From NCBI GenBank assembly GCA_030606215.1, contig JAUWGW010000004.1, positions 1 through 64,000 of the forward strand: 64,000 nucleotides of DNA. The letters are read 5' to 3'. This stretch comes from a bacterium (GTDB taxonomy: Bacteria; NPL-UPA2; JAUVJM01). The translations under genes were made by a program, and so were the position numbers. Under the pieces are notes generated by a model. The model saw nothing but the letters and a program-made list of their open reading frames with translations. It did no database searches and was not told where the DNA came from. Shown in pieces: positions 1-64,000 of this stretch (positions are counted from its first letter, which is position 1; each line of letters starts with the position of its first letter).

Positions 1-192
1 GACGCATTTGAAATCCTTATAGGAAATGAAGGGTATATTTTATTAAAGCACACGACAAATATTACCAGCAGAGAATTATGGATTTATCAAAATCCCAACG
101 TTTTAAAGCGCATACAAAAGGGATTGCTGGACGCTCAAGAAGGAAAGATTAAAGAAGTCAAAAACCTAAAAAAATTCCTTAAAAATTTATGA
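1..192 (+). CDS. Antitoxin of a type II toxin-antitoxin pair (5' end cut off)
   Basis: An open frame runs in from the left edge and ends in TGA at 190-192. The visible 63 residues end in a charged helical stretch with the pattern KRIQKGLLDAQEGKIKEV, which resembles the C-terminal toxin-binding part of Phd/YefM-type antitoxins. The stop overlaps the next start as ATGA, the usual coupling of antitoxin and toxin. The DNA-binding N-terminus lies outside the window, so the family assignment is an inference from the tail and the neighbour. Confidence 0.55.
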   Translation, partial: DAFEILIGNEGYILLKHTTNITSRELWIYQNPNVLKRIQKGLLDAQEGKIKEVKNLKKFLKNL

Positions 193-485
193 AGTTTATA
201 TTGGGTTTCGCCAAGACCGCAGAAGAAGATTTAGAAAGGTTGAAAAAAGATAGCGGTTTAAAAAAACAATACAAGGCTGTCACAAAAGCTTTAGAATTAT
301 TGCAGCAAAACCCAAAGCACCCGAGTTTACAGACACACCTCTACCGCTCACTGAAAGGCCCCAACAGCGAAAAAGTTTTTGAAGCATATGCTGAACAACA
401 AACACCATCTGCTTATAGAATTTTTTTCTACTATAGTTCCACAAAAGGCAAAATCATAATCTTAACAATTATCCCGCATCCCTGA
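189..485 (+). CDS. RelE/ParE-family toxin
   Basis: This 98-residue protein has the length and layout of RelE/ParE toxins: an N-terminal strand (MKFILGFAKTAEEDLERL), two helices, and a C-terminal strand run (YRIFFYYSSTKGKIIILTIIPHP). RelE members cleave ribosome-bound mRNA, while ParE members poison gyrase. The sequence does not show which applies. The gene is coupled by ATGA to the antitoxin upstream. No frameshift is seen, so the toxin looks intact. Confidence 0.65.
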   Translation: MKFILGFAKTAEEDLERLKKDSGLKKQYKAVTKALELLQQNPKHPSLQTHLYRSLKGPNSEKVFEAYAEQQTPSAYRIFFYYSSTKGKIIILTIIPHP

Positions 486-501
486 ATATAAAACGTAAAT
501 A

Positions 502-2025
502 ATGATCTTCAGAGAATCTCTAATTTGTTTTATCATTGTAATAGTTTCATTTACCTTCGTTGTCAGGACTCTCAACGGACCAGGTCTAACCTGGGATGAA
601 GCTAATTTTATTCCATCCAGTATAAGTTATTTGAACTGGTTTCAAACCTTAAAAGACGATATCAAGCAAGGGAATCTCCGCCATGCGCTTTCAAAAGACA
701 CAATCACAAATTACTGGCGCGCAACTGCCGAGCATCCTCCACTTGCCAAATTGCTCGCCGCTTCCACAATACTTATATTCCACAAGTTCACTGACATCAT
801 TTTTGCCGCAAGAATATCAACTGCTTTCATTTTCTCTATGCTAATTCTTCTTGTCTATAAGTTTGTAGGCAGAGCATACGGTAGATATGCCGGATATTTT
901 TCTGCCATTTCCCTTTTCATAATGCCGCGCATCTTCGGCCATGCACATCTTGCTTCTCTTGATATCTGCATAAGTTTTATGTGGCTTCTGACAGTATTCT
1001 CTTTCATAAAAGGTATTCACAACTGGAAATGGAGCATAATAACAGGTGTCGTGTATGGTCTTGCTCTTGCAACCAAACTGAATGCACTTTTTCTGCCGAT
1101 TCCAATTCTCATCTGGGCTCATCTATATCACCGGAAAGAATATTCACGCAATGTAATAGCTATGTTATTCATTTCTCCTCTGGTTCTCATCTCAATCTGG
1201 CCCTGGCTCTGGCCTGAACCATTTCCGCGCATTGTCCATTATCTTGCTTCAAAGATTGAACGCATTTCTATCCCAACTTATTACTTAGGAACTGCATATA
1301 AAGAAGCAACAGCGCCGTGGCACTACCCGATAGTGATGACAGCTGCAACTTTACCCCCCGTTGTGTTTATACTAACAATATTGGGAATTATAAGGATTGC
1401 GAAAACTAAATTCGTGGATTCCACAGCGACTCTTATCCTCCTTAATATTATTGCCTGTATCGGCATAATGGTATTACCCCGGGCGCAGAAATATGACGGT
1501 GTGCGCCTTTTCCTTCCGGCTTTCCCATTTATCGCATCCCTTGCCGGTATAACTCTTGCCCGAATCCTCCAAGGAAAACGATTTATGCTCCTACTCGGTT
1601 TCTTATTACTTGCAGCAGGTGCCCTGCCCCTGATTAATATCCACCCGTATTACCTCTCATATTACAATATTTTCGTTGGAGGAGTTAACGGGGGAAACAA
1701 ACTCGGATTTGAAACTACCTACTGGGGAGATACCTGTACTGATGACGTGTTGAATTATCTGAATGAAAATGTTAAACAGAATGCAAAGATTGCCTTTTAT
1801 CCTGCAGGATGTAATGTAGTACCTTTATACCATGGTACTGGAAGACTCCGTAAAGACATTAAGCCTGCTCCACTTGAAGAGTGGGAAACACTTGACTATC
1901 TCGTTCTCAACTGCAGGCAGGGATTTTTTGATGAAAAATTATGGCAGATTTATAAAAGAGAAAAGTATGAATACGCAGCAATATTCCAGGATGTACTACT
2001 AACGGCCGTTTATAAGATAAAATAA
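502..2025 (+). CDS. GT39/ArnT-like membrane glycosyltransferase
   Basis: The 507-residue polytopic protein has about ten hydrophobic segments. The acidic pair D32-E33 in the first periplasmic loop (GLTWDEANF) is the catalytic signature of GT-C enzymes of the dolichyl/polyprenyl-phosphate-sugar family (PMT, ArnT). A second marker, AEHPPLAKLLAAS, is typical of the same family. The C-terminal about 100 residues form a soluble domain. It probably moves a sugar from a polyprenyl phosphate carrier to a protein or lipid outside the membrane; the acceptor is unknown. Its stop codon touches the 3' end of the convergent 6S RNA gene. Confidence 0.8.
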   Translation: MIFRESLICFIIVIVSFTFVVRTLNGPGLTWDEANFIPSSISYLNWFQTLKDDIKQGNLRHALSKDTITNYWRATAEHPPLAKLLAASTILIFHKFTDIIFAARISTAFIFSMLILLVYKFVGRAYGRYAGYFSAISLFIMPRIFGHAHLASLDICISFMWLLTVFSFIKGIHNWKWSIITGVVYGLALATKLNALFLPIPILIWAHLYHRKEYSRNVIAMLFISPLVLISIWPWLWPEPFPRIVHYLASKIERISIPTYYLGTAYKEATAPWHYPIVMTAATLPPVVFILTILGIIRIAKTKFVDSTATLILLNIIACIGIMVLPRAQKYDGVRLFLPAFPFIASLAGITLARILQGKRFMLLLGFLLLAAGALPLINIHPYYLSYYNIFVGGVNGGNKLGFETTYWGDTCTDDVLNYLNENVKQNAKIAFYPAGCNVVPLYHGTGRLRKDIKPAPLEEWETLDYLVLNCRQGFFDEKLWQIYKREKYEYAAIFQDVLLTAVYKIK

Positions 2026-2208
2026 AATTCCCCGCTGATTGCCGTGTGAGATGGGTATTCTGAACCTGTTGTACAGGTGGGTGCCCTCTCAGATACTTCC
2101 TGTTTCCCTTATTAAGGGCATGCATTCCATACCTGAAGTCAGGCTCCCTTCAAGTTCAGATTGGCTCAAGAATCTTTCCACCCCAGCACAAACAAAGCAG
2201 GGAATTTT
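2024..2208 (-). ncRNA. ssrS: 6S RNA (SsrS)
   Basis: The minus strand of this 185-nt stretch folds with a 13-bp closing stem: AAAATTCCCTGCT at 2208-2196 pairs with AGCGGGGAATTTT at 2036-2024. Inside are short blocks I recognise from bacterial 6S RNAs: CTTGAGCC, GGAGCCTGAC, TGCATGCCC, and CACCCACCTG followed by CAGGTTCA. Length, terminal pairing and location downstream of zapA all match the classical ssrS locus. 6S RNA mimics an open promoter and binds the housekeeping RNA polymerase holoenzyme in stationary phase. The 3' side runs into T-rich sequence over the end of the convergent glycosyltransferase gene. Confidence 0.9.
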
Positions 2209-2221
2209 TCTCGCCATACAA

Positions 2222-2250
2222 AGATTAGCACATCTACCAATCCTTTGCAA
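2222..2250 (-). promoter_or_regulatory. Sigma-70-type promoter of the 6S RNA
   Basis: On the minus strand TTGCAA (2250-2245) and TAATCT (2227-2222) are separated by 17 bp. Initiation would fall near 2215, a few bases before the 6S closing stem. The site lies in the gap after zapA, so 6S RNA can be made independently of the thrS-zapA operon. Confidence 0.6.
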
Positions 2251-2270
2251 GAGTTTTTTTGAAGCCATAT

Positions 2271-2561
2271 CTACCTGAGGGCAGATTCAATCATTTCCGT
2301 CATTTCCGTTAACTTCCCGCGAACAAGCTTTTCCTTTTCTTCATTCACCTTCCTCGCTCTGAAAAGTTCCTCGCAGATTCGTAAGGCGGCAAGAACCGCA
2401 ACTCTATCTATTGAAAGAAGAGAAGATTTTTCTATAATAGCGCGCATTTTCTCATCCACAAATCCGGCTACTTTCTCATAATATAAATCTTCCTCCCCTT
2501 TCTTCTTGATCGCATATTCGCATCCAAGTATTTTCACCTTAACAACCTCAACCTTCTTCAT
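2271..2561 (-). CDS. zapA: Cell division protein ZapA
   Basis: The 96-residue protein matches ZapA in length and layout: an N-terminal beta segment with the IKILG-like motif (VKILGCEYAIKKKGEED), the region EKVAGFVDEKMRAI, then a long C-terminal helix that dimerises. ZapA crosslinks FtsZ filaments at midcell. The gene overlaps the preceding coiled-coil gene by 14 bases and is followed by the 6S RNA gene, the same order as zapA-ssrS in many proteobacteria. Confidence 0.88.
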   Translation of the reverse strand: MKKVEVVKVKILGCEYAIKKKGEEDLYYEKVAGFVDEKMRAIIEKSSLLSIDRVAVLAALRICEELFRARKVNEEKEKLVRGKLTEMTEMIESALR

Positions 2562-2730
2562 CGCTGAGTTCCTCTATCCGCCCGAGTAAATTTTTAAGCC
2601 GCTTCTCAATTTCAATTTTCTTCTGCTGCCATTTTTTTTCTTTCTTCTTCAATTCCATAACCACAGCTACAGCTTTTTCAACTTCTTTCTCAAGAGCCTT
2701 AATGGATTTATCAACCGCTTGCCTTGTCAC
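2548..2730 (-). CDS. Small coiled-coil protein, ZapB-like
   Basis: This 60-residue, highly charged protein is predicted to be a continuous coiled coil (KALEKEVEKAVAVVMELKKKEKKW). It overlaps the pheT stop as ATGA and overlaps zapA by 14 bases, so it is translated with both. Small coiled coils beside zapA often act in division (ZapB type). There is no diagnostic motif, so the function is inferred from position. Confidence 0.55.
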   Translation of the reverse strand: MTRQAVDKSIKALEKEVEKAVAVVMELKKKEKKWQQKKIEIEKRLKNLLGRIEELSDEEG

Positions 2731-4718
2731 TTCCGCCGTATGTATCCATTGAATTGAGATGTGAGTTTCCGAGATATTCTCTCATGCAGCTCATTCACCT
2801 CATCATCTTTTAATGTTCTATCACTTAACCGGTATGTAATTGAGAAAGCCATACTTTTACGCCCTTCTCCAATTTGCTCTCCACGATAGATATCAAATAA
2901 CTCTACTTTATCTACAATGCCCTCTCCCTCACCCATAATGACAGACATTAAATCAGCGCACCTTATCTCTTCATTCACAACAATGGCAATATCCCTGAAA
3001 CTCGCAGGGTACTTTGGGAGAGGAGTGAATTTTACATCAACTCTTGCGTGATTTGTTAGATTGAGAAAATTTAACTCAAAAATATATGTCTCATCAACAT
3101 CAAATTCCTCCCTGAGTTTATCACATACTTTCCCTATCACACCCAGCTCGGACCCTCTAATATTCACCATTGCAGATTCGTGAGAGTCGAGAAATTTGCC
3201 GCCATATGGAACAAGAGACCAGTCAGAAATCCCAAGTCCTGCGAACAGGTTTTCCATTACTCCTTTCAAGTCACAAAAATCTGCCTGAGAACCCATTATT
3301 GCCGCTCCAATAGATAATCTCTCCATGTCCTCAGGCTCATACACATTACCAAGCTCAAAAATCCTCACATTCCTCACACCCCTGGTTATATTGACACTTA
3401 ATGTCTTCAACAAACCGGGGATAAGAGTCGGCCGCAATATTGTCTGCTCTTCACTCAATGGATTCATAACTTTTATCACGGGGTAGTCAAAATTTCTGAC
3501 CCATTTCTCATTGACAAGACTATGATTAATCACTTCGGTCAATCCACAGCCAGTAAGTATTGTGCGCGTAGTTTTCGCTATTTTCGTAAGCCTATCCTCA
3601 CTGCCCGGAGGAATTCTGCCTGCAGGAATAGTTGATTGGATTCTGTCATATCCATAGAGCCTCGCAACCTCTTCTATCAAATCAATTTCTCTTTCAACAT
3701 CCCTCCTGAAACCTGGAACGGAAACCGCAAATTTCCTATCCTGCCGGCGGACTTCAAACCCGAGACTGCCAAGCTTCTTCTCAACAGTATTTGAAGACAG
3801 TTTAACTCCGAGAATCTGATTTAATCTCGAGAGGCGAAGATAAACTTTTCTCCCCCCTGCTTTCTCCGGGAAATAATCAATTATACCTTTTGCTATTTTA
3901 CCTCCGGCTATTTCCTGAATAAGGCGAGCCGCCCTGTTAATAGCAGGAATGGTACACTCAATATCCGCCTTCCTTTGAAATCTATAGGAACTTTCTGTCT
4001 CAAGCTGGAGCTTCTTTGAAGTTTTCCTTACGCTAAACGGGTCAAAGCAGGCACTTTCAAGAAGGATAGTTTTAGTTCCCTCCGTAACCTCTGATTGGGA
4101 ACCGCCCATTATGCCGGCTATAGCCGCAGGCATCTTCTCATCAGCAATGATGAGCATTGACGGGTGTAAACTCCTTTCTATCCCATCAATGGTTACTATT
4201 TTCTCGCCTTCCCCAGCACATCGGACAATAATCTCCCCTCCCCGAAGCTTCTCCCGGTCAAAAGCATGCAGTGGATGACCCATTTCCATAAGAACATAAT
4301 TTGTAATATCCACAACATTATTTACAGAACGAATCCCAACTGCAGTAAGTTTCTCCCTCAGGAATGCCGGGGAAGGTTCAACATTAACATCAGCAATCAC
4401 CCGTGCACAGTAACGGGAACATAACTTAGAGTTTACTTCCACTGAGATGGATCTTCTGACATCACCGCCATTTTCATTCAAAGTTAGTTCCGGAAACCTC
4501 AACTGCTTGGCGGTAAGTGCGGATATCTCTCTTGCTAATCCAAGCACAGAAAGGCAATCAGGTCTATTTGCAGTCACCTCAACATCAATTACGTGATGTT
4601 TACCTGCTCTCCCCTCGGAAGAAGCCTCAAACCCGAGCATTGTAAGTTTCTCAGCAAGTTCCTCAGGCGAAAACTTCACATCCACATATTCTCTTAACCA
4701 CTCATAACTAATTTTCAT
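2727..4718 (-). CDS. pheT: Phenylalanyl-tRNA synthetase beta subunit, without the OB-fold tRNA-binding domain
   Basis: The 663-residue protein carries the B3/B4 editing region, B5 domain (ARLYGYDRIQSTIP), catalytic-like core and C-terminal anticodon-binding fold (FTPLPKYPASFRDIAIVV). It forms the alpha2-beta2 enzyme with PheS. Most bacterial PheT proteins are near 800 residues and have an EMAP/Trbp111 OB domain inserted after about residue 40. Here the sequence passes from TMLGFEASSEGRAGKHHVIDV straight to TANRPDCLS, so that domain is absent. pheS lies immediately upstream with no gap. Confidence 0.95.
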   Translation of the reverse strand: MKISYEWLREYVDVKFSPEELAEKLTMLGFEASSEGRAGKHHVIDVEVTANRPDCLSVLGLAREISALTAKQLRFPELTLNENGGDVRRSISVEVNSKLCSRYCARVIADVNVEPSPAFLREKLTAVGIRSVNNVVDITNYVLMEMGHPLHAFDREKLRGGEIIVRCAGEGEKIVTIDGIERSLHPSMLIIADEKMPAAIAGIMGGSQSEVTEGTKTILLESACFDPFSVRKTSKKLQLETESSYRFQRKADIECTIPAINRAARLIQEIAGGKIAKGIIDYFPEKAGGRKVYLRLSRLNQILGVKLSSNTVEKKLGSLGFEVRRQDRKFAVSVPGFRRDVEREIDLIEEVARLYGYDRIQSTIPAGRIPPGSEDRLTKIAKTTRTILTGCGLTEVINHSLVNEKWVRNFDYPVIKVMNPLSEEQTILRPTLIPGLLKTLSVNITRGVRNVRIFELGNVYEPEDMERLSIGAAIMGSQADFCDLKGVMENLFAGLGISDWSLVPYGGKFLDSHESAMVNIRGSELGVIGKVCDKLREEFDVDETYIFELNFLNLTNHARVDVKFTPLPKYPASFRDIAIVVNEEIRCADLMSVIMGEGEGIVDKVELFDIYRGEQIGEGRKSMAFSITYRLSDRTLKDDEVNELHERISRKLTSQFNGYIRRK

Positions 4719-5738
4719 TTAAAACTGGGATAGGAAGCGTATATCATTTTCAAGAAAGAGCCGTATATCATTGATACCATATTTGAGCATAGCAATTCTT
4801 TCAATACCCATGCCGAAAGCAAAACCGGTATACTTTTCCGAATCATAGTTGACCTTCCTGAAAACTTCAGGGTCAACCATCCCCGCTCCAAGAATCTCTA
4901 TCCATCCGCTTCCACCGCACGAAGAGCAGCCCTCACCTCCACACATAATACAGGAGATTGCGGCGTCAGCACTCGGTTCAGTGAACGGGAAAAAATCCGG
5001 ACGGAACCTCATTCTGACCTCACTGCCAAACATACGCTTAACAAACACTTCCAGCACTCCTTTTAAATCTCCAAAAGTCACTCTTTTATCAACAAGAAGC
5101 CCTTCAACCTGGTGAAACATTGATGTGTGGGATGCATCTGCGGCATCCCTGCGGAAACATTTCCCGGTAGCAATTATCCGGATTGGCGGTTTTTCTTTCT
5201 CCATAACTCTTATCTGCACGGGGGAAGTCTGCGTTCTCAGGAGAATCCCCTTACCAATATAGAATGAGTCCTGTTCATCTCTCGCCGGATGGTTTTCAAT
5301 CATACTCAGGGCATCAAAATTATAATATTCTGTCTCAATTTCAGGTCCAAAAACACATTTAAACCCGAGCTCTCCGAATATTTCCTCAATGTGCTGAATT
5401 GTCCGGGTTATCGGGTGGAGTTTACCGAGTGTTCTTTTTTTCCCCGGAAGAGTAACGTCAAAGAAAGGTCTCTTCCCTTCACCGCGCTGAGACCGCTTTA
5501 GTCCCTCAAGCTTCCTCGCAAACTCACTGGAAAGAAGTGCTTTGAGCTCATTCGCCGCTTTACCGATAACCGGTTTTTCCTCAGGAGATGCGGTTTTCAA
5601 GAGCTTCATCTGTTGGGCTAAAATCCCTTTTCGTCCCAGGAACTTATTCCGCACATCCTCAAGTTGACTGATATTCTTTGACTTCTCAAGCTCTTCTAAT
5701 GCCTGCTCGCGTACTTCTTCAAGTCTTGCCCGCACCAA
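4719..5738 (-). CDS. pheS: Phenylalanyl-tRNA synthetase alpha subunit
   Basis: The 339-residue protein has the N-terminal coiled-coil arm (residues 1-85) and the class II catalytic core. Visible motifs include [29 protein letters not shown] (motif 2 region) and [14 protein letters not shown] (motif 3). A glycine- and cysteine-rich insert ([14 protein letters not shown]) just before [13 protein letters not shown] is common in bacterial PheS. The start overlaps the end of rplT by 20 bases, consistent with translational coupling. Confidence 0.96.
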
Positions 5739-6087
5739 GCTTCTCCTTGCTCAGTTCAACTAACTGCTGAAAAGCCGAAGCATCGCTAACTGCCATCTCA
5801 GCAAGTATTTTCCTGTCAAGCTCAACCTCCGCTTTCCGCAAACCCGCAATAAAATCTCTGTAAGAAACGCCGTTATTACGAGCTTCTGCGTTTATTCTTG
5901 TTATCCATAAGCTCCTGAAATCTCTTTTCTTGACTCTCCTATCACGGAAAGCGTACACCATCCCGCGCTCCACCGCCTCTCTTGCCGTTCGGTAGAGTCT
6001 GCTTCTGCCGCCGCGATAACCTTTAGCAAGTTTAAGAACCTTCTTATGTCTTCTCCTCGCCACTACACTGCTCTTCACCCGTCCCAT
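5719..6087 (-). CDS. rplT: Ribosomal protein L20
   Basis: The 122-residue basic protein begins [16 protein letters not shown] and contains [13 protein letters not shown] and [14 protein letters not shown], all typical of L20. The open frame continues 39 codons upstream to 6204, but that stretch is a dispersed palindromic repeat. The ATG at 6087 has GGAGG at good spacing and gives the family length. L20 binds 23S rRNA and in many bacteria represses its own operon, but no operator is recognisable here. Confidence 0.96.
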
Positions 6088-6128
6088 TATCTTCCTCCAT
6101 AACTCACTGCTGTCCAAATTAGCAGAAG

Positions 6129-6203
6129 TGTCATGCCCGTGAAAACGGGCATCCAGATGTCTTCCGACGAAAAAGATGGATTCCTGCTTTCGCAGGAATG
6201 ACA
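6129..6203. repeat. 75-bp two-hairpin palindromic repeat
   Basis: The element is bounded by TGTCAT and ATGACA (6-bp inverted ends). It holds two hairpins: GCCCGT-gaaa-ACGGGC and TTCCTGC-tttc-GCAGGAA. It lies in the unusually long rpmI-rplT spacer and keeps a frame open into rplT, which explains a false N-terminal extension. Similar small TGTCAT-ended elements occur in many genomes. Confidence 0.8.
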
Positions 6204-6286
6204 AACCACAAAAAGGAAATTCTTACATAACCTTGACATCGACATCAGGAGATGTCTCCCACATTAATTTTGCATTTTGCATTTTT

Positions 6287-6490
6287 TCAGCTGTACGGTA
6301 TGAGCTTCTTCAGCATCTTCCTGCCAGAACCGGCTACTGATACCTCCTGCTTCAGCGAGCGTTTACGTTTACGGCTCTTTTTTGTGAGAATATGACCTGC
6401 GCCAGCTTTCCTACGGGAAATTTTTCCCGACTTCGCCATACGGAACCTCTTAGCGGCTCCCCTCTTTGTTTTCATCTTCAATTTCGCCAT
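6287..6490 (-). CDS. rpmI: Ribosomal protein L35
   Basis: The 67-residue basic protein reads [16 protein letters not shown] and then [14 protein letters not shown], the L35 signature. The ATG at 6490 has GAGGG seven bases upstream; an in-frame TTG two codons earlier is less likely. The gene sits between infC and rplT in the conserved infC-rpmI-rplT order. Confidence 0.95.
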
Positions 6491-6583
6491 AATCAAACCC
6501 TCTTAGTGTGGGAAAGGTCTCCAGATCTTGACCTAAAATTAATCTCCAGGGGTTCGCAATGACACAGGGTCTGTTGTAGTCCG

Positions 6584-7090
6584 TTATTTAGGACTCAGGA
6601 CCATTGTCATATATCTTCCTTCTACCCTCGGCCCCTGCTCAATCTTTGAAATGGATTCCACATCATGAGCAAGTTTCTCAAGCACACTTCTGCCAATATC
6701 ACGACGGCCCAGTTCTCTCCCGCGAAACATAATTGTGACTTTCACCTTATCGCCCTTCCCAAAAAATTTTTCCGCCTGCCGTAGCTTCACCTGATAATCA
6801 TGTTCTCCAATTGAAGGACGCATCCTTATTTCCTTCACTTCCATAGTCCTGTGTTTTTTTCGCGTCTCTCGGTCGCGTTTGCTCTGCTGATACATATACT
6901 TTCCATAATCCATTATCCTGCAAACAGGTGGAGAGGCTTGAGATGCAACTTCTACCAGGTCAAGCTTGTTTTCCCCTGCGGTTCTCAAAGCTTCAGCAAT
7001 TGGCACTATGCCAGCCTGATTTCCTTCCTTGTCAATAAGGCGGACTTCCTTTACCCGAATAGCCTCGTTAATTCTCGCTTCTTTTACTAT
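6584..7090 (-). CDS. infC: Translation initiation factor IF-3 with a non-ATG start
   Basis: The protein has the IF3 N-domain (INEAIRVKEVRLIDKEGNQ, then KLDLVEV and CRIMDYGKY) and C-domain (EIRMRPSIGEHDYQVK, KVTIMFRGRE). No ATG, GTG or TTG in frame gives the full N-domain. A strong Shine-Dalgarno, AAGGGGGTGAT (7106-7096), precedes in-frame CTG (7093) and ATA (7090); ATT (7072) begins INEAIR. I chose ATA on spacing, giving 168 residues. IF3 genes are known for rare starts because IF3 represses its own translation. An out-of-frame ATG at 7097 opens a 9-codon ORF over the start. Confidence 0.9.
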   Translation of the reverse strand: MVKEARINEAIRVKEVRLIDKEGNQAGIVPIAEALRTAGENKLDLVEVASQASPPVCRIMDYGKYMYQQSKRDRETRKKHRTMEVKEIRMRPSIGEHDYQVKLRQAEKFFGKGDKVKVTIMFRGRELGRRDIGRSVLEKLAHDVESISKIEQGPRVEGRYMTMVLSPK

Positions 7091-7142
7091 CAGACATCAC
7101 CCCCTTATATAATACAGTGGTAGTCAAACTTTGGTAGTAAAT

Positions 7143-8879
7143 TTACGCTTTGTTCTCAATTTCACTTTGCAGTTTTTGAAGAAACTCCTCAAGATTTATT
7201 CTTCCCAGCTCACCCTTAAGATGAGAACGAACTGATACAGTGTCAGAGATCTCCTCCTTCTCTCCAACAACCACAATATAGGGCACCTTTTCCATCTCAG
7301 CCTCTCTCACTTTCAAACCAATCTTTTCTGCCCGGTCATCAAGTTCAACACGGAGCCCCGCATCTCGCATCCTAAGATAAATCTCTCTGGCATACTGCGC
7401 ATATTTCTTACTGATTGTTAGAATCTTTACCTGAACAGGCGCCAGCCATACAGGAAATGCCCCTCCGTAATGCTCTATGAGAATTCCTACGAACCTTTCC
7501 ATTGAACCGAGAACTGTCCTGTGAATCATTACTACAGGATGTGGTTTCCCATCAGCACCTGTATAGTTCACACCAAACCTGCCTGGCAGATTGAAATCAA
7601 ACTGTATTGTTGGTCCCTGCCATCCCTGTCCCAACGCCCCTAAAAGTTTTATATCAATTTTCGGTCCATAGAATACCGCTTCACCTTCAACACGCCTGTA
7701 TGTAAAATTTCTCGCTTCAATCGCTTTTAAAAGATTTTCCTCAGCATTCTGCCACTGCGCATCACTACCTGCAAATTTAGTTGTATCTTTACCGCGAACA
7801 CTCAGGTCAATTTCATAATCTGTAAAACCAAAACTTTTCAACATGAAAGCCGCAAGGTCCAGAACAGCAACAAGTTCATCAAGTACCTGTTCAGGTGCGC
7901 AGAAAATATGCGCATCATCCTGAGTAAAACCTCGCACGCGGAACATCCCGTGAAGGACACCTGTCCGCTCCTGCCTGTAGACTGTGCCAAGTTCGGCATA
8001 CCTGATAGGAAGTTCCCTGTAACTGTGTCTCTGCCTCTGATAAATGAGAATATGACCAGGGCAGTTCATCGGTTTTAGAACATATTCTCCATTACTGGTG
8101 TTAAGGAAATACATATTCTCACGGTAGAATTCGTAATGCCCTGAAACCTGCCAGAGATTACCCCTTGCAATGTGCGGGACCGAAACAAGCTCATACCCGC
8201 GTTTGATATGTTCAGCCTTCCAGAAATCTTCGATGACAGAGCGGACAGCCATTCCCTTAGGATGCCAGTAAACAAGCCCTGCGCCCGCTTCTTCGTGGAA
8301 GCTGAACAGGTCCAGTTCCCGCCCTAATTTCCTGTGGTCACGCTTTTTTGCCTCTTCAACAGCTTCCAGGAACCGCTCAAGTTCATCCTGTCCAGCAAAG
8401 GCTGTCCCATATATTCGCTGAAGACTCTCTCTCTTCTCATCTCCACGCCAGTAGCTAGAAGCCACGCTTAACAGTTTAAAAGCTTTTAACTCACCTGTCC
8501 TTTTTAGATGCGGTCCCCTGCATAAATCTATAAAATTTCCCTGCTGGAAAAGAGTGACTTTGTCGTCCTCTATCTCACCAAGTAATTCTATTTTATAATT
8601 TTCCCCGAGGTCTTTAAAAATTTTGAGCGCCTCCTCCTTTGTAACCGCCTGCCTTTTGAAAGGCAGGTCTTCCGCAGCAATCTCTCTCATTTTATTTTCA
8701 ATAAGCTCAAGGTTATCTTGAGTAAAAGGCGTCTTAACTGCAAAATCATAGTAAAAACCGTCAGCTGTCGCAGGACCAATACCAAGTCTAACTTCTGGGA
8801 AAAGGTCCTTAACAGCCTGTGCAAGCACATGAGAAGCGCTGTGACGAAGGATACTCAACTGGTCAGAATCTTGTTCCAT
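7143..8879 (-). CDS. thrS: Threonyl-tRNA synthetase lacking the TGS domain
   Basis: The 578-residue enzyme has the editing domain with HSASH near the start and CRGPHL, the class II core with the zinc ligand motif MNCPGH, LHGMFRVRGFTQDDAH, HRTVLGSMERF, and the C-terminal anticodon domain (LAPVQVKILTISKKY). The start is ATG at 8879 (MEQDSDQLSILRHSASH). Upstream in frame is tRNA-Val sequence, so nothing further belongs to the protein. ThrRS normally has a 60-residue TGS domain before the editing domain; it is missing here. tRNA-Val ends 19 bases upstream. Confidence 0.95.
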   Translation of the reverse strand: MEQDSDQLSILRHSASHVLAQAVKDLFPEVRLGIGPATADGFYYDFAVKTPFTQDNLELIENKMREIAAEDLPFKRQAVTKEEALKIFKDLGENYKIELLGEIEDDKVTLFQQGNFIDLCRGPHLKRTGELKAFKLLSVASSYWRGDEKRESLQRIYGTAFAGQDELERFLEAVEEAKKRDHRKLGRELDLFSFHEEAGAGLVYWHPKGMAVRSVIEDFWKAEHIKRGYELVSVPHIARGNLWQVSGHYEFYRENMYFLNTSNGEYVLKPMNCPGHILIYQRQRHSYRELPIRYAELGTVYRQERTGVLHGMFRVRGFTQDDAHIFCAPEQVLDELVAVLDLAAFMLKSFGFTDYEIDLSVRGKDTTKFAGSDAQWQNAEENLLKAIEARNFTYRRVEGEAVFYGPKIDIKLLGALGQGWQGPTIQFDFNLPGRFGVNYTGADGKPHPVVMIHRTVLGSMERFVGILIEHYGGAFPVWLAPVQVKILTISKKYAQYAREIYLRMRDAGLRVELDDRAEKIGLKVREAEMEKVPYIVVVGEKEEISDTVSVRSHLKGELGRINLEEFLQKLQSEIENKA

Positions 8880-8898
8880 AACTAAACACCATATTTGA

Positions 8899-8975
8899 TG
8901 GTGGGCGCAAGTGGACTTGAACCACTGACCCCCTGCGTGTCGAGCAGGTACTCTAACCAACTGAGCTATGCGCCC
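8899..8975 (-). tRNA. tRNA-Val (GAC)
   Basis: The 77-nt gene folds as a full cloverleaf with acceptor GGGCGCA/TGCGCCC, anticodon loop TCGACAC (anticodon GAC) and T-loop TTCAAGT. The 3' CCA is encoded. It is the last of three tRNA genes upstream of thrS. Confidence 0.96.
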
Positions 8976-8997
8976 GTGATACACCGAGCATTTACCA

Positions 8998-9087
8998 TGG
9001 TGCCGGGAGCCGGACTTGAACCGGCACGAAGCTTAAAACTTCAGTGGATTTTAAGTCCACTGCGTCTACCAATTCCGCCATCCCGGC
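8998..9087 (-). tRNA. tRNA-Leu (TAA)
   Basis: The 90-nt gene has acceptor GCCGGGA/TCCCGGC, anticodon loop CTTAAAA (TAA) and a long variable arm, as expected for tRNA-Leu. CCA is encoded. Its first base directly follows the CCA of tRNA-Cys with no spacer. Confidence 0.96.
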
Positions 9088-9162
9088 TGGAGGCGGCACG
9101 CGGATTCGAACCGCGGAATCGGAGATTTGCAGTCTCCTGCCTTACCACTTGGCTATACCGCC
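9088..9162 (-). tRNA. tRNA-Cys (GCA)
   Basis: The 75-nt gene has acceptor GGCGGTA, anticodon loop CTGCAAA (GCA) and T-loop TTCGAAT, with CCA encoded. It heads the Cys-Leu-Val tRNA cluster and abuts tRNA-Leu. Confidence 0.96.
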
Positions 9163-9174
9163 ATTCACAGCATA

Positions 9175-9203
9175 AAACTAACATACCACGTATACAGTGT
9201 CAA
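9175..9203 (-). promoter_or_regulatory. Promoter of the tRNA-Cys/Leu/Val-thrS transcription unit
   Basis: A perfect TTGACA (9203-9198) is followed after 17 bp by TAGTTT (9180-9175) on the minus strand. Initiation would be about six bases before tRNA-Cys. No other convincing promoter was seen before thrS, so thrS may be co-transcribed with the tRNAs. Confidence 0.5.
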
Positions 9204-9239
9204 TAAGAAAACTCGTCGCAGAGCCCACCCATTAAAGAC

Positions 9240-11276
<2,037 letters not shown>

Positions 11277-11286
11277 TCATCCACAC

Positions 11287-12018
11287 TCACACTCCTGAAC
11301 TAAGGCGAAATGCCAATCCTCGCGGGAGTCCCGCATCAATAATCTTCTTCTGCGCAGTTTCAACATCATATTCCACTCTGTATATTTCCACCTCTGAAGT
11401 GCCGGTATCATACACCGCAAAACTTGCAAGTGGATTCTTATCTCTCGGCTGACCTACACTGCCAACATTGATAATGTAGCGCTGGCCATCAGCAATATGG
11501 ATCTTTGTATCAAAAGCATACTTGCACCTGCCTTCATCAATATCCATGCTGAAAACGACGGGTATATGGGAATGCCCTACAAAACAAACTTTCTCTTCAA
11601 ACTCCTTAAAATTCTGGTTGGCTGTGAAGGTGCTGTTAATATAATTCCATTCTTGAGGAGAAAGAGGCGTTGCATGCACAACCAGGGAATCCCCTGCTTT
11701 CTGTATCAACTCGAGATTTTTCAAATACGTACGTTCTTCCTCATTTAACTGCTCCTCCGTCCAGAGAATAGCTTTTTTTGCTTCGGGATTGAAGTAATCA
11801 AGATTGAGAAGCCCTATAGCTCCGTGGTCATGGTTACCTGCAACAGTAACATTGCAAACTTCTCTTACAATCTGCATGCAAACCTCAGGGTCTGCTCCAT
11901 AACCAACAATGTCTCCAGCACAGATATACTCATCTACACCTTTATCCTTAAGAGCTTTCAATACGCTCTTCAATGCTTCCAGATTGGAATGAATATCGGC
12001 TATTATACCGTATTTCAA
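11287..12018 (-). CDS. YfcE/YmdB-type metallophosphoesterase
   Basis: This 243-residue protein has calcineurin-like metal motifs in order: D8-x-H10 (IADIHSN), GD (CAGDIVGYG), GNHDH, and a C-terminal GHSH (CFVGHSHIPVV). It is a soluble two-metal phosphoesterase. The family includes protein phosphatases and phosphodiesterases, so the substrate cannot be given. It overlaps the upstream MscS gene by four bases and lies 26 bases before ligA. Confidence 0.8.
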   Translation of the reverse strand: MKYGIIADIHSNLEALKSVLKALKDKGVDEYICAGDIVGYGADPEVCMQIVREVCNVTVAGNHDHGAIGLLNLDYFNPEAKKAILWTEEQLNEEERTYLKNLELIQKAGDSLVVHATPLSPQEWNYINSTFTANQNFKEFEEKVCFVGHSHIPVVFSMDIDEGRCKYAFDTKIHIADGQRYIINVGSVGQPRDKNPLASFAVYDTGTSEVEIYRVEYDVETAQKKIIDAGLPRGLAFRLSSGV

Positions 12019-13046
12019 CCCTCATCCCCCTTCATGTAGACTGTCCTGATGGGGAAAGGAATCTCAATTCCCTCGTCACCAAAGCGCTTGTGGAGCCTTT
12101 TTATGAACTCATGTTTAATGACATACTGACTGAAAAACTCTTTGACATACATTATCACTGTGAAATTTATGCTGAAATCTGCAAAGGTATGATACCTGAT
12201 AAACGGGTCAAACTCCGGAGCGCCTCCTTGAATCTCATTCAACACTTCCCTGGCAACCTCAATAGTTATCTTTTCCACTTTCTCAAGGTCGCTGTCATAA
12301 CTTACACCAACCTCAACCCGCACTGCCATTTCTTTCTTTGGAAGATTAAAGTTTACAGTGACAGCAGAAGCTAATTTGGAATTGGGAACGATTATCATAT
12401 TGTCATGAATGGCGCGTATGGTTGTGTTTTTCCATGTTATGTCTGTGACATAGCCTTCTTCGCCCGAATCAAGCTTTATATAGTCTCCCGGTCTTACCTT
12501 TCTCGAACCGATGATTTGAAGCCCGGCGAACAGATTAGAAAGTGTGTCCTGAAGAGCAAGAGCAACAGCGAGTCCCCCTAACCCCAGCGCCGTAACTATG
12601 GGCGTGATAGGGATTTTGAGCCACTGAAGTATGACCAGCGCACCTATAACAAAGACGACAACTGTAATAAAGTGTGCAAATATTGATGTCCCGGGAAAAG
12701 TGCCTTTTGCCCTTCTTGCAAAAGGCTCAACCATACCAGATACAAGCCGCGCCAGAACTACAGTTACTGAAAATATGATAACAACACCCATAACCTTATC
12801 AAAATTACTTAGAAAATTTGGACTGACCGGAATCTTGTGCACCGCCATGCGGAGTCCGAGAATTACAAACCAGAGGGTGGGCATCCAGCGCAGGGAAGCA
12901 ATGATAATCTCATCCCCCTCCCATTTTGTCCTCAGAGCAGCCCTCTTGAGTTTTACAAGGATAAGTTTTTCAACCACTATCCCGACAAGAAACCCTCCTG
13001 CTATTAGCATTAACGGTACAAGTAATTGCGCCATCCTTTCATTCAT
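12015..13046 (-). CDS. MscS-family mechanosensitive channel
   Basis: The 343-residue protein has three to four N-terminal membrane segments, the pore helix of MscS (ALGLGGLAVALALQDTLSNLFAG), the beta domain (VRPGDYIKLDSGEEGYV, TWKNTTIRAIHDNMIIVPNS) and the C-terminal alpha/beta domain. It should open under membrane tension to release solutes after osmotic downshock. Its stop overlaps the phosphoesterase start. Confidence 0.9.
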   Translation of the reverse strand: MNERMAQLLVPLMLIAGGFLVGIVVEKLILVKLKRAALRTKWEGDEIIIASLRWMPTLWFVILGLRMAVHKIPVSPNFLSNFDKVMGVVIIFSVTVVLARLVSGMVEPFARRAKGTFPGTSIFAHFITVVVFVIGALVILQWLKIPITPIVTALGLGGLAVALALQDTLSNLFAGLQIIGSRKVRPGDYIKLDSGEEGYVTDITWKNTTIRAIHDNMIIVPNSKLASAVTVNFNLPKKEMAVRVEVGVSYDSDLEKVEKITIEVAREVLNEIQGGAPEFDPFIRYHTFADFSINFTVIMYVKEFFSQYVIKHEFIKRLHKRFGDEGIEIPFPIRTVYMKGDEG

Positions 13047-13073
13047 ATGCCATCCTCCAGAATAAACCCAACT

Positions 13074-13152
13074 TGGTCGGGGTGGGCGGATTTGAACCGC
13101 CGACCTCCTACTCCCGAAGCAGGCGCGCTAAACCAAACTGCGCTACACCCCG
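13074..13152 (-). tRNA. tRNA-Pro (CGG)
   Basis: The 79-nt gene has acceptor CGGGGTG/CACCCCG with the C1-G72 pair typical of tRNA-Pro, anticodon loop TTCGGGA (CGG), a long D-loop and T-loop TTCAAAT. CCA is encoded. It lies between the small exporter gene and the MscS gene. Confidence 0.95.
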
Positions 13153-13178
13153 ACAACACCAGACCTCTGGTGTGTAAG

Positions 13179-13640
13179 CTATGGTCCAAAGTCTAAGATT
13201 TGCCTGCCGCCGAGAGTAAGTGAAGTTACAATGACTCCGGCAAGCAGCACTCCAAAGATTATTGCAGGTAGTGCATATCGGAACCTTATCCTGAAAAGAG
13301 AAGCCGCCACACACCCTGTCCACGCCCCGGTAATCGGAAGAGGAATTGCAACAAAAAGAGATAACCCGATAGCTTCATACTTCTGAACTATTTCTGCCCG
13401 TTTCCTTGTCCTTCCATAGAGCCATTCAAAAAAACGCTTTGCTATTTTGAATCGGCAAAGCTTCTCCGATACAGGTTCAAGAAAAAGCAACAAGGGAATA
13501 ACCGGTATAATGTTCCCCACAACTGCCAGCAGATATGTCTCAAAAATAGGCAGGTCTTTAATTATACCCAGAGGGATAGCGCCTCGCAGCTCTGATATTG
13601 GGAGAGCAGCCATTATGATTACACTCAATTCAACAGGCAT
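13179..13640 (-). CDS. Small multidrug export family protein
   Basis: The 153-residue membrane protein begins with SVIIMAALPISELRGAIPLGI and contains GNIIPVIPLLLFLEP, motifs of the Sm_multidrug_ex family. It has about four membrane segments and a loop with YGRTRKRAEIV. The family name comes from one early report; the substrate is not established. It is adjacent to pcm with no gap. Confidence 0.75.
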   Translation of the reverse strand: MPVELSVIIMAALPISELRGAIPLGIIKDLPIFETYLLAVVGNIIPVIPLLLFLEPVSEKLCRFKIAKRFFEWLYGRTRKRAEIVQKYEAIGLSLFVAIPLPITGAWTGCVAASLFRIRFRYALPAIIFGVLLAGVIVTSLTLGGRQILDFGP

Positions 13641-14294
13641 CTACTTCTCCCATCCATGTCTACCAACCAATGGAACAAAAACACATCCACATACTTCTCT
13701 TCTTTCAAGTTTCCCATTCTTCTTCTCCAAAACAACAAGCTCCTGTGAATAGCAGCCACCGACCGGAATAACCAGACGCCCTCCTTCACTCAGCTGCTCC
13801 GCGAGAGGTTCCGGAACATCAGGAGAACCTGCCGTAACTATGATTCCATCATACGGAGAAAACTCAGCCCATCCTTCAGAACCATCTTCAACTTTTAATT
13901 GAATGTTTATATAGCCGAGAGCTTTTAAAATTTCACCTGCGCGCTTGGACAATTTCTCAACTCTCTCCACTGTATAAATCTGCCCGGAAAGTTCAGCAAG
14001 TATTGCCGCCTGATACCCTGAACCTGTTCCAACCTCAAGATTTTTTTCATCTCCTTTTAGTCCGAGACATTCTGTCATCAATGCCACCATATATGGCTGT
14101 GATATGGTCTGCCCTTCACCAATAGGAAGGGGGCAGTCATCGTATGCTGATTCGATCAAATCTTCCGGGACGAACCTGTGCCTTGGGACTTTCCTCATTG
14201 CCTCCAATACACTCTCATCAGCAATCCCGCGCGGTATTAACTGTGTTTGTACCATCCTTCTTCTTTCCTCTTCAAAATGTTTTTCTTTATCCAT
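13641..14294 (-). CDS. pcm: Protein-L-isoaspartate O-methyltransferase
   Basis: The 217-residue SAM-dependent enzyme shows VPRHRFVPEDLIESAYDD, IGEGQTISQPYMVA and the SAM loop LEVGTGSGYQAA, all diagnostic of PCMT. It methylates isoaspartyl residues in aged proteins to start their repair. It lies in a tight minus-strand run between the GT2 gene and the small exporter. Confidence 0.94.
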   Translation of the reverse strand: MDKEKHFEEERRRMVQTQLIPRGIADESVLEAMRKVPRHRFVPEDLIESAYDDCPLPIGEGQTISQPYMVALMTECLGLKGDEKNLEVGTGSGYQAAILAELSGQIYTVERVEKLSKRAGEILKALGYINIQLKVEDGSEGWAEFSPYDGIIVTAGSPDVPEPLAEQLSEGGRLVIPVGGCYSQELVVLEKKNGKLERREVCGCVFVPLVGRHGWEK

Positions 14295-14306
14295 TTTAAG
14301 AAAGCC

Positions 14307-14972
14307 TCATAAATGAGGCATTAATCCTGTCTTTAAAACCAATCTGATGAATCTGAGTGTATCAATAAATGCATTTATGTTGCTTGCCTGCTTCCGGTAA
14401 ATTGTCTTTATTGGAATCTCGGTAATTTTGAAACCTTGCCTGCTTGCTTTTATCAGGATTTCTGATTCCGTCTCATAATTTGTTGTTGCGAGGTGAACTT
14501 TTTCAAGAACTCCTCTCTTAATAAGTCTAAATCCGGTCTGACTGTCAGTAATTCTCTGGCGAGATAGAATTGAAACGATAAACGAGGTGACTATGTTTGT
14601 AAGTAACCTTATTAAAGGCATCCCCCTGACAGAACCCATCCGCGTTCCGAGAACAATATCAGCACCACTCTTCTCAACCTCATTGATGAATAGAGGCATC
14701 TCCCTGCAATCATGCTGTCCATCTGCATCCAGAGTTATGACTCCGTCATAACCTGCCCTTAGCGCATGGTCGAAACCTGTTCGCAGTGCGGCTCCCTTAC
14801 CGCAATTTCGTAAGTGCCTTAGAACAGTTGCTCCAGCATCCCGCGCTTTCTTAGAAGTGTCATCTGTTGAACCATCATCAACCACAATAACCTCACTCAC
14901 ATAAGAGAGAAGTTTCCTTACAAGTTCTCCAACAGCCCCGCTCTCATTGAAAGCCGGGACTACAACACACAT
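14307..14972 (-). CDS. GT2 polyprenyl-phosphate sugar transferase
   Basis: The 221-residue protein has the GT-A motifs VVPAFNESG, VVDDGSTDD and LDADGQHD, then GTRMG and SQTGFRLI. These mark the DPM1/GtrB-like group that loads a sugar on dolichyl or undecaprenyl phosphate. The ATG at 14972 lies one base after the stop of the acyltransferase; the frame is open further upstream but that part is the end of that gene. No membrane segments follow the catalytic domain. Confidence 0.82.
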   Translation of the reverse strand: MCVVVPAFNESGAVGELVRKLLSYVSEVIVVDDGSTDDTSKKARDAGATVLRHLRNCGKGAALRTGFDHALRAGYDGVITLDADGQHDCREMPLFINEVEKSGADIVLGTRMGSVRGMPLIRLLTNIVTSFIVSILSRQRITDSQTGFRLIKRGVLEKVHLATTNYETESEILIKASRQGFKITEIPIKTIYRKQASNINAFIDTLRFIRLVLKTGLMPHL

Positions 14973-14973
14973 A

Positions 14974-15843
14974 CTATTCACTGTTTTTCCACACTCTATA
15001 ATACATGAACCACTGCTCCGGATAAAGCATAATATACTTCTCAAGAATCTTTATCCATCTTTCAAGAATTTCCCTCTCACCCTCTACCGTATTTTTTGAA
15101 AGGTCAGCGCAGAATGGCTTCTCGAAAAAAAATTTATAGTGGTTATCCTTTTGCCTTATCATGAAAATAGGGAGGATATTTGCTCCTGTTCTGACAGTAA
15201 GAGCCGGCGTACCCCTGGGAAAACCTGCCGGTTTTCCAAAAAAGGGCGTTTTAATTCCCTGAGACGTAATATCCCTATCCCCAAGTATTGCTACCACCTC
15301 ACCACGAAGAAGTGCCCTCATAACTCTTCTAACCTTTCCAAGAGGTATTACCTTTATACCTTTACTCTCCCTTTGACCGACAAAGATTGCATCAACTTTT
15401 GCCTCCTCATGACTTAAAACAATTGCACTGACAGGGTATCCAAGTAGGGCTACGGTCACCCCGCCAAGCTCCCAGTTTCCGAGATGAGCCGACAGCGCAA
15501 TAACTCCTCTTCTTCCGGCAAAAGCCTCTTCAATATATTCCTTATTTTCTATCTCTACAAATTTATTAATGTTCCTGCTGTTGAGTTTACTAATATAGAA
15601 AAAATCGGCAATGAACTTACCAAATTGCACAAAATTGGCCCGGGCGCACTCTGAAATCTTCTCTTCAGTCCAGTCCCTGAAAACATTTCTGAGATTTTCC
15701 TTGAGAATTTCTCTTGCTCCATGGACGAAACAATAGCTCATACCGGCTATTCCTGCCGCTATACGGTATGCAAATTTAAGGGGAAGGAAAAAGACAATAA
15801 GCTGTGCCAGCTTATATAAAATATATTCCAGCATAATTATCAC
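14974..15843 (-). CDS. Lipid A biosynthesis acyltransferase (LpxL/HtrB family)
   Basis: The 289-residue protein has an N-terminal membrane segment and the HX4E catalytic motif (SAHLGNWELGG), then IVLSHEEAK, GDRDITSQGIKTPFFGKPAG and a C-terminal PEQWFMYYRVWK. The family adds secondary acyl chains to lipid A at the inner membrane. The gene is 1 base from the GT2 gene, suggesting envelope co-expression. Confidence 0.88.
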   Translation of the reverse strand: MIIMLEYILYKLAQLIVFFLPLKFAYRIAAGIAGMSYCFVHGAREILKENLRNVFRDWTEEKISECARANFVQFGKFIADFFYISKLNSRNINKFVEIENKEYIEEAFAGRRGVIALSAHLGNWELGGVTVALLGYPVSAIVLSHEEAKVDAIFVGQRESKGIKVIPLGKVRRVMRALLRGEVVAILGDRDITSQGIKTPFFGKPAGFPRGTPALTVRTGANILPIFMIRQKDNHYKFFFEKPFCADLSKNTVEGEREILERWIKILEKYIMLYPEQWFMYYRVWKNSE

Positions 15844-15879
15844 AAATGCGGAGTGTAGAATTTTGCATTAAGGCGATCC

Positions 15880-16251
15880 CTAAGAACCTGATAGTATCTG
15901 GCGCACCTTTCTAATAAGACTATGTGAGTCATAGGGTTTCTCTATAAAAGCTTCAACCTCAAGCTCCTGGGCTTCTTCTCTGCCGTATCTTTTCTCCTCC
16001 CCCGTCAGGATGACAATTGGAATATGAGAGTATTTTTTTGTCCTCCTGAGAAACTCACAGAATCTATATCCATCAACAATAGGCATTTTTATATCCACAA
16101 TAGCGAGGTCAATATGTTTTGTTCTAACTGTATTGATTGCTTCAGGCACATTCGGAACTTCCAAAACCTCATAATCTTCCTGGCTGAAAATAACACCTAA
16201 AGTGCGCCTTGCAAGCTCGTCATCATCCAGGATTAATATTACCTTCTTCAT
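15880..16251 (-). CDS. Single-domain response regulator (receiver)
   Basis: The 123-residue protein is a lone receiver domain. The acidic pocket D9-D10-D11 (ILDDDE), phospho-acceptor D53 (IVDIKMPIVDG), switch T (VILTGEE) and K (FIEKPYD) are present. There is no output domain, so it probably acts by protein contact or phosphorelay. The start is ATG at 16251; the frame extends upstream only through a dispersed repeat. Confidence 0.88.
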   Translation of the reverse strand: MKKVILILDDDELARRTLGVIFSQEDYEVLEVPNVPEAINTVRTKHIDLAIVDIKMPIVDGYRFCEFLRRTKKYSHIPIVILTGEEKRYGREEAQELEVEAFIEKPYDSHSLIRKVRQILSGS

Positions 16252-16298
16252 CAAACTTTCACCCAGTCTGGTTAATAGTAAATACTCAGTAAACGCCG

Positions 16299-16365
16299 TG
16301 TCATTCTGAACCCGAGCGTAGCGAGGGTGAAGAATCTGAGATTCTTCGCTTCGCTCAGAATGACA
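16299..16365. repeat. TGTCATTCTGA palindromic repeat, copy 1
   Basis: The element begins TGTCATTCTGA and ends TCAGAATGACA, with internal GAAGAATCT/AGATTCTTC pairing. A second copy at 56885-56961 shares the ends and flanks (AGTAAACGCCG on one side, CAACC on the other), so the mobile unit is about 85-95 bp. It forms part of the leader of the receiver gene. Confidence 0.8.
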
Positions 16366-16398
16366 GGTTGAAACGAACTTCACCGAATATTCGTAATA

Positions 16399-16428
16399 AT
16401 ACTATCACATAAATTTTATCTAAAGCAA
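16399..16428 (-). promoter_or_regulatory. Promoter of the receiver-protein gene
   Basis: TTGCTT (16428-16423) and TAGTAT (16404-16399) are separated by 18 bp, with a TG at the extended -10 position. The transcript would have a leader of about 140 nt that includes the dispersed repeat. Confidence 0.45.
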
Positions 16429-16468
16429 GGGAAAATCTGGCTCTATCTGGCTCTATCAGAATTTTTTC

Positions 16469-16498
16469 TTGCCTTTCTGGGAAAGTTAATGATAATAT
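16469..16498 (+). promoter_or_regulatory. Promoter of the zinc-ribbon membrane protein gene
   Basis: TTGCCT (16469-16474) and TAATAT (16493-16498) are 18 bp apart. Initiation would fall at or just before the ATG at 16507, predicting a leaderless or nearly leaderless mRNA. The divergent receiver promoter lies about 65 bp away. Confidence 0.4.
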
Positions 16499-16506
16499 TA
16501 GCCATC

Positions 16507-17490
16507 ATGGCAATCACTTTCAAATGCACATGCGGTCAGAGTCTGGAAACTGATGATGAGCACGCCGGCAAGCAAGCTAAGTGTCCGCGCTGTGGGAGCT
16601 CAGTCACCATCCCCTCCCCTGAAATAAAAGAAACTGTCTGCCCCTCCTGTGGAAAGCCTATGGAGGACGGTGCAGTTATATGTATGAAGTGTGGATTTAA
16701 CAAGAAAACCGGGCGCCGCCTTGCCACAGCAGGATATGGTTCTGGTGAAGCCTCACAGGGTGAACCTGGTGTTTCTCCTATCCTTTCCTCTTTTAGCAAA
16801 TCCTTTATTTTCCCGCTCCAGGGAGCGGCATTGGCAATGGTAATCCTTATGCCGTTACTTCGCATCCTATGTGCCTTTATACCATTAATAGGCGGACTGA
16901 TTTACTTCGCTCTTTTCTATTCCTGCCTGATTGATATTATGCGCACAGCCGCAGGCGGCCCCAAGTTCAGAGTAGAATGGCCTGATTTTTCGGACTTCTG
17001 GGATGAAATGCTTCTACCGGCATTAATAGTTTTCTTCGCCGCTCTGATTGTCGTTGGAATTCCTCTGGGAGTAACTATGTCGCTCATCGGCGGAGTTAGC
17101 ACCCTTTCTCAACTGAGCGAACTTTCAGATTTAAGAGTCCAGATTCTGCCGGGCCTCGCCTGGGGCTCAGTTGTCGGAGCACTTGTTGCTATTTTCTGCG
17201 CCAGCTACTTTCCTATGACCTTAGTTGTTGCCGGTATCTATCGGGCTTTTGCCGCCAGTCTCAACCCGGTATTTCTTTTCCGCTCAATATCGCGTATTCC
17301 AAAAGAATATGCTCTTGCAGCGCTGTTTGTTTACATCGTTCTGGCATTACCTGCTATTATTAATCTTGGCCTTCTGTTAATTCCATTTGGAGGTTTCCTG
17401 GCACCAATGATAACCTTCTACTTCTGGGCAGCTGCCGCCTCACGTCTTGGCTTCATGGTTTATTACAACAAGCCAAGATTGGGATGGTGA
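16507..17490 (+). CDS. Zinc-ribbon membrane protein of unknown function
   Basis: The 327-residue protein starts with two zinc ribbons: CTCG...CPRCG (residues 6-30) and CPSCG...CMKCGFN (about 42-62), followed by KKTGRRL. The rest is a polytopic membrane domain with about six segments and a soluble loop with PDFSDFWDEMLLP. This DUF4013-like architecture is common in Planctomycetes-type genomes; the function is unknown. I chose ATG 16507 because the first ribbon begins there; ATG 16491 is out of frame and ATG-like codons at 16489 would place the start upstream of the likely transcription start. purD follows at once. Confidence 0.7.
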   Translation: MAITFKCTCGQSLETDDEHAGKQAKCPRCGSSVTIPSPEIKETVCPSCGKPMEDGAVICMKCGFNKKTGRRLATAGYGSGEASQGEPGVSPILSSFSKSFIFPLQGAALAMVILMPLLRILCAFIPLIGGLIYFALFYSCLIDIMRTAAGGPKFRVEWPDFSDFWDEMLLPALIVFFAALIVVGIPLGVTMSLIGGVSTLSQLSELSDLRVQILPGLAWGSVVGALVAIFCASYFPMTLVVAGIYRAFAASLNPVFLFRSISRIPKEYALAALFVYIVLALPAIINLGLLLIPFGGFLAPMITFYFWAAAASRLGFMVYYNKPRLGW

Positions 17491-18780
17491 ATGATGAAAA
17501 TACTTGTAATTGGCAGCGGCGGGCGTGAACACAGCCTTGTGTGGAAACTCGCCCAGAGCCGAGAGGTAACAAAAGTCTATGCGGCTCTGGGGAATGGAGG
17601 CATTTCTGAAACCGCTGAATGCTTCAACATCAACCCAGCTGATTTTAAAGCTCTTATAGATTTAGTTCGCAGGGAGAGAATTGACCTCACAGTTGTTGGC
17701 CCTGAGTTACCTCTTGTTGAGGGGATTGTGGATGAATTTGAGAAGAATGGTTTGAGGATTTTTGGTCCGCACAGGGAAGCGGCACAACTTGAGGGAAGCA
17801 AGGTTTTCTGTAAAGAACTTCTTCAAAAATACAAGATTCCTACTGCAGACGGAGAAGTGTTTAGCGATATGGAAGATGCCAAAAACTTTCTCGGGAAGTG
17901 TAAATTTCCAAGGGTGGTAAAAGCGGACGGGCTTGCGGCAGGGAAAGGCGTGATGATTTGTAAGACGGAGGAGGAAGGATGTGAGGCGGTTGAAAAGATT
18001 ATGGGCAGGAAAATTTTCGGTGAAGCGGGAGAAAGAATTATAATTGAGGAATTCCTGAAAGGTGAAGAAGCATCTTTCCTGATTTTTACCGATGGCGAGG
18101 AGATTGTCCCTCTGCTCTCATCCCAGGACCATAAAGCTATCTATGACGGGGATAAAGGTCCAAATACAGGTGGAATGGGAGCCTATTCACCCGCGCCTGT
18201 GGTGGACGCTCAGGTTAGAGAGAGAATAATGAGGGAGATTATTCATCCCGTCGTCAGAGCGATGAGGAAGGAAGGAAAAAGATATTGCGGGGTCCTTTAT
18301 GCGGGTTTGATGATTACAGAGGATGGCCTAAAGGTTCTTGAGTTTAATGTGCGTTTTGGTGACCCTGAAACACAGGCTATCCTTCCGCTCCTTAAAACAG
18401 ATTTAATTATCCCGCTTAATGCGTGTATTGATGGGAAATTAGGGGAAGTGAGACTTGACTGGTCCGAAGGAGCTTCTTCAGTATGTGTTGTTCTCGCCTC
18501 TCAAGGCTATCCAGGGAAGTATGAAAAAGGAAAGGAAATAAGCGGTTTAGAGAAAGTTTCGCAAGATGAGGGAATTTACATCTTCCACGCGGGGACACTT
18601 AAGAAAGACGCCGCTTTCACCACAAATGGCGGGCGTGTCCTCGGAGTAACAGGCGTTGGAAATTCAATTCAAAAGGCAATTGATAATGCATATGAGGCTG
18701 TAAGAAAAATACATTTTGATGGAGTTTATTACAGGAAAGATATAGGCTTCCGCGCGCTGGATCGTGGGGACGGGTCCTGA
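17491..18780 (+). CDS. purD: Phosphoribosylamine-glycine ligase
   Basis: The 429-residue ATP-grasp enzyme has the PurD hallmarks GSGGREHSL, VVGPELPLVEG, KADGLAAGKGV, SSQDHKAIYDGDKGPNTGGMGAYSP and EFNVRFGDPETQ. It makes glycinamide ribonucleotide in purine synthesis. The ATG follows the preceding stop directly, and its stop shares a base with the next start. Confidence 0.97.
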   Translation: MMKILVIGSGGREHSLVWKLAQSREVTKVYAALGNGGISETAECFNINPADFKALIDLVRRERIDLTVVGPELPLVEGIVDEFEKNGLRIFGPHREAAQLEGSKVFCKELLQKYKIPTADGEVFSDMEDAKNFLGKCKFPRVVKADGLAAGKGVMICKTEEEGCEAVEKIMGRKIFGEAGERIIIEEFLKGEEASFLIFTDGEEIVPLLSSQDHKAIYDGDKGPNTGGMGAYSPAPVVDAQVRERIMREIIHPVVRAMRKEGKRYCGVLYAGLMITEDGLKVLEFNVRFGDPETQAILPLLKTDLIIPLNACIDGKLGEVRLDWSEGASSVCVVLASQGYPGKYEKGKEISGLEKVSQDEGIYIFHAGTLKKDAAFTTNGGRVLGVTGVGNSIQKAIDNAYEAVRKIHFDGVYYRKDIGFRALDRGDGS

Positions 18781-19910
18781 TGCCGACGAGTGTTATAAAT
18801 ATAAATCCGGATGCGCCTGAAAAAGAGAAAATAAGACAGGCGGGTTCTGTAATCAGGCAGGGAGGGCTTGTTGCTTTCCCAACGGACACTGTATATGGTC
18901 TTGGAGTTGATGCATTTAACGAAACTGCTATATCGCAGGTGTATAAGGTGAAAAAGAGGGACAGAAAAAAACCTTTAAGCATACTTATAAGTAAAGAAGA
19001 AGAATTGCATGACCTTGTAACAAAAATTCCTGAACCCGCAAAGGTATTGATGGAAAAATTCTGGCCGGGTCCCCTCACTCTAATTCTACCTGCTTCAAAC
19101 AGGCTCAGCAAACTACTCACCGCAAATTCAGGAACCATTGGTGTTAGAATCCCCGATAACAAAATTGCTCTCGCTCTTATCAGGGAAAGCGGGGTTCCAA
19201 TTACTTCCCCAAGTGCGAACATATCAGGACATCCTGACCCTAAGAGTCAAGAAGATGTATTGAGGGAACTTGGAGGGGAAATTGACCTGGTTATTGATAG
19301 CGGCCCATCAGATTCAGGATTGTCTTCAACTGTAGCGGATTTAACAGGAGAGAGTTTGAATATCCTCCGTGAGGGCAAAATTTCAAAAACAAATCTTGAG
19401 GAAATACTGAATGAAAAGAAGGTAGTCTTGTTTGTATGCACCGGGAATAGCTGCCGCAGCGTCATTGCAGAAGCGCTGTTTAAAAAGATGCTCGTGGAAG
19501 CTATGGAACAACATCCGTCAAAAAGAGAAATTTTAGCAAAGATAGAGGTTCTCTCCGCCGGTGTATCTCCTTTCCCCGGGATGAGTTCACCTCCAGGGAC
19601 ATTGAAAGTGATGCAGGCAGAAGGGATAGATGTCTCAGGGCGCAGAGCAATTTCGCTGACACCCGAGCTCACAAGAAAATCCTCACTTATACTCGTAATG
19701 GAAGAAAGGCATAAAAGAGTAATTTTGAATATGGTTCCGGATTGTGGGGATAAAATAGCTCTTTTGAAAGAGTTCTCGGAAAATAGAGCTGAAAATCTTA
19801 ATATACCTGACCCTATAGGGCGTTCACTTGAAGTGTATAAAAAGTGCACCTCCGAGATAAAAAGCGGGCTCGAAGGACTTATGAAAAAAATACTAAAAAC
19901 AGGGATTTAG
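18780..19910 (+). CDS. Fusion: Sua5/YrdC threonylcarbamoyl-AMP synthase with low-molecular-weight tyrosine phosphatase
   Basis: Residues 1-205 are a YrdC/Sua5 domain: GGLVAFPTDTVYGLG, the KKPLSILI motif, WPGPLTLI, GVRIPD and TSPSANISG. It makes TC-AMP for tRNA t6A. Residues 214-372 are a complete LMW-PTP: the P-loop FVCTGNSCRS with nucleophile C220 and R226, and the general acid in IPDPIGRS. In Bacillus the separate genes ywlC, ywlE (protein-arginine phosphatase) and rpiB lie in this order; here the first two are one protein and rpiB follows 5 bases later. The full Sua5 C-terminal domain is absent. Confidence 0.92.
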   Translation: MPTSVININPDAPEKEKIRQAGSVIRQGGLVAFPTDTVYGLGVDAFNETAISQVYKVKKRDRKKPLSILISKEEELHDLVTKIPEPAKVLMEKFWPGPLTLILPASNRLSKLLTANSGTIGVRIPDNKIALALIRESGVPITSPSANISGHPDPKSQEDVLRELGGEIDLVIDSGPSDSGLSSTVADLTGESLNILREGKISKTNLEEILNEKKVVLFVCTGNSCRSVIAEALFKKMLVEAMEQHPSKREILAKIEVLSAGVSPFPGMSSPPGTLKVMQAEGIDVSGRRAISLTPELTRKSSLILVMEERHKRVILNMVPDCGDKIALLKEFSENRAENLNIPDPIGRSLEVYKKCTSEIKSGLEGLMKKILKTGI

Positions 19911-19915
19911 AATTT

Positions 19916-20377
19916 ATGAATATAGCAATTGGAAGTGACCATGGAGGATGGGAACTGAAAAAGAAGGTTAAAAAATACCTTGAGAAAGAAGGAATAGAAG
20001 TGAAAGATTTCGGCACAGAAAACAGCAGCTCATGCGATTATCCCGATTTTGCGCTTCCTGTAGCTGAAACAGCAAAGGTAGAAAAGACGAGAGGAATTCT
20101 CATCTGCACAACAGGTATTGGTATGTCAATCACCGCTAATAAAGTGCCAGGTGTGAGAGCCGCTCTATGCAATAATGTGGAGACTGCGCGATTAAGTCGC
20201 GAACACAATGATGCGAATGTGCTTGTTCTTAGTGCAAAGACGGTGGAAGAAGAGAAATTAGAACATATTCTGCAAGTCTGGTTAAACACAAGTTTCACAG
20301 GTAATGAACGACACATACGCAGACTTAACAAAGTAAAACAAATTGAAGAAAAGTATTCATCGTCCAGACTGGGATAG
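19916..20377 (+). CDS. rpiB: Ribose-5-phosphate isomerase B
   Basis: The 153-residue protein shows [11 protein letters not shown], the [15 protein letters not shown] region, [15 protein letters not shown] and [15 protein letters not shown], all RpiB/LacAB signatures. It interconverts ribose 5-phosphate and ribulose 5-phosphate. The ATG at 19916 follows the fusion gene by 5 bases; upstream codons in frame belong to the end of that gene. Confidence 0.93.
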
Positions 20378-20807
20378 TTATTTCCTTGAAATAGCCCGGA
20401 CAGTAGCCAAGCGTTCAACCTGTCTCAGAAGGCAGGTTGGAGCTGTCATGGTGAGAGACAAACAAATTCTCTCAACAGGCTATAACGGTGCACCTGCAGG
20501 AATTGCACATTGTGATACAGCTGGTTGTCTCAGAGAAAAATTAAAAGTGCCGCCCGGGGAAAGACACGAACTCTGCCGCGGGCTCCATGCTGAGCAGAAT
20601 GCAATTATTCAGGCCGCAGTTCATGGTGTGAGTATAGACCGCAGCACGATGTACTGCACACATGAACCATGTTCAGTCTGCTCCAAAATGATTATAAATG
20701 CAGGAATAAAGACCGTAGTGGTGGGAGGGAACTACCCCGATAAGCTGGCAAGGGAGATATTGAAAGAAGCCGGAGTCAAGGTAATAAATGCTCAGCATAG
20801 GAGATAA
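20343..20807 (+). CDS. dCMP deaminase (ComEB-like)
   Basis: The 154-residue zinc enzyme has the cytidine-deaminase motifs H82-A-E84 (GLHAEQNAI) and C110-x2-C113 (EPCSVCSKM), plus the N-terminal [13 protein letters not shown] typical of dCMP deaminases. It supplies dUMP for thymidylate synthesis. The start is TTG at 20343 ([18 protein letters not shown]), overlapping the rpiB 3' end by 35 bases; ATG is not available before the conserved region. Confidence 0.9.
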
Positions 20808-20812
20808 TTCAA

Positions 20813-21322
20813 ATGGCGCATCCTTTAGTTCAGTTAGCAATAGACGCAATACACTGCTTCGTGGAAGAAGGAAGAATAATCACGCAACCCGCCGCACTTG
20901 CAGATGAAATGCAGGAGAGGGCAGGGGTATTTGTCTCATTGAAAAAACACGGAGAACTTCGCGGCTGCATTGGCACTTTTGAACCAACCCAGCCAAACGT
21001 AGCGCTTGAAATCACTCATAATGCAATCAGTGCCGCAATTAGAGACCCGAGATTCCCGCCAGTCAGACCCGATGAACTACCTGAGCTCAGCTACTCAGTG
21101 GATGTACTCACAAAACCTGAACCCGTTGCCGATACGAAAGACCTTGAGCCAAAACGATATGGAGTGATTGTTGAATCCGGGGGGAGAAGAGGCTTACTAC
21201 TACCTGACCTGGAAGGAGTGGATACAGTTGAACATCAACTCTCTATTGCCAGGCAGAAAGCAGGAATCGGAGAAGGGGAACCTGTTAAAACTTATCGGTT
21301 TGAGGTGAAGAGGTATAAGTAA
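20813..21322 (+). CDS. AMMECR1-domain protein
   Basis: The 169-residue protein matches the AMMECR1 domain: [71 protein letters not shown] and ARQKAGI. In bacteria the domain often occurs with MEMO1 and a radical-SAM protein (AMMECR1-MEMO1 system), but neither partner is in the window. The molecular role is not known. Its 3' end overlaps the convergent chaperone gene by 38 bases. Confidence 0.88.
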
Positions 21323-22721
21323 TACGGAAACTTGCCCTTTCTTTCAATAACCAGAACCAATCCCGGAATATTCTCTCCCTTTTGCCCTCAAGCAGAATTC
21401 TGTAGAGTTTGTCTTCCTCTTCACTGAATTTTTTCTCATCAATGTTTTTCCTCTCCCCAAACCTTAGAACACAGAATCCTAATGGGATTCCCACCATATC
21501 AAACGGGCTGTCTTCACTCAAACTGAATGCAACACGCCTGAACCCGGGTACAACTCCTAACTCCTTGATATAGCCATTTCGTGTGAAGAAATCTGTATCC
21601 GTTACCTTCATTGAATATTTCCTTGCGATAGCGGTAATATCCTTTTTCTCCCTCAATGTATGCAGACAGCGTTCCGCTTTAGACCGAGCGAGTTTCGAAG
21701 ATTCAATCCTTCTCAATTTTTCCTCCACTCTCTCTGCGGCATCCTGCAAGTTCTCAGGGAGAGAACTTTCTTTCCTATCAACCAGCTTCACTACATAGAA
21801 ACCCTCTCCCGCTCTTATCAAATCACTGACTTCTCCAACTTCCATAGAAAAGGCTGTGTCAATACATCCTGGGGGCACAGTTCCGGTACTGCCTTTCTCA
21901 AGGTAGTCTGTTTCTTCAGCCTTCAGCTCATCCCAACTTCTTTCCCCTTCCTCAAGTAGAGATAGAAGTTCCTCCCCTTCTTCCTCAGCTTTCTCCAACG
22001 CACCCTCCACTTTCACATCTCCAGGTTTAAAGAAAACATATTCTAATTTCACCTTCTCGGGCAGTCTGAACTCCTCACGATGTGATTCAAAATAATCCCT
22101 GATCTGTTTCTCAGTTATGCTTACCTCCTTCTCAAAATCACAGGATTTAAAAAGAACATATTTCACTTTTACCTCTTCATTCGCGAATCTATAGTACTGT
22201 CTCAATTCCTGTTGTGTGAGCTTTACGCAGTTAGTAATACTACGCCTTAGTTTGGATATAGAAACTTCCGTCCTCATCCCATCCTCGAAATATTCCGGCC
22301 CAACCCCGAAATGTTCTCGCAATACAGCGCGATAGATTTCATTATCAAACTTGCCATCTTTTTGAAATGCAGGGACTGAACTCACTACGGAAACAAGTTC
22401 ACTATCGCTCGCTCTTATACCTTTAAGCTCTGCGTATTTTAGCAGGATAATGTTTTCCCACGCCTCCTTTTCCAGATTGAGGAATTTCGCAACCTCATCA
22501 AACTGCCTGCCATAGCGCATCACAGCCAGGCTTGTCACCCAGTATAAAGACCTGCGGTATTCATTAAATGAAATTTTTCTGCCATATACCTCTCCAACGG
22601 ATGCTGGTGTTCGAGTCCCACGAATACGCCTGGAGCCATAGAATATTATGAAACTCGGGATTATAACTATTATAGTAGCCCAGAGTATCCCCTTCATTTG
22701 TTTTCTAAGTATTCTCAGCAT
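21285..22721 (-). CDS. SurA/PpiD-like periplasmic folding factor
   Basis: The 478-residue protein has one N-terminal membrane anchor (residues 11-27), a SurA_N-type chaperone region ([17 protein letters not shown]) and a parvulin-like domain around residues 240-315 ([26 protein letters not shown]). The anchor makes it PpiD-like, facing the periplasm, where it would aid outer-membrane protein folding. A strong promoter sits just upstream, so it need not depend on lpxD transcription. Confidence 0.8.
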
Positions 22722-22746
22722 ATCTATTTATCCCTCACAGAATGCG

Positions 22747-22774
22747 ATTATATCACATAGAGGAAACAAGTCAA
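22747..22774 (-). promoter_or_regulatory. Strong promoter of the SurA/PpiD-like gene
   Basis: TTGACT (22774-22769) and a perfect TATAAT (22752-22747) are 16 bp apart on the minus strand, with an extended -10 TGa. The leader is about 20 nt and carries GAGGG ahead of ATG 22721. Confidence 0.65.
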
Positions 22775-22817
22775 TACAGGAAGAATGAGATGAATTAAGA
22801 TAGGGGGTAGAAAGAGG

Positions 22818-23855
22818 CTACTTGGTTTTCTCTTCAAGGGTGCGGAGTTTTCGCTCCAGTTCCCGAACAGTTTTTATAAGTTGCGGCACTCTCCGGAAAT
22901 TTGCTTTCAGCCGTTTCTCTTCCTCATGAGGTTTTGCGGGGAAACCTGAAACACATGAATTTGGCGGGACACTCTTCGTAACTCCTGCTCTTGCGGCAAC
23001 CGTAGCATTATCACCGACAGTTAAGTGCCCGGCAATTCCTGCTTGCCCTGCGACGGTTACTCCCTTCCCGAGAACTGCGGTACCGGAAATTCCAACCTGA
23101 GCAACAATAATGGAATTCTCACCTATAACTACATTATGAGCAATCTGGACGAGATTATCTATCTTCGTTCCTTTCCCGATGAGAGTTTTCCCAATGGTTG
23201 CTCTGTCTATTGTTACGTTCGCCCCGATTTCCACGTCATCTTCTATAATCACGGTCCCGATTTGTGGAACCTTGTGGTGAACCCCTTTCACGGGAGCAAA
23301 TCCAAACCCATCGCTGCCTATTACAGTTCCGCTGTGTATAATACATCTTTTACCTATGGTTATCTTCTCCCTGATTGTTACGCGGGGGTAGACAAGTGTC
23401 TCATTTCCAATCCTGGATTTTCTGCCGACACATACCTGAGGGGAAATTATGACATCATCACCAATCTCAACTTGATCTTCCAGAACAACATATGCCTGGA
23501 CTGATACTCGCTTACCAAACTTTACTCCCCTACCAATAACAACCGTTGGATGAACTCCAACTGGAGGACCTGGTTCTCCATTACCGTTTGCCCAGAGTTC
23601 CATCACCTTTGTAAAAGCTAAATACGGGTCATCAGCCCGCACAAGTGCTCTGCGGCCATTCTGCACATCCCTGGAGACAATAACAGCCGACGCATTGGTT
23701 AAATTCATCAGCGATGCGTATTTGGAATTGGCTACGAAGGTTAGCTCGCCCTCCTTAGCTTCCTTTATCCCGGCAACTCCGCTGATGACTATATCCTCAT
23801 CCCCAACTATCTCGCCATCAACAAGCGAAGCTATTTCTTTCAATGAAACTAACAT
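22818..23855 (-). CDS. lpxD: UDP-3-O-acylglucosamine N-acyltransferase
   Basis: The 345-residue protein has the LpxD N-terminal domain ([33 protein letters not shown]) and a left-handed beta helix of hexapeptide repeats ending in [12 protein letters not shown]. The catalytic His lies in [17 protein letters not shown] short coiled tail follows. It adds the N-linked acyl chain in lipid A synthesis. GGGAG lies 8 bases before the ATG. Transcription probably begins at the sigma-54 promoter at 23984-24000. Confidence 0.94.
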
Positions 23856-23972
23856 CTATCTAACTCCCTGGTTCAGCAGAGAGGGCAGAGTAAAGAAGGA
23901 ACCGAGCAAACTCTGCCCTTTGAGGGCTTTTCTCTCCACTGAAGAAGCCAAATCTAATCTCGGGTAATCCAT
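23856..23972 (-). CDS. Possible 38-residue leader peptide before lpxD
   Basis: An ATG at 23972 lies within one or two bases of the predicted sigma-54 transcription start and opens a 38-codon frame whose TAG directly abuts the lpxD ATG. The peptide (MDYPRLDLASSVERKALKG...) has no family I recognise. The same frame is open further upstream to 24065, but that part holds the promoter. It could equally be untranslated leader. Confidence 0.2.
   Translation of the reverse strand: MDYPRLDLASSVERKALKGQSLLGSFFTLPSLLNQGVR
23883..23918 (-). promoter_or_regulatory. Hairpin in the lpxD leader
   Basis: A perfect 9-bp inverted repeat, GGGCAGAGT (23883-23891) and ACTCTGCCC (23910-23918), with an 18-nt loop. 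It lies in the predicted leader between the sigma-54 promoter and lpxD. No T-run follows, so it is not a simple terminator. It may affect mRNA stability or lpxD translation. Confidence 0.4.
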
Positions 23973-23983
23973 CACAACAAGAC

Positions 23984-24000
23984 AGCAATTTCCGTGCCAG
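23984..24000 (-). promoter_or_regulatory. Sigma-54 (RpoN) promoter reading toward lpxD
   Basis: The minus strand reads CTGGCACGGAAATTGCT, which fits the YTGGCACGrNNNTTGCW consensus at every fixed position: GG at -25/-24 and GC at -13/-12. Initiation is predicted near 23973, about 118 nt before the lpxD start. The sigma-54 activator gene ends at 24124, about 120 bp upstream. Confidence 0.8.
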
Positions 24001-24099
24001 TTGCACACACCCCGGATGAAGCTCCTTCCTAAGCCCCCATTGTAGGACAACTTGCGTCTACCCATTTTCCTTTCCCTGCTCTATCTACCTACCCACCGT

Positions 24100-24134
24100 C
24101 AGGCAGATTATGTGGTATTTTTACTACATGCCTG
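24100..24134. promoter_or_regulatory. Imperfect dyad at the end of the activator gene; candidate enhancer site
   Basis: Outer arms CAGGC/GCCTG enclose ATGTGGTA-tttt-TACTACAT (one mismatch). The centre is about 145 bp upstream of the predicted sigma-54 start, the usual range for binding by NtrC-type activators. No T-run follows on the minus strand, so a terminator is less likely. Confidence 0.35.
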
Positions 24135-25494
24135 ATTTTGGTTCTATGTCTAACTTCTTCAACTTCTCATAAAAATTTTTTCTATCCATACCTGAAAGCT
24201 TAGCGGCTTCTGTTATATTCCCACCAGTAGCTCTGAGTATCCCTGTAAAAAATTCTCTCTCAAACGATTCAAGAACTTCTTTTTTCGCATCCTGATACGA
24301 ATCTATCTTAATATTATCCCACTTCCTGAGTGAAAGGTCAAGAGGAAGATCTTTATTCTGGAGGATTTTTCCTCTCGCGAGGACAACAGCCCTCTCTATA
24401 ACATTTTCCAGTTCCCTGACATTACCAGGCCAGTCATAACTGGATAGCAGCTTCATTGCAGACGGTGAAATCTCTTTTATCTCTTTCCTGAGCTCGCGAC
24501 TGTATAGACTCAGGAAATACTTCGCAAGAAGGGGGATATCTTCCGGTCTCTCCCTTAAAGGCGCTAACTCAATCGGAACTACATTTAAACGATAATACAG
24601 GTCTTCACGAAAAGTCCCTTCCCCTATTGCCTTCTTTAAATCCATATTCGTTGCCGCAATAATCCGCACATCAACCCGAATAGTTCTTGTCCCGCCAACC
24701 CTCTCAAACTCCTTTGTCTCAATCACCCTCAGCAAACTACTCTGAAGAGCCTGACTCATAGCACCAACCTCATCCAGAAAAAGGCTCCCCCCATCAGCCA
24801 GTTCAAATCTCCCCCTATGGTCCGTATGAGCACCTGTGAAAGCTCCCTTAACATGTCCGAATAATTCTGATTCAAGAAGTGTTTCTGAAAGAGCCGCACA
24901 ATTGACAACAATAAATGGCCTCTCAGCTCTTTTCCCGCCGAAATGTATAGCTCGGGCAACAAGTTCTTTCCCTGTGCCACTCTCACCACATATAAGAACC
25001 GTGCTTTTTATATCAGCTACTTTTCCGATAAGTTCAGAGACTTCCTGTATCTGCGGGCTTGCGCTGATTATATTGAATTTAGTTTTTAGCTCCTCCTGTT
25101 GAAATTCTTTCTCTTTGACGAGGCGCTCTACATTTAGAGCTCTTGACACTATAAGTTTCATTTCCTCTACATCAAAAGGCTTGAGAATATAATCGTATGC
25201 GCCCTGCTTCATAGCTTCCACTGCTGTCGCAACAGTCCCGTAGGCAGTCATTATAATGACAGGCAGTTTCTCATCAAGTTCTCTGATTCTCCTGAGCAGT
25301 TCCATTCCGTCCATCACGGGCATTTTCATGTCCGCAATAACAAGATGAAATGCAGCTTCGGAAATCTTTTTTATAGCTTCTTCCCCATTTTTTGCTTCTG
25401 CCACAGAATACCCTTCCTCCTCAAGAGCTATCTGCAAGACCCGGCGCATCTTCAGTTCATCATCAACCACAAGAATATTCACCGCTCCGCTCAC
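24124..25494 (-). CDS. NtrC-family sigma-54-dependent response regulator
   Basis: The 456-residue protein has a receiver domain (acidic D11-D12, phospho-acceptor D55, K105), an AAA+ domain with Walker A GESGTGKE (170-177) and the sigma-54 contact loop GAFTGA (217-222), and a Fis-type helix-turn-helix (residues about 420-456, GGNITEAAKLSGMDRKNFYEKL). All catalytic residues look intact. It is the last gene of the ten-gene operon and its partner kinase lies 19 bases upstream. The nearest target candidate is the sigma-54 promoter just downstream. Confidence 0.96.
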   Translation of the reverse strand: MSGAVNILVVDDELKMRRVLQIALEEEGYSVAEAKNGEEAIKKISEAAFHLVIADMKMPVMDGMELLRRIRELDEKLPVIIMTAYGTVATAVEAMKQGAYDYILKPFDVEEMKLIVSRALNVERLVKEKEFQQEELKTKFNIISASPQIQEVSELIGKVADIKSTVLICGESGTGKELVARAIHFGGKRAERPFIVVNCAALSETLLESELFGHVKGAFTGAHTDHRGRFELADGGSLFLDEVGAMSQALQSSLLRVIETKEFERVGGTRTIRVDVRIIAATNMDLKKAIGEGTFREDLYYRLNVVPIELAPLRERPEDIPLLAKYFLSLYSRELRKEIKEISPSAMKLLSSYDWPGNVRELENVIERAVVLARGKILQNKDLPLDLSLRKWDNIKIDSYQDAKKEVLESFEREFFTGILRATGGNITEAAKLSGMDRKNFYEKLKKLDIEPKSGM

Positions 25495-25513
25495 AACTTT
25501 CTTTCCTCTGTCC

Positions 25514-27127
25514 CTATTTTTTTAGCCTTACTGTGAAAACACTTCCCTCATTAATCCTGCTTTTAACGGTAATTATCCCGTTGTGAGTTTCAATAATTTT
25601 ATGGACAATCGAAAGTCCTAACCCCGACCCTTCATCCCTTGTAGAAAAAAACGGGTTGAAAATCTTCCCGAGTATTTCTCCTGGAATACCAATACCTGTA
25701 TCAGCAAAACTTACCTCAACATAATTCCGATGAGAACCTATCTTAACTGCAAGCTTCCCTCCATCCGGCATTGATTCGACAGCATTTATTATCAGATTTA
25801 AAAATGCCTGCGAAAGCTGTTCCGAATCAACTTTTGCCGGAGGCATGTGAGCTTCAAAATCTTTTTCAATTTTGATATGCGCACCCGATAACCTTGGTTC
25901 TGCAAGATGAAGACTCCTCTCCACAATATCCTCTATTCTTCCTTCTTCCAGATTCAATTTTCTCGGTCTTGCAAAATCCAGGAAATTACTGACAACTCTG
26001 TCTAATCTATCAACCTCTTCCATTATGAAACTCGTCAGTTCCTTCGCTTTCTCATCCCCTCCGGCATTTTTCTTTAGAACCTGAGCTGAGCTTTTGATAA
26101 TTCCAAGCGGATTTCTTATTTCATGAGCCACACCAGCAGATAGTTCCCCGAGCGCGGCGAGCCTATCCTTCCTCCGCAATTCTTCTTCAAGCTGTCTCAA
26201 CTCTCTCAGCTTGCCTGTCATATGGTTGAATGCATTGCTTAATTCTGCAAGTTCCTCACTTGACCTGATATTCATTTCCTGATCCAAATCTCCTTCCGCT
26301 ACTGCGTGCACACCCCTTGCAAATAGTCTGATAGGGTTGGATATATGTTTTGCCATTGCATAACCAAGACCCCCTGCCATAATAATGCAAAGTCCGAGCA
26401 AAACCGGGAAAAAATACCACGTGGTCGTAGTTTCCGAAAACCCGTAGCGTTTTGGAATACCGAAGAAAATCATACCGGCAATCCTGCCTTCTCCGGTTCT
26501 GAGAGGCTGATAATACGCCTCATATTTCACTCCCTGAAACAAAGCGTTCTTATCATAATAAGCTTCCCCCCGACGGAAAGCTTCCTCCATCAACTCTACC
26601 TGTGTGCCGGGAGTCCGGCGTGATTCACCTTTCCTATAAAGAACATTAACTTCAACATCAGTAAGAAGGGACATATCCTGCGCAAAACTTTTCCCGAGCT
26701 GATAACCGATTATTAAATCGCCGAGATAGTTCCCATCATAAGATACGGAGGTAACTGCACCCGCAATTAGAGCTTCCGGCTTCTCAAGCTGGATGATATC
26801 CTTCCCATATGAATTCTTCTTCCCCCCATCTACCACCCACAGGATAAGAGGGTGCCCTGTCTGAATTACCCGCGGTGTCTCTCCACTGCGCAGGGAAGCT
26901 ATAAAACCTGGATTATCAATCAAGAATTTCGCAATCTGTTCAGCACGGTTTTCATAATCCTGGACTATTTTCATTGTCTTCTCAGACGCTTTCCTGATAT
27001 CACTCTCCTTTTGCTTCTCAAGCCTTTTTGCATTCATACTGACTACGATGACTGTTGATAGAAGCATCGGGATAAGCCCTATGAACAAAAAAGCCGCTAT
27101 GAGTTTATTCTGAAGTTTCGCTAACAT
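25514..27127 (-). CDS. Membrane sensor histidine kinase
   Basis: The 537-residue protein has a membrane segment (8-30), a periplasmic sensory domain of about 200 residues with a Cache-like pattern (PLILWVVDGGKKN, EAYYQPLRTGEGRIAGMIFFG), a second membrane segment (236-259), HAMP, a HisKA box with H335 (ELSAGVAHEIRNPLG) and an HATPase domain (NLIINAVESMPDGG, DTGIGIPGE, GSGLGLSI). The start at 27127 overlaps the upstream gene by 23 bases. It should phosphorylate the NtrC-type regulator next to it. Confidence 0.93.
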   Translation of the reverse strand: MLAKLQNKLIAAFLFIGLIPMLLSTVIVVSMNAKRLEKQKESDIRKASEKTMKIVQDYENRAEQIAKFLIDNPGFIASLRSGETPRVIQTGHPLILWVVDGGKKNSYGKDIIQLEKPEALIAGAVTSVSYDGNYLGDLIIGYQLGKSFAQDMSLLTDVEVNVLYRKGESRRTPGTQVELMEEAFRRGEAYYDKNALFQGVKYEAYYQPLRTGEGRIAGMIFFGIPKRYGFSETTTTWYFFPVLLGLCIIMAGGLGYAMAKHISNPIRLFARGVHAVAEGDLDQEMNIRSSEELAELSNAFNHMTGKLRELRQLEEELRRKDRLAALGELSAGVAHEIRNPLGIIKSSAQVLKKNAGGDEKAKELTSFIMEEVDRLDRVVSNFLDFARPRKLNLEEGRIEDIVERSLHLAEPRLSGAHIKIEKDFEAHMPPAKVDSEQLSQAFLNLIINAVESMPDGGKLAVKIGSHRNYVEVSFADTGIGIPGEILGKIFNPFFSTRDEGSGLGLSIVHKIIETHNGIITVKSRINEGSVFTVRLKK

Positions 27128-28388
27128 ACCCGAGTCTTTCCCTGAGACGGTTCTGCAAGTTTTGAGGGAACTCTCCCTCAAGAACTCGCTTCACAACGGA
27201 ATCCCTCATTACCTTGAACGGGGGTAATCTATAATTCTCGTTATCACCATATTTCTCCATATACTTTTTCCATATAAGCTTCGCAAGATTCTCAAGCCCG
27301 GCTGATTTCTCATCATCACCAATTGCAAGCGACATAAGTGCCTGTCTCAATATCCCATGAATCAGCGCTGACATTTCAAGCGGAGAAGCTCCCTTGATAT
27401 TTTCTCTTATACGGGCGAATATATAGTCTTCAAAGGGCAGACGATAGTGAACAGGGTTTAATTTCCGCAGTCTCCTGTAGCACTCAAGAGATTTCCTGTT
27501 CTGACCATAGGTATAAAGAAGCATCACAGATGATTGAAGAAAATTTTCATGTGCTGATGCTAACCCAGTTTCTCTTCCGTACTTCTCCATCATCTCACGG
27601 TAGAGGCGGTCTGCAGTATCTAAGAACCTGAAATCCGGTTCTGTTAGAATAAACCCCGCAGGTGTTCTGACAAACCTCCCTGTCTCACACAAGCTAATGA
27701 CTGCGTGAAGGATGAGTCTGTCGTAGTTGAGAGCTTGTTCTTCCCCGGAAACCTCAACTCCCTTTGTAAGCCAGTATATAGCATGGGACTGTGCCAGCCT
27801 CCAGTCAAGCGGCCCATAAATTTCCGTCAGTTCCAACATACGCTCCGGTTCAAGTTTCAACTCCTCCATCTCTTCAGAAAGTTTCATCTTGTAATACCAG
27901 TGAAACCTATCATGAAACTTGCCAATCTTATGAAGATATATCCACGCAAGTTCGCGGTAAAGCAGAGTGCTTCTCGGATTATATTTTAACCCCTCATCTC
28001 TCAACAATTCAATCCCGCGTTTTATCCAGGTCCAGCGTTCCTCCGCAGACGGCAATTCCACTGATATATTATAAGCCATGTTCCATGCATTATGCCCCCA
28101 GACCATCTCCATTCTCGGCTCCATCTTCCCTATCCAATCATAAATCTGGACCAGTTCAAAGAATTTGCCTGAGCGTTGTAACTCCATCGCCCTGATCCAG
28201 AGATAGTCCACAATAATGCCGCGAAATCCTCCAAGAGCCGTTGTCGCAAGGACAAGTTCAGGTGGAGCGCTTTCAAAAGGCGATGACAAAAGTTGGAACT
28301 CATCTCTTCCCTCATTCAGCTTCCCCAAACACAGGTGTGTAAGGGAGAAAAACACTACTATGAGAAGAAGAATAACTACACGCTTCAT
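27105..28388 (-). CDS. Conserved envelope protein of unknown function, TPR-like
   Basis: The 427-residue protein has an N-terminal signal or anchor (residues 5-22), then helical repeats resembling TPRs. The best-marked block is TTALGGFRGIIVDYLWIRAMEL followed by QIYDWIGKMEPRMEMVWGHNAWNMAYNIS, then LYRELAWIYLHKIG. I recall this block in PVC-type genomes beside ABC permeases, with no assigned role. It is flanked by the ABC permease (6-base gap) and the sensor kinase (overlap), so it is probably part of the same membrane machine or its signal input. Confidence 0.6.
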   Translation of the reverse strand: MKRVVILLLIVVFFSLTHLCLGKLNEGRDEFQLLSSPFESAPPELVLATTALGGFRGIIVDYLWIRAMELQRSGKFFELVQIYDWIGKMEPRMEMVWGHNAWNMAYNISVELPSAEERWTWIKRGIELLRDEGLKYNPRSTLLYRELAWIYLHKIGKFHDRFHWYYKMKLSEEMEELKLEPERMLELTEIYGPLDWRLAQSHAIYWLTKGVEVSGEEQALNYDRLILHAVISLCETGRFVRTPAGFILTEPDFRFLDTADRLYREMMEKYGRETGLASAHENFLQSSVMLLYTYGQNRKSLECYRRLRKLNPVHYRLPFEDYIFARIRENIKGASPLEMSALIHGILRQALMSLAIGDDEKSAGLENLAKLIWKKYMEKYGDNENYRLPPFKVMRDSVVKRVLEGEFPQNLQNRLRERLGYVSETSE

Positions 28389-28394
28389 ATTGCC

Positions 28395-29651
28395 TCACAG
28401 GTATCCCATATTTGCCAGCTCACGACGGTTGAATATAAGATGCGCAATAACTCCAATCATCCCACAGCGTAATAAAACTATTGCCGCAAATCCCTTCAAA
28501 ACCACAGCCCATCTAATTAAAATGCCGCTTACTACATATGGGACAGGGTCGTATGCTCTCAAATCCGGGAAAACCTTCAATCCGGCTGCCAAAAATTTTC
28601 TTACAAATGCAGTGGTCAATCCAGTGTGACCGGAGTCCAATCCCACCTCAGGAAATAAAAAACTCTGTTTTAGAAGCGCATCAATAAACGGAAAACTGAG
28701 ACTCATCACAAGTACAAATATAGAAAGCAATGTCGCTACAGGGAATGTCAGAAATGTAGATGAAGCCAATCCAACAGCCGAAATAAAAGTAACTCTCAAA
28801 AGTATCAGAAGTATCCCGCGAAACAAGTTCCCGCCAAATCCACCCGCGCGGTAAAGAACAATTACATCGTCATGAGGGAATATTGCTGTAACACCGCTCG
28901 GGGAAATGTTCATAAACTTCACATTGAGTCTTCCCTCAGGAGAAACAACTGACGCAGGAACCTGAAATTCATGAAATGTCCCCCCAGGGAAGGCAGTTGT
29001 CTGCCGGTAAAAACCCCTCTCCATATTCCCAACTGTCCAGACGCCGGCTATTTCAACATTTGGAGCACCTGAGGAGAAATTTCTGAACTTTATATGAATG
29101 ATGTCCTCAGACGGTTTTATCCCGTGAAATTCCCATTCCCGCTCATGGTGCGGCAGGACAACAAATGTAGACTTTTTACCCTCAATAGCTTTCGGTTTTG
29201 TCTCTACCCTCGCAGTCACAACCTGCGTTTTGATCTTAAATTGCTCCTGCTCCCCCCCTTCAACGGGTCTTGCAATATATTTCACAAGTCCATAAATTGC
29301 TCCTCCCGCGCATACAAGCAGTACCATATTAAGCGCCACCACACCAACCCATTTCCCTGCGAGAACTTCCCATCTCCTCACAGGTTTTGTGTCAATTGTG
29401 AATATAGTCTTATCGCGGATATCAGCACAGAACGTTGAAGTTGACAGGAATATCGTCAGAAGAGATAGAACAATGTTCAGAACGCTGAGCGAATAGGCAA
29501 GTGTTATCTGAACCTTCCCTTTCTGTGTATCACTTTCCAGGGTAAATGGGATTGAGACAACTACTGCTATGAGGAAAAACACAAATGCTATTACAAGTTT
29601 CATCCTCATCCCGTGACGAATTGTGTTAATTGCAATAGCCAGTAATTTCAT
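28395..29651 (-). CDS. ABC-2-type transporter permease with a large extracytoplasmic insert
   Basis: The 418-residue protein has an N-terminal membrane segment (IAFVFFLIAVVVSIPF), two or three segments around residues 45-115 with the ABC-2 motif TKPVRRWEVLAGKWVGV, a soluble beta-rich insert of about 150 residues (115-270), then three or four C-terminal segments. The insert is unusual for an ABC-2 permease and would lie in the periplasm. Its start overlaps the ATPase stop as ATGA, so the pair should form one transporter. Confidence 0.8.
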   Translation of the reverse strand: MKLLAIAINTIRHGMRMKLVIAFVFFLIAVVVSIPFTLESDTQKGKVQITLAYSLSVLNIVLSLLTIFLSTSTFCADIRDKTIFTIDTKPVRRWEVLAGKWVGVVALNMVLLVCAGGAIYGLVKYIARPVEGGEQEQFKIKTQVVTARVETKPKAIEGKKSTFVVLPHHEREWEFHGIKPSEDIIHIKFRNFSSGAPNVEIAGVWTVGNMERGFYRQTTAFPGGTFHEFQVPASVVSPEGRLNVKFMNISPSGVTAIFPHDDVIVLYRAGGFGGNLFRGILLILLRVTFISAVGLASSTFLTFPVATLLSIFVLVMSLSFPFIDALLKQSFLFPEVGLDSGHTGLTTAFVRKFLAAGLKVFPDLRAYDPVPYVVSGILIRWAVVLKGFAAIVLLRCGMIGVIAHLIFNRRELANMGYL

Positions 29652-30589
29652 TCGTTCTCTGTTAGTCTTTTGATGACAGACTTCCTGGGTGGTGGTGACT
29701 CAGCTTCTTCAGTCCGGGTTATCTGCTCTTTCCCTCCTGGAGACTCAAAACTGTGGACTGTTTCAAGGAAAAACTCTTCCAGAGATTCCATCGGCTTTGT
29801 TAGTTCTGCCTCAGCCCCTTTCTCCTCTTCATTTATAATGTTTAGAACCTTTTCGACTGTTTCTTTGGAAATGTTAGATGCTGAAATCTGAGTAACATCC
29901 TTCATTGTGAGGAGTTCATCTACTTTCCCCTCTGCAATTAACCTGCCTTCGTAGAGGATTGCGATTCTATCACACACGTCTTCAACATCAGCAAGGAGGT
30001 GACTTGAGAGAAAAACAGTTTTTCCTCTCTTTTTCAGCTTCAGAATGAGGTCTTTCACCTCCCGCCTCCCTACCGGGTCAAGTCCACTTGTTGCCTCATC
30101 AAGAATCAGGAGGTCAGGGTCATTAATCAGAGCCTGCGCAAAGCCGATTCTCCTCGCCATACCTTTTGAATACTCGCCCACGGGGCGGGTTCTTGATGGA
30201 GCTAACCCTAACATCTTCAGGAGTTTCTCCCCGCGCTTCTTTCGTTCACCTGAGGGCAGTTCAAAAAGCCGCCCATAAAAATCCAGGGTCTCGCCGGCAT
30301 TGAGATAGTTGTAGAAATAGGACTCTTCAGGGAGGAAACCGACGCGTGTTTTTGACAGGCTATCCCTTGGAGATAATCCGAAAATCCTTACAATCCCCGA
30401 AGTGGGGAAAAGAAGTCCGAGCATGAGTTTTATCGCTGTGGTTTTACCAGAACCATTTGGACCAAGCAAACCAAATACTTCGCCGCCATGTACGGTAAGG
30501 TTTAAATTATCAACGGCTCGGACCTTGTCTCTGTGCCAGAAATCCTTGAATACTTTTGTCAGCCCTATAGTCTCAATAACAGGTTTCAT
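29648..30589 (-). CDS. ABC transporter ATP-binding protein
   Basis: The 313-residue ATPase has Walker A (GLLGPNGSGKTTA), the Q-loop region, signature YSKGMARRIGFAQAL, Walker B (LLILDEATSGLDP) and the H-loop SSHL. The C-terminal about 90 residues are charged and proline-rich. The ATG at 30589 starts MKPVIETIGLTKVF. It probably powers the adjacent permease (28395-29651), and perhaps also the second ABC-2 permease at the head of the operon. Confidence 0.9.
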   Translation of the reverse strand: MKPVIETIGLTKVFKDFWHRDKVRAVDNLNLTVHGGEVFGLLGPNGSGKTTAIKLMLGLLFPTSGIVRIFGLSPRDSLSKTRVGFLPEESYFYNYLNAGETLDFYGRLFELPSGERKKRGEKLLKMLGLAPSRTRPVGEYSKGMARRIGFAQALINDPDLLILDEATSGLDPVGRREVKDLILKLKKRGKTVFLSSHLLADVEDVCDRIAILYEGRLIAEGKVDELLTMKDVTQISASNISKETVEKVLNIINEEEKGAEAELTKPMESLEEFFLETVHSFESPGGKEQITRTEEAESPPPRKSVIKRLTENE

Positions 30590-30605
30590 ATTCAGAAATT
30601 CAACT

Positions 30606-32501
30606 TCACTGGGTGTATCCAACAAGGCGTGCGCTGTTGAACACAACTACTAATGAAATAACCATGTAGAAAATAGCCGCTATAATCGGGGTAAGAATCC
30701 CCGCGCCAGAAAGTGTCAATCCACCAATTATGCATAAGACTGCAAAGGCAAGATTCTGATAGACAATTCGCATCGCCCTCCGTGAGAGTTTTATCAGAAA
30801 AGGCAGCCGCCCCAAATCAGAGCTCATAAGAGCAATTGTCGCACTGTTTATCGCTACATCACTCCCTGCAGCGCCCATTGCCACCCCGATATCTCCAGCC
30901 GCCAGCGCAGGCGCATCATTCACACCATCACCCACAACAGCTACTCTGTGCTCCCTTTTCTTCATCTCACCGACTAATTGAAGTTTTCTCTCGGGCAGAC
31001 ATTCAGCTTCAAACTGAGTGCACCCAAGCTCATCTGAAACCCTCCTCGCTACCGGTTCCTTATCACCGGTAAACATCATCACCTCTCTGAGCCCGAGTTT
31101 TTTGAGTTCATCAACTGCATCCCTCGCCCCAGACCTCGTCCTGTCCTCAAGCCCGACACAACCTATACACTTCCCACCCTTCGCTACGAAAAGAGCGCTC
31201 AGCCCTTCCATTCCGCTGCTCTGAATGAGATTCGTGTCAACACCCTGCTCGGCTAACCATCGCTCCCTGCCAATGTGGACTGCCTCCCCTTTGAGAACTG
31301 CCGTCACGCCTCTCCCTGCTACCTCCTTGAAATCCCTGCATTCATCAAATTCAAGTTCCGCTTCTTTCGCTACCTGAACAATCGCCTTAGCCATCGGGTG
31401 ATTACTATGCCTTTCAACCGAACCGGCTATCCTGAGAAGTTCCTCAGCAGAAACATTTCCCGCAGGGAGAAGGCGTTTCACAGCAAGCTCCCCGGTTGTA
31501 AGTGTTCCTGTCTTATCAAATGCAATTGCAGTCAGCCCCCCTGCCAGTTCAATATCCCCGACATTTTTGATAAGGACACCCATCCTCGCCGCACACGCAA
31601 GAGCGGCCACCATTGCTGTTGGCATTGCGAGTATTACCGCAGTTGGGCAGCTGACAACAAGAGCCGTGATTGCTCTTGTTGTCTCGCGTGTGAAGAAAAA
31701 TATTGTCCCTGCAACCATTACTACAACAGGCGTATACCAGCCCATGTAGCGGTCCATCATACGCATTATTGGGAGTCTCGTCTCTTGAGCCTGAATTATC
31801 AGCGTTCTGACTCTTCCAAGAATCGTTTCCGTTCCTGCCCTTATCACCCTGACCCTCAGAAGAGAAGTGAGATTAGTTGTGCCTGCAAATATATCATCCC
31901 CTTCAGTCTTATCAGCCGGCATAGACTCTCCTGTAATTGTCGCTTCATTTATTGCACTTGCTCCCTCAAGAATCACACCATCTGCAGGCACGTTTTCACC
32001 AGGACGTATTAATATGATTTGTCCCGGAGAAAGTTTCTCCGCAGGAATTTCCACTTCAGACCCATCTTCTCTCAAAAATCTTGCCTTTCTCGGACTTAAA
32101 ACAACTAATTTCTCAAGTGCGGCGTGAGCTCCAATAGCCGCCCTCCTTTCCACAAGTTCTGCTATCAGCATAAAGAAAGCCACAATACCTGCTGTCTGAT
32201 AATCTTGAAGTGCAAAACAGGCAATGAGAGCCAGCGCTACAAGTTCAGACATCCTCTGTTCACCGCGAATAAGGCCGCCTGCCGCATTCCAAATAATTGG
32301 AACACTCAAAATAACCGCTCCAATCATAGCGCTTATAGCGCTGATTTGAGCTTCACCGAAAAAAGCATCCGCAAGGAACGAGTTAATTACAAGAGCCGCC
32401 CCAAGAAAAGTTCCTGTCAGGCGGAGCATTACCCTCCGCTCTCTTGCCTCAACAGGTTCTTTATTTTTCCGGTCCAATGATATACCTGATTTCTCCTTCA
32501 T
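30606..32501 (-). CDS. P1B-like metal-transporting P-type ATPase with a CPT motif and no HMA domain
   Basis: The 631-residue pump has TGES (190-193), the metal-site motif C285-P-T287 in VVSCPTAVILAMP, phosphorylation site DKTGT (D329), the SNHPMAKAI HP motif, MFTGD and GDGVNDAPAL. Most heavy-metal pumps have CPC, SPC, CPH or TPC; CPT is rare, and the usual N-terminal metal-binding domain is absent. The substrate cannot be assigned. It overlaps the HflK-like gene by 41 bases. Confidence 0.88.
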   Translation of the reverse strand: MKEKSGISLDRKNKEPVEARERRVMLRLTGTFLGAALVINSFLADAFFGEAQISAISAMIGAVILSVPIIWNAAGGLIRGEQRMSELVALALIACFALQDYQTAGIVAFFMLIAELVERRAAIGAHAALEKLVVLSPRKARFLREDGSEVEIPAEKLSPGQIILIRPGENVPADGVILEGASAINEATITGESMPADKTEGDDIFAGTTNLTSLLRVRVIRAGTETILGRVRTLIIQAQETRLPIMRMMDRYMGWYTPVVVMVAGTIFFFTRETTRAITALVVSCPTAVILAMPTAMVAALACAARMGVLIKNVGDIELAGGLTAIAFDKTGTLTTGELAVKRLLPAGNVSAEELLRIAGSVERHSNHPMAKAIVQVAKEAELEFDECRDFKEVAGRGVTAVLKGEAVHIGRERWLAEQGVDTNLIQSSGMEGLSALFVAKGGKCIGCVGLEDRTRSGARDAVDELKKLGLREVMMFTGDKEPVARRVSDELGCTQFEAECLPERKLQLVGEMKKREHRVAVVGDGVNDAPALAAGDIGVAMGAAGSDVAINSATIALMSSDLGRLPFLIKLSRRAMRIVYQNLAFAVLCIIGGLTLSGAGILTPIIAAIFYMVISLVVVFNSARLVGYTQ

Positions 32502-33495
32502 CGCCCTTCCCGATAATAAATCTTTCCTCAGTTCCAGCTATAACCTCTCCAATCACTTCCTGGTAGAGCTGATTCAGAAAAACATTGAGTCTTTCCGGCT
32601 CCCCGGGATATTCTCGCAAAAGGTCCTGCAGATACTGCGCATCCGCCTTCGCAGATTCAACTACCCTTGTTTTGTATGTTGCTGCCTCTGATATCACTCT
32701 TGCGGCTTCGCCTTTGACTTCATTGACTATACGGCTTGCGTAGGCACGCGCAGAATTTATATTTTTACTACTCTCCTGCTCAGCACGGATCACAGAATTG
32801 AATGCGTCCCTCACCTGCTGTGGAGGCATCATTTCTCTCAGGTCAACACCTTCAATGAAAAGACCGATATTCCTGCGTTCAAGCTCCCCGAGGATACCAA
32901 CCTGCACCTTTCTCCTCAACTCATCAACGTTTGTTCTGAGCGCCTCATCCACTCCAAAATTAGAAGTTTCACGAATAACAGAATTCTTCGCAATTATCGC
33001 AAGCACTTTTTCCGGCTCCTCCGCAGAAGTAATATAAGCTACGGGGTCAGCTATTGTGTATCTAATTGCCCATCCTGAATGGACTATATTCCCATCCCCT
33101 GTGAGACAGTATTCATCTAACCCCGGATATAACTTGTCAGCCACTTTCCTTTGCCCTCCCCGCGTCTTCTCCAGCTCTCCGGGCATAAAGGATACCTCTA
33201 TACTGTGAACACGCGCCACAGGTATGATTATGTGCTCATCAATGGGGAAAGGCCATGCCCAGTGCAGACCAGGTTCAAGAACAGTCCCCGCCATCGCTCC
33301 AAACCTGAGTACAATCCCGGCTTCATGCTGCTCTACAACAAATATCCCGGATGTCAAATAAAGAATTAAAACTCCTGCCATAATCACTTTCAGAATGTTA
33401 AAGCTGAGTCTCAGAGCATCTGAGAGAGAACTCCTCGCAACCTCAACCGTCCCCCCGGGCGCTTGATTTTCCCCACCGTTCATTTCATCACTCAT
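32461..33495 (-). CDS. SPFH/band-7 protein, HflK-like
   Basis: The 344-residue protein has a hydrophilic N-terminus, one membrane segment (about 34-55) and an SPFH domain (VEQHEAGIVLRFGAMAGTVLEPGLHWAWPFPIDE), then a helical region rich in A, E and K (NEVKGEAARVISEAATYKTRVVESAKADAQY). It resembles HflK, which forms large cage-like rings with HflC around FtsH. No ftsH is present here. It overlaps the next SPFH gene by 8 bases. Confidence 0.88.
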   Translation of the reverse strand: MSDEMNGGENQAPGGTVEVARSSLSDALRLSFNILKVIMAGVLILYLTSGIFVVEQHEAGIVLRFGAMAGTVLEPGLHWAWPFPIDEHIIIPVARVHSIEVSFMPGELEKTRGGQRKVADKLYPGLDEYCLTGDGNIVHSGWAIRYTIADPVAYITSAEEPEKVLAIIAKNSVIRETSNFGVDEALRTNVDELRRKVQVGILGELERRNIGLFIEGVDLREMMPPQQVRDAFNSVIRAEQESSKNINSARAYASRIVNEVKGEAARVISEAATYKTRVVESAKADAQYLQDLLREYPGEPERLNVFLNQLYQEVIGEVIAGTEERFIIGKGDEGEIRYIIGPEK

Positions 33496-34381
33496 TTAAT
33501 TCAGGCATTCCTTCCAGCAAATCATATGGAGGCATACCGGTATCCAGGACAATTGTTGTTTTCTCTTTAAGCGTATCTCTTAAAGCATCAAGTTTCCTGA
33601 GGAATATTGCAAGTTCTTCGTTTTCTGAAAAAACACCATAATACTTTGCCGCAAGCGCATCCCCTTCACCCATTATTCTCTTTGCTTCCGCCTCCGCCAT
33701 TGCAAGAATTCTGTCTCTCTCACTTTCTGCCTCAGCTCTGATCTTATTCGCTTCACCCTCACCTTCAGCGCGGTAGCGTTCTGCAATCCGTTCTCTCTCC
33801 TTCCTCATCCGCTCAAAAACCTTCGCAGTTGTATCCTCAGGAAGCGCCATCTGTTTTATCCTGACAAACTCAACACCAATACCATACCGTTCCTCAGTCT
33901 CGGTTGAGACAAGTTTTAGCATCTCCTCTTCAATCTCATCAAACTGTAAGCTCCCGGAATCTGTAGATATAAAATGGTTCAGGGGATGTCTTCCTATAAC
34001 TGCATTTTTATAATTCCTCAGAACGCTCTGCAAATTTTTCTCAGCTTCAAGTTCTGTCCCAACACTCTCTAAGAATTTAAGAGGGTTCTGAATCCTCCAG
34101 GCAAGAGATGCAGTAATAATGAGGTTTTTGCCATCCCTCGTATATGTTTCCTCAAATTTGCTGTCAAGAACCTTCAGGCGAGAATCAAATCTGTAGAGAG
34201 ATTGTATTGGCCATGGCCATTTCCAGTAAAGCCCCGGTTCACTCAAAACAAGAACAGGTCTGCCAAATGTTGTAAGGACAACCTGCTCATTGAGCCTTAC
34301 CTGGAAAGCAATAAGGTAAAGCGCGAGAATTACGAGAATTATTCCAGCAGTTATAATTGTAAAAATGTTCTTTTTCATCAT
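33488..34381 (-). CDS. SPFH/band-7 protein, HflC-like
   Basis: The 297-residue protein has an N-terminal membrane segment (6-27), an SPFH domain (NEQVVLTTFGRPVLVLSEPGLYWKWPWPIQ) and a long charged coiled coil (ERMRKERERIAERYRAEGEGEANKI) that matches HflC. It should pair with the HflK-like protein. It begins directly at the end of the large SPFH gene, which implies coupled translation of all three SPFH subunits. Confidence 0.9.
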   Translation of the reverse strand: MMKKNIFTIITAGIILVILALYLIAFQVRLNEQVVLTTFGRPVLVLSEPGLYWKWPWPIQSLYRFDSRLKVLDSKFEETYTRDGKNLIITASLAWRIQNPLKFLESVGTELEAEKNLQSVLRNYKNAVIGRHPLNHFISTDSGSLQFDEIEEEMLKLVSTETEERYGIGVEFVRIKQMALPEDTTAKVFERMRKERERIAERYRAEGEGEANKIRAEAESERDRILAMAEAEAKRIMGEGDALAAKYYGVFSENEELAIFLRKLDALRDTLKEKTTIVLDTGMPPYDLLEGMPELNE

Positions 34382-36247
34382 TTACTCCTCCATTTCTGTC
34401 AAATCAATATCCAGAAGTTCAGGTCTGAGTTTCTCTTTCATATCTACAATTGTAACCTGATGAGCTTTAGCTTTCTCAGGCACAACATATTTCCTGAGGT
34501 TCTTCAGCTTTTCTTCAAGCGCATCCAGAAACTTTCTCATTCGATAAACCTTCTTGCAAGATTTGTCTGCGGAATATTGTTTCATGAACTGCTCTGCTCT
34601 CGCACCTGCCACCGTTTGCCGGCGGAACTTGTACGCAGAAGCTTCCGTTTTCAGCACCTTTTCCTGATACTCAGCTAATGGGATGATTTTGTTTCTGTAA
34701 GATTCCGCCGCAAGTACACTTGTATGTTTCTCCTCAATTGCCCCCACCACTTCCTCAAAGGCACCTGCAACCTCTACAGGAGGATGAACATTTTCAAAAC
34801 CAACATATAATATTTCCAGCCCAAGTTCCGCGTGCTCACACGCATCTGCTATACGACGAGCCAGATGTTTTGAAGCCTGTAATCTACCCGGGCCCATTAT
34901 GTCAAATAAGTCAACGCTCACCATGAAGCGCACAAGTTCCCTTGACGCGATACTCTCAAGAACTTTCACAGGGTCCTGTTTTTTATAGAGAAAAGTCCGT
35001 AAATCATTTATGCGATATTGAATATCAACAGAGGTGTTCAAAAAATTAACAGGGACAGCCTCTAAATCTTCCCTTTCCCCTGAAACTGTCTCACTGCTGG
35101 CAACAATGAGATTATTCACGCCGCAGCCATGTTCCACAGTCCACAAAATTACATCCCTGTGCGCTCCATGCGCTTCATGTCTTCCACGCTCTCCATGCAC
35201 ACCTATTGTCACCGTCTCAATTCGTCTCGTCGGATATTTGAAAACACTCTCAACAGGCCACGGTAATTTGAAATGAAGTCCCGGCTCAAGTATATCGTCA
35301 GCGGGACTCCCGAATCTTTCCACTATTGCAGTCTCTTCCGGATTGACAACAACTATACATGTGAGACCGTAAAATGCAATTATCTGGAAAAGGATGATTG
35401 GCGCTATCGCCCTTTCAAGGAATCTGTAGAACCACGTCTGGGAAATTTCAAGTCCGAACTGGTAGTCCAGAGCTTCAGCTACTGTTTTGAGCGCTCCGGA
35501 AGGTCTCGCCAGCATCCTGAGCATCCTGCTGGAATACGGCGGATGATATTCAAGAGACGGGACCCTTGGCCTGTAAATATGGAGGATAAAGTTCAAAACC
35601 AGCTCAATTCCCAGTATTCCTGCCACCAGCGGAATTGCGAAAGAAATAAATTTTTCAACCTTCGGCAATCCTAAATAAATCGTTACCAATCCACAGGAAA
35701 CTGCTATGGAACATATTGCGCAGAGTATGGATATTGCTCCACCTGCCTCAATTAACCTCCACCGTGCAGCAGTCGCAAGCCCACTTGCATATCTCCCAAA
35801 AATAAACAGAACAAACGCAATTCCGGCAACTCCAGCTGCCGCGGCAGCAGTTCTTCCAATGCCGGCTTCTAACAAGGGGAAAATACCTGCAAATTTCAGA
35901 AGAGGCACAGCAGCCATGTAGAATGCTATCAGGAGAGAAACGCCGGGTAAGAACCACCGCTCCATTTGTCTGAGGCGCACCTTTGCACTGAAAGAGTCAT
36001 AACTCTCATCTTCAAAAAGATGTGAACTTTTTGGCGCTTTCTCCTTCAGAGCTTTGACATTATCCTCTTCAACAGTTACAAGAAACTTCTGTCTCAGGTG
36101 GATGAATACAACTCCCCAGATAAGTCCGGACCCAAAGATAAGAAGAGACAGAAGAACCGGAGATTGGGTCCCGCTCCAGATACCGAGAAAAGCTGATAGA
36201 CATGAGAATATTATATGTAATACAAAACCAAAAAAAGCTACCTTCAT
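34382..36247 (-). CDS. Polytopic membrane protein fused to an SPFH domain
   Basis: The 621-residue protein starts with about six membrane segments in residues 1-250, including a Gly/Ala-rich one (AAAAAGVAGIAFVLF). A further segment (about 285-305) leads into an SPFH domain (VNPEETAIVERFGSPADDILEPGLHFKLPWPVESVFKYP) and a C-terminal helical region. Ordinary HflK has a single membrane segment, so this is a third, enlarged SPFH paralogue. The first ABC permease overlaps its start as ATGA. Confidence 0.82.
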   Translation of the reverse strand: MKVAFFGFVLHIIFSCLSAFLGIWSGTQSPVLLSLLIFGSGLIWGVVFIHLRQKFLVTVEEDNVKALKEKAPKSSHLFEDESYDSFSAKVRLRQMERWFLPGVSLLIAFYMAAVPLLKFAGIFPLLEAGIGRTAAAAAGVAGIAFVLFIFGRYASGLATAARWRLIEAGGAISILCAICSIAVSCGLVTIYLGLPKVEKFISFAIPLVAGILGIELVLNFILHIYRPRVPSLEYHPPYSSRMLRMLARPSGALKTVAEALDYQFGLEISQTWFYRFLERAIAPIILFQIIAFYGLTCIVVVNPEETAIVERFGSPADDILEPGLHFKLPWPVESVFKYPTRRIETVTIGVHGERGRHEAHGAHRDVILWTVEHGCGVNNLIVASSETVSGEREDLEAVPVNFLNTSVDIQYRINDLRTFLYKKQDPVKVLESIASRELVRFMVSVDLFDIMGPGRLQASKHLARRIADACEHAELGLEILYVGFENVHPPVEVAGAFEEVVGAIEEKHTSVLAAESYRNKIIPLAEYQEKVLKTEASAYKFRRQTVAGARAEQFMKQYSADKSCKKVYRMRKFLDALEEKLKNLRKYVVPEKAKAHQVTIVDMKEKLRPELLDIDLTEMEE

Positions 36248-37200
36248 ACGCTTTCCCTTCCCTCAAAAAGCACTATGGATATTAAAAGGATAGCTGCTGA
36301 ATAGAAAAATCCGTATCCGCTGGCTCCCAAAACATACTTAGCGGGAATCGTCTCACCAGCCACTATCATATCTGCCATCCAGAATACCTGCATATTAGGT
36401 ATCAGCACATATGCGGCTCTCGCAAAGATGTTATCAAACCTTCCAAATATATGGTCTGAAAGAAGCCCGAGCAGAAAGATAGATGCGCAGAACCCAACAG
36501 TCAGAACGACGCTGAATCTGGTTGATATAGCAACCGCCACCGCCGCAATACTCAAAAGAGCAACAAGTATCAGATAGCTTGCTGCCACTACCTGAATGTC
36601 AACATCGGCACAGAACCTCTGAAAATTCAAATCCTTATCAATGAAGCCGAGCAGCACAAACATAAAACTGAAACTCAGAATAGAATATCCAAAACAGGAA
36701 CTGCAGAATGGACGGTCATGAAAATAGTTGGCAAGAGCTGCGAGAAGAATACCAACGGTAAAAGCAAAAATTTCTCCATAAATAACAGGACGATGAAGTT
36801 TTATATATGCCGCCTCCGGAACCCCTATTCTGACTGTCAGTATAAGGATTAAAGTTAGAAGATATGCGGATGCAATTAGAGCGAGTGCAATACCGGTGAA
36901 TTTGCCGAGAATGAACTGCGCTTTTGATACGGGTTTTGTCAGAACCGTCAGGATGGTTTTGTTTTCCATCTCATTTGAAATGACATTTCCAGCAGAAAAT
37001 GCCGCCTGAAGAAGACCTGTAAGCAATATTGTTGCAAGCCCCATATCCTTGAGCAGTTTCACATCGTCCATCAATGTGAACATTGCAAAAGACGGACTCA
37101 GCGCAATCATAAAGGCGCCAATCCCAAGAATAATTACAAAGACCGGCTGCCGCACCGTCTCAGTAAGCGCATTCTTTGCTATCGCAGCTATCTTACCCAT
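36244..37200 (-). CDS. ABC-2-type transporter permease, first gene of the SPFH operon
   Basis: The 318-residue protein has about six membrane segments and the ABC-2 motif (NVISNEMENKTILTVLTKPVSKAQFILGKF) characteristic of NosY/ABC2 permeases. The only ATPase nearby is at 29648-30589, six genes downstream in the same operon. The gene starts the ten-gene run and has a clear promoter 33-61 bases upstream. Confidence 0.85.
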   Translation of the reverse strand: MGKIAAIAKNALTETVRQPVFVIILGIGAFMIALSPSFAMFTLMDDVKLLKDMGLATILLTGLLQAAFSAGNVISNEMENKTILTVLTKPVSKAQFILGKFTGIALALIASAYLLTLILILTVRIGVPEAAYIKLHRPVIYGEIFAFTVGILLAALANYFHDRPFCSSCFGYSILSFSFMFVLLGFIDKDLNFQRFCADVDIQVVAASYLILVALLSIAAVAVAISTRFSVVLTVGFCASIFLLGLLSDHIFGRFDNIFARAAYVLIPNMQVFWMADMIVAGETIPAKYVLGASGYGFFYSAAILLISIVLFEGRESV

Positions 37201-37232
37201 TTACAACACTCACTTTTCAATCTACAAGAGTA

Positions 37233-37261
37233 ATTATACCCACTCTAAACCAACAGTGCAA
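37233..37261 (-). promoter_or_regulatory. Promoter of the ten-gene SPFH/ABC/P-ATPase operon
   Basis: On the minus strand TTGCAC (37261-37256) and a perfect TATAAT (37238-37233) are separated by 17 bp. The leader to ATG 37200 is about 25-30 nt. No sigma-54 motif was seen here, so the operon itself appears to use the housekeeping sigma factor. Confidence 0.6.
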
Positions 37262-37419
37262 GGATAAATCCGTTGTGAATTGGGAAATTATTGCCGACTT
37301 CGTACGGAAGAAATGAGGTCTTGCTCAGAAGGACGAAGGTTGGGATTTTTTTCTTTACATCGCTCCCGCAATGTGACAAAATTAAAAATGAGCAGTTAAT
37401 GAAACTATTTAGATAGATT

Positions 37420-37448
37420 TTCGCAGATAACAAAAGTTGTGTTATGAT
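37420..37448 (+). promoter_or_regulatory. Possible promoter of the PPC-like secreted protein gene
   Basis: TTCGCA (37420-37425) and TATGAT (37443-37448) are 17 bp apart on the plus strand. The distance to ATG 37491 allows a leader of about 35 nt carrying AGAGGAGG. The match at -35 is weak. Confidence 0.35.
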
Positions 37449-37490
37449 AACAATGAACACAGGGCAAGACAACCAGAGGAGGCAAATGAA

Positions 37491-38585
37491 ATGAGGACGG
37501 AAATTTTGTCGAAAGTACTACAAATCTTTCTGATAGTGCTTATATTGGGGATTTTCGTTGTTGCCGGCAGAGCAGAGGACTATAAGATGCCTTCTTCATC
37601 TATGGAAGCGGCTCAAGCATTACCGAGGGGTGGTAACAGTTTTGAAACCGCGGTTAAGATAAAACCTGGAAGTTATCAAAGGGGCGTCTTAGAAGAGAAC
37701 GAATACTTTTGTGTTGCTGGTATAAAACCGGGCCAGGAAATCAATATTAAGTATACCTTTGGTGCTGGGACTGGTAAGCATGGATGGGGTAACCTGAGTT
37801 TATACGATGAAGATAGAACAATATTATTTGGCCACTTTGATATGGTTGGCAAGGGAGGATCGAAATCAATTACAGTTTCTTGGCTGCCAAATACAGATAA
37901 AGATTCTTACAAATATTATATCCATACAGGATATAGCGATTACGATGTGGGTCCAGTCTCATTTGATATCTCGTTGACAAATTATTATGATGCCGGAAGC
38001 CAGACCGATGCCGGAGGTACGTTTGAGAAAGCAATGAGTATTACCGCTGGAAACTACAAAGCTTATCTTTCAGGAGAAGAAGCGGGCACAGATACTAAAG
38101 ATTTCTACAAGATGGCCGTTAAAAAAGGAGAAATGTTAACTGTTAAAGTTGTTCCACCGAGCGAGGCAAGCCCGAGTTTGAAAATATACAATAGCGACAG
38201 AGTGATAATTAAACAAGTATTCGCTCCAAATCCAGGAGCAATTGTTCGAGCTTCTTTGACTGCAAAGAAAAGCGAAAAAATTTTCGTTGCCGTTCTTTGT
38301 GATGGATGTGGCAGCAAAAACGTGGCTGAGTATTCATTAGGTATTACAATTCAGCCACCGCCAGAAGAGGAAGTAGTGCTACCGGAAGAAGAGATAACGC
38401 TACCCGAAGAAGGAGTACCATCGGGAGAAGCACCGGAGCCGATAGCGCCAAAGGAAGCAAAAGAAGTAGCAAAAGCTGTTGGGAAAGGAATCGCTGTGAG
38501 AATAATTCTTTGGATTGTATTCTCGCTTGTTCTCCTTATAATAATCGGAGTAGTTGTTTATTCCCTTTTGAAAAAGAAAACATAA
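37491..38585 (+). CDS. Secreted, membrane-anchored protein with two PPC-like beta domains
   Basis: The 364-residue protein has a signal peptide (FLIVLILGIFVVAGRAED), two beta-sandwich domains with PPC-like openings (GNSFETAVKIKPGSYQRGVLEENEYF and GGTFEKAMSITAGNYKAYLSG), a Pro/Glu-rich linker (about 300-330) and a C-terminal membrane segment ending KKKT. It would be held in the inner membrane with its domains outside. It is divergent from the SPFH operon. Role unknown. ATG 37491 is preceded by GGAGG. Confidence 0.65.
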   Translation: MRTEILSKVLQIFLIVLILGIFVVAGRAEDYKMPSSSMEAAQALPRGGNSFETAVKIKPGSYQRGVLEENEYFCVAGIKPGQEINIKYTFGAGTGKHGWGNLSLYDEDRTILFGHFDMVGKGGSKSITVSWLPNTDKDSYKYYIHTGYSDYDVGPVSFDISLTNYYDAGSQTDAGGTFEKAMSITAGNYKAYLSGEEAGTDTKDFYKMAVKKGEMLTVKVVPPSEASPSLKIYNSDRVIIKQVFAPNPGAIVRASLTAKKSEKIFVAVLCDGCGSKNVAEYSLGITIQPPPEEEVVLPEEEITLPEEGVPSGEAPEPIAPKEAKEVAKAVGKGIAVRIILWIVFSLVLLIIIGVVVYSLLKKKT

Positions 38586-38686
38586 CCATACCCTCTTTGT
38601 GAAGAACTGCAGTAAAAGTCTTCATCTCTTTCTCGCTTCCTTTTTCACTTAAATTTCGTAACTCTTAAGCCATCAGAAATGCAGGG

Positions 38687-38709
38687 TGTAGTTGCAAAGT
38701 TTACTTTGC
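38687..38709. repeat. 23-bp TGTAGTTGC palindrome, intergenic copy
   Basis: TGTAGTTGCAAAG-TTTA-CTTTGC pairs as a short hairpin. Two more copies lie in frame inside the secreted-protein gene at 53749-53771 and 53788-53810, with matching ends and compensating changes in the stem. Confidence 0.7.
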
Positions 38710-38818
38710 ATTAGCAGTGCTTAGATTCTCCAGAATTGCCTTATCAAAAACCTGTATAAATTGTATCATTGCCTAATGTGAAAATCTATAAAAATCACAT
38801 TTGATTTTTGAGAAATTG

Positions 38819-38827
38819 TGATACAAT
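38819..38827 (+). promoter_or_regulatory. Extended -10 promoter before the FGGY kinase gene
   Basis: TGATACAAT is an extended -10 element; TTTGAT lies about 16 bp upstream as a weak -35. Initiation near 38834 would place the 5' end at the ATG at 38835, giving a leaderless mRNA. Confidence 0.45.
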
Positions 38828-38834
38828 TAGGGAA

Positions 38835-40244
38835 ATGAGAAGGGGAGCAGCGAATTTTCTTGGGATTTATATTGGGATAAGAGAAGTGAGGGGGATTCTG
38901 AGTGATGAAACCGGAGCTGTGCTGGGCCGGTCCAGAATCCGGATTCAAGACAAACCCTGTGCAGAGCAGGAACCAGAGATGCTGTGGCAGAAAGTTATAA
39001 GCTGTCTGAAGGAACTGGTTCAATTTACATCAGAAATTGCTGCACTCGGGGTTAGCTCCACATCAGGAGCAGTAATCCCGGTTGATGCGGATGGGAAAGC
39101 CCTGCATCCGGCTATAGTGGGAGAGGATAGCCGCGCTGAAAAAGAAGCAAAGCTCATTAATGAAAAAGGCGAAAATTTCATAAAAAAATTAGGATACCGG
39201 TTTGAACCATCATCTGCACTGGCAAAGATTCTCTGGCTAAGAAGACAGAAAGCTGAAATTTACAGGAAAACCAGAAAGTTTATTAACGTTTCCGATTTCA
39301 TTGCCGGGAAGCTCACAGGAGAATTTTTTGTTACTGACACTTCAAATGCTCTGAAGAGCGGCTATGATATCATTGATTTGAGGTGGCCTGTTTTCATCCG
39401 CGAGTTTGGGCTATTGCCGGAGAACCTGCCAAAAGTGGTCAAACCTGGAGAAGTCATTGGTTCGGTCCAGAAGTCTTTCGCAAAGCAGGCCGGTCTCCCC
39501 GGACATACTAAAGTAATAGCCGGCACAACAGATGAACTAACCCTTCTTATTTCCTCAGGAGCAACCTCGCCGGGACAGTGGAATTCCCACCTCGGGAGGA
39601 AACTCAGAGTTACAGGAGTATCTTCAAAACTCATCAAGGATAAACTTTTCAGGATTTATTCGCACCTTCATCCTGAAGATTCCTGGATTGTGGAAGGGGA
39701 AAGTTCTGTTGGAAAGGAAAGTCTGGAGGAAAGATTTGCCGGCGAAAATTTCCAGGAGATGCAGGAACATATAACAACAAGTAGTTTAATTGTATATCCT
39801 CTAACTCAGCAGGGCGAAAAATTTCCATTCCTCAATCCTGATGCGCAGGGATTTATAATCGGTAAACCGCATGATAAATATGACCTTTATTCAGGTTATC
39901 TTGAAGGAATCGGATTTGTTGAGAAATGGATATTCGAATTTCTAAGAGAGCTCGGATTTGAAATGAGTGAAGAGATTCGCATAACAGGTCCAGGTAACCC
40001 GCACTGGGTACAGATGAGAGCAAATGTTCTGGAAAAAGTCTTGATAAAACCAGAAACAGGGTCGCCAGAAATGGGGACTGCAATTCTATCAGCAGGAACG
40101 ACTTTTTTCTCAAATCTACCAGAAGCTGTAAAGTCAATGGTCCGCATTGAAAAACATGTTGAACCCCAGCCGCATATTTGCGACACTTACCGTGGGAAAT
40201 ATAGAAAATTCAGACAGGTTTGCAGGGCAATCGGATATGAGTAA
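38835..40244 (+). CDS. FGGY-family carbohydrate kinase
   Basis: The 469-residue protein opens with FLGIYIGIREVRGILSDETGAVL (actin-like ATPase phosphate loop) and has GVSSTSGAVIPVDADGKALHPAIVGEDSRA, SDFIAGKLTGE, and a C-terminal RITGPGNPHWVQMRANVLEKV with PETGSPEMGTAILSA. It phosphorylates a sugar or polyol; the substrate cannot be read off. The start at 38835 follows the predicted transcription start almost directly. It overlaps mtnA by 8 bases, suggesting that the two act in one pathway. Confidence 0.85.
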   Translation: MRRGAANFLGIYIGIREVRGILSDETGAVLGRSRIRIQDKPCAEQEPEMLWQKVISCLKELVQFTSEIAALGVSSTSGAVIPVDADGKALHPAIVGEDSRAEKEAKLINEKGENFIKKLGYRFEPSSALAKILWLRRQKAEIYRKTRKFINVSDFIAGKLTGEFFVTDTSNALKSGYDIIDLRWPVFIREFGLLPENLPKVVKPGEVIGSVQKSFAKQAGLPGHTKVIAGTTDELTLLISSGATSPGQWNSHLGRKLRVTGVSSKLIKDKLFRIYSHLHPEDSWIVEGESSVGKESLEERFAGENFQEMQEHITTSSLIVYPLTQQGEKFPFLNPDAQGFIIGKPHDKYDLYSGYLEGIGFVEKWIFEFLRELGFEMSEEIRITGPGNPHWVQMRANVLEKVLIKPETGSPEMGTAILSAGTTFFSNLPEAVKSMVRIEKHVEPQPHICDTYRGKYRKFRQVCRAIGYE

Positions 40245-41280
40245 ACCAGTTTCTACAATAAGCTGGGATAATGGACGTGTAAAACTTATTGACCAGACAA
40301 AACTTCCGCTTGAGCTCAGCTATATCTACTGTTCGGATGTAAAATGCATCCGGGATGCTATAAAGACACTCAAAGTGCGCGGGGCACCTGCTATTGGTAT
40401 TGCAGGAGCTTTTGGCGTGGTAATCGGCATTCAGAATTCCGGCGCCCAAAATTTTGATGAGTTTGAAAAAGAACTCAACGAGATTATAGATTATATATCA
40501 ACATCCAGACCGACTGCGGTTAATCTTTTCTGGGCACTCAACAGAATGAGAGAAACAGCGCTCTCAAACCGTGATAAGAGTATGTCTGAGATAAAAAAGA
40601 TACTGCTCAGGACCGCATTGAGTATCCTTGAAGAAGATAGGAAGGTATGCAGACAAATAGGTCTTCATGGAGCAGATTTGCTTGAAGACGGTGATACAGT
40701 TCTGACTCACTGCAACGCAGGAGCACTTGCCACAGCCGATTATGGAACAGCGCTGGGTATCATATATAAAGCAGTTGAGCTCGGTAAAAAAATAAGTGTC
40801 TACGCCGATGAGACAAGACCACTGCTTCAGGGAGCGAGACTTACAACATGGGAATTGAAGCAGGCAAAAATTGATGTAACACTTATATGTGATAATACAG
40901 CCGCAGTTGTGATGAAACAGGGCAAAATCAAAAAAGTTTTAATCGGGGCAGATAGAATTGCATCCAATGGGGATACAGCGAATAAAATCGGCAGTTACAA
41001 CCTTGCAATACTTGCAAAAGCTCATGACATTCCTCTTTACGTAGCGGCTCCAACATCAACTCTTGATTTAAGTCTTTCAACAGGAAAAGAAATCCCCATT
41101 GAGGAAAGAGATGCTGAAGAAGTAACACATTGGTTCGGGAAACGCATTACAGCAGAAGGGATAAAGGTTTATTCCCCTGCTTTTGATATCACTCCTTCTC
41201 ACCTTATAACAGCAATAATAACCGAGAAGGGCATTGCTTATCCCCCGTATGAAAAGAGCTTCAAGGAGATGATGAAGTGA
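40237..41280 (+). CDS. mtnA: Methylthioribose-1-phosphate isomerase
   Basis: The 347-residue eIF2B-like protein has VRGAPAIGIAGAFG, the catalytic Cys motif THCNAGALATADYGTALG, ADETRPLLQGARLT and the catalytic Asp motif GADRIASNGDTANKIGSYNLA, diagnostic of MtnA over eIF2B. It converts 5-methylthioribose 1-phosphate to the ribulose form in methionine salvage, and also handles 5-deoxyribose 1-phosphate in the DHAP shunt. No other salvage gene is in the window. Confidence 0.93.
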   Translation: MSKPVSTISWDNGRVKLIDQTKLPLELSYIYCSDVKCIRDAIKTLKVRGAPAIGIAGAFGVVIGIQNSGAQNFDEFEKELNEIIDYISTSRPTAVNLFWALNRMRETALSNRDKSMSEIKKILLRTALSILEEDRKVCRQIGLHGADLLEDGDTVLTHCNAGALATADYGTALGIIYKAVELGKKISVYADETRPLLQGARLTTWELKQAKIDVTLICDNTAAVVMKQGKIKKVLIGADRIASNGDTANKIGSYNLAILAKAHDIPLYVAAPTSTLDLSLSTGKEIPIEERDAEEVTHWFGKRITAEGIKVYSPAFDITPSHLITAIITEKGIAYPPYEKSFKEMMK

Positions 41281-42200
41281 ATCTAAATGAAATAGGTGAA
41301 GTGGGGCTTATTGAACGAATCAAGAAGAAAATTGACACAAAAGACCCACATATTATAGCAGGCATCGGAGATGATGCAGCGGTTATAAAATCCGATGGGA
41401 GGAACTACACACTCATCACAACAGATATGCTGATAGAGAATGTGCATTTTACTCTCCAGGCAATGAGTTTCTCACAGATAGGACATAAAGCACTGGCGGT
41501 AAATCTGAGTGATATTGCGGCAATGGGGGGAGTGCCAAAGTTCTGCCTTGTCAATCTCGGGCTGAATAAGAAAATAAGAGTTGAAGATGTTGACGAGATT
41601 TATAAAGGGCTGCAGGCGCTTGCGGAAGAATATAATGTAAAAGTTCTTGGAGGTGATACAAACTTCTCCCCCTCTGGCGTCATAATTGATATGTGCGTAA
41701 TAGGCGAAGTAGAGCCGGAATTCCTGTGTCTGAGATCAGGGGCTCAGGCAGGAGATTCAATCTTTGTAACAGGTGCGCTTGGGGCCGCGGCGGTTTATCT
41801 TGCAAAAGGAAAATACTTCCCACCAACTCCCAGGATAAAAACTGCGCGGGCAATTACTAAAACAGTTAAGGTCCACGCCATGATAGATATTAGTGATGGG
41901 CTCGCCAATGACCTGCATCATATTGCTAAAAGCAGCAATGTTGGAGCTCTCATCAACATTGAAGATATTCCCGTATTCCCTGAAGCTGACACTGAACTTG
42001 CCTTAAGCGGTGGTGAAGATTTCGAACTTCTTTTCACAGCGCCGGATGCAGAGAAGGATAAACTACTCAGGGAAATCCCCGGGAAAACAGGCACAGCTCT
42101 TACGTGCATCGGGAAGATTACCGGGGAAGGCATAAAAATAAAGCGTGGAGACGGGAAAATTTCCCTGCTTTCTCTTAGAGGATATGACCACTTCAAGTAA
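41277..42200 (+). CDS. thiL: Thiamine-monophosphate kinase
   Basis: The 307-residue protein shows IAGIGDDAAVI, TDMLIENVHF, KALAVNLSDIAAMGG, GGDTNFSPSG, MIDISDGLANDLHHIA and LSGGEDFELLFT, all ThiL motifs. It makes thiamine pyrophosphate. The start is GTG at 41277, overlapping the mtnA stop by four bases (GTGA). No TPP riboswitch was seen. Confidence 0.94.
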   Translation: MNLNEIGEVGLIERIKKKIDTKDPHIIAGIGDDAAVIKSDGRNYTLITTDMLIENVHFTLQAMSFSQIGHKALAVNLSDIAAMGGVPKFCLVNLGLNKKIRVEDVDEIYKGLQALAEEYNVKVLGGDTNFSPSGVIIDMCVIGEVEPEFLCLRSGAQAGDSIFVTGALGAAAVYLAKGKYFPPTPRIKTARAITKTVKVHAMIDISDGLANDLHHIAKSSNVGALINIEDIPVFPEADTELALSGGEDFELLFTAPDAEKDKLLREIPGKTGTALTCIGKITGEGIKIKRGDGKISLLSLRGYDHFK

Positions 42201-42633
42201 TCTCTCTACGGAAGTCAGGATAACAAAAAGTCCTGAGGAGACACAATCTCTCGGCGAAGAGATAGGGAGGGAATTAGTCCGTGGTGATATAGTTGCTATT
42301 ACCGGAGAACTCGGTGCAGGCAAGACCTGTCTTGCGCAAGGGCTCGGGTGGGGGATAGGGATTGACCGTAAGGTATATATGACAAGCCCCTCCTTTACAC
42401 TTATCAAAGAATACAGAGGAAGAATGCCCGTATGTCATATTGACCTTTTCAGGCTGAAGAATATAAAAGAGGCATATGACCTGCCAATTGAAGATTATTT
42501 CTTCGGAAGATGCGTAACAATCATTGAATGGGCAGATAAGATTGAATCTCTTCTCCCCCCAGAACATTTAAGGATAGATATTGAAATTGTCTCAGAAAAT
42601 GAACGACGAATCAAGATACATCCTCGGGATTGA
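42184..42633 (+). CDS. tsaE: tRNA t6A-synthesis ATPase TsaE
   Basis: The 149-residue P-loop protein has ITGELGAGKTCLAQGLGWGIG, TSPSFTLIKEYRG and HIDLFRL, then EWADKIESLLPPEHLRI, the TsaE pattern. It supports the TsaB-TsaD complex that adds threonylcarbamoyl to tRNA A37. The ATG at 42184 overlaps the thiL end by 17 bases; the tsaB part follows with overlap. Confidence 0.93.
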   Translation: MTTSSNLSTEVRITKSPEETQSLGEEIGRELVRGDIVAITGELGAGKTCLAQGLGWGIGIDRKVYMTSPSFTLIKEYRGRMPVCHIDLFRLKNIKEAYDLPIEDYFFGRCVTIIEWADKIESLLPPEHLRIDIEIVSENERRIKIHPRD

Positions 42634-43822
42634 AACAGCTGCCAGAACCTGCAGCGTTGCTGTTGTCTCACAGAACAAGTTACGCCCCCACCTACCTCCT
42701 CCCCCCTTGAGGGGGAGGATAAAGGAGGGGGGCAAGGGGAATTCCTATAGTGTTAAGGTGCTGGCTGAATATAATTCCGATACAGGAAATAACCACGGAC
42801 CACATCTTATGCCTTTAATAGAGAAAGCTTTATCCGACTGCAATCTCAAACTCGCTGATGTTAGCGGTATAGCGGTTTCAACAGGGCCCGGCTCTTTCAC
42901 GGGATTGCGCATCGGGATAGCTACCGCCAAGGGACTTGCTCTCGCATCAGAGAAACCTGTGGTAGGCATCCCAACACTTGACGGATTGAGTTGCAATGTA
43001 ATTCTTTCATCCAATGCAAATATTCACTCAACTATTATATGTCCTATGCTTGATGCGCATAGAGGAGAAGTCTATAGTGCCCTCTATAAATATTCTGGGG
43101 AATTTGTGTTTCAAAAAATGACTCCCTATATGGTCCTGCCTCTTGAAGAACTCCTTGAGAAAATTACCGAAAAGACAATATTTGTTGGAGATATCAATCG
43201 CAAAATAATAGAAAAAAAACTTGGTGATAAAGCAATTTTTGCACTTGCCCAACTAAACCAGCCAAAAGCAACAAGTGTCGCATATCTCGGAATGCTCCGT
43301 GGGAACAAAGCTTACCCAGAGTTAAAGCCGATGTATCTGAGGAAAGCGAGAGCAGAAGAAGAGCAGGCGATAACGCTGGATGAGATGAAGGAAGAAGATA
43401 TTGCCCAGATCATGGAAATTGAAAGGGAATCCTTTCCAAGTCCCTGGTCAGAAACCATGTTCAAAAATAGGGACAGGTCCGTTTTTCTTGTCGCACGGCT
43501 CAGAGAAAAAATTTTGGGTTATGCTGTGGGATTATTGATGACTGATAAGCTGCATCTCGGCAATATGGCAGTTCACAAAGATTTTCGCGGTCGTGGTATT
43601 GCGAAAAAGCTCCTTCAACAAATCATTGATATCGCTCGCTCAAAGGAAATGGGGTTTGTAACACTCGAAGTGCGTGCAGGGAATATTCGCGCCCAGAATC
43701 TCTATAGAAAACTTGGTTTCAAACCCACTGGGAGGAAGAAAGAATACTACCAGGATACAAAAGAAGACGCAGTAATTATGACACTCAAAATCAGGATTCA
43801 GGACAGGACACCCAAAATATGA
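42599..43822 (+). CDS. Fusion: TsaB (t6A synthesis) with RimI-type N-acetyltransferase
   Basis: Residues 1-265 of 407 are TsaB: YILGIETAARTCSVAVV and STGPGSFTGLRIGIATAKGLA. Residues from about 270 are a GNAT domain like RimI: ESFPSPWSETMF, LGNMAVHKDFRGRGIAKKLLQQII and EVRAGNIRAQNLYRKLGF. TsaB scaffolds TsaD; RimI acetylates S18 in E. coli. tsaE, tsaB and rimI are often neighbours, here partly fused. A palindromic repeat (42685-42732) is inserted in frame at about residues 29-45 between two TsaB strands. Confidence 0.92.
   Translation: MNDESRYILGIETAARTCSVAVVSQNKLRPHLPPPPLRGRIKEGGKGNSYSVKVLAEYNSDTGNNHGPHLMPLIEKALSDCNLKLADVSGIAVSTGPGSFTGLRIGIATAKGLALASEKPVVGIPTLDGLSCNVILSSNANIHSTIICPMLDAHRGEVYSALYKYSGEFVFQKMTPYMVLPLEELLEKITEKTIFVGDINRKIIEKKLGDKAIFALAQLNQPKATSVAYLGMLRGNKAYPELKPMYLRKARAEEEQAITLDEMKEEDIAQIMEIERESFPSPWSETMFKNRDRSVFLVARLREKILGYAVGLLMTDKLHLGNMAVHKDFRGRGIAKKLLQQIIDIARSKEMGFVTLEVRAGNIRAQNLYRKLGFKPTGRKKEYYQDTKEDAVIMTLKIRIQDRTPKI
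42685..42732. repeat. 48-bp C/G-rich palindromic repeat inside tsaB
   Basis: The stretch opens CCCCCACCT, has the hairpin CCCCC-TTGA-GGGGG and closes GGAGGGGGG. It matches the intergenic copy at 51869-51918 at about 42 of 48 positions. Its length is a multiple of three and it keeps the reading frame, coding for a Pro/Gly/Lys-rich loop. Confidence 0.8.
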
Positions 43823-44967
43823 CACATAGGCAGATGACAACATATGCTGAGATAAATCTTGAAACTGCAAGGCGGAATCTGGCTCTTGTAAAAGAAAGAG
43901 TGGGAGAAAATGTAGCCATAATGGCTGTTGTGAAAGCAGATGCATACTCGCATGGAGCGGTTGAACTGGCACGCGCATTCCTGAAAAGCGGAGCAAAATT
44001 TTTAGCTGCGGCTAATGTTGAGGAAGGAATAAAACTTCGCTCAGCCGGGGTAAATTCACCTATCATTGTTCTAAATCCAATCCTTCCGGAAGAAGTGGAG
44101 AAAATCCTGAAATATGACTTAACTCCGACAGTAGATAATCTCAGAATCTGCGAGCTGCTCAACGAAAAGAGCGAGAAAAGGGGTGGGGGGAAAGTGCACA
44201 TCCATGTTGAGGTTAATACCGGGATGGGGAGAGGGGGATTTTTCCCGGGCGAGGTGGTTTCTGAACTTAGCAGGATAAAACAACTAAAAAATATAATTAT
44301 TGAAGGTATATTCACACATTTCCCCTCCGGCGAGGATAAAGATTTTACAATGGGACAGATTGCTGAGTTCAAAGAAATACTCCTGAAACTTGAAGAGGCT
44401 CAAATTAATATCCCGTATAAACATTCAGCAAACAGCGCAGGGCTGCTTAACTATTCTGAGAGTTTTTTCAATATGGTCCGTCCCGGGCTCTGTCTTTATG
44501 GTATATTCCCATTTCCTTCTGTAAATAGAAGTATTGCCGTAAGACCGGTCCTCGCACTAAAATCAAAGATAACTCAAAAGAGGGAAGTCCCTGCGGGGTT
44601 AACCCTGAGTTACGGTAGAACTTATACCACAACCCGTAAAGCTTTTATCGGGACAATACCAGTTGGATACTCACACGGATACGACAGGAGGCTCTCAAAT
44701 AAGGCAGACGTCCTTGTGAGAGGAAAAAGGTGTCCTGTTGTGGGGACAGTATGTATGGATAGATGCCTTGTTGACCTCACTAATATCCCTGAAGTAGAAG
44801 AAGGGGAAGAAGTTGTTCTCATAGGAAAACAGGCTTGTCCCCGCGAAAGCGGGGGGCAGGAATCAATCTCCGTTGAAGAACTCGCTGAGAAAGCGGGAAC
44901 CATCCCACATGAAATCATATCGCGTCTCAAAGTCCCAAGAATCTACACCACCACTCCTGCCCGCTAA
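43819..44967 (+). CDS. alr: Alanine racemase
   Basis: The 382-residue PLP enzyme has the cofactor lysine K39 in MAVVKADAYSHG, HIHVEVNTGMGRGG, HSANSAGLL, MVRPGLCLYG, the catalytic-Tyr region LSYGRTY and GTVCMDRCLVDLT. It makes D-Ala for peptidoglycan. The start overlaps the tsaB/rimI stop as ATGA. A short hairpin repeat adds about ten residues (ACPRESGGQE) before SISVEELAEKAGT. Confidence 0.95.
   Translation: MTHRQMTTYAEINLETARRNLALVKERVGENVAIMAVVKADAYSHGAVELARAFLKSGAKFLAAANVEEGIKLRSAGVNSPIIVLNPILPEEVEKILKYDLTPTVDNLRICELLNEKSEKRGGGKVHIHVEVNTGMGRGGFFPGEVVSELSRIKQLKNIIIEGIFTHFPSGEDKDFTMGQIAEFKEILLKLEEAQINIPYKHSANSAGLLNYSESFFNMVRPGLCLYGIFPFPSVNRSIAVRPVLALKSKITQKREVPAGLTLSYGRTYTTTRKAFIGTIPVGYSHGYDRRLSNKADVLVRGKRCPVVGTVCMDRCLVDLTNIPEVEEGEEVVLIGKQACPRESGGQESISVEELAEKAGTIPHEIISRLKVPRIYTTTPAR
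44832..44864. repeat. Short hairpin repeat inside alr
   Basis: CCCCGC-gaaa-GCGGGG (44839-44854) within GGCTTGTCCCC...GGCAGGAATC. The TGTCCCCGC side recurs in the ychF insertion. It lies in a surface loop region and does not break the frame. Confidence 0.6.
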
Positions 44968-45650
44968 TCACTGTCTCTGCCGCTGAGGATGAGTGTGAAC
45001 TCTCCTCTTGGATTTTCCTCTTCAAAAACTTCAATCAATTCCGAGACCCTGCCCCGCAATATCTCTTCAAATTTCTTTGTAAGTTCCCTGCCAATAAACA
45101 GGAATCTATCCCCGATTATCTCTTTAATATCTCTCAGTGTGGAAAGCAAGCGATGGGGAGCTTCATAGAAAATTATTGTTCTGGGTTCATTCCGCAATTC
45201 CCGAAGTTCTCTCTTCCTCCGGCCGCTTTTTGAAGAAAGCCACCCATAAAAAATGAAATTCACGCCTGGCATACCTGATACAGAAAGAGCTGTGGTCAAT
45301 GCAGCCGGTCCCGGAATGGGAACAATCGGGATATCTTTGCCCAGAGCCAGTCTAATAAGGTAGGAACCCGGATCAGAAATCCCCGGAGTTCCTGCATTTG
45401 ACACGAGCGCAATTTTCCTGCCCTCACTTAGAAGCCGCAGGAGTCCCTCAGCTTGTCTGGCCCTGTTATACCGGTAGTAACTTTTAAGAGGTGTTTTTAT
45501 TCCGTAGTGACTGGTGAGTTTTCTCGTGAGGCGCGTATCTTCAGCCGCAATAAAATCTACTTCTTTTAAGACTCGTATAGCTCTTAAGGTTATATCTTCA
45601 AGGTTGCCTATAGGAGTGCTTACCACATAAAGACAACCACCGGGCATCAT
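44964..45650 (-). CDS. rsmI: 16S rRNA (cytidine1402-2'-O)-methyltransferase
   Basis: The 228-residue SAM enzyme shows LYVVSTPIGNLEDITLRA, AAEDTRLTRKL, VSNAGTPGISDPGSYL, PGPAALTTALSVSG and YEAPHRLLSTLRDI, all RsmI marks. It methylates C1402 in the decoding centre. It converges on alr with a four-base overlap. Confidence 0.95.
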   Translation of the reverse strand: MMPGGCLYVVSTPIGNLEDITLRAIRVLKEVDFIAAEDTRLTRKLTSHYGIKTPLKSYYRYNRARQAEGLLRLLSEGRKIALVSNAGTPGISDPGSYLIRLALGKDIPIVPIPGPAALTTALSVSGMPGVNFIFYGWLSSKSGRRKRELRELRNEPRTIIFYEAPHRLLSTLRDIKEIIGDRFLFIGRELTKKFEEILRGRVSELIEVFEEENPRGEFTLILSGRDSD

Positions 45651-45652
45651 AC

Positions 45653-46645
45653 CTATTCATTTGCTCCGCGGAGCTGCGCAAAAATCATCTTCCCCGCAGA
45701 AGTTTGCAGGACACTTGTAATCACAACGTCCACAGTCAAGCCTGTGCTCTTTCTCGCATTCTCAACCACCACCATTGTCCCATCATCAAGATAACCAACT
45801 CCCTGATTATGCTCCTTACCCTCTTTCACTATCTTTACAGCCATTATTTCACCGGGCAGGACTACAGGTTTCATAGCGTTGGCAAGCTCATTTATATTCA
45901 GAACACGGACACCTTCCAGTTCAGCAATTCTGTTCAAATTGTAATCATTGGTAATAAGCTCAGCATCCATAACTTTCCCAAGTTTGACAAGTTTACTGTC
46001 CACACCGTCAACCTCCGGAAAATCCATATCCTGGATTGTAACATTCATTTTCGGGTCTTTTTGCATTTTGTTAAGAATTTCAAGGCCTCTTCGTCCACGC
46101 TTCCGCTTGAGGGAATCAGGGCAGTCTGCTATAGTATGCAGTTCGTGGAGGACAAACCGTGGAATAACAAGGCTGCCTCCAAGAAATCCTGTCCTGCTGA
46201 TATCAGCAACACGCCCATCAATTATGACGCTCGTATCAAGTATTCTTAATCCTGTATTCTCTCCCACGCTGCCCTTCAAAAATGCAGGAAGAGTAAAATC
46301 GGCTTTTCTCTCAAGACTCATGATTACTCCCAGATATCCAAGTGCAATATTAAGCCCGAGCGGCACTATAAACCTGTTCATTCCTCCAATAGGGATCAGA
46401 TAAAAAGGAATTGACAGAAGGTTCGCTGCCGCAAGCCCCATTATCAAACCTGAAGTAGCGACGCCAAGCTCTTTAAGAGAAGCTCCCCTCAATACCCCCC
46501 TTTCAAAACCAACGATTAAAATAGCCATAACCCCGCCTGCAATTGCTCCATGCATACCGAGTTCCAGACCAAACCGAGGTCCAATATAATAACCAACTGC
46601 AACACATACAACAATAAGAAGTAATCTAATCAAATTTATAAGCAT
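45653..46645 (-). CDS. PIN/TRAM-domain membrane protein (YacL-like)
   Basis: The 330-residue protein has four N-terminal membrane segments (about 1-110), a PIN domain with LDTSVIIDGRVADI, HELHTIAD and TNDYNLNRIAEL acidic sites, and a C-terminal TRAM domain (VKIVKEGKEHNQGVGYLDDGTMVVVENA). The PIN fold suggests an RNase; its target is unknown. Confidence 0.88.
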   Translation of the reverse strand: MLINLIRLLLIVVCVAVGYYIGPRFGLELGMHGAIAGGVMAILIVGFERGVLRGASLKELGVATSGLIMGLAAANLLSIPFYLIPIGGMNRFIVPLGLNIALGYLGVIMSLERKADFTLPAFLKGSVGENTGLRILDTSVIIDGRVADISRTGFLGGSLVIPRFVLHELHTIADCPDSLKRKRGRRGLEILNKMQKDPKMNVTIQDMDFPEVDGVDSKLVKLGKVMDAELITNDYNLNRIAELEGVRVLNINELANAMKPVVLPGEIMAVKIVKEGKEHNQGVGYLDDGTMVVVENARKSTGLTVDVVITSVLQTSAGKMIFAQLRGANE

Positions 46646-46657
46646 TTTTCTCGCTCC

Positions 46658-47983
46658 TTATTCACCTCTCATGGAAAGAGGCTCAAACCTTGTATACTCA
46701 CTTATAAAAGCAAGCCTCACGGTCCCAACAGGACCATTACGCTGTTTTGCAATAATCACCTCAGCCTCCCCCTGCTTTTTCTTCGGGTCATAATATTCTT
46801 CACGCAGGAGAAGTATAACCACGTCAGCGTCCTGCTCAATTGCACCTGATTCACGCAAATCAGATAACTGAGGACGATGGTCCGCTCTCGCCTCTACGGC
46901 GCGGCTCAACTGAGAAATAGCCACCACAGGAATCCTCAACTCTCTCGCCAGGGATTTTAGAGAGCGGGATATCTCGGAGATTTCCTGCTGTTTGTTATCT
47001 GCTCTCCCGGACCACTGCATTAATTGCAGATAATCTATAATAATCAACCCTATATTTTCTCTTGCGTTCAAGCGTCTTGCTTTTGCTCTCAACTCAAGCA
47101 CAGGAATAGCAGGAGTATCGTCAATAAATATTGGCGCTTCCGAAAGCCTGCCTGCGGCTATAGTCAGTCTCGGGAAAGCTTCCTCGCTAAGGAAACCCGT
47201 GCGCAGTTTATACGCACTTACCCTTGCCTCAGCGCAAAGCATCCTTTGAACCAGTTGTTCTCTGGACGTTTCCAGGCTGAAGAATGCAACCGGGACTTTC
47301 TCTCTGATAGCGGCTGTTTGAGCAATATTAATCGCAAGACTTGATTTTCCCATTGAAGGCCGCCCGGCAATTATTATCAAATCAGAAAGCTGCAATCCGG
47401 AAGTTATTTCGTCAAGATCATCAAATCCTGTTGAAATACCTGTAACAAGCTGTTTGTTCCTGTAAAGTGCTTCAACCGTCTCCAGACTGTCATGGATAAT
47501 ATCTTTCAGGCGGATGAAATCCTGCCCCGGTTTATCTCTGGAGAGGTTATATATTGACTGCTCAACCCTGTCAACAAAAAGACCAACATCATCAGGACTT
47601 CCATAACACTCATCTGCAACCTTATTCAAGAGGTTTATCATATCCCGCAGGACCGCTTTCTCCTTCACAATCTTCGCATAATACTCAACATTTTCCGAAG
47701 TAGGAACGCCATCCACCAGCCCTGTCAGATAACTTGCTCCACCAACTGCCTCCAGATTTCCATCCCTGCGCAATTGCTCTGTAATTGTAACAAGGTCAAT
47801 CGCCTCATCTTTTCCAAACAATTCAACCATGGCAGAAAATATCTTTCTATGAGCTTCTCTGTAAAAACCTTCTTTATTGAGAAGCTCAATGCACCTGTAC
47901 ACAGCATTTGAAGTCATCAGCATTGAACCGAGGACAGACATTTCTGCCTCAACGTTCTGTGGTGGGATTCTCTCCTGTTCCAT
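46658..47983 (-). CDS. dnaB: Replicative DNA helicase
   Basis: The 441-residue protein has the N-terminal DnaB domain (PPQNVEAEMSVLGSML) and the RecA-like core: Walker A AGRPSMGKSSLA, FFSLETSREQLVQR, IDYLQLM, and DLRESGAIEQDADVV. It unwinds DNA at the fork. The ATG at 47983 overlaps the rplI stop by one base (TAATG). No intein is present. Confidence 0.96.
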   Translation of the reverse strand: MEQERIPPQNVEAEMSVLGSMLMTSNAVYRCIELLNKEGFYREAHRKIFSAMVELFGKDEAIDLVTITEQLRRDGNLEAVGGASYLTGLVDGVPTSENVEYYAKIVKEKAVLRDMINLLNKVADECYGSPDDVGLFVDRVEQSIYNLSRDKPGQDFIRLKDIIHDSLETVEALYRNKQLVTGISTGFDDLDEITSGLQLSDLIIIAGRPSMGKSSLAINIAQTAAIREKVPVAFFSLETSREQLVQRMLCAEARVSAYKLRTGFLSEEAFPRLTIAAGRLSEAPIFIDDTPAIPVLELRAKARRLNARENIGLIIIDYLQLMQWSGRADNKQQEISEISRSLKSLARELRIPVVAISQLSRAVEARADHRPQLSDLRESGAIEQDADVVILLLREEYYDPKKKQGEAEVIIAKQRNGPVGTVRLAFISEYTRFEPLSMRGE

Positions 47984-48426
47984 TATTTTTTCACAACCCA
48001 CACCTTTACAGTTGTGGTGATTTCAGGATGGACTCTAACCTGGATTTCATAAACTCCAAGTTTCCTGATGTGTTCAGCAAGCAGAATATTCCGCCTGTCT
48101 ATCTCAACTCCTTCCTCGTTAAGTGCTCTTGCAATATCCATAGATGTAACAGAACCAAACAACTTCTCATCTTCGCCAACTTCAACCGGAATTGTCAGCG
48201 ATGCAGCAGTCAGCTTTTCAGCCAGAATTTCCGCAGACTTCTTCTCCTTTTCCTTCCTGATAATTTCCCCGCGTTTCTGCTCCTCTACTATTTTCATACT
48301 CGCAGGTGTAGCAGGTAGAGCCAAGCCGCGTGGAATCAGGAAGTTGCGCCCATAACCCGGTTTAACTTCAACCACATCTCCGGATGAGCCAAGATTCTCT
48401 ACTTGTTTCCTGAGTATTACCTTCAC
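47983..48426 (-). CDS. rplI: Ribosomal protein L9
   Basis: The 147-residue protein has the L9 N-domain (VILRKQVENLGSSGDVVEVKPGYGRNFLIPRGLA), a long connecting helix and the C-domain (FGSVTSMDIARAL, EIQVRVHPEITTTVKVWV). The start is GTG at 48426, overlapping the rpsR stop by one base. Confidence 0.96.
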   Translation of the reverse strand: MKVILRKQVENLGSSGDVVEVKPGYGRNFLIPRGLALPATPASMKIVEEQKRGEIIRKEKEKKSAEILAEKLTAASLTIPVEVGEDEKLFGSVTSMDIARALNEEGVEIDRRNILLAEHIRKLGVYEIQVRVHPEITTTVKVWVVKK

Positions 48427-48707
48427 TATTCTGCCTTAAAAGGTAGAAGTGCAACCTGTCTTGCTCTCTTTACCGCTGTTGAGAGCTGTCTTTGATGCTT
48501 ACTGCAATTTCCAGAAATCCTGCCCGGCAATATTTTCCCTCTCTCAGTGATATAATTACGCAATCTATAGACATCCTTAAAATCAATCCTGTCAACTTTA
48601 TCAGCACAGAACTTGCATACTTTTTTTCGCAGTGGACGCCGCCGCTTACGAGTTTGAGTTTTTCTCCTGACCAATTCCTCCACCCTCCTCAGAGATTTTT
48701 TCCTCAA
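48426..48707 (-). CDS. rpsR: Ribosomal protein S18
   Basis: The protein contains [46 protein letters not shown] and [11 protein letters not shown], the S18 signature with CxxC. ATG at 48707 gives 93 residues, longer than usual and overlapping ssb by 62 bases. In-frame GTG (48686) or TTG (48677), the latter behind AGGAGG, would give normal lengths of 83-86. Confidence 0.95.
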
Positions 48708-49104
48708 CTACAGGGTTGCTTTCTGCACCCTGCTCACCTTCCCTTACACCTGCACCTGCATTCGCGCGATCGCCTCTCCTCCCAAGAAACTGGATACGAC
48801 CGGCAACAACCTCAAGTGCGCTACGCTTTTCACCATTACTTGTTTCCCAGTTGCGACTCTGCAGCCTTCCTTCAACGAAAACAGGGCTGCCTTTGCTCAG
48901 ATACTCACCACAGATTTCAGCCTGTTTACGCCAGACAACAACAGTGACAAAGCACGTTTCTTCTTTCTTCTCTCCTTCTTTTGTGGTGTAGACCCTGTTG
49001 ACCGCAATCCTCAAATTTGAGACAGCGTCTCCGCTCGGAACGTAACGCAGTTCCGGGTCTCTTACGAGATTGCCGATAAGAAAAACCCGATTCAAACTTG
49101 CCAT
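48646..49104 (-). CDS. ssb: Single-stranded DNA-binding protein
   Basis: The 152-residue protein has the OB fold ([72 protein letters not shown]). A flexible tail follows but ends QEKNSNS, without the acidic DDDIPF-type tip that recruits repair proteins in most bacteria. The 3' end overlaps rpsR. The start at 49104 is preferred over a GTG/ATG five codons upstream because MASLNR begins the fold. Confidence 0.93.
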
Positions 49105-49123
49105 TTCTCCATCCCCCAATTAG

Positions 49124-49408
49124 CTAACTCTTTTGCAAGAACATACACCTCAAGATATTCTCTGCTAACCCACAAGTTCTTCTCAACTCACCTGTTATTT
49201 TCTCACCCCCTTTGAAAGTGAGCAGAATATAAATTGCCTCTGCCTTACCTTTAATCTTGTAAGCCAGTCTTCTCCTCCCCCATCTTTCCCAGTTTTCAAT
49301 TTCGCCGCCTCCACTTGTAATCACTCCTTCAACAAGCCCTTTTATCCCGGTGACACCCTCTTCATCAAGTTCCGGGTTTGCAAGTAAAACACCCTCATAC
49401 TCTCTCAT
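49124..49408 (-). CDS. rpsF: Ribosomal protein S6
   Basis: The 94-residue protein shows YEGVLLANPELDEEGV, WGRRRLAYKIKGKAEAIYILLTF and AENILRCMFL, matching S6. It heads the rpsF-ssb-rpsR-rplI-dnaB operon and has a promoter directly upstream. Confidence 0.94.
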   Translation of the reverse strand: MREYEGVLLANPELDEEGVTGIKGLVEGVITSGGGEIENWERWGRRRLAYKIKGKAEAIYILLTFKGGEKITGELRRTCGLAENILRCMFLQKS

Positions 49409-49442
49409 GACTCTACCCCTTTTTAGCTGGCAACTATTTGCA

Positions 49443-49472
49443 ATGATATCACAGTTAATTTACTTCTGCCAA
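49443..49472 (-). promoter_or_regulatory. Promoter of the rpsF-ssb-rpsR-rplI-dnaB operon
   Basis: TTGGCA (49472-49467) and TATCAT (49448-49443) are 18 bp apart with an extended -10 TGa, on the minus strand. The leader is about 28 nt. Confidence 0.6.
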
Positions 49473-49478
49473 CTATTT

Positions 49479-50567
49479 TTATCTAAAATGAAAATAGATA
49501 ATGTCTCCGTCCTGTACAATGTAACCTCTCCCTTCAACCCTCAAAAACCCTTTTTCCTTAGCCTGCTTGATACCGGCACAGCGCTCAAAATCCGGGAAGG
49601 AGACCACCTCAGCCTTTATAAACCCCCGCTCCATATCAGAATGAATTTTCCCTGCCGCAGTTGGAGCCGACGTTCCCTGTTTCGCAGTCCACGCATTCAC
49701 CTTCCCTCCAACAACAGTATAGAATGTAATCAACTGTAAGGCTTGAAAACTCGTAGTTATGAGTTTCTCCAGAGCTGTCGCAGTCAGTCCAAACTCCCGG
49801 CGAAATTCCTCCGCCTCTTCCCCGGTTAACTTTTGAAGTTCTGACTCAAGAAGTGCTGAAATGTAAAGGAGAGGGAATCCTTCAGCTTTCGCAAAATCCT
49901 CAAGCAGGGGCAAGCTTGCCTGCCCGCTTCCACTGCCACCTTCCTCAACATTTGCAACATATATTATGGGTTTTGCTGTTAGGAAATTTAGCATATCTGA
50001 ACGGGGCACCTCAGCCCCTGCGCAAGCAGGGGCCTGTCCCCGCATGCTTAAAGCGGGGATTAGCCTGCGCCGCAGAGGAATACCTTTCTGAAGCGCATCC
50101 TTTGCTCTTAGAAGGATTTCTTTCTCTTCATTAGGAGATTTATCCTCCACTTTTTCAAGACGGCGTTCCACCATCTCCAAATCCGAAAGGGCAAGTTCCG
50201 TATGGACCACTTTAACATCCTCAACCGGGTTTAGCTCCCCTTTCCCAAAACAGCGAACAACATGCAGTATAGCATCAACTTGCCTGATTTCAGCAAGGAA
50301 TCTATTCCCCAGTCCCTCCCCGCAACTCGCACCTTTAACAAGACCAGCAATGTCTATGAACTTAAGTGTTTCCGGCTGCAATTCATCGGGCTTAAGAAGT
50401 GTCCTGAGCTTATTGAGACGAACATCCGGAATTCTTACTACACCTATATTCGGATTGATTGTGCAGAAAGGATAATCAGAAACCTCGGCATTGTTAGAAG
50501 TCAGGCAATTAAAGATGGTGGATTTGCCTACATTTGGCAGTCCAACAATTCCACAACTAAAGCTCAT
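49479..50567 (-). CDS. ychF: Obg-like ATPase YchF
   Basis: The 362-residue protein has the P-loop GLPNVGKSTIFN, SDYPFCTINPN, FIDIAGLVKGAS, LNFLTAKPIIYVANV and the C-terminal TGS-like domain (QLITFYTVVGGKVNAWTAKQGTSAPTAAGKIH, FPDFERCAG). YchF binds ATP rather than GTP and associates with ribosomes. A palindromic insertion (50011-50060) codes for about 25 unusual residues (including LIPALSMRGQAPACAGAEV) just before LNFLTAKP. Confidence 0.95.
   Translation of the reverse strand: MSFSCGIVGLPNVGKSTIFNCLTSNNAEVSDYPFCTINPNIGVVRIPDVRLNKLRTLLKPDELQPETLKFIDIAGLVKGASCGEGLGNRFLAEIRQVDAILHVVRCFGKGELNPVEDVKVVHTELALSDLEMVERRLEKVEDKSPNEEKEILLRAKDALQKGIPLRRRLIPALSMRGQAPACAGAEVPRSDMLNFLTAKPIIYVANVEEGGSGSGQASLPLLEDFAKAEGFPLLYISALLESELQKLTGEEAEEFRREFGLTATALEKLITTSFQALQLITFYTVVGGKVNAWTAKQGTSAPTAAGKIHSDMERGFIKAEVVSFPDFERCAGIKQAKEKGFLRVEGRGYIVQDGDIIYFHFR
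50011..50060. repeat. Two-hairpin repeat inside ychF
   Basis: Hairpins CCCCTGC-gcaa-GCAGGGG (50015-50032) and CCCCGC...GCGGGG (50038-50058). It keeps the ychF frame open and replaces or extends the variable segment between KGIPLR and LNFLTAKP. Confidence 0.7.
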
Positions 50568-50568
50568 G

Positions 50569-51123
50569 TCAGTTAAACATGCTCATCGCAGTGCTGAGCC
50601 CTTCCCGGATAATAATTTGAATTGCAGTCACGCCTCTCTCAATAGCCTCTTCAATCACCGGTTCTTCATGCGGAGAAAACTCCCCGAGGACAAACTCCGT
50701 ATCTGAGCCCATATCTCCTCTTCCTATTCCAATCCGTATACGGGGGAATTTCTTCGAGCCAAGAGCTAATATTATGGATTCAACTCCCTTGTGTCCTCCT
50801 GCACTTCCTTCAGACCGTATGCGGATTTTCCCCAGGCTTAAATTCATATCATCGTAAATTACAAGTAAGTCCTGAAGGTCAAAAGAGTAGTAACGCATAA
50901 AAGAGTTGATTGCTTTCCCGCTCAGGTTGACATAGGTGAGAGGTTTTACAAGGAAAACCATCTCACTATCAACCTTGCCTTTCCCGAACACGGAAAAATG
51001 TTTCCTCTGACACAGTTCAATCCCGGAAACAGATGAAAATTTATCAATCACCATGAACCCAGCATTATGCCGTGTTTTCTCATATTTTCTCGCAGGATTT
51101 CCCAACCCAACGACCACTTTCAT
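50569..51123 (-). CDS. pth: Peptidyl-tRNA hydrolase
   Basis: The 184-residue protein has VVGLGNPARKYEKTRHNAGF with N9 and the catalytic H19, VKPLTYVNLSGKAI, VIYDDMNLSLGKIRIRSEGSAGGHKGVESI and the C-terminal helix. It recycles peptidyl-tRNAs. The frame is open far upstream but that part is the repetitive end of rplY in another frame; ATG 51123 is the family start. Confidence 0.96.
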   Translation of the reverse strand: MKVVVGLGNPARKYEKTRHNAGFMVIDKFSSVSGIELCQRKHFSVFGKGKVDSEMVFLVKPLTYVNLSGKAINSFMRYYSFDLQDLLVIYDDMNLSLGKIRIRSEGSAGGHKGVESIILALGSKKFPRIRIGIGRGDMGSDTEFVLGEFSPHEEPVIEEAIERGVTAIQIIIREGLSTAMSMFN

Positions 51124-51124
51124 A

Positions 51125-51847
51125 TCACTCCTTACCCTTGCCTCTTTCCTTCTCTTTCCCTTTCTCTTTCTCTTTCCCTTTCCCCTTGCCTCCTTCTTCC
51201 TCTTTTTCCTCTTCTTTTTCAGCCTCTTCCTCAGGCTTCTCCTCCTCGCCCACAAGCTCCGGTTCAGCCACTTCCTCTGCCACTTCCTCCTCAACCACTC
51301 TGGGCGCTATAACTGAGACAACTACCCTATCGTCTTCAGTTACAATTTCCACACCCTCCGGTGAGCTCACATCTCGCACATGGATTAAATTTCCAATCTT
51401 AAGGTCTGTTACATCAACTTCAATATTCCCCGGTATTTTATCTGCGAGACATTCAACCTCAACCTCACGCAATACATGCTCCAGAACACCCCCTTCTTTC
51501 TCCCCGGCAGATTCACCAACTGTTACAACCGGAACTGAAACCTTCATCTTCTCAGTGAGCTTCACCCTGAAAAAATCAATATGCTGTAGTCTTCCCCATA
51601 TAGGGTCAAACTGTTCCTCCCTGATAATAGCAGGAGTGGCAGCTTTGCCAACCCTTAACTCAATGACAGTATGTTCCCCTCCAGCACGCCTGACCTTCTC
51701 AAAATCCCTCTCTTTCACTTGAAGAGGCACAACCTTCTGTTTCGTCCCGTAGAGGATAGCTGGAACAAACCCTTCTCTACGAAGCTTCCTCGCAGCTCCT
51801 TTCCCTGCCTTTTCCCTTACTTCCCCTTCTAATGTTAACCGCTCCAT
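51125..51847 (-). CDS. rplY: Ribosomal protein L25/CTC with a low-complexity acidic/basic tail
   Basis: Residues 1-185 are a normal CTC-type L25: LEGEVREKAGKGAARKLRREGFVPAILYG, HIDFFRVKLTEKMKV, VLEHVLREVEVECLADKIPGNIEVDV. The last about 55 residues are low complexity: Val/Glu-rich, then Glu/Lys/Gly repeats (GKGKGKEKEKGKEKERGKGKE). L25 binds 5S rRNA. The start is ATG 51847 (or 51850) after GAGGGAG. pth follows 1 base later. Confidence 0.93.
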   Translation of the reverse strand: MERLTLEGEVREKAGKGAARKLRREGFVPAILYGTKQKVVPLQVKERDFEKVRRAGGEHTVIELRVGKAATPAIIREEQFDPIWGRLQHIDFFRVKLTEKMKVSVPVVTVGESAGEKEGGVLEHVLREVEVECLADKIPGNIEVDVTDLKIGNLIHVRDVSSPEGVEIVTEDDRVVVSVIAPRVVEEEVAEEVAEPELVGEEEKPEEEAEKEEEKEEEGGKGKGKEKEKGKEKERGKGKE

Positions 51848-51868
51848 CATATCTCCCTCAAGATACAC

Positions 51869-51918
51869 CCCCACCTCTTTCCTCCCCCCTCGAGGGGGAG
51901 GACTAAGGAGGGGGGGGC
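51869..51918. repeat. 50-bp C/G-rich palindromic repeat, intergenic copy
   Basis: It opens CCCCCACCT, has the hairpin CCTCCCCC-(TCGA)-GGGGGAGG and closes in a run of G. It is the sister copy of the element inside tsaB at 42685-42732. Confidence 0.8.
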
Positions 51919-51957
51919 ATAAATGTCGCCCCTACGCCTGGCAACGGCATAAGTAAC

Positions 51958-51984
51958 GGGCAGGAGAAAAACATTCCTGCCCGC
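51958..51984 (-). terminator. Hairpin after the outer-membrane protein gene, likely terminator
   Basis: A perfect 9-bp stem CGGGCAGGA/TCCTGCCCG with a 9-nt loop lies 23 bases past the end of the 52-kb barrel gene. On the minus strand it is followed by TTACTTA, a weak T-run. Confidence 0.5.
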
Positions 51985-52006
51985 CCCTTTTTGCCTTACT
52001 CCTCTA

Positions 52007-52537
52007 TCAGAACATCGCTCTTATGCCGAACGAAAGCGAGAGGTCGCTATCTTCAGCAACTCCCTCGTTAATGAAAATATCTTCAGTTGCAAGCATGTAC
52101 GTCAGAGCAATGTCAATTGCAACATTGTCTGCAATGAAGTGCTTCACACCAGCCCGCGGTCCGTATACAAAAGCGCTTTCGTCCCATGAACCAAGCTCGA
52201 CCTTGACATATTCAACTCTTGCGCCAACATACGGCACAGTCATCGTCGCCATGTCAAAATGGTGTTCAACAAAACCACCAAGCTCCCAGCCCTTCGCATC
52301 AACCCCGGGACCGCCAGCATCTTCATAGGATAGATAACTCAGAAGACCTCCTACCTCAAGCGCATCTCTAATGAAGACACCATAGCCGAAAGACAACTCC
52401 AGCTCTGCCCCCGCCGCTCCGTCAGGGTCCCATCCGCCTTCAATTGAAAACTCCCTGGTCCCTTCCTGGATTGACGGCTGCGCACAAACAAATGTCGCAA
52501 GAGCCGCAACCATCGCCACAACAAAATACTTTCTCAT
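52007..52537 (-). CDS. Small outer-membrane beta-barrel protein
   Basis: The 176-residue protein has a signal peptide (MRKYFVVAMVAALATFVCA) and eight or so alternating beta strands (EFSIEGGW, AELELSFGYG, WELGGFVEHHF), ending LSFGIRAMF with the C-terminal Phe used by the BAM machinery. This is the OmpA/OmpW-like small-barrel type. Its start overlaps the metalloprotease stop by four bases. Confidence 0.75.
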   Translation of the reverse strand: MRKYFVVAMVAALATFVCAQPSIQEGTREFSIEGGWDPDGAAGAELELSFGYGVFIRDALEVGGLLSYLSYEDAGGPGVDAKGWELGGFVEHHFDMATMTVPYVGARVEYVKVELGSWDESAFVYGPRAGVKHFIADNVAIDIALTYMLATEDIFINEGVAEDSDLSLSFGIRAMF

Positions 52538-53538
52538 TCTACTCCCCTCCTTTCCTCTATTAATTTAACTACTTTCACAAAAGGCGTAATCTGAATACGC
52601 ACAAGTTTTCTTAGAATCGGGCGCCTCCCAATAAACTTAGCTGCAGGTGGACTTACCCGATAATAAAATTCAACAAATCTCCTTCCGAACTCATTCTTAA
52701 TGAGATATCTATCCCTGAAATCTGATAGAACTTTCACTTCGCCTGCCAGCTTACTGCCATATACGGCAGTTGCAATGAAACATCCTCCACCCGCTCCACC
52801 GCCATCATCATCCCCAGCATACCCAGGCGGATAAAGAATAGAAATCCCCTGTATATCATCATCTTCAAGAGTGCGTAACAATACTATATCGGCTAAGGTA
52901 TGCTCCGAAAGAAAATTCGGACCGCTCATCATTGTAGCCTCACAGCGATCCGGATACTTAGCCTTGAACTGAGCCCATGTCATAGTTGCTGGCGGTTCCG
53001 TTTCCCAATCCGTATGAGCCAAACCAAGCATATGCCCTACTTCATGCGTAACAACCCCCTGGATGTCAACTTTATTTGTCTCTCCGGTCGTTGTCCATTT
53101 CCAGTAAATATTGAGTGCTATATCAACTTCATCGAAATAGAGCGTTTCTGTATCATACCATCCGTAGTACGTCACCCCGTAAGTCCCAGGAACTTCAACT
53201 CCAGCAATAAAGCCCTCAGCAGTCCAGGCAATCATATTCACATCATCCTGTTCCAAATATCCAGTAGGAAAAGTTTCAGACGTTGTTCCATTATAATTGA
53301 AAGAACAAGATGCAGTCGCAACATCCTCCCATGTCTTGAAAGCCGCATAAATTGCTCCTACAGGCTCCGTAGCATCCGGGAGCCACCAGTTGCTGATTGT
53401 ATAATCTATAGGCAGATCATCGGCACTCCAGCGAAGGTAGTTACCTTTACCTGATTTGAGAAACCCGTATGCATGAGCCGCACCGGCATTGACAATACAG
53501 GCTAAAACAAGCACTAAGAGAAATCTTATTCCGCGCAT
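52534..53538 (-). CDS. Secreted matrixin-like zinc metalloprotease with CFI-box C-terminus
   Basis: The 334-residue protein has a signal peptide, the metzincin zinc motif HEVGHMLGLAH (GVVTHEVGHMLGLAHTD) and a Met-turn candidate TMMSG. A glycine linker leads to a C-terminal CFI box (GGGCFIATAVYGS), then SDFRDRYL and FYYRVSPPAAKFI. This tail is also on the BNR/FN3 protein at 54.6 kb. CFI-box tails occur on exported proteins in many diderms and probably direct surface sorting. The start at 53538 (MRGIRFLLVLVLA) gives a clean signal peptide. Confidence 0.85.
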   Translation of the reverse strand: MRGIRFLLVLVLACIVNAGAAHAYGFLKSGKGNYLRWSADDLPIDYTISNWWLPDATEPVGAIYAAFKTWEDVATASCSFNYNGTTSETFPTGYLEQDDVNMIAWTAEGFIAGVEVPGTYGVTYYGWYDTETLYFDEVDIALNIYWKWTTTGETNKVDIQGVVTHEVGHMLGLAHTDWETEPPATMTWAQFKAKYPDRCEATMMSGPNFLSEHTLADIVLLRTLEDDDIQGISILYPPGYAGDDDGGGAGGGCFIATAVYGSKLAGEVKVLSDFRDRYLIKNEFGRRFVEFYYRVSPPAAKFIGRRPILRKLVRIQITPFVKVVKLIEERRGVE

Positions 53539-54173
53539 TCTAAAATTCCCTTTATCTCGCAAACAAATTCAGAAAGAGGTTTGGCCGGAAGTGTTTTCTC
53601 ATTCAAGATTTTCATTTCCCCCGCATCCTGAACGCAAAGGTTAGAAAAATTGTTCCGAACCACTTTCTTGCCGCTTTCATCTACAAATATTTCATACTTC
53701 CCCTGCGCAAACCCGGAAACTTCATAAGTTCGACCTGTACTACCCTGCTGTAGTTGCAGAGCTTGCTCTGCTTCCCCTTCCCCAGCCTGTAGTCGCAAAG
53801 ATTGCTTTGCCTCCCGCAGAAAAACCAGCACCTCCTCACCTTCGTGAAAATGCGGCATATTACCCACTATCAGTCCCTTTCTCCCAACTTCACCTCCGGG
53901 ATGCCTCACGACAACCTGTTCGCCTCCACCACCCTTAATATACTCATCCACAACTACTGTAACATAAGTATAAATCCATTTTCCCTTTTCATCCCAACTG
54001 CATTCTTTCTCAACCACCTTCCCGGTAGCAATCATCTCAGCATTACTTACAAGTTCATCAAGCCCCAATCTGAGCATAAGTGCGGAAACAGGAGTTGTTA
54101 AAACAGCAACCAAAAATGCAGATATAATAACTCTTGTGACACCGAACCCTTGCAGTTTTGCAGTAGTCTTCAT
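53526..54173 (-). CDS. Secreted protein of unknown function, paired with the metalloprotease
   Basis: The 215-residue protein has a signal peptide (IISAFLVAVLTTPVSA) and a beta-rich domain opening with LDELVSNAEMIATGKVVEKE and YTYVTVVVDEYIKG, later VVVRHPGGEVG. I recall this family next to matrixin-type genes; its role is unknown, possibly an inhibitor or pro-domain partner. Two copies of the 23-bp TGTAGT palindrome are in frame and code for SLRLQ...AEQALQLQQG. It overlaps the protease gene by 13 bases. Confidence 0.65.
   Translation of the reverse strand: MKTTAKLQGFGVTRVIISAFLVAVLTTPVSALMLRLGLDELVSNAEMIATGKVVEKECSWDEKGKWIYTYVTVVVDEYIKGGGGEQVVVRHPGGEVGRKGLIVGNMPHFHEGEEVLVFLREAKQSLRLQAGEGEAEQALQLQQGSTGRTYEVSGFAQGKYEIFVDESGKKVVRNNFSNLCVQDAGEMKILNEKTLPAKPLSEFVCEIKGILECAE
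53749..53810. repeat. Tandem pair of the 23-bp TGTAGT palindrome inside a gene
   Basis: Copy A (53749-53771) has stem GCAGAG/CTCTGC; copy B (53788-53810) has GCAAAG/CTTTGC. The paired differences preserve the hairpin. The third copy is intergenic at 38687-38709. Confidence 0.7.
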
Positions 54174-54280
54174 TTAACTTTCCTTAGAAGTTCAAAATAT
54201 CGTTGGCGACTGGTTCTGAATCCATCTAATTCAAAAATCCTTATAAGTGTTTTGTAGTTAATGGGAACGATTTTGGGCAT
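54170..54280 (-). pseudogene. Truncated HicA-like toxin remnant
   Basis: ATG at 54280 overlaps the hicB stop (TGATG) and opens 36 codons: MPKIVPINYKTLIRIFELDGFRTSRQR, which resembles the HicA N-terminus (loose match to the ...LIRxLEKxGFxxxRQxGSH pattern). It then runs into YFELLRKVK and stops, so the GSH motif with the catalytic His and the rest of the fold are missing. The stop overlaps the next gene's ATG. Confidence 0.6.
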
Positions 54281-54564
54281 CAGGTAGCAACATGTTCTAT
54301 TTTAAGTTCTTCGATAGCTAAAGGTTCAGGAGCTACCCACCGCGGAACAGGCTCTGCAAAATGGACAAAACCTGCCTCTTCCAAAATCTCACTCAATGTT
54401 TTCATTCTTTCACATTCTTCCAAAAATAAAGAGACCGCTTCAGATAAACTTGCTTTTGCCTCTTCAGGAGTGTTTCCAAAACTTGAAACATTTAGTTCTG
54501 GAGAAACAGCAACATATTGACCATTTTCCTTGAATATCTCTACTCTGATTATAATGCTTTCCAT
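54280..54564 (-). CDS. HicB-family antitoxin
   Basis: The 94-residue protein has the HicB partial RNase H-like fold: IIRVEIFKENGQYVAVSPELNVSSFGNTPEEAKASLSEAVSLFLEEC. It normally neutralises HicA. Here the HicA gene directly behind it is a stump, so it may be an orphan. It sits four bases after the BNR/FN3 gene. Confidence 0.8.
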   Translation of the reverse strand: MESIIIRVEIFKENGQYVAVSPELNVSSFGNTPEEAKASLSEAVSLFLEECERMKTLSEILEEAGFVHFAEPVPRWVAPEPLAIEELKIEHVAT

Positions 54565-54568
54565 AATA

Positions 54569-56779
54569 TCATCCTCGCATCAAAAAATCTGCAACTTTTA
54601 TCCATGGTCTGAGCTGTATCCGCACCAGAAATCTTACTAAAGGTTTCTCAGAAATAAACTCGGCAACAGGAGGACTCACTCTATAGTACCCACTGACAAA
54701 TGCTCTACCTAAACTATTTCCCAATAAACACCTATCCCTGAATATTGAAAGAACCCTCACCTCTTCGGAAAGCGCACTTCCGTAACACGCAGTCGCAATG
54801 AAACATCCCCCGCCTGGACCAAAACCCTCACCCGCCCCCGGAGCAGACCCCGGAGCAGTTCCTGTCCCACTACCATATCCCGCAGTGGGAGCTGCGCTTG
54901 CTTCATTTGAATCCGAACTCTCATTATTACTTGTATCAATAGCAGTCACCACATAGTAGTAAGTTATTCCATTGGTAAGACCCGTATTTAGATAGAATGT
55001 AATTGGTGCTGCTACCGAATCTACATAATAATAGTAATTTCCGGAAACAATGCTCCTGTAAACATGATAACTGCTCAAATCAGCGTCACCGGGCGCAGTC
55101 CAGGATAAACTTACCTCTCCATTTCCCGCAGCAGCGCTCAAGCCAGTCGGAGCAGAAGGTGCGGTAGTATCATCAGCGTTAGGAGTTGCGTGAGTGTCAC
55201 TTGAATAACCGCTTTCATTTCCACCTGTATCAACAGCAGTAACAACATACCAGTAGCAGGTGCCATTGGTTACAGAAGTATCCGTATATTGCGATACAGA
55301 ACTTGTTGCAGTTGCAGCGGCGCCCCAGGCACCACGAGTTATTGCGCGATAAATATTGTAATAACTGAAATCTGCTTCAGTATTGTCAGCCCAGTCAAGC
55401 GTAATTACGCCATCACCAGCAGCAGCAGATAAACTTGAGGGCGCAGATGGCGCACCGCTCCCAACCGGTGCCGCACCATACCTCGCACATTTTATACTGC
55501 TGCCTGTATCACGCCAGACGACATAGACCTCACCAGTTGAACTTGCAACTACTGTGGGGTCTTCCTCGCTCCCCGAGGCTGTGTCACTTACGCGAAGGTC
55601 AGCTCCTGCCTCTCCACTTTCAACAATCCCATTACCATTAGTATCAATACCCCATCTAAATCCCGTTGTCTCATCTACATATGTTGCTTCCTGAAAATAG
55701 ATATGATTGTCTCTCGTATCCCGCCAAGCCGCATAAAGATGCGTTGTCCCCGGCTGAACTGCAATTGAAGCCTGGTCCTGGTCATATCCAGCATAACCAT
55801 CGCTTGCAATTCTTTTATCATCAGCAGTGTAATGCCATGTCACCCCGCCATCACGAGAATAATCAAAATATACATTCTTGATACCGCTTGAAGCAGCGCA
55901 CCAGACACAAAAGACCCAGTCACTTCCAACTTTTGACGCCGCTAAACCAGGACGCTGTTCCTGAACAGTCCCTGTGCCGCTTACTGTAGTATCAGCCTGC
56001 CATGTAACGCCCCCATCAGTACTATAGTCAAACTGAATAGAGTTGCCTATATATACCCATGCCACATATACATGAGATTCCCCTGATTTCTTAACTGCAA
56101 TGGCAGGATAACGTGCATGAGGATTATCGCTGACTGCAGTTGGACCGGTCCAACTCGTCCCCTCATTGGATGACGAGAAGGAGTAAATGTGGAAATTACC
56201 TGGGCCACCCTCCTTATTATCCCCAGTCACTACACAAACATTATCAATGCCGCTTACGTTCTCAACGGCAATATCCTGTTGAATAACAACCGAGGCCCCG
56301 TCTATCCCCTTATCCGCCGCATCCAGCTTCTTACTAAAAGCATATGGGCCTCCAGGGTGTGTAGATTTGAAACCCAACGCATAGTAAGTACTACTTGTTA
56401 GCACTGTATGTATCACATATGCATCCTGGGCATTATTTCTTGCAATTCTCGGGTACCATCTGCTGGCGGATTCCACCTTGGCTCCACTACCAAAGCTCGC
56501 ACCGTTATTTGTTGATTTCATGAAATAAATACAGTCTGCACTGTCTTTATAATCCTCATAAGTTACATAGATATAACTATTATCATCAATTGCGGCGTGC
56601 GGATGTAAAGCATAGGCTGAACTATCAACGGTGGTAGGTGTATTAAATGTTCTTGTGGTTTGTGCGGAAGCAATATTCGCATCGGGAAGGAATCTCACAG
56701 AAAAGCTTTGAAAAAATAAAAGAGTAAGCGCAGAACAAAAAAGAATCAGAAAAGAATACCGCTTTGTTTTCATGGACAC
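54569..56779 (-). CDS. Secreted BNR/sialidase-like repeat protein with two FN3 domains and CFI-box tail
   Basis: The 736-residue protein has a signal peptide, a six-bladed propeller with Asp-box-like motifs (SFSSSNEGTSWTGP, DYSRDGGVTWHY, YSTDGGVTWQA), two fibronectin III domains (about 445-540 and 543-640), a Gly/Ala linker and a CFI box (GGGCFIATACYGS). The last 80 residues align with the metalloprotease tail. No catalytic residues of sialidases were identified, so it is more likely an adhesin or structural protein. The GTG start at 56779 has GGAGG seven bases upstream. Confidence 0.8.
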   Translation of the reverse strand: MSMKTKRYSFLILFCSALTLLFFQSFSVRFLPDANIASAQTTRTFNTPTTVDSSAYALHPHAAIDDNSYIYVTYEDYKDSADCIYFMKSTNNGASFGSGAKVESASRWYPRIARNNAQDAYVIHTVLTSSTYYALGFKSTHPGGPYAFSKKLDAADKGIDGASVVIQQDIAVENVSGIDNVCVVTGDNKEGGPGNFHIYSFSSSNEGTSWTGPTAVSDNPHARYPAIAVKKSGESHVYVAWVYIGNSIQFDYSTDGGVTWQADTTVSGTGTVQEQRPGLAASKVGSDWVFCVWCAASSGIKNVYFDYSRDGGVTWHYTADDKRIASDGYAGYDQDQASIAVQPGTTHLYAAWRDTRDNHIYFQEATYVDETTGFRWGIDTNGNGIVESGEAGADLRVSDTASGSEEDPTVVASSTGEVYVVWRDTGSSIKCARYGAAPVGSGAPSAPSSLSAAAGDGVITLDWADNTEADFSYYNIYRAITRGAWGAAATATSSVSQYTDTSVTNGTCYWYVVTAVDTGGNESGYSSDTHATPNADDTTAPSAPTGLSAAAGNGEVSLSWTAPGDADLSSYHVYRSIVSGNYYYYVDSVAAPITFYLNTGLTNGITYYYVVTAIDTSNNESSDSNEASAAPTAGYGSGTGTAPGSAPGAGEGFGPGGGCFIATACYGSALSEEVRVLSIFRDRCLLGNSLGRAFVSGYYRVSPPVAEFISEKPLVRFLVRIQLRPWIKVADFLMRG

Positions 56780-56884
56780 GACTTAACCTCCCGTTTCAAC
56801 CAGTGAACAATCATCCGTGTTGATAGTTGCCTCATTCATGAGACTCTCCTGCAAGGTAAATATTCAGCGAACTACATCCCAACC

Positions 56885-56961
56885 TGTCATTCTGAGGAGC
56901 AACGCGACGAAGAATCTCTCGTAGATTCTTCCCCTTCGCTTCACTCATGGTCAGAATGACA
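56885..56961. repeat. TGTCATTCTGA palindromic repeat, copy 2
   Basis: Ends TGTCATTCTGA and TCAGAATGACA with the same flanks as copy 1 at 16299-16365, in opposite orientation. Fragments of the same family follow: TTCACAATGACA near 56994-57005 and TTCGCAATGACA at 57033-57044. Together they fill most of the 266-bp gap between the BNR gene and the barrel gene. Confidence 0.75.
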
Positions 56962-57045
56962 CGGCGTTTACTCTACGAGATTGCTTCACTTCGTTCACAA
57001 TGACAAGCGAGGAACCTAGCTCACAACCGCTCTTCGCAATGACAT

Positions 57046-57789
57046 TTAGAATCTGAATCCAAGCACTGCGCTGGTTGCTTTCTCATCAGAGAAACGCATT
57101 TCAACGCCCATAATGTAGTTCTCATCAAATACAAAGTCAAATCCTACAAAGAAACCAAAGTTGTCATCGGCAGCAAGCTGCCCGCTCTGTGAACCATATG
57201 TCCAGTCAACCTTGACATCTGAGTATCTCACCCCTGCGTGGAAAGATGTGGAGCTGAGTTTAAATGGTTCAACGAGTGATGTAGCATCACTCACAACATT
57301 CTCAATACACATATATAGGGACCCATCCCATTCCTTCCACTCTGCTGTCCTGTTGCCTGTCGTCTCCTTCGGCTCAAATGTGAAATACTGCGCCCCTCCT
57401 CCAAGACTCAGTCCTAACTTCAAATCCTCATAAAAATTTACTCTGAACCCGCCCCCCCAGGCTAAATCCCCTGAATGCGAATAGTTTGTTGAGGCATTTG
57501 GATTCCAGAGTTTAAGGTCGGATGAACCAACTTTTGCTAAAAGACTGATTCTATCAGAAAGCCCGTAAATAATCTTCGCAAGAGACTGTTTGCTTTCTAC
57601 ATCAAGAGCCTGTGTGCCGAATTTACTGTCAGAAAGGTTTCGTCCTTTCACTGAACTGTATTCAAAACCCATAATGTAACGACCCCTCTCCGGAAGAAAC
57701 CCGGGATTACCTTCTGAAGCACATTCGACAACCATCGCACACGCAAGAATCAGAATCCCTGCGCCAAGACAAATACTTATCTTTTTCAT
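57046..57789 (-). CDS. Outer-membrane beta-barrel protein
   Basis: The 247-residue protein has a signal peptide (ICLGAGILILACAMVVECA) and amphipathic beta strands through its length (RISLLAKVGSSDLKLW, LKLGLSLGGGAQYFTF), ending SAVLGFRF with a C-terminal aromatic. A strong promoter (57861-57890) drives it, so it is likely abundant. The family was not recognised. Confidence 0.7.
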   Translation of the reverse strand: MKKISICLGAGILILACAMVVECASEGNPGFLPERGRYIMGFEYSSVKGRNLSDSKFGTQALDVESKQSLAKIIYGLSDRISLLAKVGSSDLKLWNPNASTNYSHSGDLAWGGGFRVNFYEDLKLGLSLGGGAQYFTFEPKETTGNRTAEWKEWDGSLYMCIENVVSDATSLVEPFKLSSTSFHAGVRYSDVKVDWTYGSQSGQLAADDNFGFFVGFDFVFDENYIMGVEMRFSDEKATSAVLGFRF

Positions 57790-57860
57790 ACGCTACCCCT
57801 TTCCACAAAAAATACAGTGACCAGTGATCAATATTCAATGATGATTTTCATAGTGAAGTC

Positions 57861-57890
57861 ATTATAATCCTTAGCCGAAATTCCTGTCAA
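57861..57890 (-). promoter_or_regulatory. Strong consensus promoter of the outer-membrane barrel gene
   Basis: Perfect TTGACA (57890-57885) and perfect TATAAT (57866-57861), 18 bp apart. A leader of about 65 nt follows, containing CAGTGAcCAGTGAtCA (repeats within 57815-57832), a possible operator. Confidence 0.75.
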
Positions 57891-57939
57891 GGAGTTTATC
57901 ATCAACAGCAAAGTATTTCAAGAAATTAAGGAGAAGAAA

Positions 57940-58647
57940 TTAAGGAGAAGAGAAACGGTATTTTATCAGGGGCCGGAGCGCTGAGAAACCATCCCTCCAG
58001 GTAATTTTTTTCCCTTCTGTAGATTTCCTCCCTTTATAGTTAATCGGCACCTCAAAAATTTTAACTCCCTTACGCAGGAGTTTTACGGTAATCTCGGGTT
58101 CAAAGTCAAACCTGTTTGCATCAAAACTAATGCTTTTTAAGACATCTGTCTTAAACAATTTATAGCATGTCTCCATGTCGGAAAGATGACTTCCGTAGAG
58201 GACATTTGCTATAGTGGTGAGGATTTTATTTGCCCACCAGTGAAGTGATAGGAAATTCCTGTTCCCACCCATAAAACGACTGCCATATACGACATCTGCC
58301 TCACCTTTCAGAATTGGCTGCAGGAGAAGCAAATAATCTTTCGGGTCATATTCCAGATCAGCATCCTGAATGATTGTAAAGGTCCCTCTGACCTTCTTGA
58401 GAGCTGTTCTTATAGCAGCTCCCTTGCCTCTATTTCTTGCATGGAAAAGGATTTTAATGTGTGAGGAGTCATCCTTCCCCTGGATATATCCCTTCAGTAT
58501 CTCGCGGGTCCCATCAGTTGAAAAGTCATCAACAATAATCAGTTCTTTCTCAACAGGCAAGTCCATCACCCGACGGATAATTTCGCGGATAGTCGCCCTT
58601 TCATTATATACAGGCATCATAACAGAAAGTTTAGGGTTCATAGACAT
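57940..58647 (-). CDS. GT2 glycosyltransferase
   Basis: The 235-residue protein has the GT-A motifs VMMPVYNERATI, IVDDFSTDGT, QDADLEYDP and MGGNRNFLSLHWWANKILT, of the polyprenyl-phosphate hexosyltransferase type. It overlaps the large membrane glycosyltransferase by 17 bases, so it probably makes the lipid-linked donor for that enzyme. Confidence 0.85.
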   Translation of the reverse strand: MSMNPKLSVMMPVYNERATIREIIRRVMDLPVEKELIIVDDFSTDGTREILKGYIQGKDDSSHIKILFHARNRGKGAAIRTALKKVRGTFTIIQDADLEYDPKDYLLLLQPILKGEADVVYGSRFMGGNRNFLSLHWWANKILTTIANVLYGSHLSDMETCYKLFKTDVLKSISFDANRFDFEPEITVKLLRKGVKIFEVPINYKGRKSTEGKKITWRDGFSALRPLIKYRFSSP

Positions 58648-60454
58648 GGTCTGTGCCGAAACTAATTACATGAGGTAAAGAGGATAACCTTTCTTTCATG
58701 CTCAGCCACCTTTCCCTTCCGAACCTCTTCGCATGTATTATGGCATATTTTACTCCAAAGCCCTCCAAAAGAGCAATTGATTTTTCTGAAGGAAATTCCT
58801 GCATTACTCTATTGATTTCCCAGTAATCCGATGGAAAAAAACCGCTATACCCATTAACAAGCTTCTTCCAGTGAAATGTTGACCAGTACATATACCTTGC
58901 CTCCATGTAAACTCTTGGCGGCGAGGATGGCATAGGAAGCTCTACCACTGCAAAATCTCCTTCCTGCCGTGAAAGCCATCTGTAAACTTCCGGGACTCCT
59001 CCTGGAAATAGATAAAATCGAAAAGGGAAGCAGGAATACTCTGCAATTAACAAAAGCAGAATCAAGGCGCATATTACTTTTCTCCAGCGCAGCAAACCGG
59101 CTTTAAGAAAATTCCTGATGCCAAAACCAGCCAGCACACTTATACTGAATGTTACCATCATTCCCCAGCGTGCAGCAACACGAAGGCTCTGGAAAGGCGG
59201 GAAAAGTTTATAAAACATTCGGTACAGAAAGAAAGCAGGACCGAGGGAGAGGATAAATGTAAATATAAGCAAGAAAAGATAGAACCTCTGGTTTTCTATA
59301 ACCATGCGATTGCGAATAAACCGGCAGAGGAAAAACGGTTCCTTGCGGCGAAATAAGAAGTAACGAATAACAAAAAGAAGTGCAGTAATCATAACGGGGT
59401 TGGTCATCCGGTGTGCGCTAAAGTGTAGTCTGCCTATATCAAATGAAAATCCGCCGGTAATAAGAATAAATAAACCAAAAATCAAACTGATGATGATGAG
59501 AATGTCTATAAAATAAAATTTTAATTGAGCTCTTTCTCTTCTTTCCCGCCGTGATATAAACCCGTAGACACTCAGGAAAATCGCAAGAAGCCCCGGGAAG
59601 AGTCTTTTCTCATGGTCTCCGAAAATAATACTGAAGCGTTTATAGAGATGATTGGAAGGTGAAGCCGCCAGATAACTCTCCACATCTGCGGAGTAATGCT
59701 TCACTTCCGAAATAGAACGCACAAAATTCATTTCCTTCTGAACACGCGCGTAGGGTTTGTAAAAAGGATATAGTGAAATACCGGCAATGAGGATAAAAAG
59801 GAGAATTCCGGCGAAATTCTTCCTCGTGAGTTTTCTCCTGAATATAAACCACACAAACATACAGCCAATACTTACACTCAAGAAAACTGCATAGTAGCCG
59901 CATGAAAGACACTGAAGCACAAAAAATAATGTAAAAAGAAGCAAATCTTTATATCTTTTTTTGTCAAAAAATTTGTGTAAATATAAAAATGCAAACGGCA
60001 TCCAGTGATTTGTTAGAAGCTGGAGATGGGCAACATGGTCAAACCTATACGGGCAGAAGGCAAAAATCATACCCGAGACAATCCCGGCGAATCGACTGCC
60101 TGTCAGATACGATACAAGACAGTACATCCCAAACCCCGCAAGAATAAATGAAAGCAAAAAAACTGTATTGTAAGCAAGCATTGGTTTTCCCGTGATTACT
60201 ATGACAGGTAGAGCAATCAGGCTGCTTGCAAAGAGATGTTCAGAATAAGCGAGAGCGGACTTATGTGGATGGAAAATGTTTGCCTCGAACAGGGATAAAG
60301 GTTCATTTAAAATCTGATGCACATCCCAGGCAAGTATCCAGGTATTGAGAAGGGGGTCCCCAACATCACTTATCGCTCTATCCATATTGAGGATGAGGGG
60401 ATATGTAAGGAGAACGGAAAGAATGCAGAAAAAGATAAATGCAAAAATCTTCAT
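58631..60454 (-). CDS. Large membrane protein, GT-C glycosyltransferase-like
   Basis: The 607-residue protein has about 12 membrane segments and a first periplasmic loop with ISDVGDPLLNTWIL, a pattern seen in YfhO/GT-C-like enzymes, then a C-terminal soluble domain. The GD in the first loop is a candidate catalytic acidic site. The start overlaps the GT4 gene by four bases. Confidence 0.72.
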   Translation of the reverse strand: MKIFAFIFFCILSVLLTYPLILNMDRAISDVGDPLLNTWILAWDVHQILNEPLSLFEANIFHPHKSALAYSEHLFASSLIALPVIVITGKPMLAYNTVFLLSFILAGFGMYCLVSYLTGSRFAGIVSGMIFAFCPYRFDHVAHLQLLTNHWMPFAFLYLHKFFDKKRYKDLLLFTLFFVLQCLSCGYYAVFLSVSIGCMFVWFIFRRKLTRKNFAGILLFILIAGISLYPFYKPYARVQKEMNFVRSISEVKHYSADVESYLAASPSNHLYKRFSIIFGDHEKRLFPGLLAIFLSVYGFISRRERRERAQLKFYFIDILIIISLIFGLFILITGGFSFDIGRLHFSAHRMTNPVMITALLFVIRYFLFRRKEPFFLCRFIRNRMVIENQRFYLFLLIFTFILSLGPAFFLYRMFYKLFPPFQSLRVAARWGMMVTFSISVLAGFGIRNFLKAGLLRWRKVICALILLLLIAEYSCFPFRFYLFPGGVPEVYRWLSRQEGDFAVVELPMPSSPPRVYMEARYMYWSTFHWKKLVNGYSGFFPSDYWEINRVMQEFPSEKSIALLEGFGVKYAIIHAKRFGRERWLSMKERLSSLPHVISFGTDHVYEP

Positions 60455-61578
60455 TGGAGGTACTTGAAGCGGGAAGGAGTTTTAATTAGCTCCTGGTAAA
60501 GTTCCATTGTTCTCTCGGCTATCAGTTTCCAGGATACAGCTTTTCTGACATATTCTCTCGCGTTTCTTGATAACTCATTCCTTAAAGCATCATCCGTTAG
60601 AATCTTTACGATATACTCTACAAACTCCTCATCACTCGCTGCGACAAGACCGCACTTTATCCCTGTAGCTGCTTCTCTCAGACTCCTCACGTCAGGCGAA
60701 ACAACTACAGGAGCTCCGAAAGCAAGACAGTGCGCAAAAATTCCGCTCTGCGCTCCTTTCCGATACGGCAGCGGGACGACATCAGCGGCTGACATAATTG
60801 TATCAAAAGTCTCCTGCGAAATTTGTCCTCTCACAACAAGAATTTTTTTAGAGGCGGGCGAATTCTCTGCCAGGCCTAACAACTCATCCCTATAATCATG
60901 ATATTCATCCTGCCGAAGCTTGCTCGCAATAACGAGAACTGCTTTTTCTACTCTTTCTGCTATCTGCGGGAATATTCTGATTATTCTATCCATCCCTTTT
61001 GTCCGACGGAAATATCCGCAGAGAAGAACCACTTTCGCATCTTCATCTAAACCAATTTTCTTCTTCGCCTCCGGCACCGGTTCAAGCTCCCTTGCACCAT
61101 GGGGAATAACCCGGATATTGTCAAACTGCCCAACTTCCCTCAGGATAGCAGACTTCTGATATTTCTCGTGGACGATAACTCTCTCAGCTCCCATAAGAAT
61201 GGCATCCAGCACAATTCTTCTCTCCTTCGGAATCTCCTCGTAGACGGTATGCAGGGTAATAACAACGGGAATACCCGCAAGTTTGAATCTATATACAAGA
61301 GGAATACAGCTTATGCCTTCAGGTTTTCCGAAGAGTAGAAATTCATGCTGGATATGAACAATATCAGGAGTAAATTTGATCATCATCCTGAAAACCTTTT
61401 TAGCCAAATCGGTGTCTTCTGAATCAAAAGCAGGATAGACTTTCTCGCCTCTTCCCCCGAACTGACTTACTATATAAAGTTCATGCCCGAGAGCGGTAAG
61501 CCTGTCTGTAAGATATTTAGTATAAGTAGCTATCCCGCATTCAATAGGCGGATATGTAGAAACAACACCTATACGCAT
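60451..61578 (-). CDS. GT4 glycosyltransferase
   Basis: The 375-residue GT-B protein has the N-domain (STYPPIECGIATYTKYL, HIQHEFLLFGKPEG) and the C-domain with GYFRRTKGMDRII and the E-x7-E region (ADVVPLPYRKGAQSGIFAHCLAFGAPVV). It transfers a sugar from a nucleotide donor in the cytoplasm, probably to a surface glycan made with its two neighbours. Confidence 0.88.
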   Translation of the reverse strand: MRIGVVSTYPPIECGIATYTKYLTDRLTALGHELYIVSQFGGRGEKVYPAFDSEDTDLAKKVFRMMIKFTPDIVHIQHEFLLFGKPEGISCIPLVYRFKLAGIPVVITLHTVYEEIPKERRIVLDAILMGAERVIVHEKYQKSAILREVGQFDNIRVIPHGARELEPVPEAKKKIGLDEDAKVVLLCGYFRRTKGMDRIIRIFPQIAERVEKAVLVIASKLRQDEYHDYRDELLGLAENSPASKKILVVRGQISQETFDTIMSAADVVPLPYRKGAQSGIFAHCLAFGAPVVVSPDVRSLREAATGIKCGLVAASDEEFVEYIVKILTDDALRNELSRNAREYVRKAVSWKLIAERTMELYQELIKTPSRFKYLQ

Positions 61579-61585
61579 TATTCAC

Positions 61586-62119
61586 TCATCTGGCTTTTAT
61601 TTTAAAATGAGCCCTTCTGTTCTCTGCCCACGCAGACTCAGAATGCCGCGGGTCAACTGGCTGCTCCTCACCATAGCTGATTGTGAAAACTTTCCCTGGA
61701 TTTATCCCGAGAGCAACGAGATATTTTCTGACGCTGGCTGCTCTTCTCTGTCCAAGAGCCAGATTATACTCCACGGTTCCCCTCTCATCACAATGCCCTT
61801 CAATCTGCACTTTCACAGCCCGATGTTTTCTCAACCACTCAGCGTTCTCAGCCAGTATCCTCCTCGTGTCAGGTTTTATATCAGATCTATCAAAATCAAA
61901 ATAGACATCCTGGAGTTTACTCGTATCCGCGAAAACCATTCCTCTCGCAGACAGTTCAGGGTTAATCCCGAGAGCTTCTAACTCCTCCTCCGTTATAGTT
62001 TCTCCGGGTGCTCTCTCAGCCAGACCTCTCAGCCCGCCCCTTCTCCCCCGCGCGCAACCACCCACCGCAACGAGGCAGACTACCAGCAAAACCGCAATCT
62101 CTCTAAACCTCTTTCCCAT
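61586..62119 (-). CDS. pal: Peptidoglycan-associated lipoprotein Pal
   Basis: The 177-residue protein has a lipobox (LVAVGGC, C22) and an OmpA-like domain (VYFDFDRSDIKPDTRRIL, VQIEGHCDERGTVEYNLALGQRRA, SYGEEQPVDP) with the meso-DAP-binding Asp and Arg. It anchors the outer membrane to the wall with TolB. ATG 62119 follows GGGGGG. tolB lies immediately upstream. Confidence 0.94.
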   Translation of the reverse strand: MGKRFREIAVLLVVCLVAVGGCARGRRGGLRGLAERAPGETITEEELEALGINPELSARGMVFADTSKLQDVYFDFDRSDIKPDTRRILAENAEWLRKHRAVKVQIEGHCDERGTVEYNLALGQRRAASVRKYLVALGINPGKVFTISYGEEQPVDPRHSESAWAENRRAHFKIKAR

Positions 62120-62135
62120 ATCACACCCCCCTTTT

Positions 62136-63410
62136 TTATCGTGGTGACCAGCAAGGGTACTCATTGCCCCCTTTGATAAAAGTAAGCCGTCTCTGTCTTG
62201 AGCCATCAACATCCATTACATAAATATTTTTATTCCCATCTCTTGTGGAACTGAAGACAATATGTCTCCCATCCGGAGAAAAAGACGGATTCTCGTTATC
62301 GCCGCCGTTTCTGGTAAGGCGCCTTTTCTCGCTGCCATCAGTATTCATTATCCATATATCAAAACGACCTCCCCTTTGCGATGAAAATACAACTCTGTCG
62401 CCTTTCGGTGACCAGTCGGGAGAATCGTTATAGCCGGCATTCGTGAGTCTCTTCAATACTTTGCCCCTTGCATCCATCATATATATATGTGGACCACGCG
62501 CCCTTCCCGATGTGAAAACAATATATCTTCCATCAGGAGACCAGGACGGGGAACAATCAATCCTCGGGTGATGAGTCAATCTCGTCTCGCCCTTCCCGTT
62601 TGATTTGAAAAGATAAATTTCTGCATTTCCATCCTTTGTAAGTGTAAGAGCAAGCCATCTTCCGCATGGCGACCAGGCGGCACCATAGTTTAACCCCTGA
62701 AAAGTGCAAAGTTTCGTAACTTCACCACTTTCAATATTCTTGATGTAGAGATCAGGATTTTTCTCGCGGTATGTGGTATAAGCAATCCTTTTCCCATCAG
62801 GAAGCCATGATGGAATTGTCGCAAGAGAACGGTCACAAGTTTCCCGCACAGGATTATGTCCATCATAATCCATAACACATATTTCTTTATGTCCGGAACT
62901 GTTTGAGACAAAAGCAATTTTAGTCTGAGAAATCCCCGCCTCCCCTGTAACTCTGTGGACAACCTCATCAGAAAAACGATGCACCATCTTCCTCAACCAT
63001 TTCTCCTCGCCCTTATAGACTTTTCCAAGAACCTGTCTCCCCCGTTTCACATCATAGAGACGGCACTTTAAGATAATCTCATCCCCCACAGTTATGTTTC
63101 CCCTCACAAGAAGTTCTGCCCCGAGATTCATCCATTCTCCAAAATTCCCCTCACCTCCGGATGCGGCTTCTTTGAGGAACAGGGGATTATCAATTGTTTT
63201 AAAATAACCGGAGAATTTAAGGTCATCCGTTATAATTTTAGCTGCTTCAGCTCCCGAGACCGCATGCCCTTCGAAATCGGGAATTGCAATCACAATTTTC
63301 CTGTACTTCCCTTTACTCACGTCAAGATAGAGGTCAACAGCCCACAGCGAACCTGTAAACATAACAATTAAACCTACTACGAATAAACTTGAATTAGCAA
63401 GCTTTTGCAT
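62136..63410 (-). CDS. tolB: Tol-Pal system protein TolB
   Basis: The 424-residue protein has a signal peptide (MQKLANSSLFVVGLIVMFTGSLWA), the TolB N-domain (IVIAIPDFEG, ELLVRGNITVGDEI) and a six-bladed WD-like propeller with repeated SWSPDGRYIVFTS and NIYVMDVDGS motifs. It connects TolA, Pal and the outer membrane. ATG 63410 is used for the signal peptide; an upstream frame to 63470 overlaps tolA. Confidence 0.94.
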   Translation of the reverse strand: MQKLANSSLFVVGLIVMFTGSLWAVDLYLDVSKGKYRKIVIAIPDFEGHAVSGAEAAKIITDDLKFSGYFKTIDNPLFLKEAASGGEGNFGEWMNLGAELLVRGNITVGDEIILKCRLYDVKRGRQVLGKVYKGEEKWLRKMVHRFSDEVVHRVTGEAGISQTKIAFVSNSSGHKEICVMDYDGHNPVRETCDRSLATIPSWLPDGKRIAYTTYREKNPDLYIKNIESGEVTKLCTFQGLNYGAAWSPCGRWLALTLTKDGNAEIYLFKSNGKGETRLTHHPRIDCSPSWSPDGRYIVFTSGRARGPHIYMMDARGKVLKRLTNAGYNDSPDWSPKGDRVVFSSQRGGRFDIWIMNTDGSEKRRLTRNGGDNENPSFSPDGRHIVFSSTRDGNKNIYVMDVDGSRQRRLTFIKGGNEYPCWSPR

Positions 63411-63435
63411 TTTGTGAGTGACTTTCGTCCCTCTA

Positions 63436-64000
63436 CTATTCTTCCTTGAAAGTAACATGGACACGGACACTATCTCCTTTGAATAATTGTGGAAGCGGAG
63501 GGAAGGGGCTCGCTTTCTTTACCGCCTCCTGACAGGACAAATCAAAAATAGAGTTTCCCGAACTTTTCTCCACCGATATACCACTTGCCTGCCCGCTGCG
63601 TGAGATCTCAAACCCTATCCTTGCCCGCGCTTTACTCGCCGCAGGCGGCACCTCCCACACAGAAAAAATCCGGTTATGAACCTCATCAATAAACCATGCA
63701 GGAAAAACAGCAGGAGAATCAACACTGAGTTCTTCCAGAGTTTTCCTCCCACCCAGCTCCTCACTCCATCGTTCCAGTTTCCTCAATTCCTCTTCTTTCT
63801 TCTCCCGTTCCCTTTTCAGTTCTTCCTCCCTCTTTCTTCTCAACTCATCCAGTTTTTTTCTCTTCTTCAGAAATTCCTCAAGTCTCCTGCTGTCCTCCTT
63901 AACAGGCTTTTCTGTCTTGACCGTAGCGGCTTCTACAGGTCGTGATACAGCACCTGTCTTCTTCTTCACTTCAACAATCCTGACCCTGTGAACGGAAGCA
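63436..64000 (-). CDS. tolA: TolA/TonB-like energy-coupling protein (5' end cut off)
   Basis: The frame is open to the right edge (reading ...RVRIVEVKKKTG), so the N-terminal membrane anchor is outside. A long charged helix (RRLEEFLKKRKKLDELRRKREEELKRE) leads to a TonB/TolA C-domain (DEVHNRIFSVWEVPPAASKARARIGFEISRSGQASGISVEKSSGNSIFDLSCQEAV). With tolB and pal downstream, TolA is the best reading. Confidence 0.85.
   Translation of the reverse strand, partial: ASVHRVRIVEVKKKTGAVSRPVEAATVKTEKPVKEDSRRLEEFLKKRKKLDELRRKREEELKREREKKEEELRKLERWSEELGGRKTLEELSVDSPAVFPAWFIDEVHNRIFSVWEVPPAASKARARIGFEISRSGQASGISVEKSSGNSIFDLSCQEAVKKASPFPPLPQLFKGDSVRVHVTFKEE

Follow-up and report, generated by a model that had tools for sequence, protein, structure and literature searches.

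Which proteins, apart from the protease FtsH, might a bacterial SPFH cage enclose? HflK and HflC are the partners of FtsH, proteins of their type build a periplasmic cage around it, and to our knowledge the other clients of bacterial SPFH cages are largely unknown. The question is raised by a 64,000-nucleotide stretch of bacterial DNA (hereafter the window), in which three SPFH genes stand in a row with genes for a P1B-type ATPase and an ABC-2 transporter.

The locus and its conserved unit

Between positions 24124 and 37200 lie ten open reading frames, all on the minus strand and in the order given by a preliminary description of this DNA (Table 1). The identities proposed there are borne out by Pfam and TIGR matches to ABC2_membrane_2, Band_7 (all three SPFH proteins), E1-E2 ATPase/TIGR01525, ABC_tran, and the kinase and regulator domains, as is the tight spacing: adjacent genes mostly share a few bases or are separated by no more than 19, some apparent overlaps of 41–77 bases being due to upstream alternative starts. 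The single promoter proposed at 37233–37261 stands only in part; TTGCAC-17-TATAAT is present there, but its −35 element matches at three of six positions and the promoter scan omits the site. The operon region is no richer in promoter-like sites than chance predicts (23 found, against 19.5 ± 5.4 in shuffles), and a search for a Fur/Zur-like site gave one palindrome upstream of the window operon that did not recur near the operon of the sister genome G003. A perfect palindrome spotted by eye, TGTTATGATAACA (37440–37452; chance expectation 0.06 with one mismatch allowed), lies near the start of a divergent 382-residue frame (37437–38585; TTG start; no Pfam match); as a regulator site it is only a lead.

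Table 1. Genes of the ten-gene locus, in operon order, with the evidence for each assignment
Gene product	Length (aa)	Position	Strand	Evidence
perm1, ABC-2 permease	318	36244..37200	(-)	ABC2_membrane_2, E 7e-9
SPFHp, polytopic HflK-like SPFH protein	621	34382..36247	(-)	Band_7, E 7.5e-16; TIGR01933 hflK, 138 bits
HflC-like SPFH protein	297	33488..34381	(-)	TIGR01932, 147.1 bits, over cut-off
HflK-like SPFH protein	344	32461..33495	(-)	TIGR01933, 169.3 bits, over cut-off
P1B-type ATPase	631	30606..32501	(-)	TIGR01525, 520.9 bits, over cut-off; motifs; tree
ABC ATPase	332 (from TTG start)	29648..30646	(-)	ABC_tran, E 9e-27
perm2, ABC-2 permease, predicted NosY fold with jelly-roll insert	418	28395..29651	(-)	AF2 model; NosY match
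TPR protein, predicted N-terminal membrane anchor	427	27105..28388	(-)	AF2 model; one TM at 4-22
Sensor histidine kinase		25514..27181	(-)	HAMP, HisKA, HATPase_c, sCache_3_3
NtrC-type response regulator		24124..25494	(-)	Response_reg, Sigma54_activat, HTH_8

Scanning genome contigs with SPFHp as a single sequence returned no relative; scanning named genomes with a five-sequence SPFHp alignment yielded 216, full-length relatives among them. The best 80 of these 216 loci were fetched; picked by similarity to the window SPFHp rather than at random, they come mainly from Verrucomicrobiota, with others from Planctomycetota, Omnitrophota and Calescibacteriota. The cluster is collinear in all 80, and 33 carry all eight genes from perm1 to the TPR gene. 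perm1 lies upstream of SPFHp in 77 loci (70 on the same strand, 7 inverted), and the ABC gene directly follows the ATPase gene in 39 of the 50 loci with room for it there; in the remaining 11, which are split, the TPR gene was found elsewhere in the genome ten times, mostly adjoined by perm2. The inverted perm1 genes (L125, L131, L133, L137, L156, L164 and L176) are mostly from Planctomycetota. Clustering of flanking genes revealed no ninth conserved gene, every flanking family being confined to 5 or fewer of the 80 neighbourhoods.

Other samples give a concordant picture. The sister genome has the first eight genes in order, followed by neither kinase nor regulator; a genome of another family (G006) keeps perm1-SPFHp-HflC-HflK-ATPase up to its contig end; and two genomes of a domain-wide sample of 290 (G235 and G258) carry the full set of eight, ordered as in the window, without two-component genes. 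G264, G280, G156 and Proteobacteria contain the SPFH-P1B half only. The preliminary description had counted the kinase and regulator as the operon's own, a claim we abandon: they are missing from G003, G235 and G258 and from the region downstream of the cluster in 80 of 80 loci. The two-component system is an addition in the window's lineage, outside the conserved unit, its late gain there being read from its absence elsewhere.

The halves of the operon also travel together across genomes. Among 337 genomes from the phylum of one Verrucomicrobiota locus, SPFHp occurs in 138 and the long TPR protein in 173, with both in 128, neither in 154, SPFHp alone in 10 and the TPR protein alone in 45 (Fisher p 7e-41, uncorrected for kinship). 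Where the two share a contig they mostly lie 6.8–6.9 kb apart, the spacing of an intact operon. In the other samples the figures were 7 of 7 genomes for G258's phylum and, with full-length matches alone counted, 4 of 44 for G235's. A search across PVC/Omnitrophota genomes, the check suggested at the outset, thus finds order and linkage kept far beyond the window, and the contrary case, in which the genes would occur separately in relatives without conserved linkage, is contradicted by the 80 collinear loci. We conclude that perm1, SPFHp, HflC, HflK, the P1B ATPase, the ABC ATPase, perm2 and the TPR protein are encoded by one ancient conserved operon, in gene set, in order and in co-inheritance.

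A known four-gene core and the origin of its pump

Half of the eight-gene operon is already known from Pseudomonas, as a zinc-starvation cluster. In P. aeruginosa, PA2434–PA2439 (the hmtA cluster) comprises the P-type ATPase HmtA and three HflK/HflC-type genes (PMC4542158), the same three SPFH genes plus P1B-type ATPase that form the core in the window, and differs from the window in lacking an ABC-2 transporter and a TPR protein. HmtA has been reported as a zinc and copper importer (PMC4542158, PMC8531726), although a review regards the import direction as unconfirmed (PMC10393844). Zur binds the promoter of the cluster, which is upregulated when znuA is mutated or zinc is depleted (PMC4542158, PMC8531726); proteomics partly agrees (PMC11761036). 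This zinc-responsive expression is known for P. aeruginosa only (PMC4542158, PMC8531726, PMC11761036). One survey of the SPFH proteins in P. aeruginosa reports an operon of three, PaFlo5–7 (strain PA14), and does not mention an ATPase (PMC13086221); we infer that PA2437–2439 are PaFlo5–7. The preliminary description, which knew of no described system with this set, needs correcting for the middle four genes, which match the hmtA cluster (PMC4542158, PMC13086221). For the whole it holds: beyond the P. aeruginosa zinc papers and the SPFH surveys, we found no description of the eight-gene combination in the open-licence literature.

The SPFHp-HflC-HflK-P1B ATPase cassette also resides on plasmids of Burkholderia, Paraburkholderia, Rhizobium and Klebsiella, and the window's four-gene order, adjacent and on the same strand, equals that of the plasmid loci L040–L043; on the Paraburkholderia plasmid it has zinc-importer genes and a copper chaperone gene close by. 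The HflC tree groups the eight-gene loci in one clade (support 100/98), which the four-gene loci, proteobacterial plasmid clusters included, join at 100/99. Outside fall canonical HflC, the second copy in the window's genome among them, and the SPFH trios that have no ATPase. In the ATPase tree, for which one misread outgroup row (G004, branch length 10) was ignored, the eight-gene loci are again one clade (100/100), and SPFH-linked pumps separate from the CopA and ZntA types at 100/99, except L109. The ATPase and HflC of the hmtA-type plasmid clusters thus each share a clade (100/99) with those of the window, HmtA itself lying outside the comparison. A single clade for all SPFH-linked pumps was rejected (AU test, p 0.003) because L109 groups with CopA; this locus (4591–9361, in G272) pairs an SPFH trio with a CopA-side P-type ATPase of 1040 residues and is a case in which such a trio recruited its pump separately. 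The HflC and ATPase trees agree and therefore support a stepwise origin, in which an SPFH trio would have gained first the P1B ATPase, then the ABC-2/TPR module and last, only where the window belongs, the two-component system. An altered metal site would be part of that last step.

That alteration bears on what the window's pump does. Like the ZntA and CopA P1B ATPases, it has intact DKTGT, TGES and GDGVNDAP motifs and scores over the TIGR01525 cut-off. Nearly all SPFH-linked ATPases combine CPC with a histidine in the last transmembrane segment (LHN/LHV), where ZntA types have Asp and CopA types Met, and many carry 5 to 19 histidines among their first 80 residues. The window protein instead has CPT and FYM, and that of the sister genome CPT and FYT: both lack the His-rich N-terminus, and tyrosine replaces the histidine. 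The hmtA-type plasmid ATPases have CPC where the window has CPT; the CPC-plus-His signature is absent from the window's ATPase. Its intact catalytic motifs and a dN of 0.17 against a dS of 1.8 (dS near saturation) argue that the gene has been kept while its site changed; by this measure it is under purifying selection despite the loss of the CPC and His metal-site residues. Because CPC, His and the His-rich N-terminus are all missing, metal transport by this particular ATPase is doubtful, and the earlier label of metal pump suits most homologues better than the window's own protein.

The ABC-2 transporter and the TPR protein

The ABC ATPase, which likelier starts 19 residues downstream of the TTG, has ABCA transporters and NosF as its nearest solved relatives. 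perm2 scores just below the ABC2_membrane_2 cut-off in the window, 32 of 32 homologues matching; its AF2 model (pLDDT 90) is predicted to adopt the NosY fold (Z 19–21, well above the next rows), in line with a profile match to NosY (E 6.7e-7). Residues 146–271 are modelled as a periplasmic jelly-roll insert resembling carbohydrate-binding modules, and with its jelly-roll perm2 also resembles LptF/LptG (Z 10–11). The 'unknown TPR-like protein' of the preliminary description is indeed modelled as an N-anchored TPR superhelix (AF2, pLDDT 88), and comparison with solved families named none beyond generic TPR proteins. One close known system is NosDFY, an ABC machine that helps mature the copper sites of nitrous oxide reductase: perm2 shares its fold with NosY, and the ABC ATPase is close to NosF. 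Unlike NosDFY, the window set has two unlike permeases and the jelly-roll insert, and the eight genes include no NosD beta-helix, the TPR superhelix protein taking its place.

These affinities admit a different substrate. The P-type ATPase and an ABCA/NosFY-like transporter could move or extract lipids or lipoproteins in an SPFH microdomain, the metal motif being a relic; the kinship of the ABC ATPase with phospholipid-transporting ABCA proteins, the likeness of perm2 to LptF/LptG and the window ATPase's loss of metal-site residues under purifying selection all point that way. We consider such a lipid or envelope role unlikely: nearly all other members retain CPC and His, the ATPase falls inside P1B (TIGR01525), and relatives are zinc-responsive. 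A defence role was rejected as unsupported, PADLOC returning generic ABC matches only.

A possible cage with transporter clients

Our tentative preference, held with rather less than full conviction and somewhat short of probable, is that the eight gene products form one inner-membrane assembly for metal handling, in which an SPFH cage would surround the P1B pump together with an ABC machine of NosFY type. We infer the cage, the joint complex, the metal substrate and the direction of transport by analogy with known systems. The HflC, HflK and polytopic HflK-like subunits would assemble into a cage at the periplasmic face, much as HflK/HflC enclose FtsH. Its clients would be the P1B-type ATPase and a NosFY-like ABC-2 transporter made up of two permeases and one ATPase; the jelly-roll domain of perm2 and the anchored TPR protein would lie on the periplasmic side. 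Within the enclosure the pump would move a soft metal, of which Zn(II) or Cu(I) is the probable one, and the ABC machine, like NosDFY, might act mechanically on a periplasmic partner, loading, unloading or releasing metal.

Genes that share an operon need not share a complex, and the same genes could encode two machines that are merely co-regulated, the SPFH-P1B half handling metal and the ABC-2/TPR half exporting or remodelling an envelope component. The halves lie apart in 11 of 50 loci; the SPFH-P1B half occurs by itself in Proteobacteria, G264, G280 and G156; and, also counting against a single complex, the TPR half occurs without SPFHp in 45 of 337 genomes and a shorter ABC-permease-TPR-permease module without SPFH genes stands alone in other genomes of the window's phylum, a small one covered here by nine genomes. 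Two such modules, with a shorter TPR protein, are at L073 6027–9763 and L074 6739–9938. Against a mere pairing of machines, 128 of the 138 genomes with SPFHp also encode the TPR protein, as do 10 of the 11 split cases, and perm1 is found beside the SPFH genes instead of its ABC ATPase, an arrangement that links the halves; we regard two machines as possible and lean against them.

HflK and HflC family models are matched over cut-off by the SPFH trio's HflK-like and HflC-like members, and SPFHp, which matches HflK in solved complexes, has by hydropathy about eight N-terminal transmembrane segments before its Band_7 domain, a polytopic half alike in the window, G006 and three plasmid proteins. 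The trio departs from HflK-HflC-FtsH in having three SPFH paralogues, one of them polytopic, an HflC outside the canonical clade, and linkage to pumps, not to ftsH. As first described, ftsH is absent from the cluster: no gene family, hence no ftsH, recurs beside it, and the window genome's ftsH is on another contig. The trio might nevertheless still work with this FtsH, the pumps being its substrates, as the partnership of HflK and HflC with FtsH would allow. That proteostatic variant seems very improbable, since a canonical hflK-hflC pair is encoded elsewhere in the genome and the operon HflC falls outside the canonical clade (92/90). The canonical pair (L036 8006–11967, on contig 28 of the window genome, G000) has floA directly upstream. 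SPFH trios that lack a P-type ATPase are common across the domain-wide sample, and in two lineages (L032 9930–14445 and L104 7924–12797) the trio adjoins two ParA/Mrp-type ATPases; in the L032 case Pfam confirms ferredoxin domains.

A bolder form of the one-assembly reading, which we hold to be doubtful, would make the SPFH cage a closed periplasmic chamber in which metal passes between the P1B ATPase and the NosFY-like machine, a second class of cage with transporters rather than a protease as clients. No paper in the searchable open-licence literature brings HmtA and SPFH proteins together; HmtA, an unusual P-type ATPase proposed as a metal importer, here gains a conserved cage partner undiscussed in the literature searched. 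With its fixed order in several phyla and its presence in about four in ten of the genomes sampled from the phylum of one Verrucomicrobiota locus, the operon names concrete candidate clients of an SPFH cage, and so makes the question of what such cages enclose a testable one.
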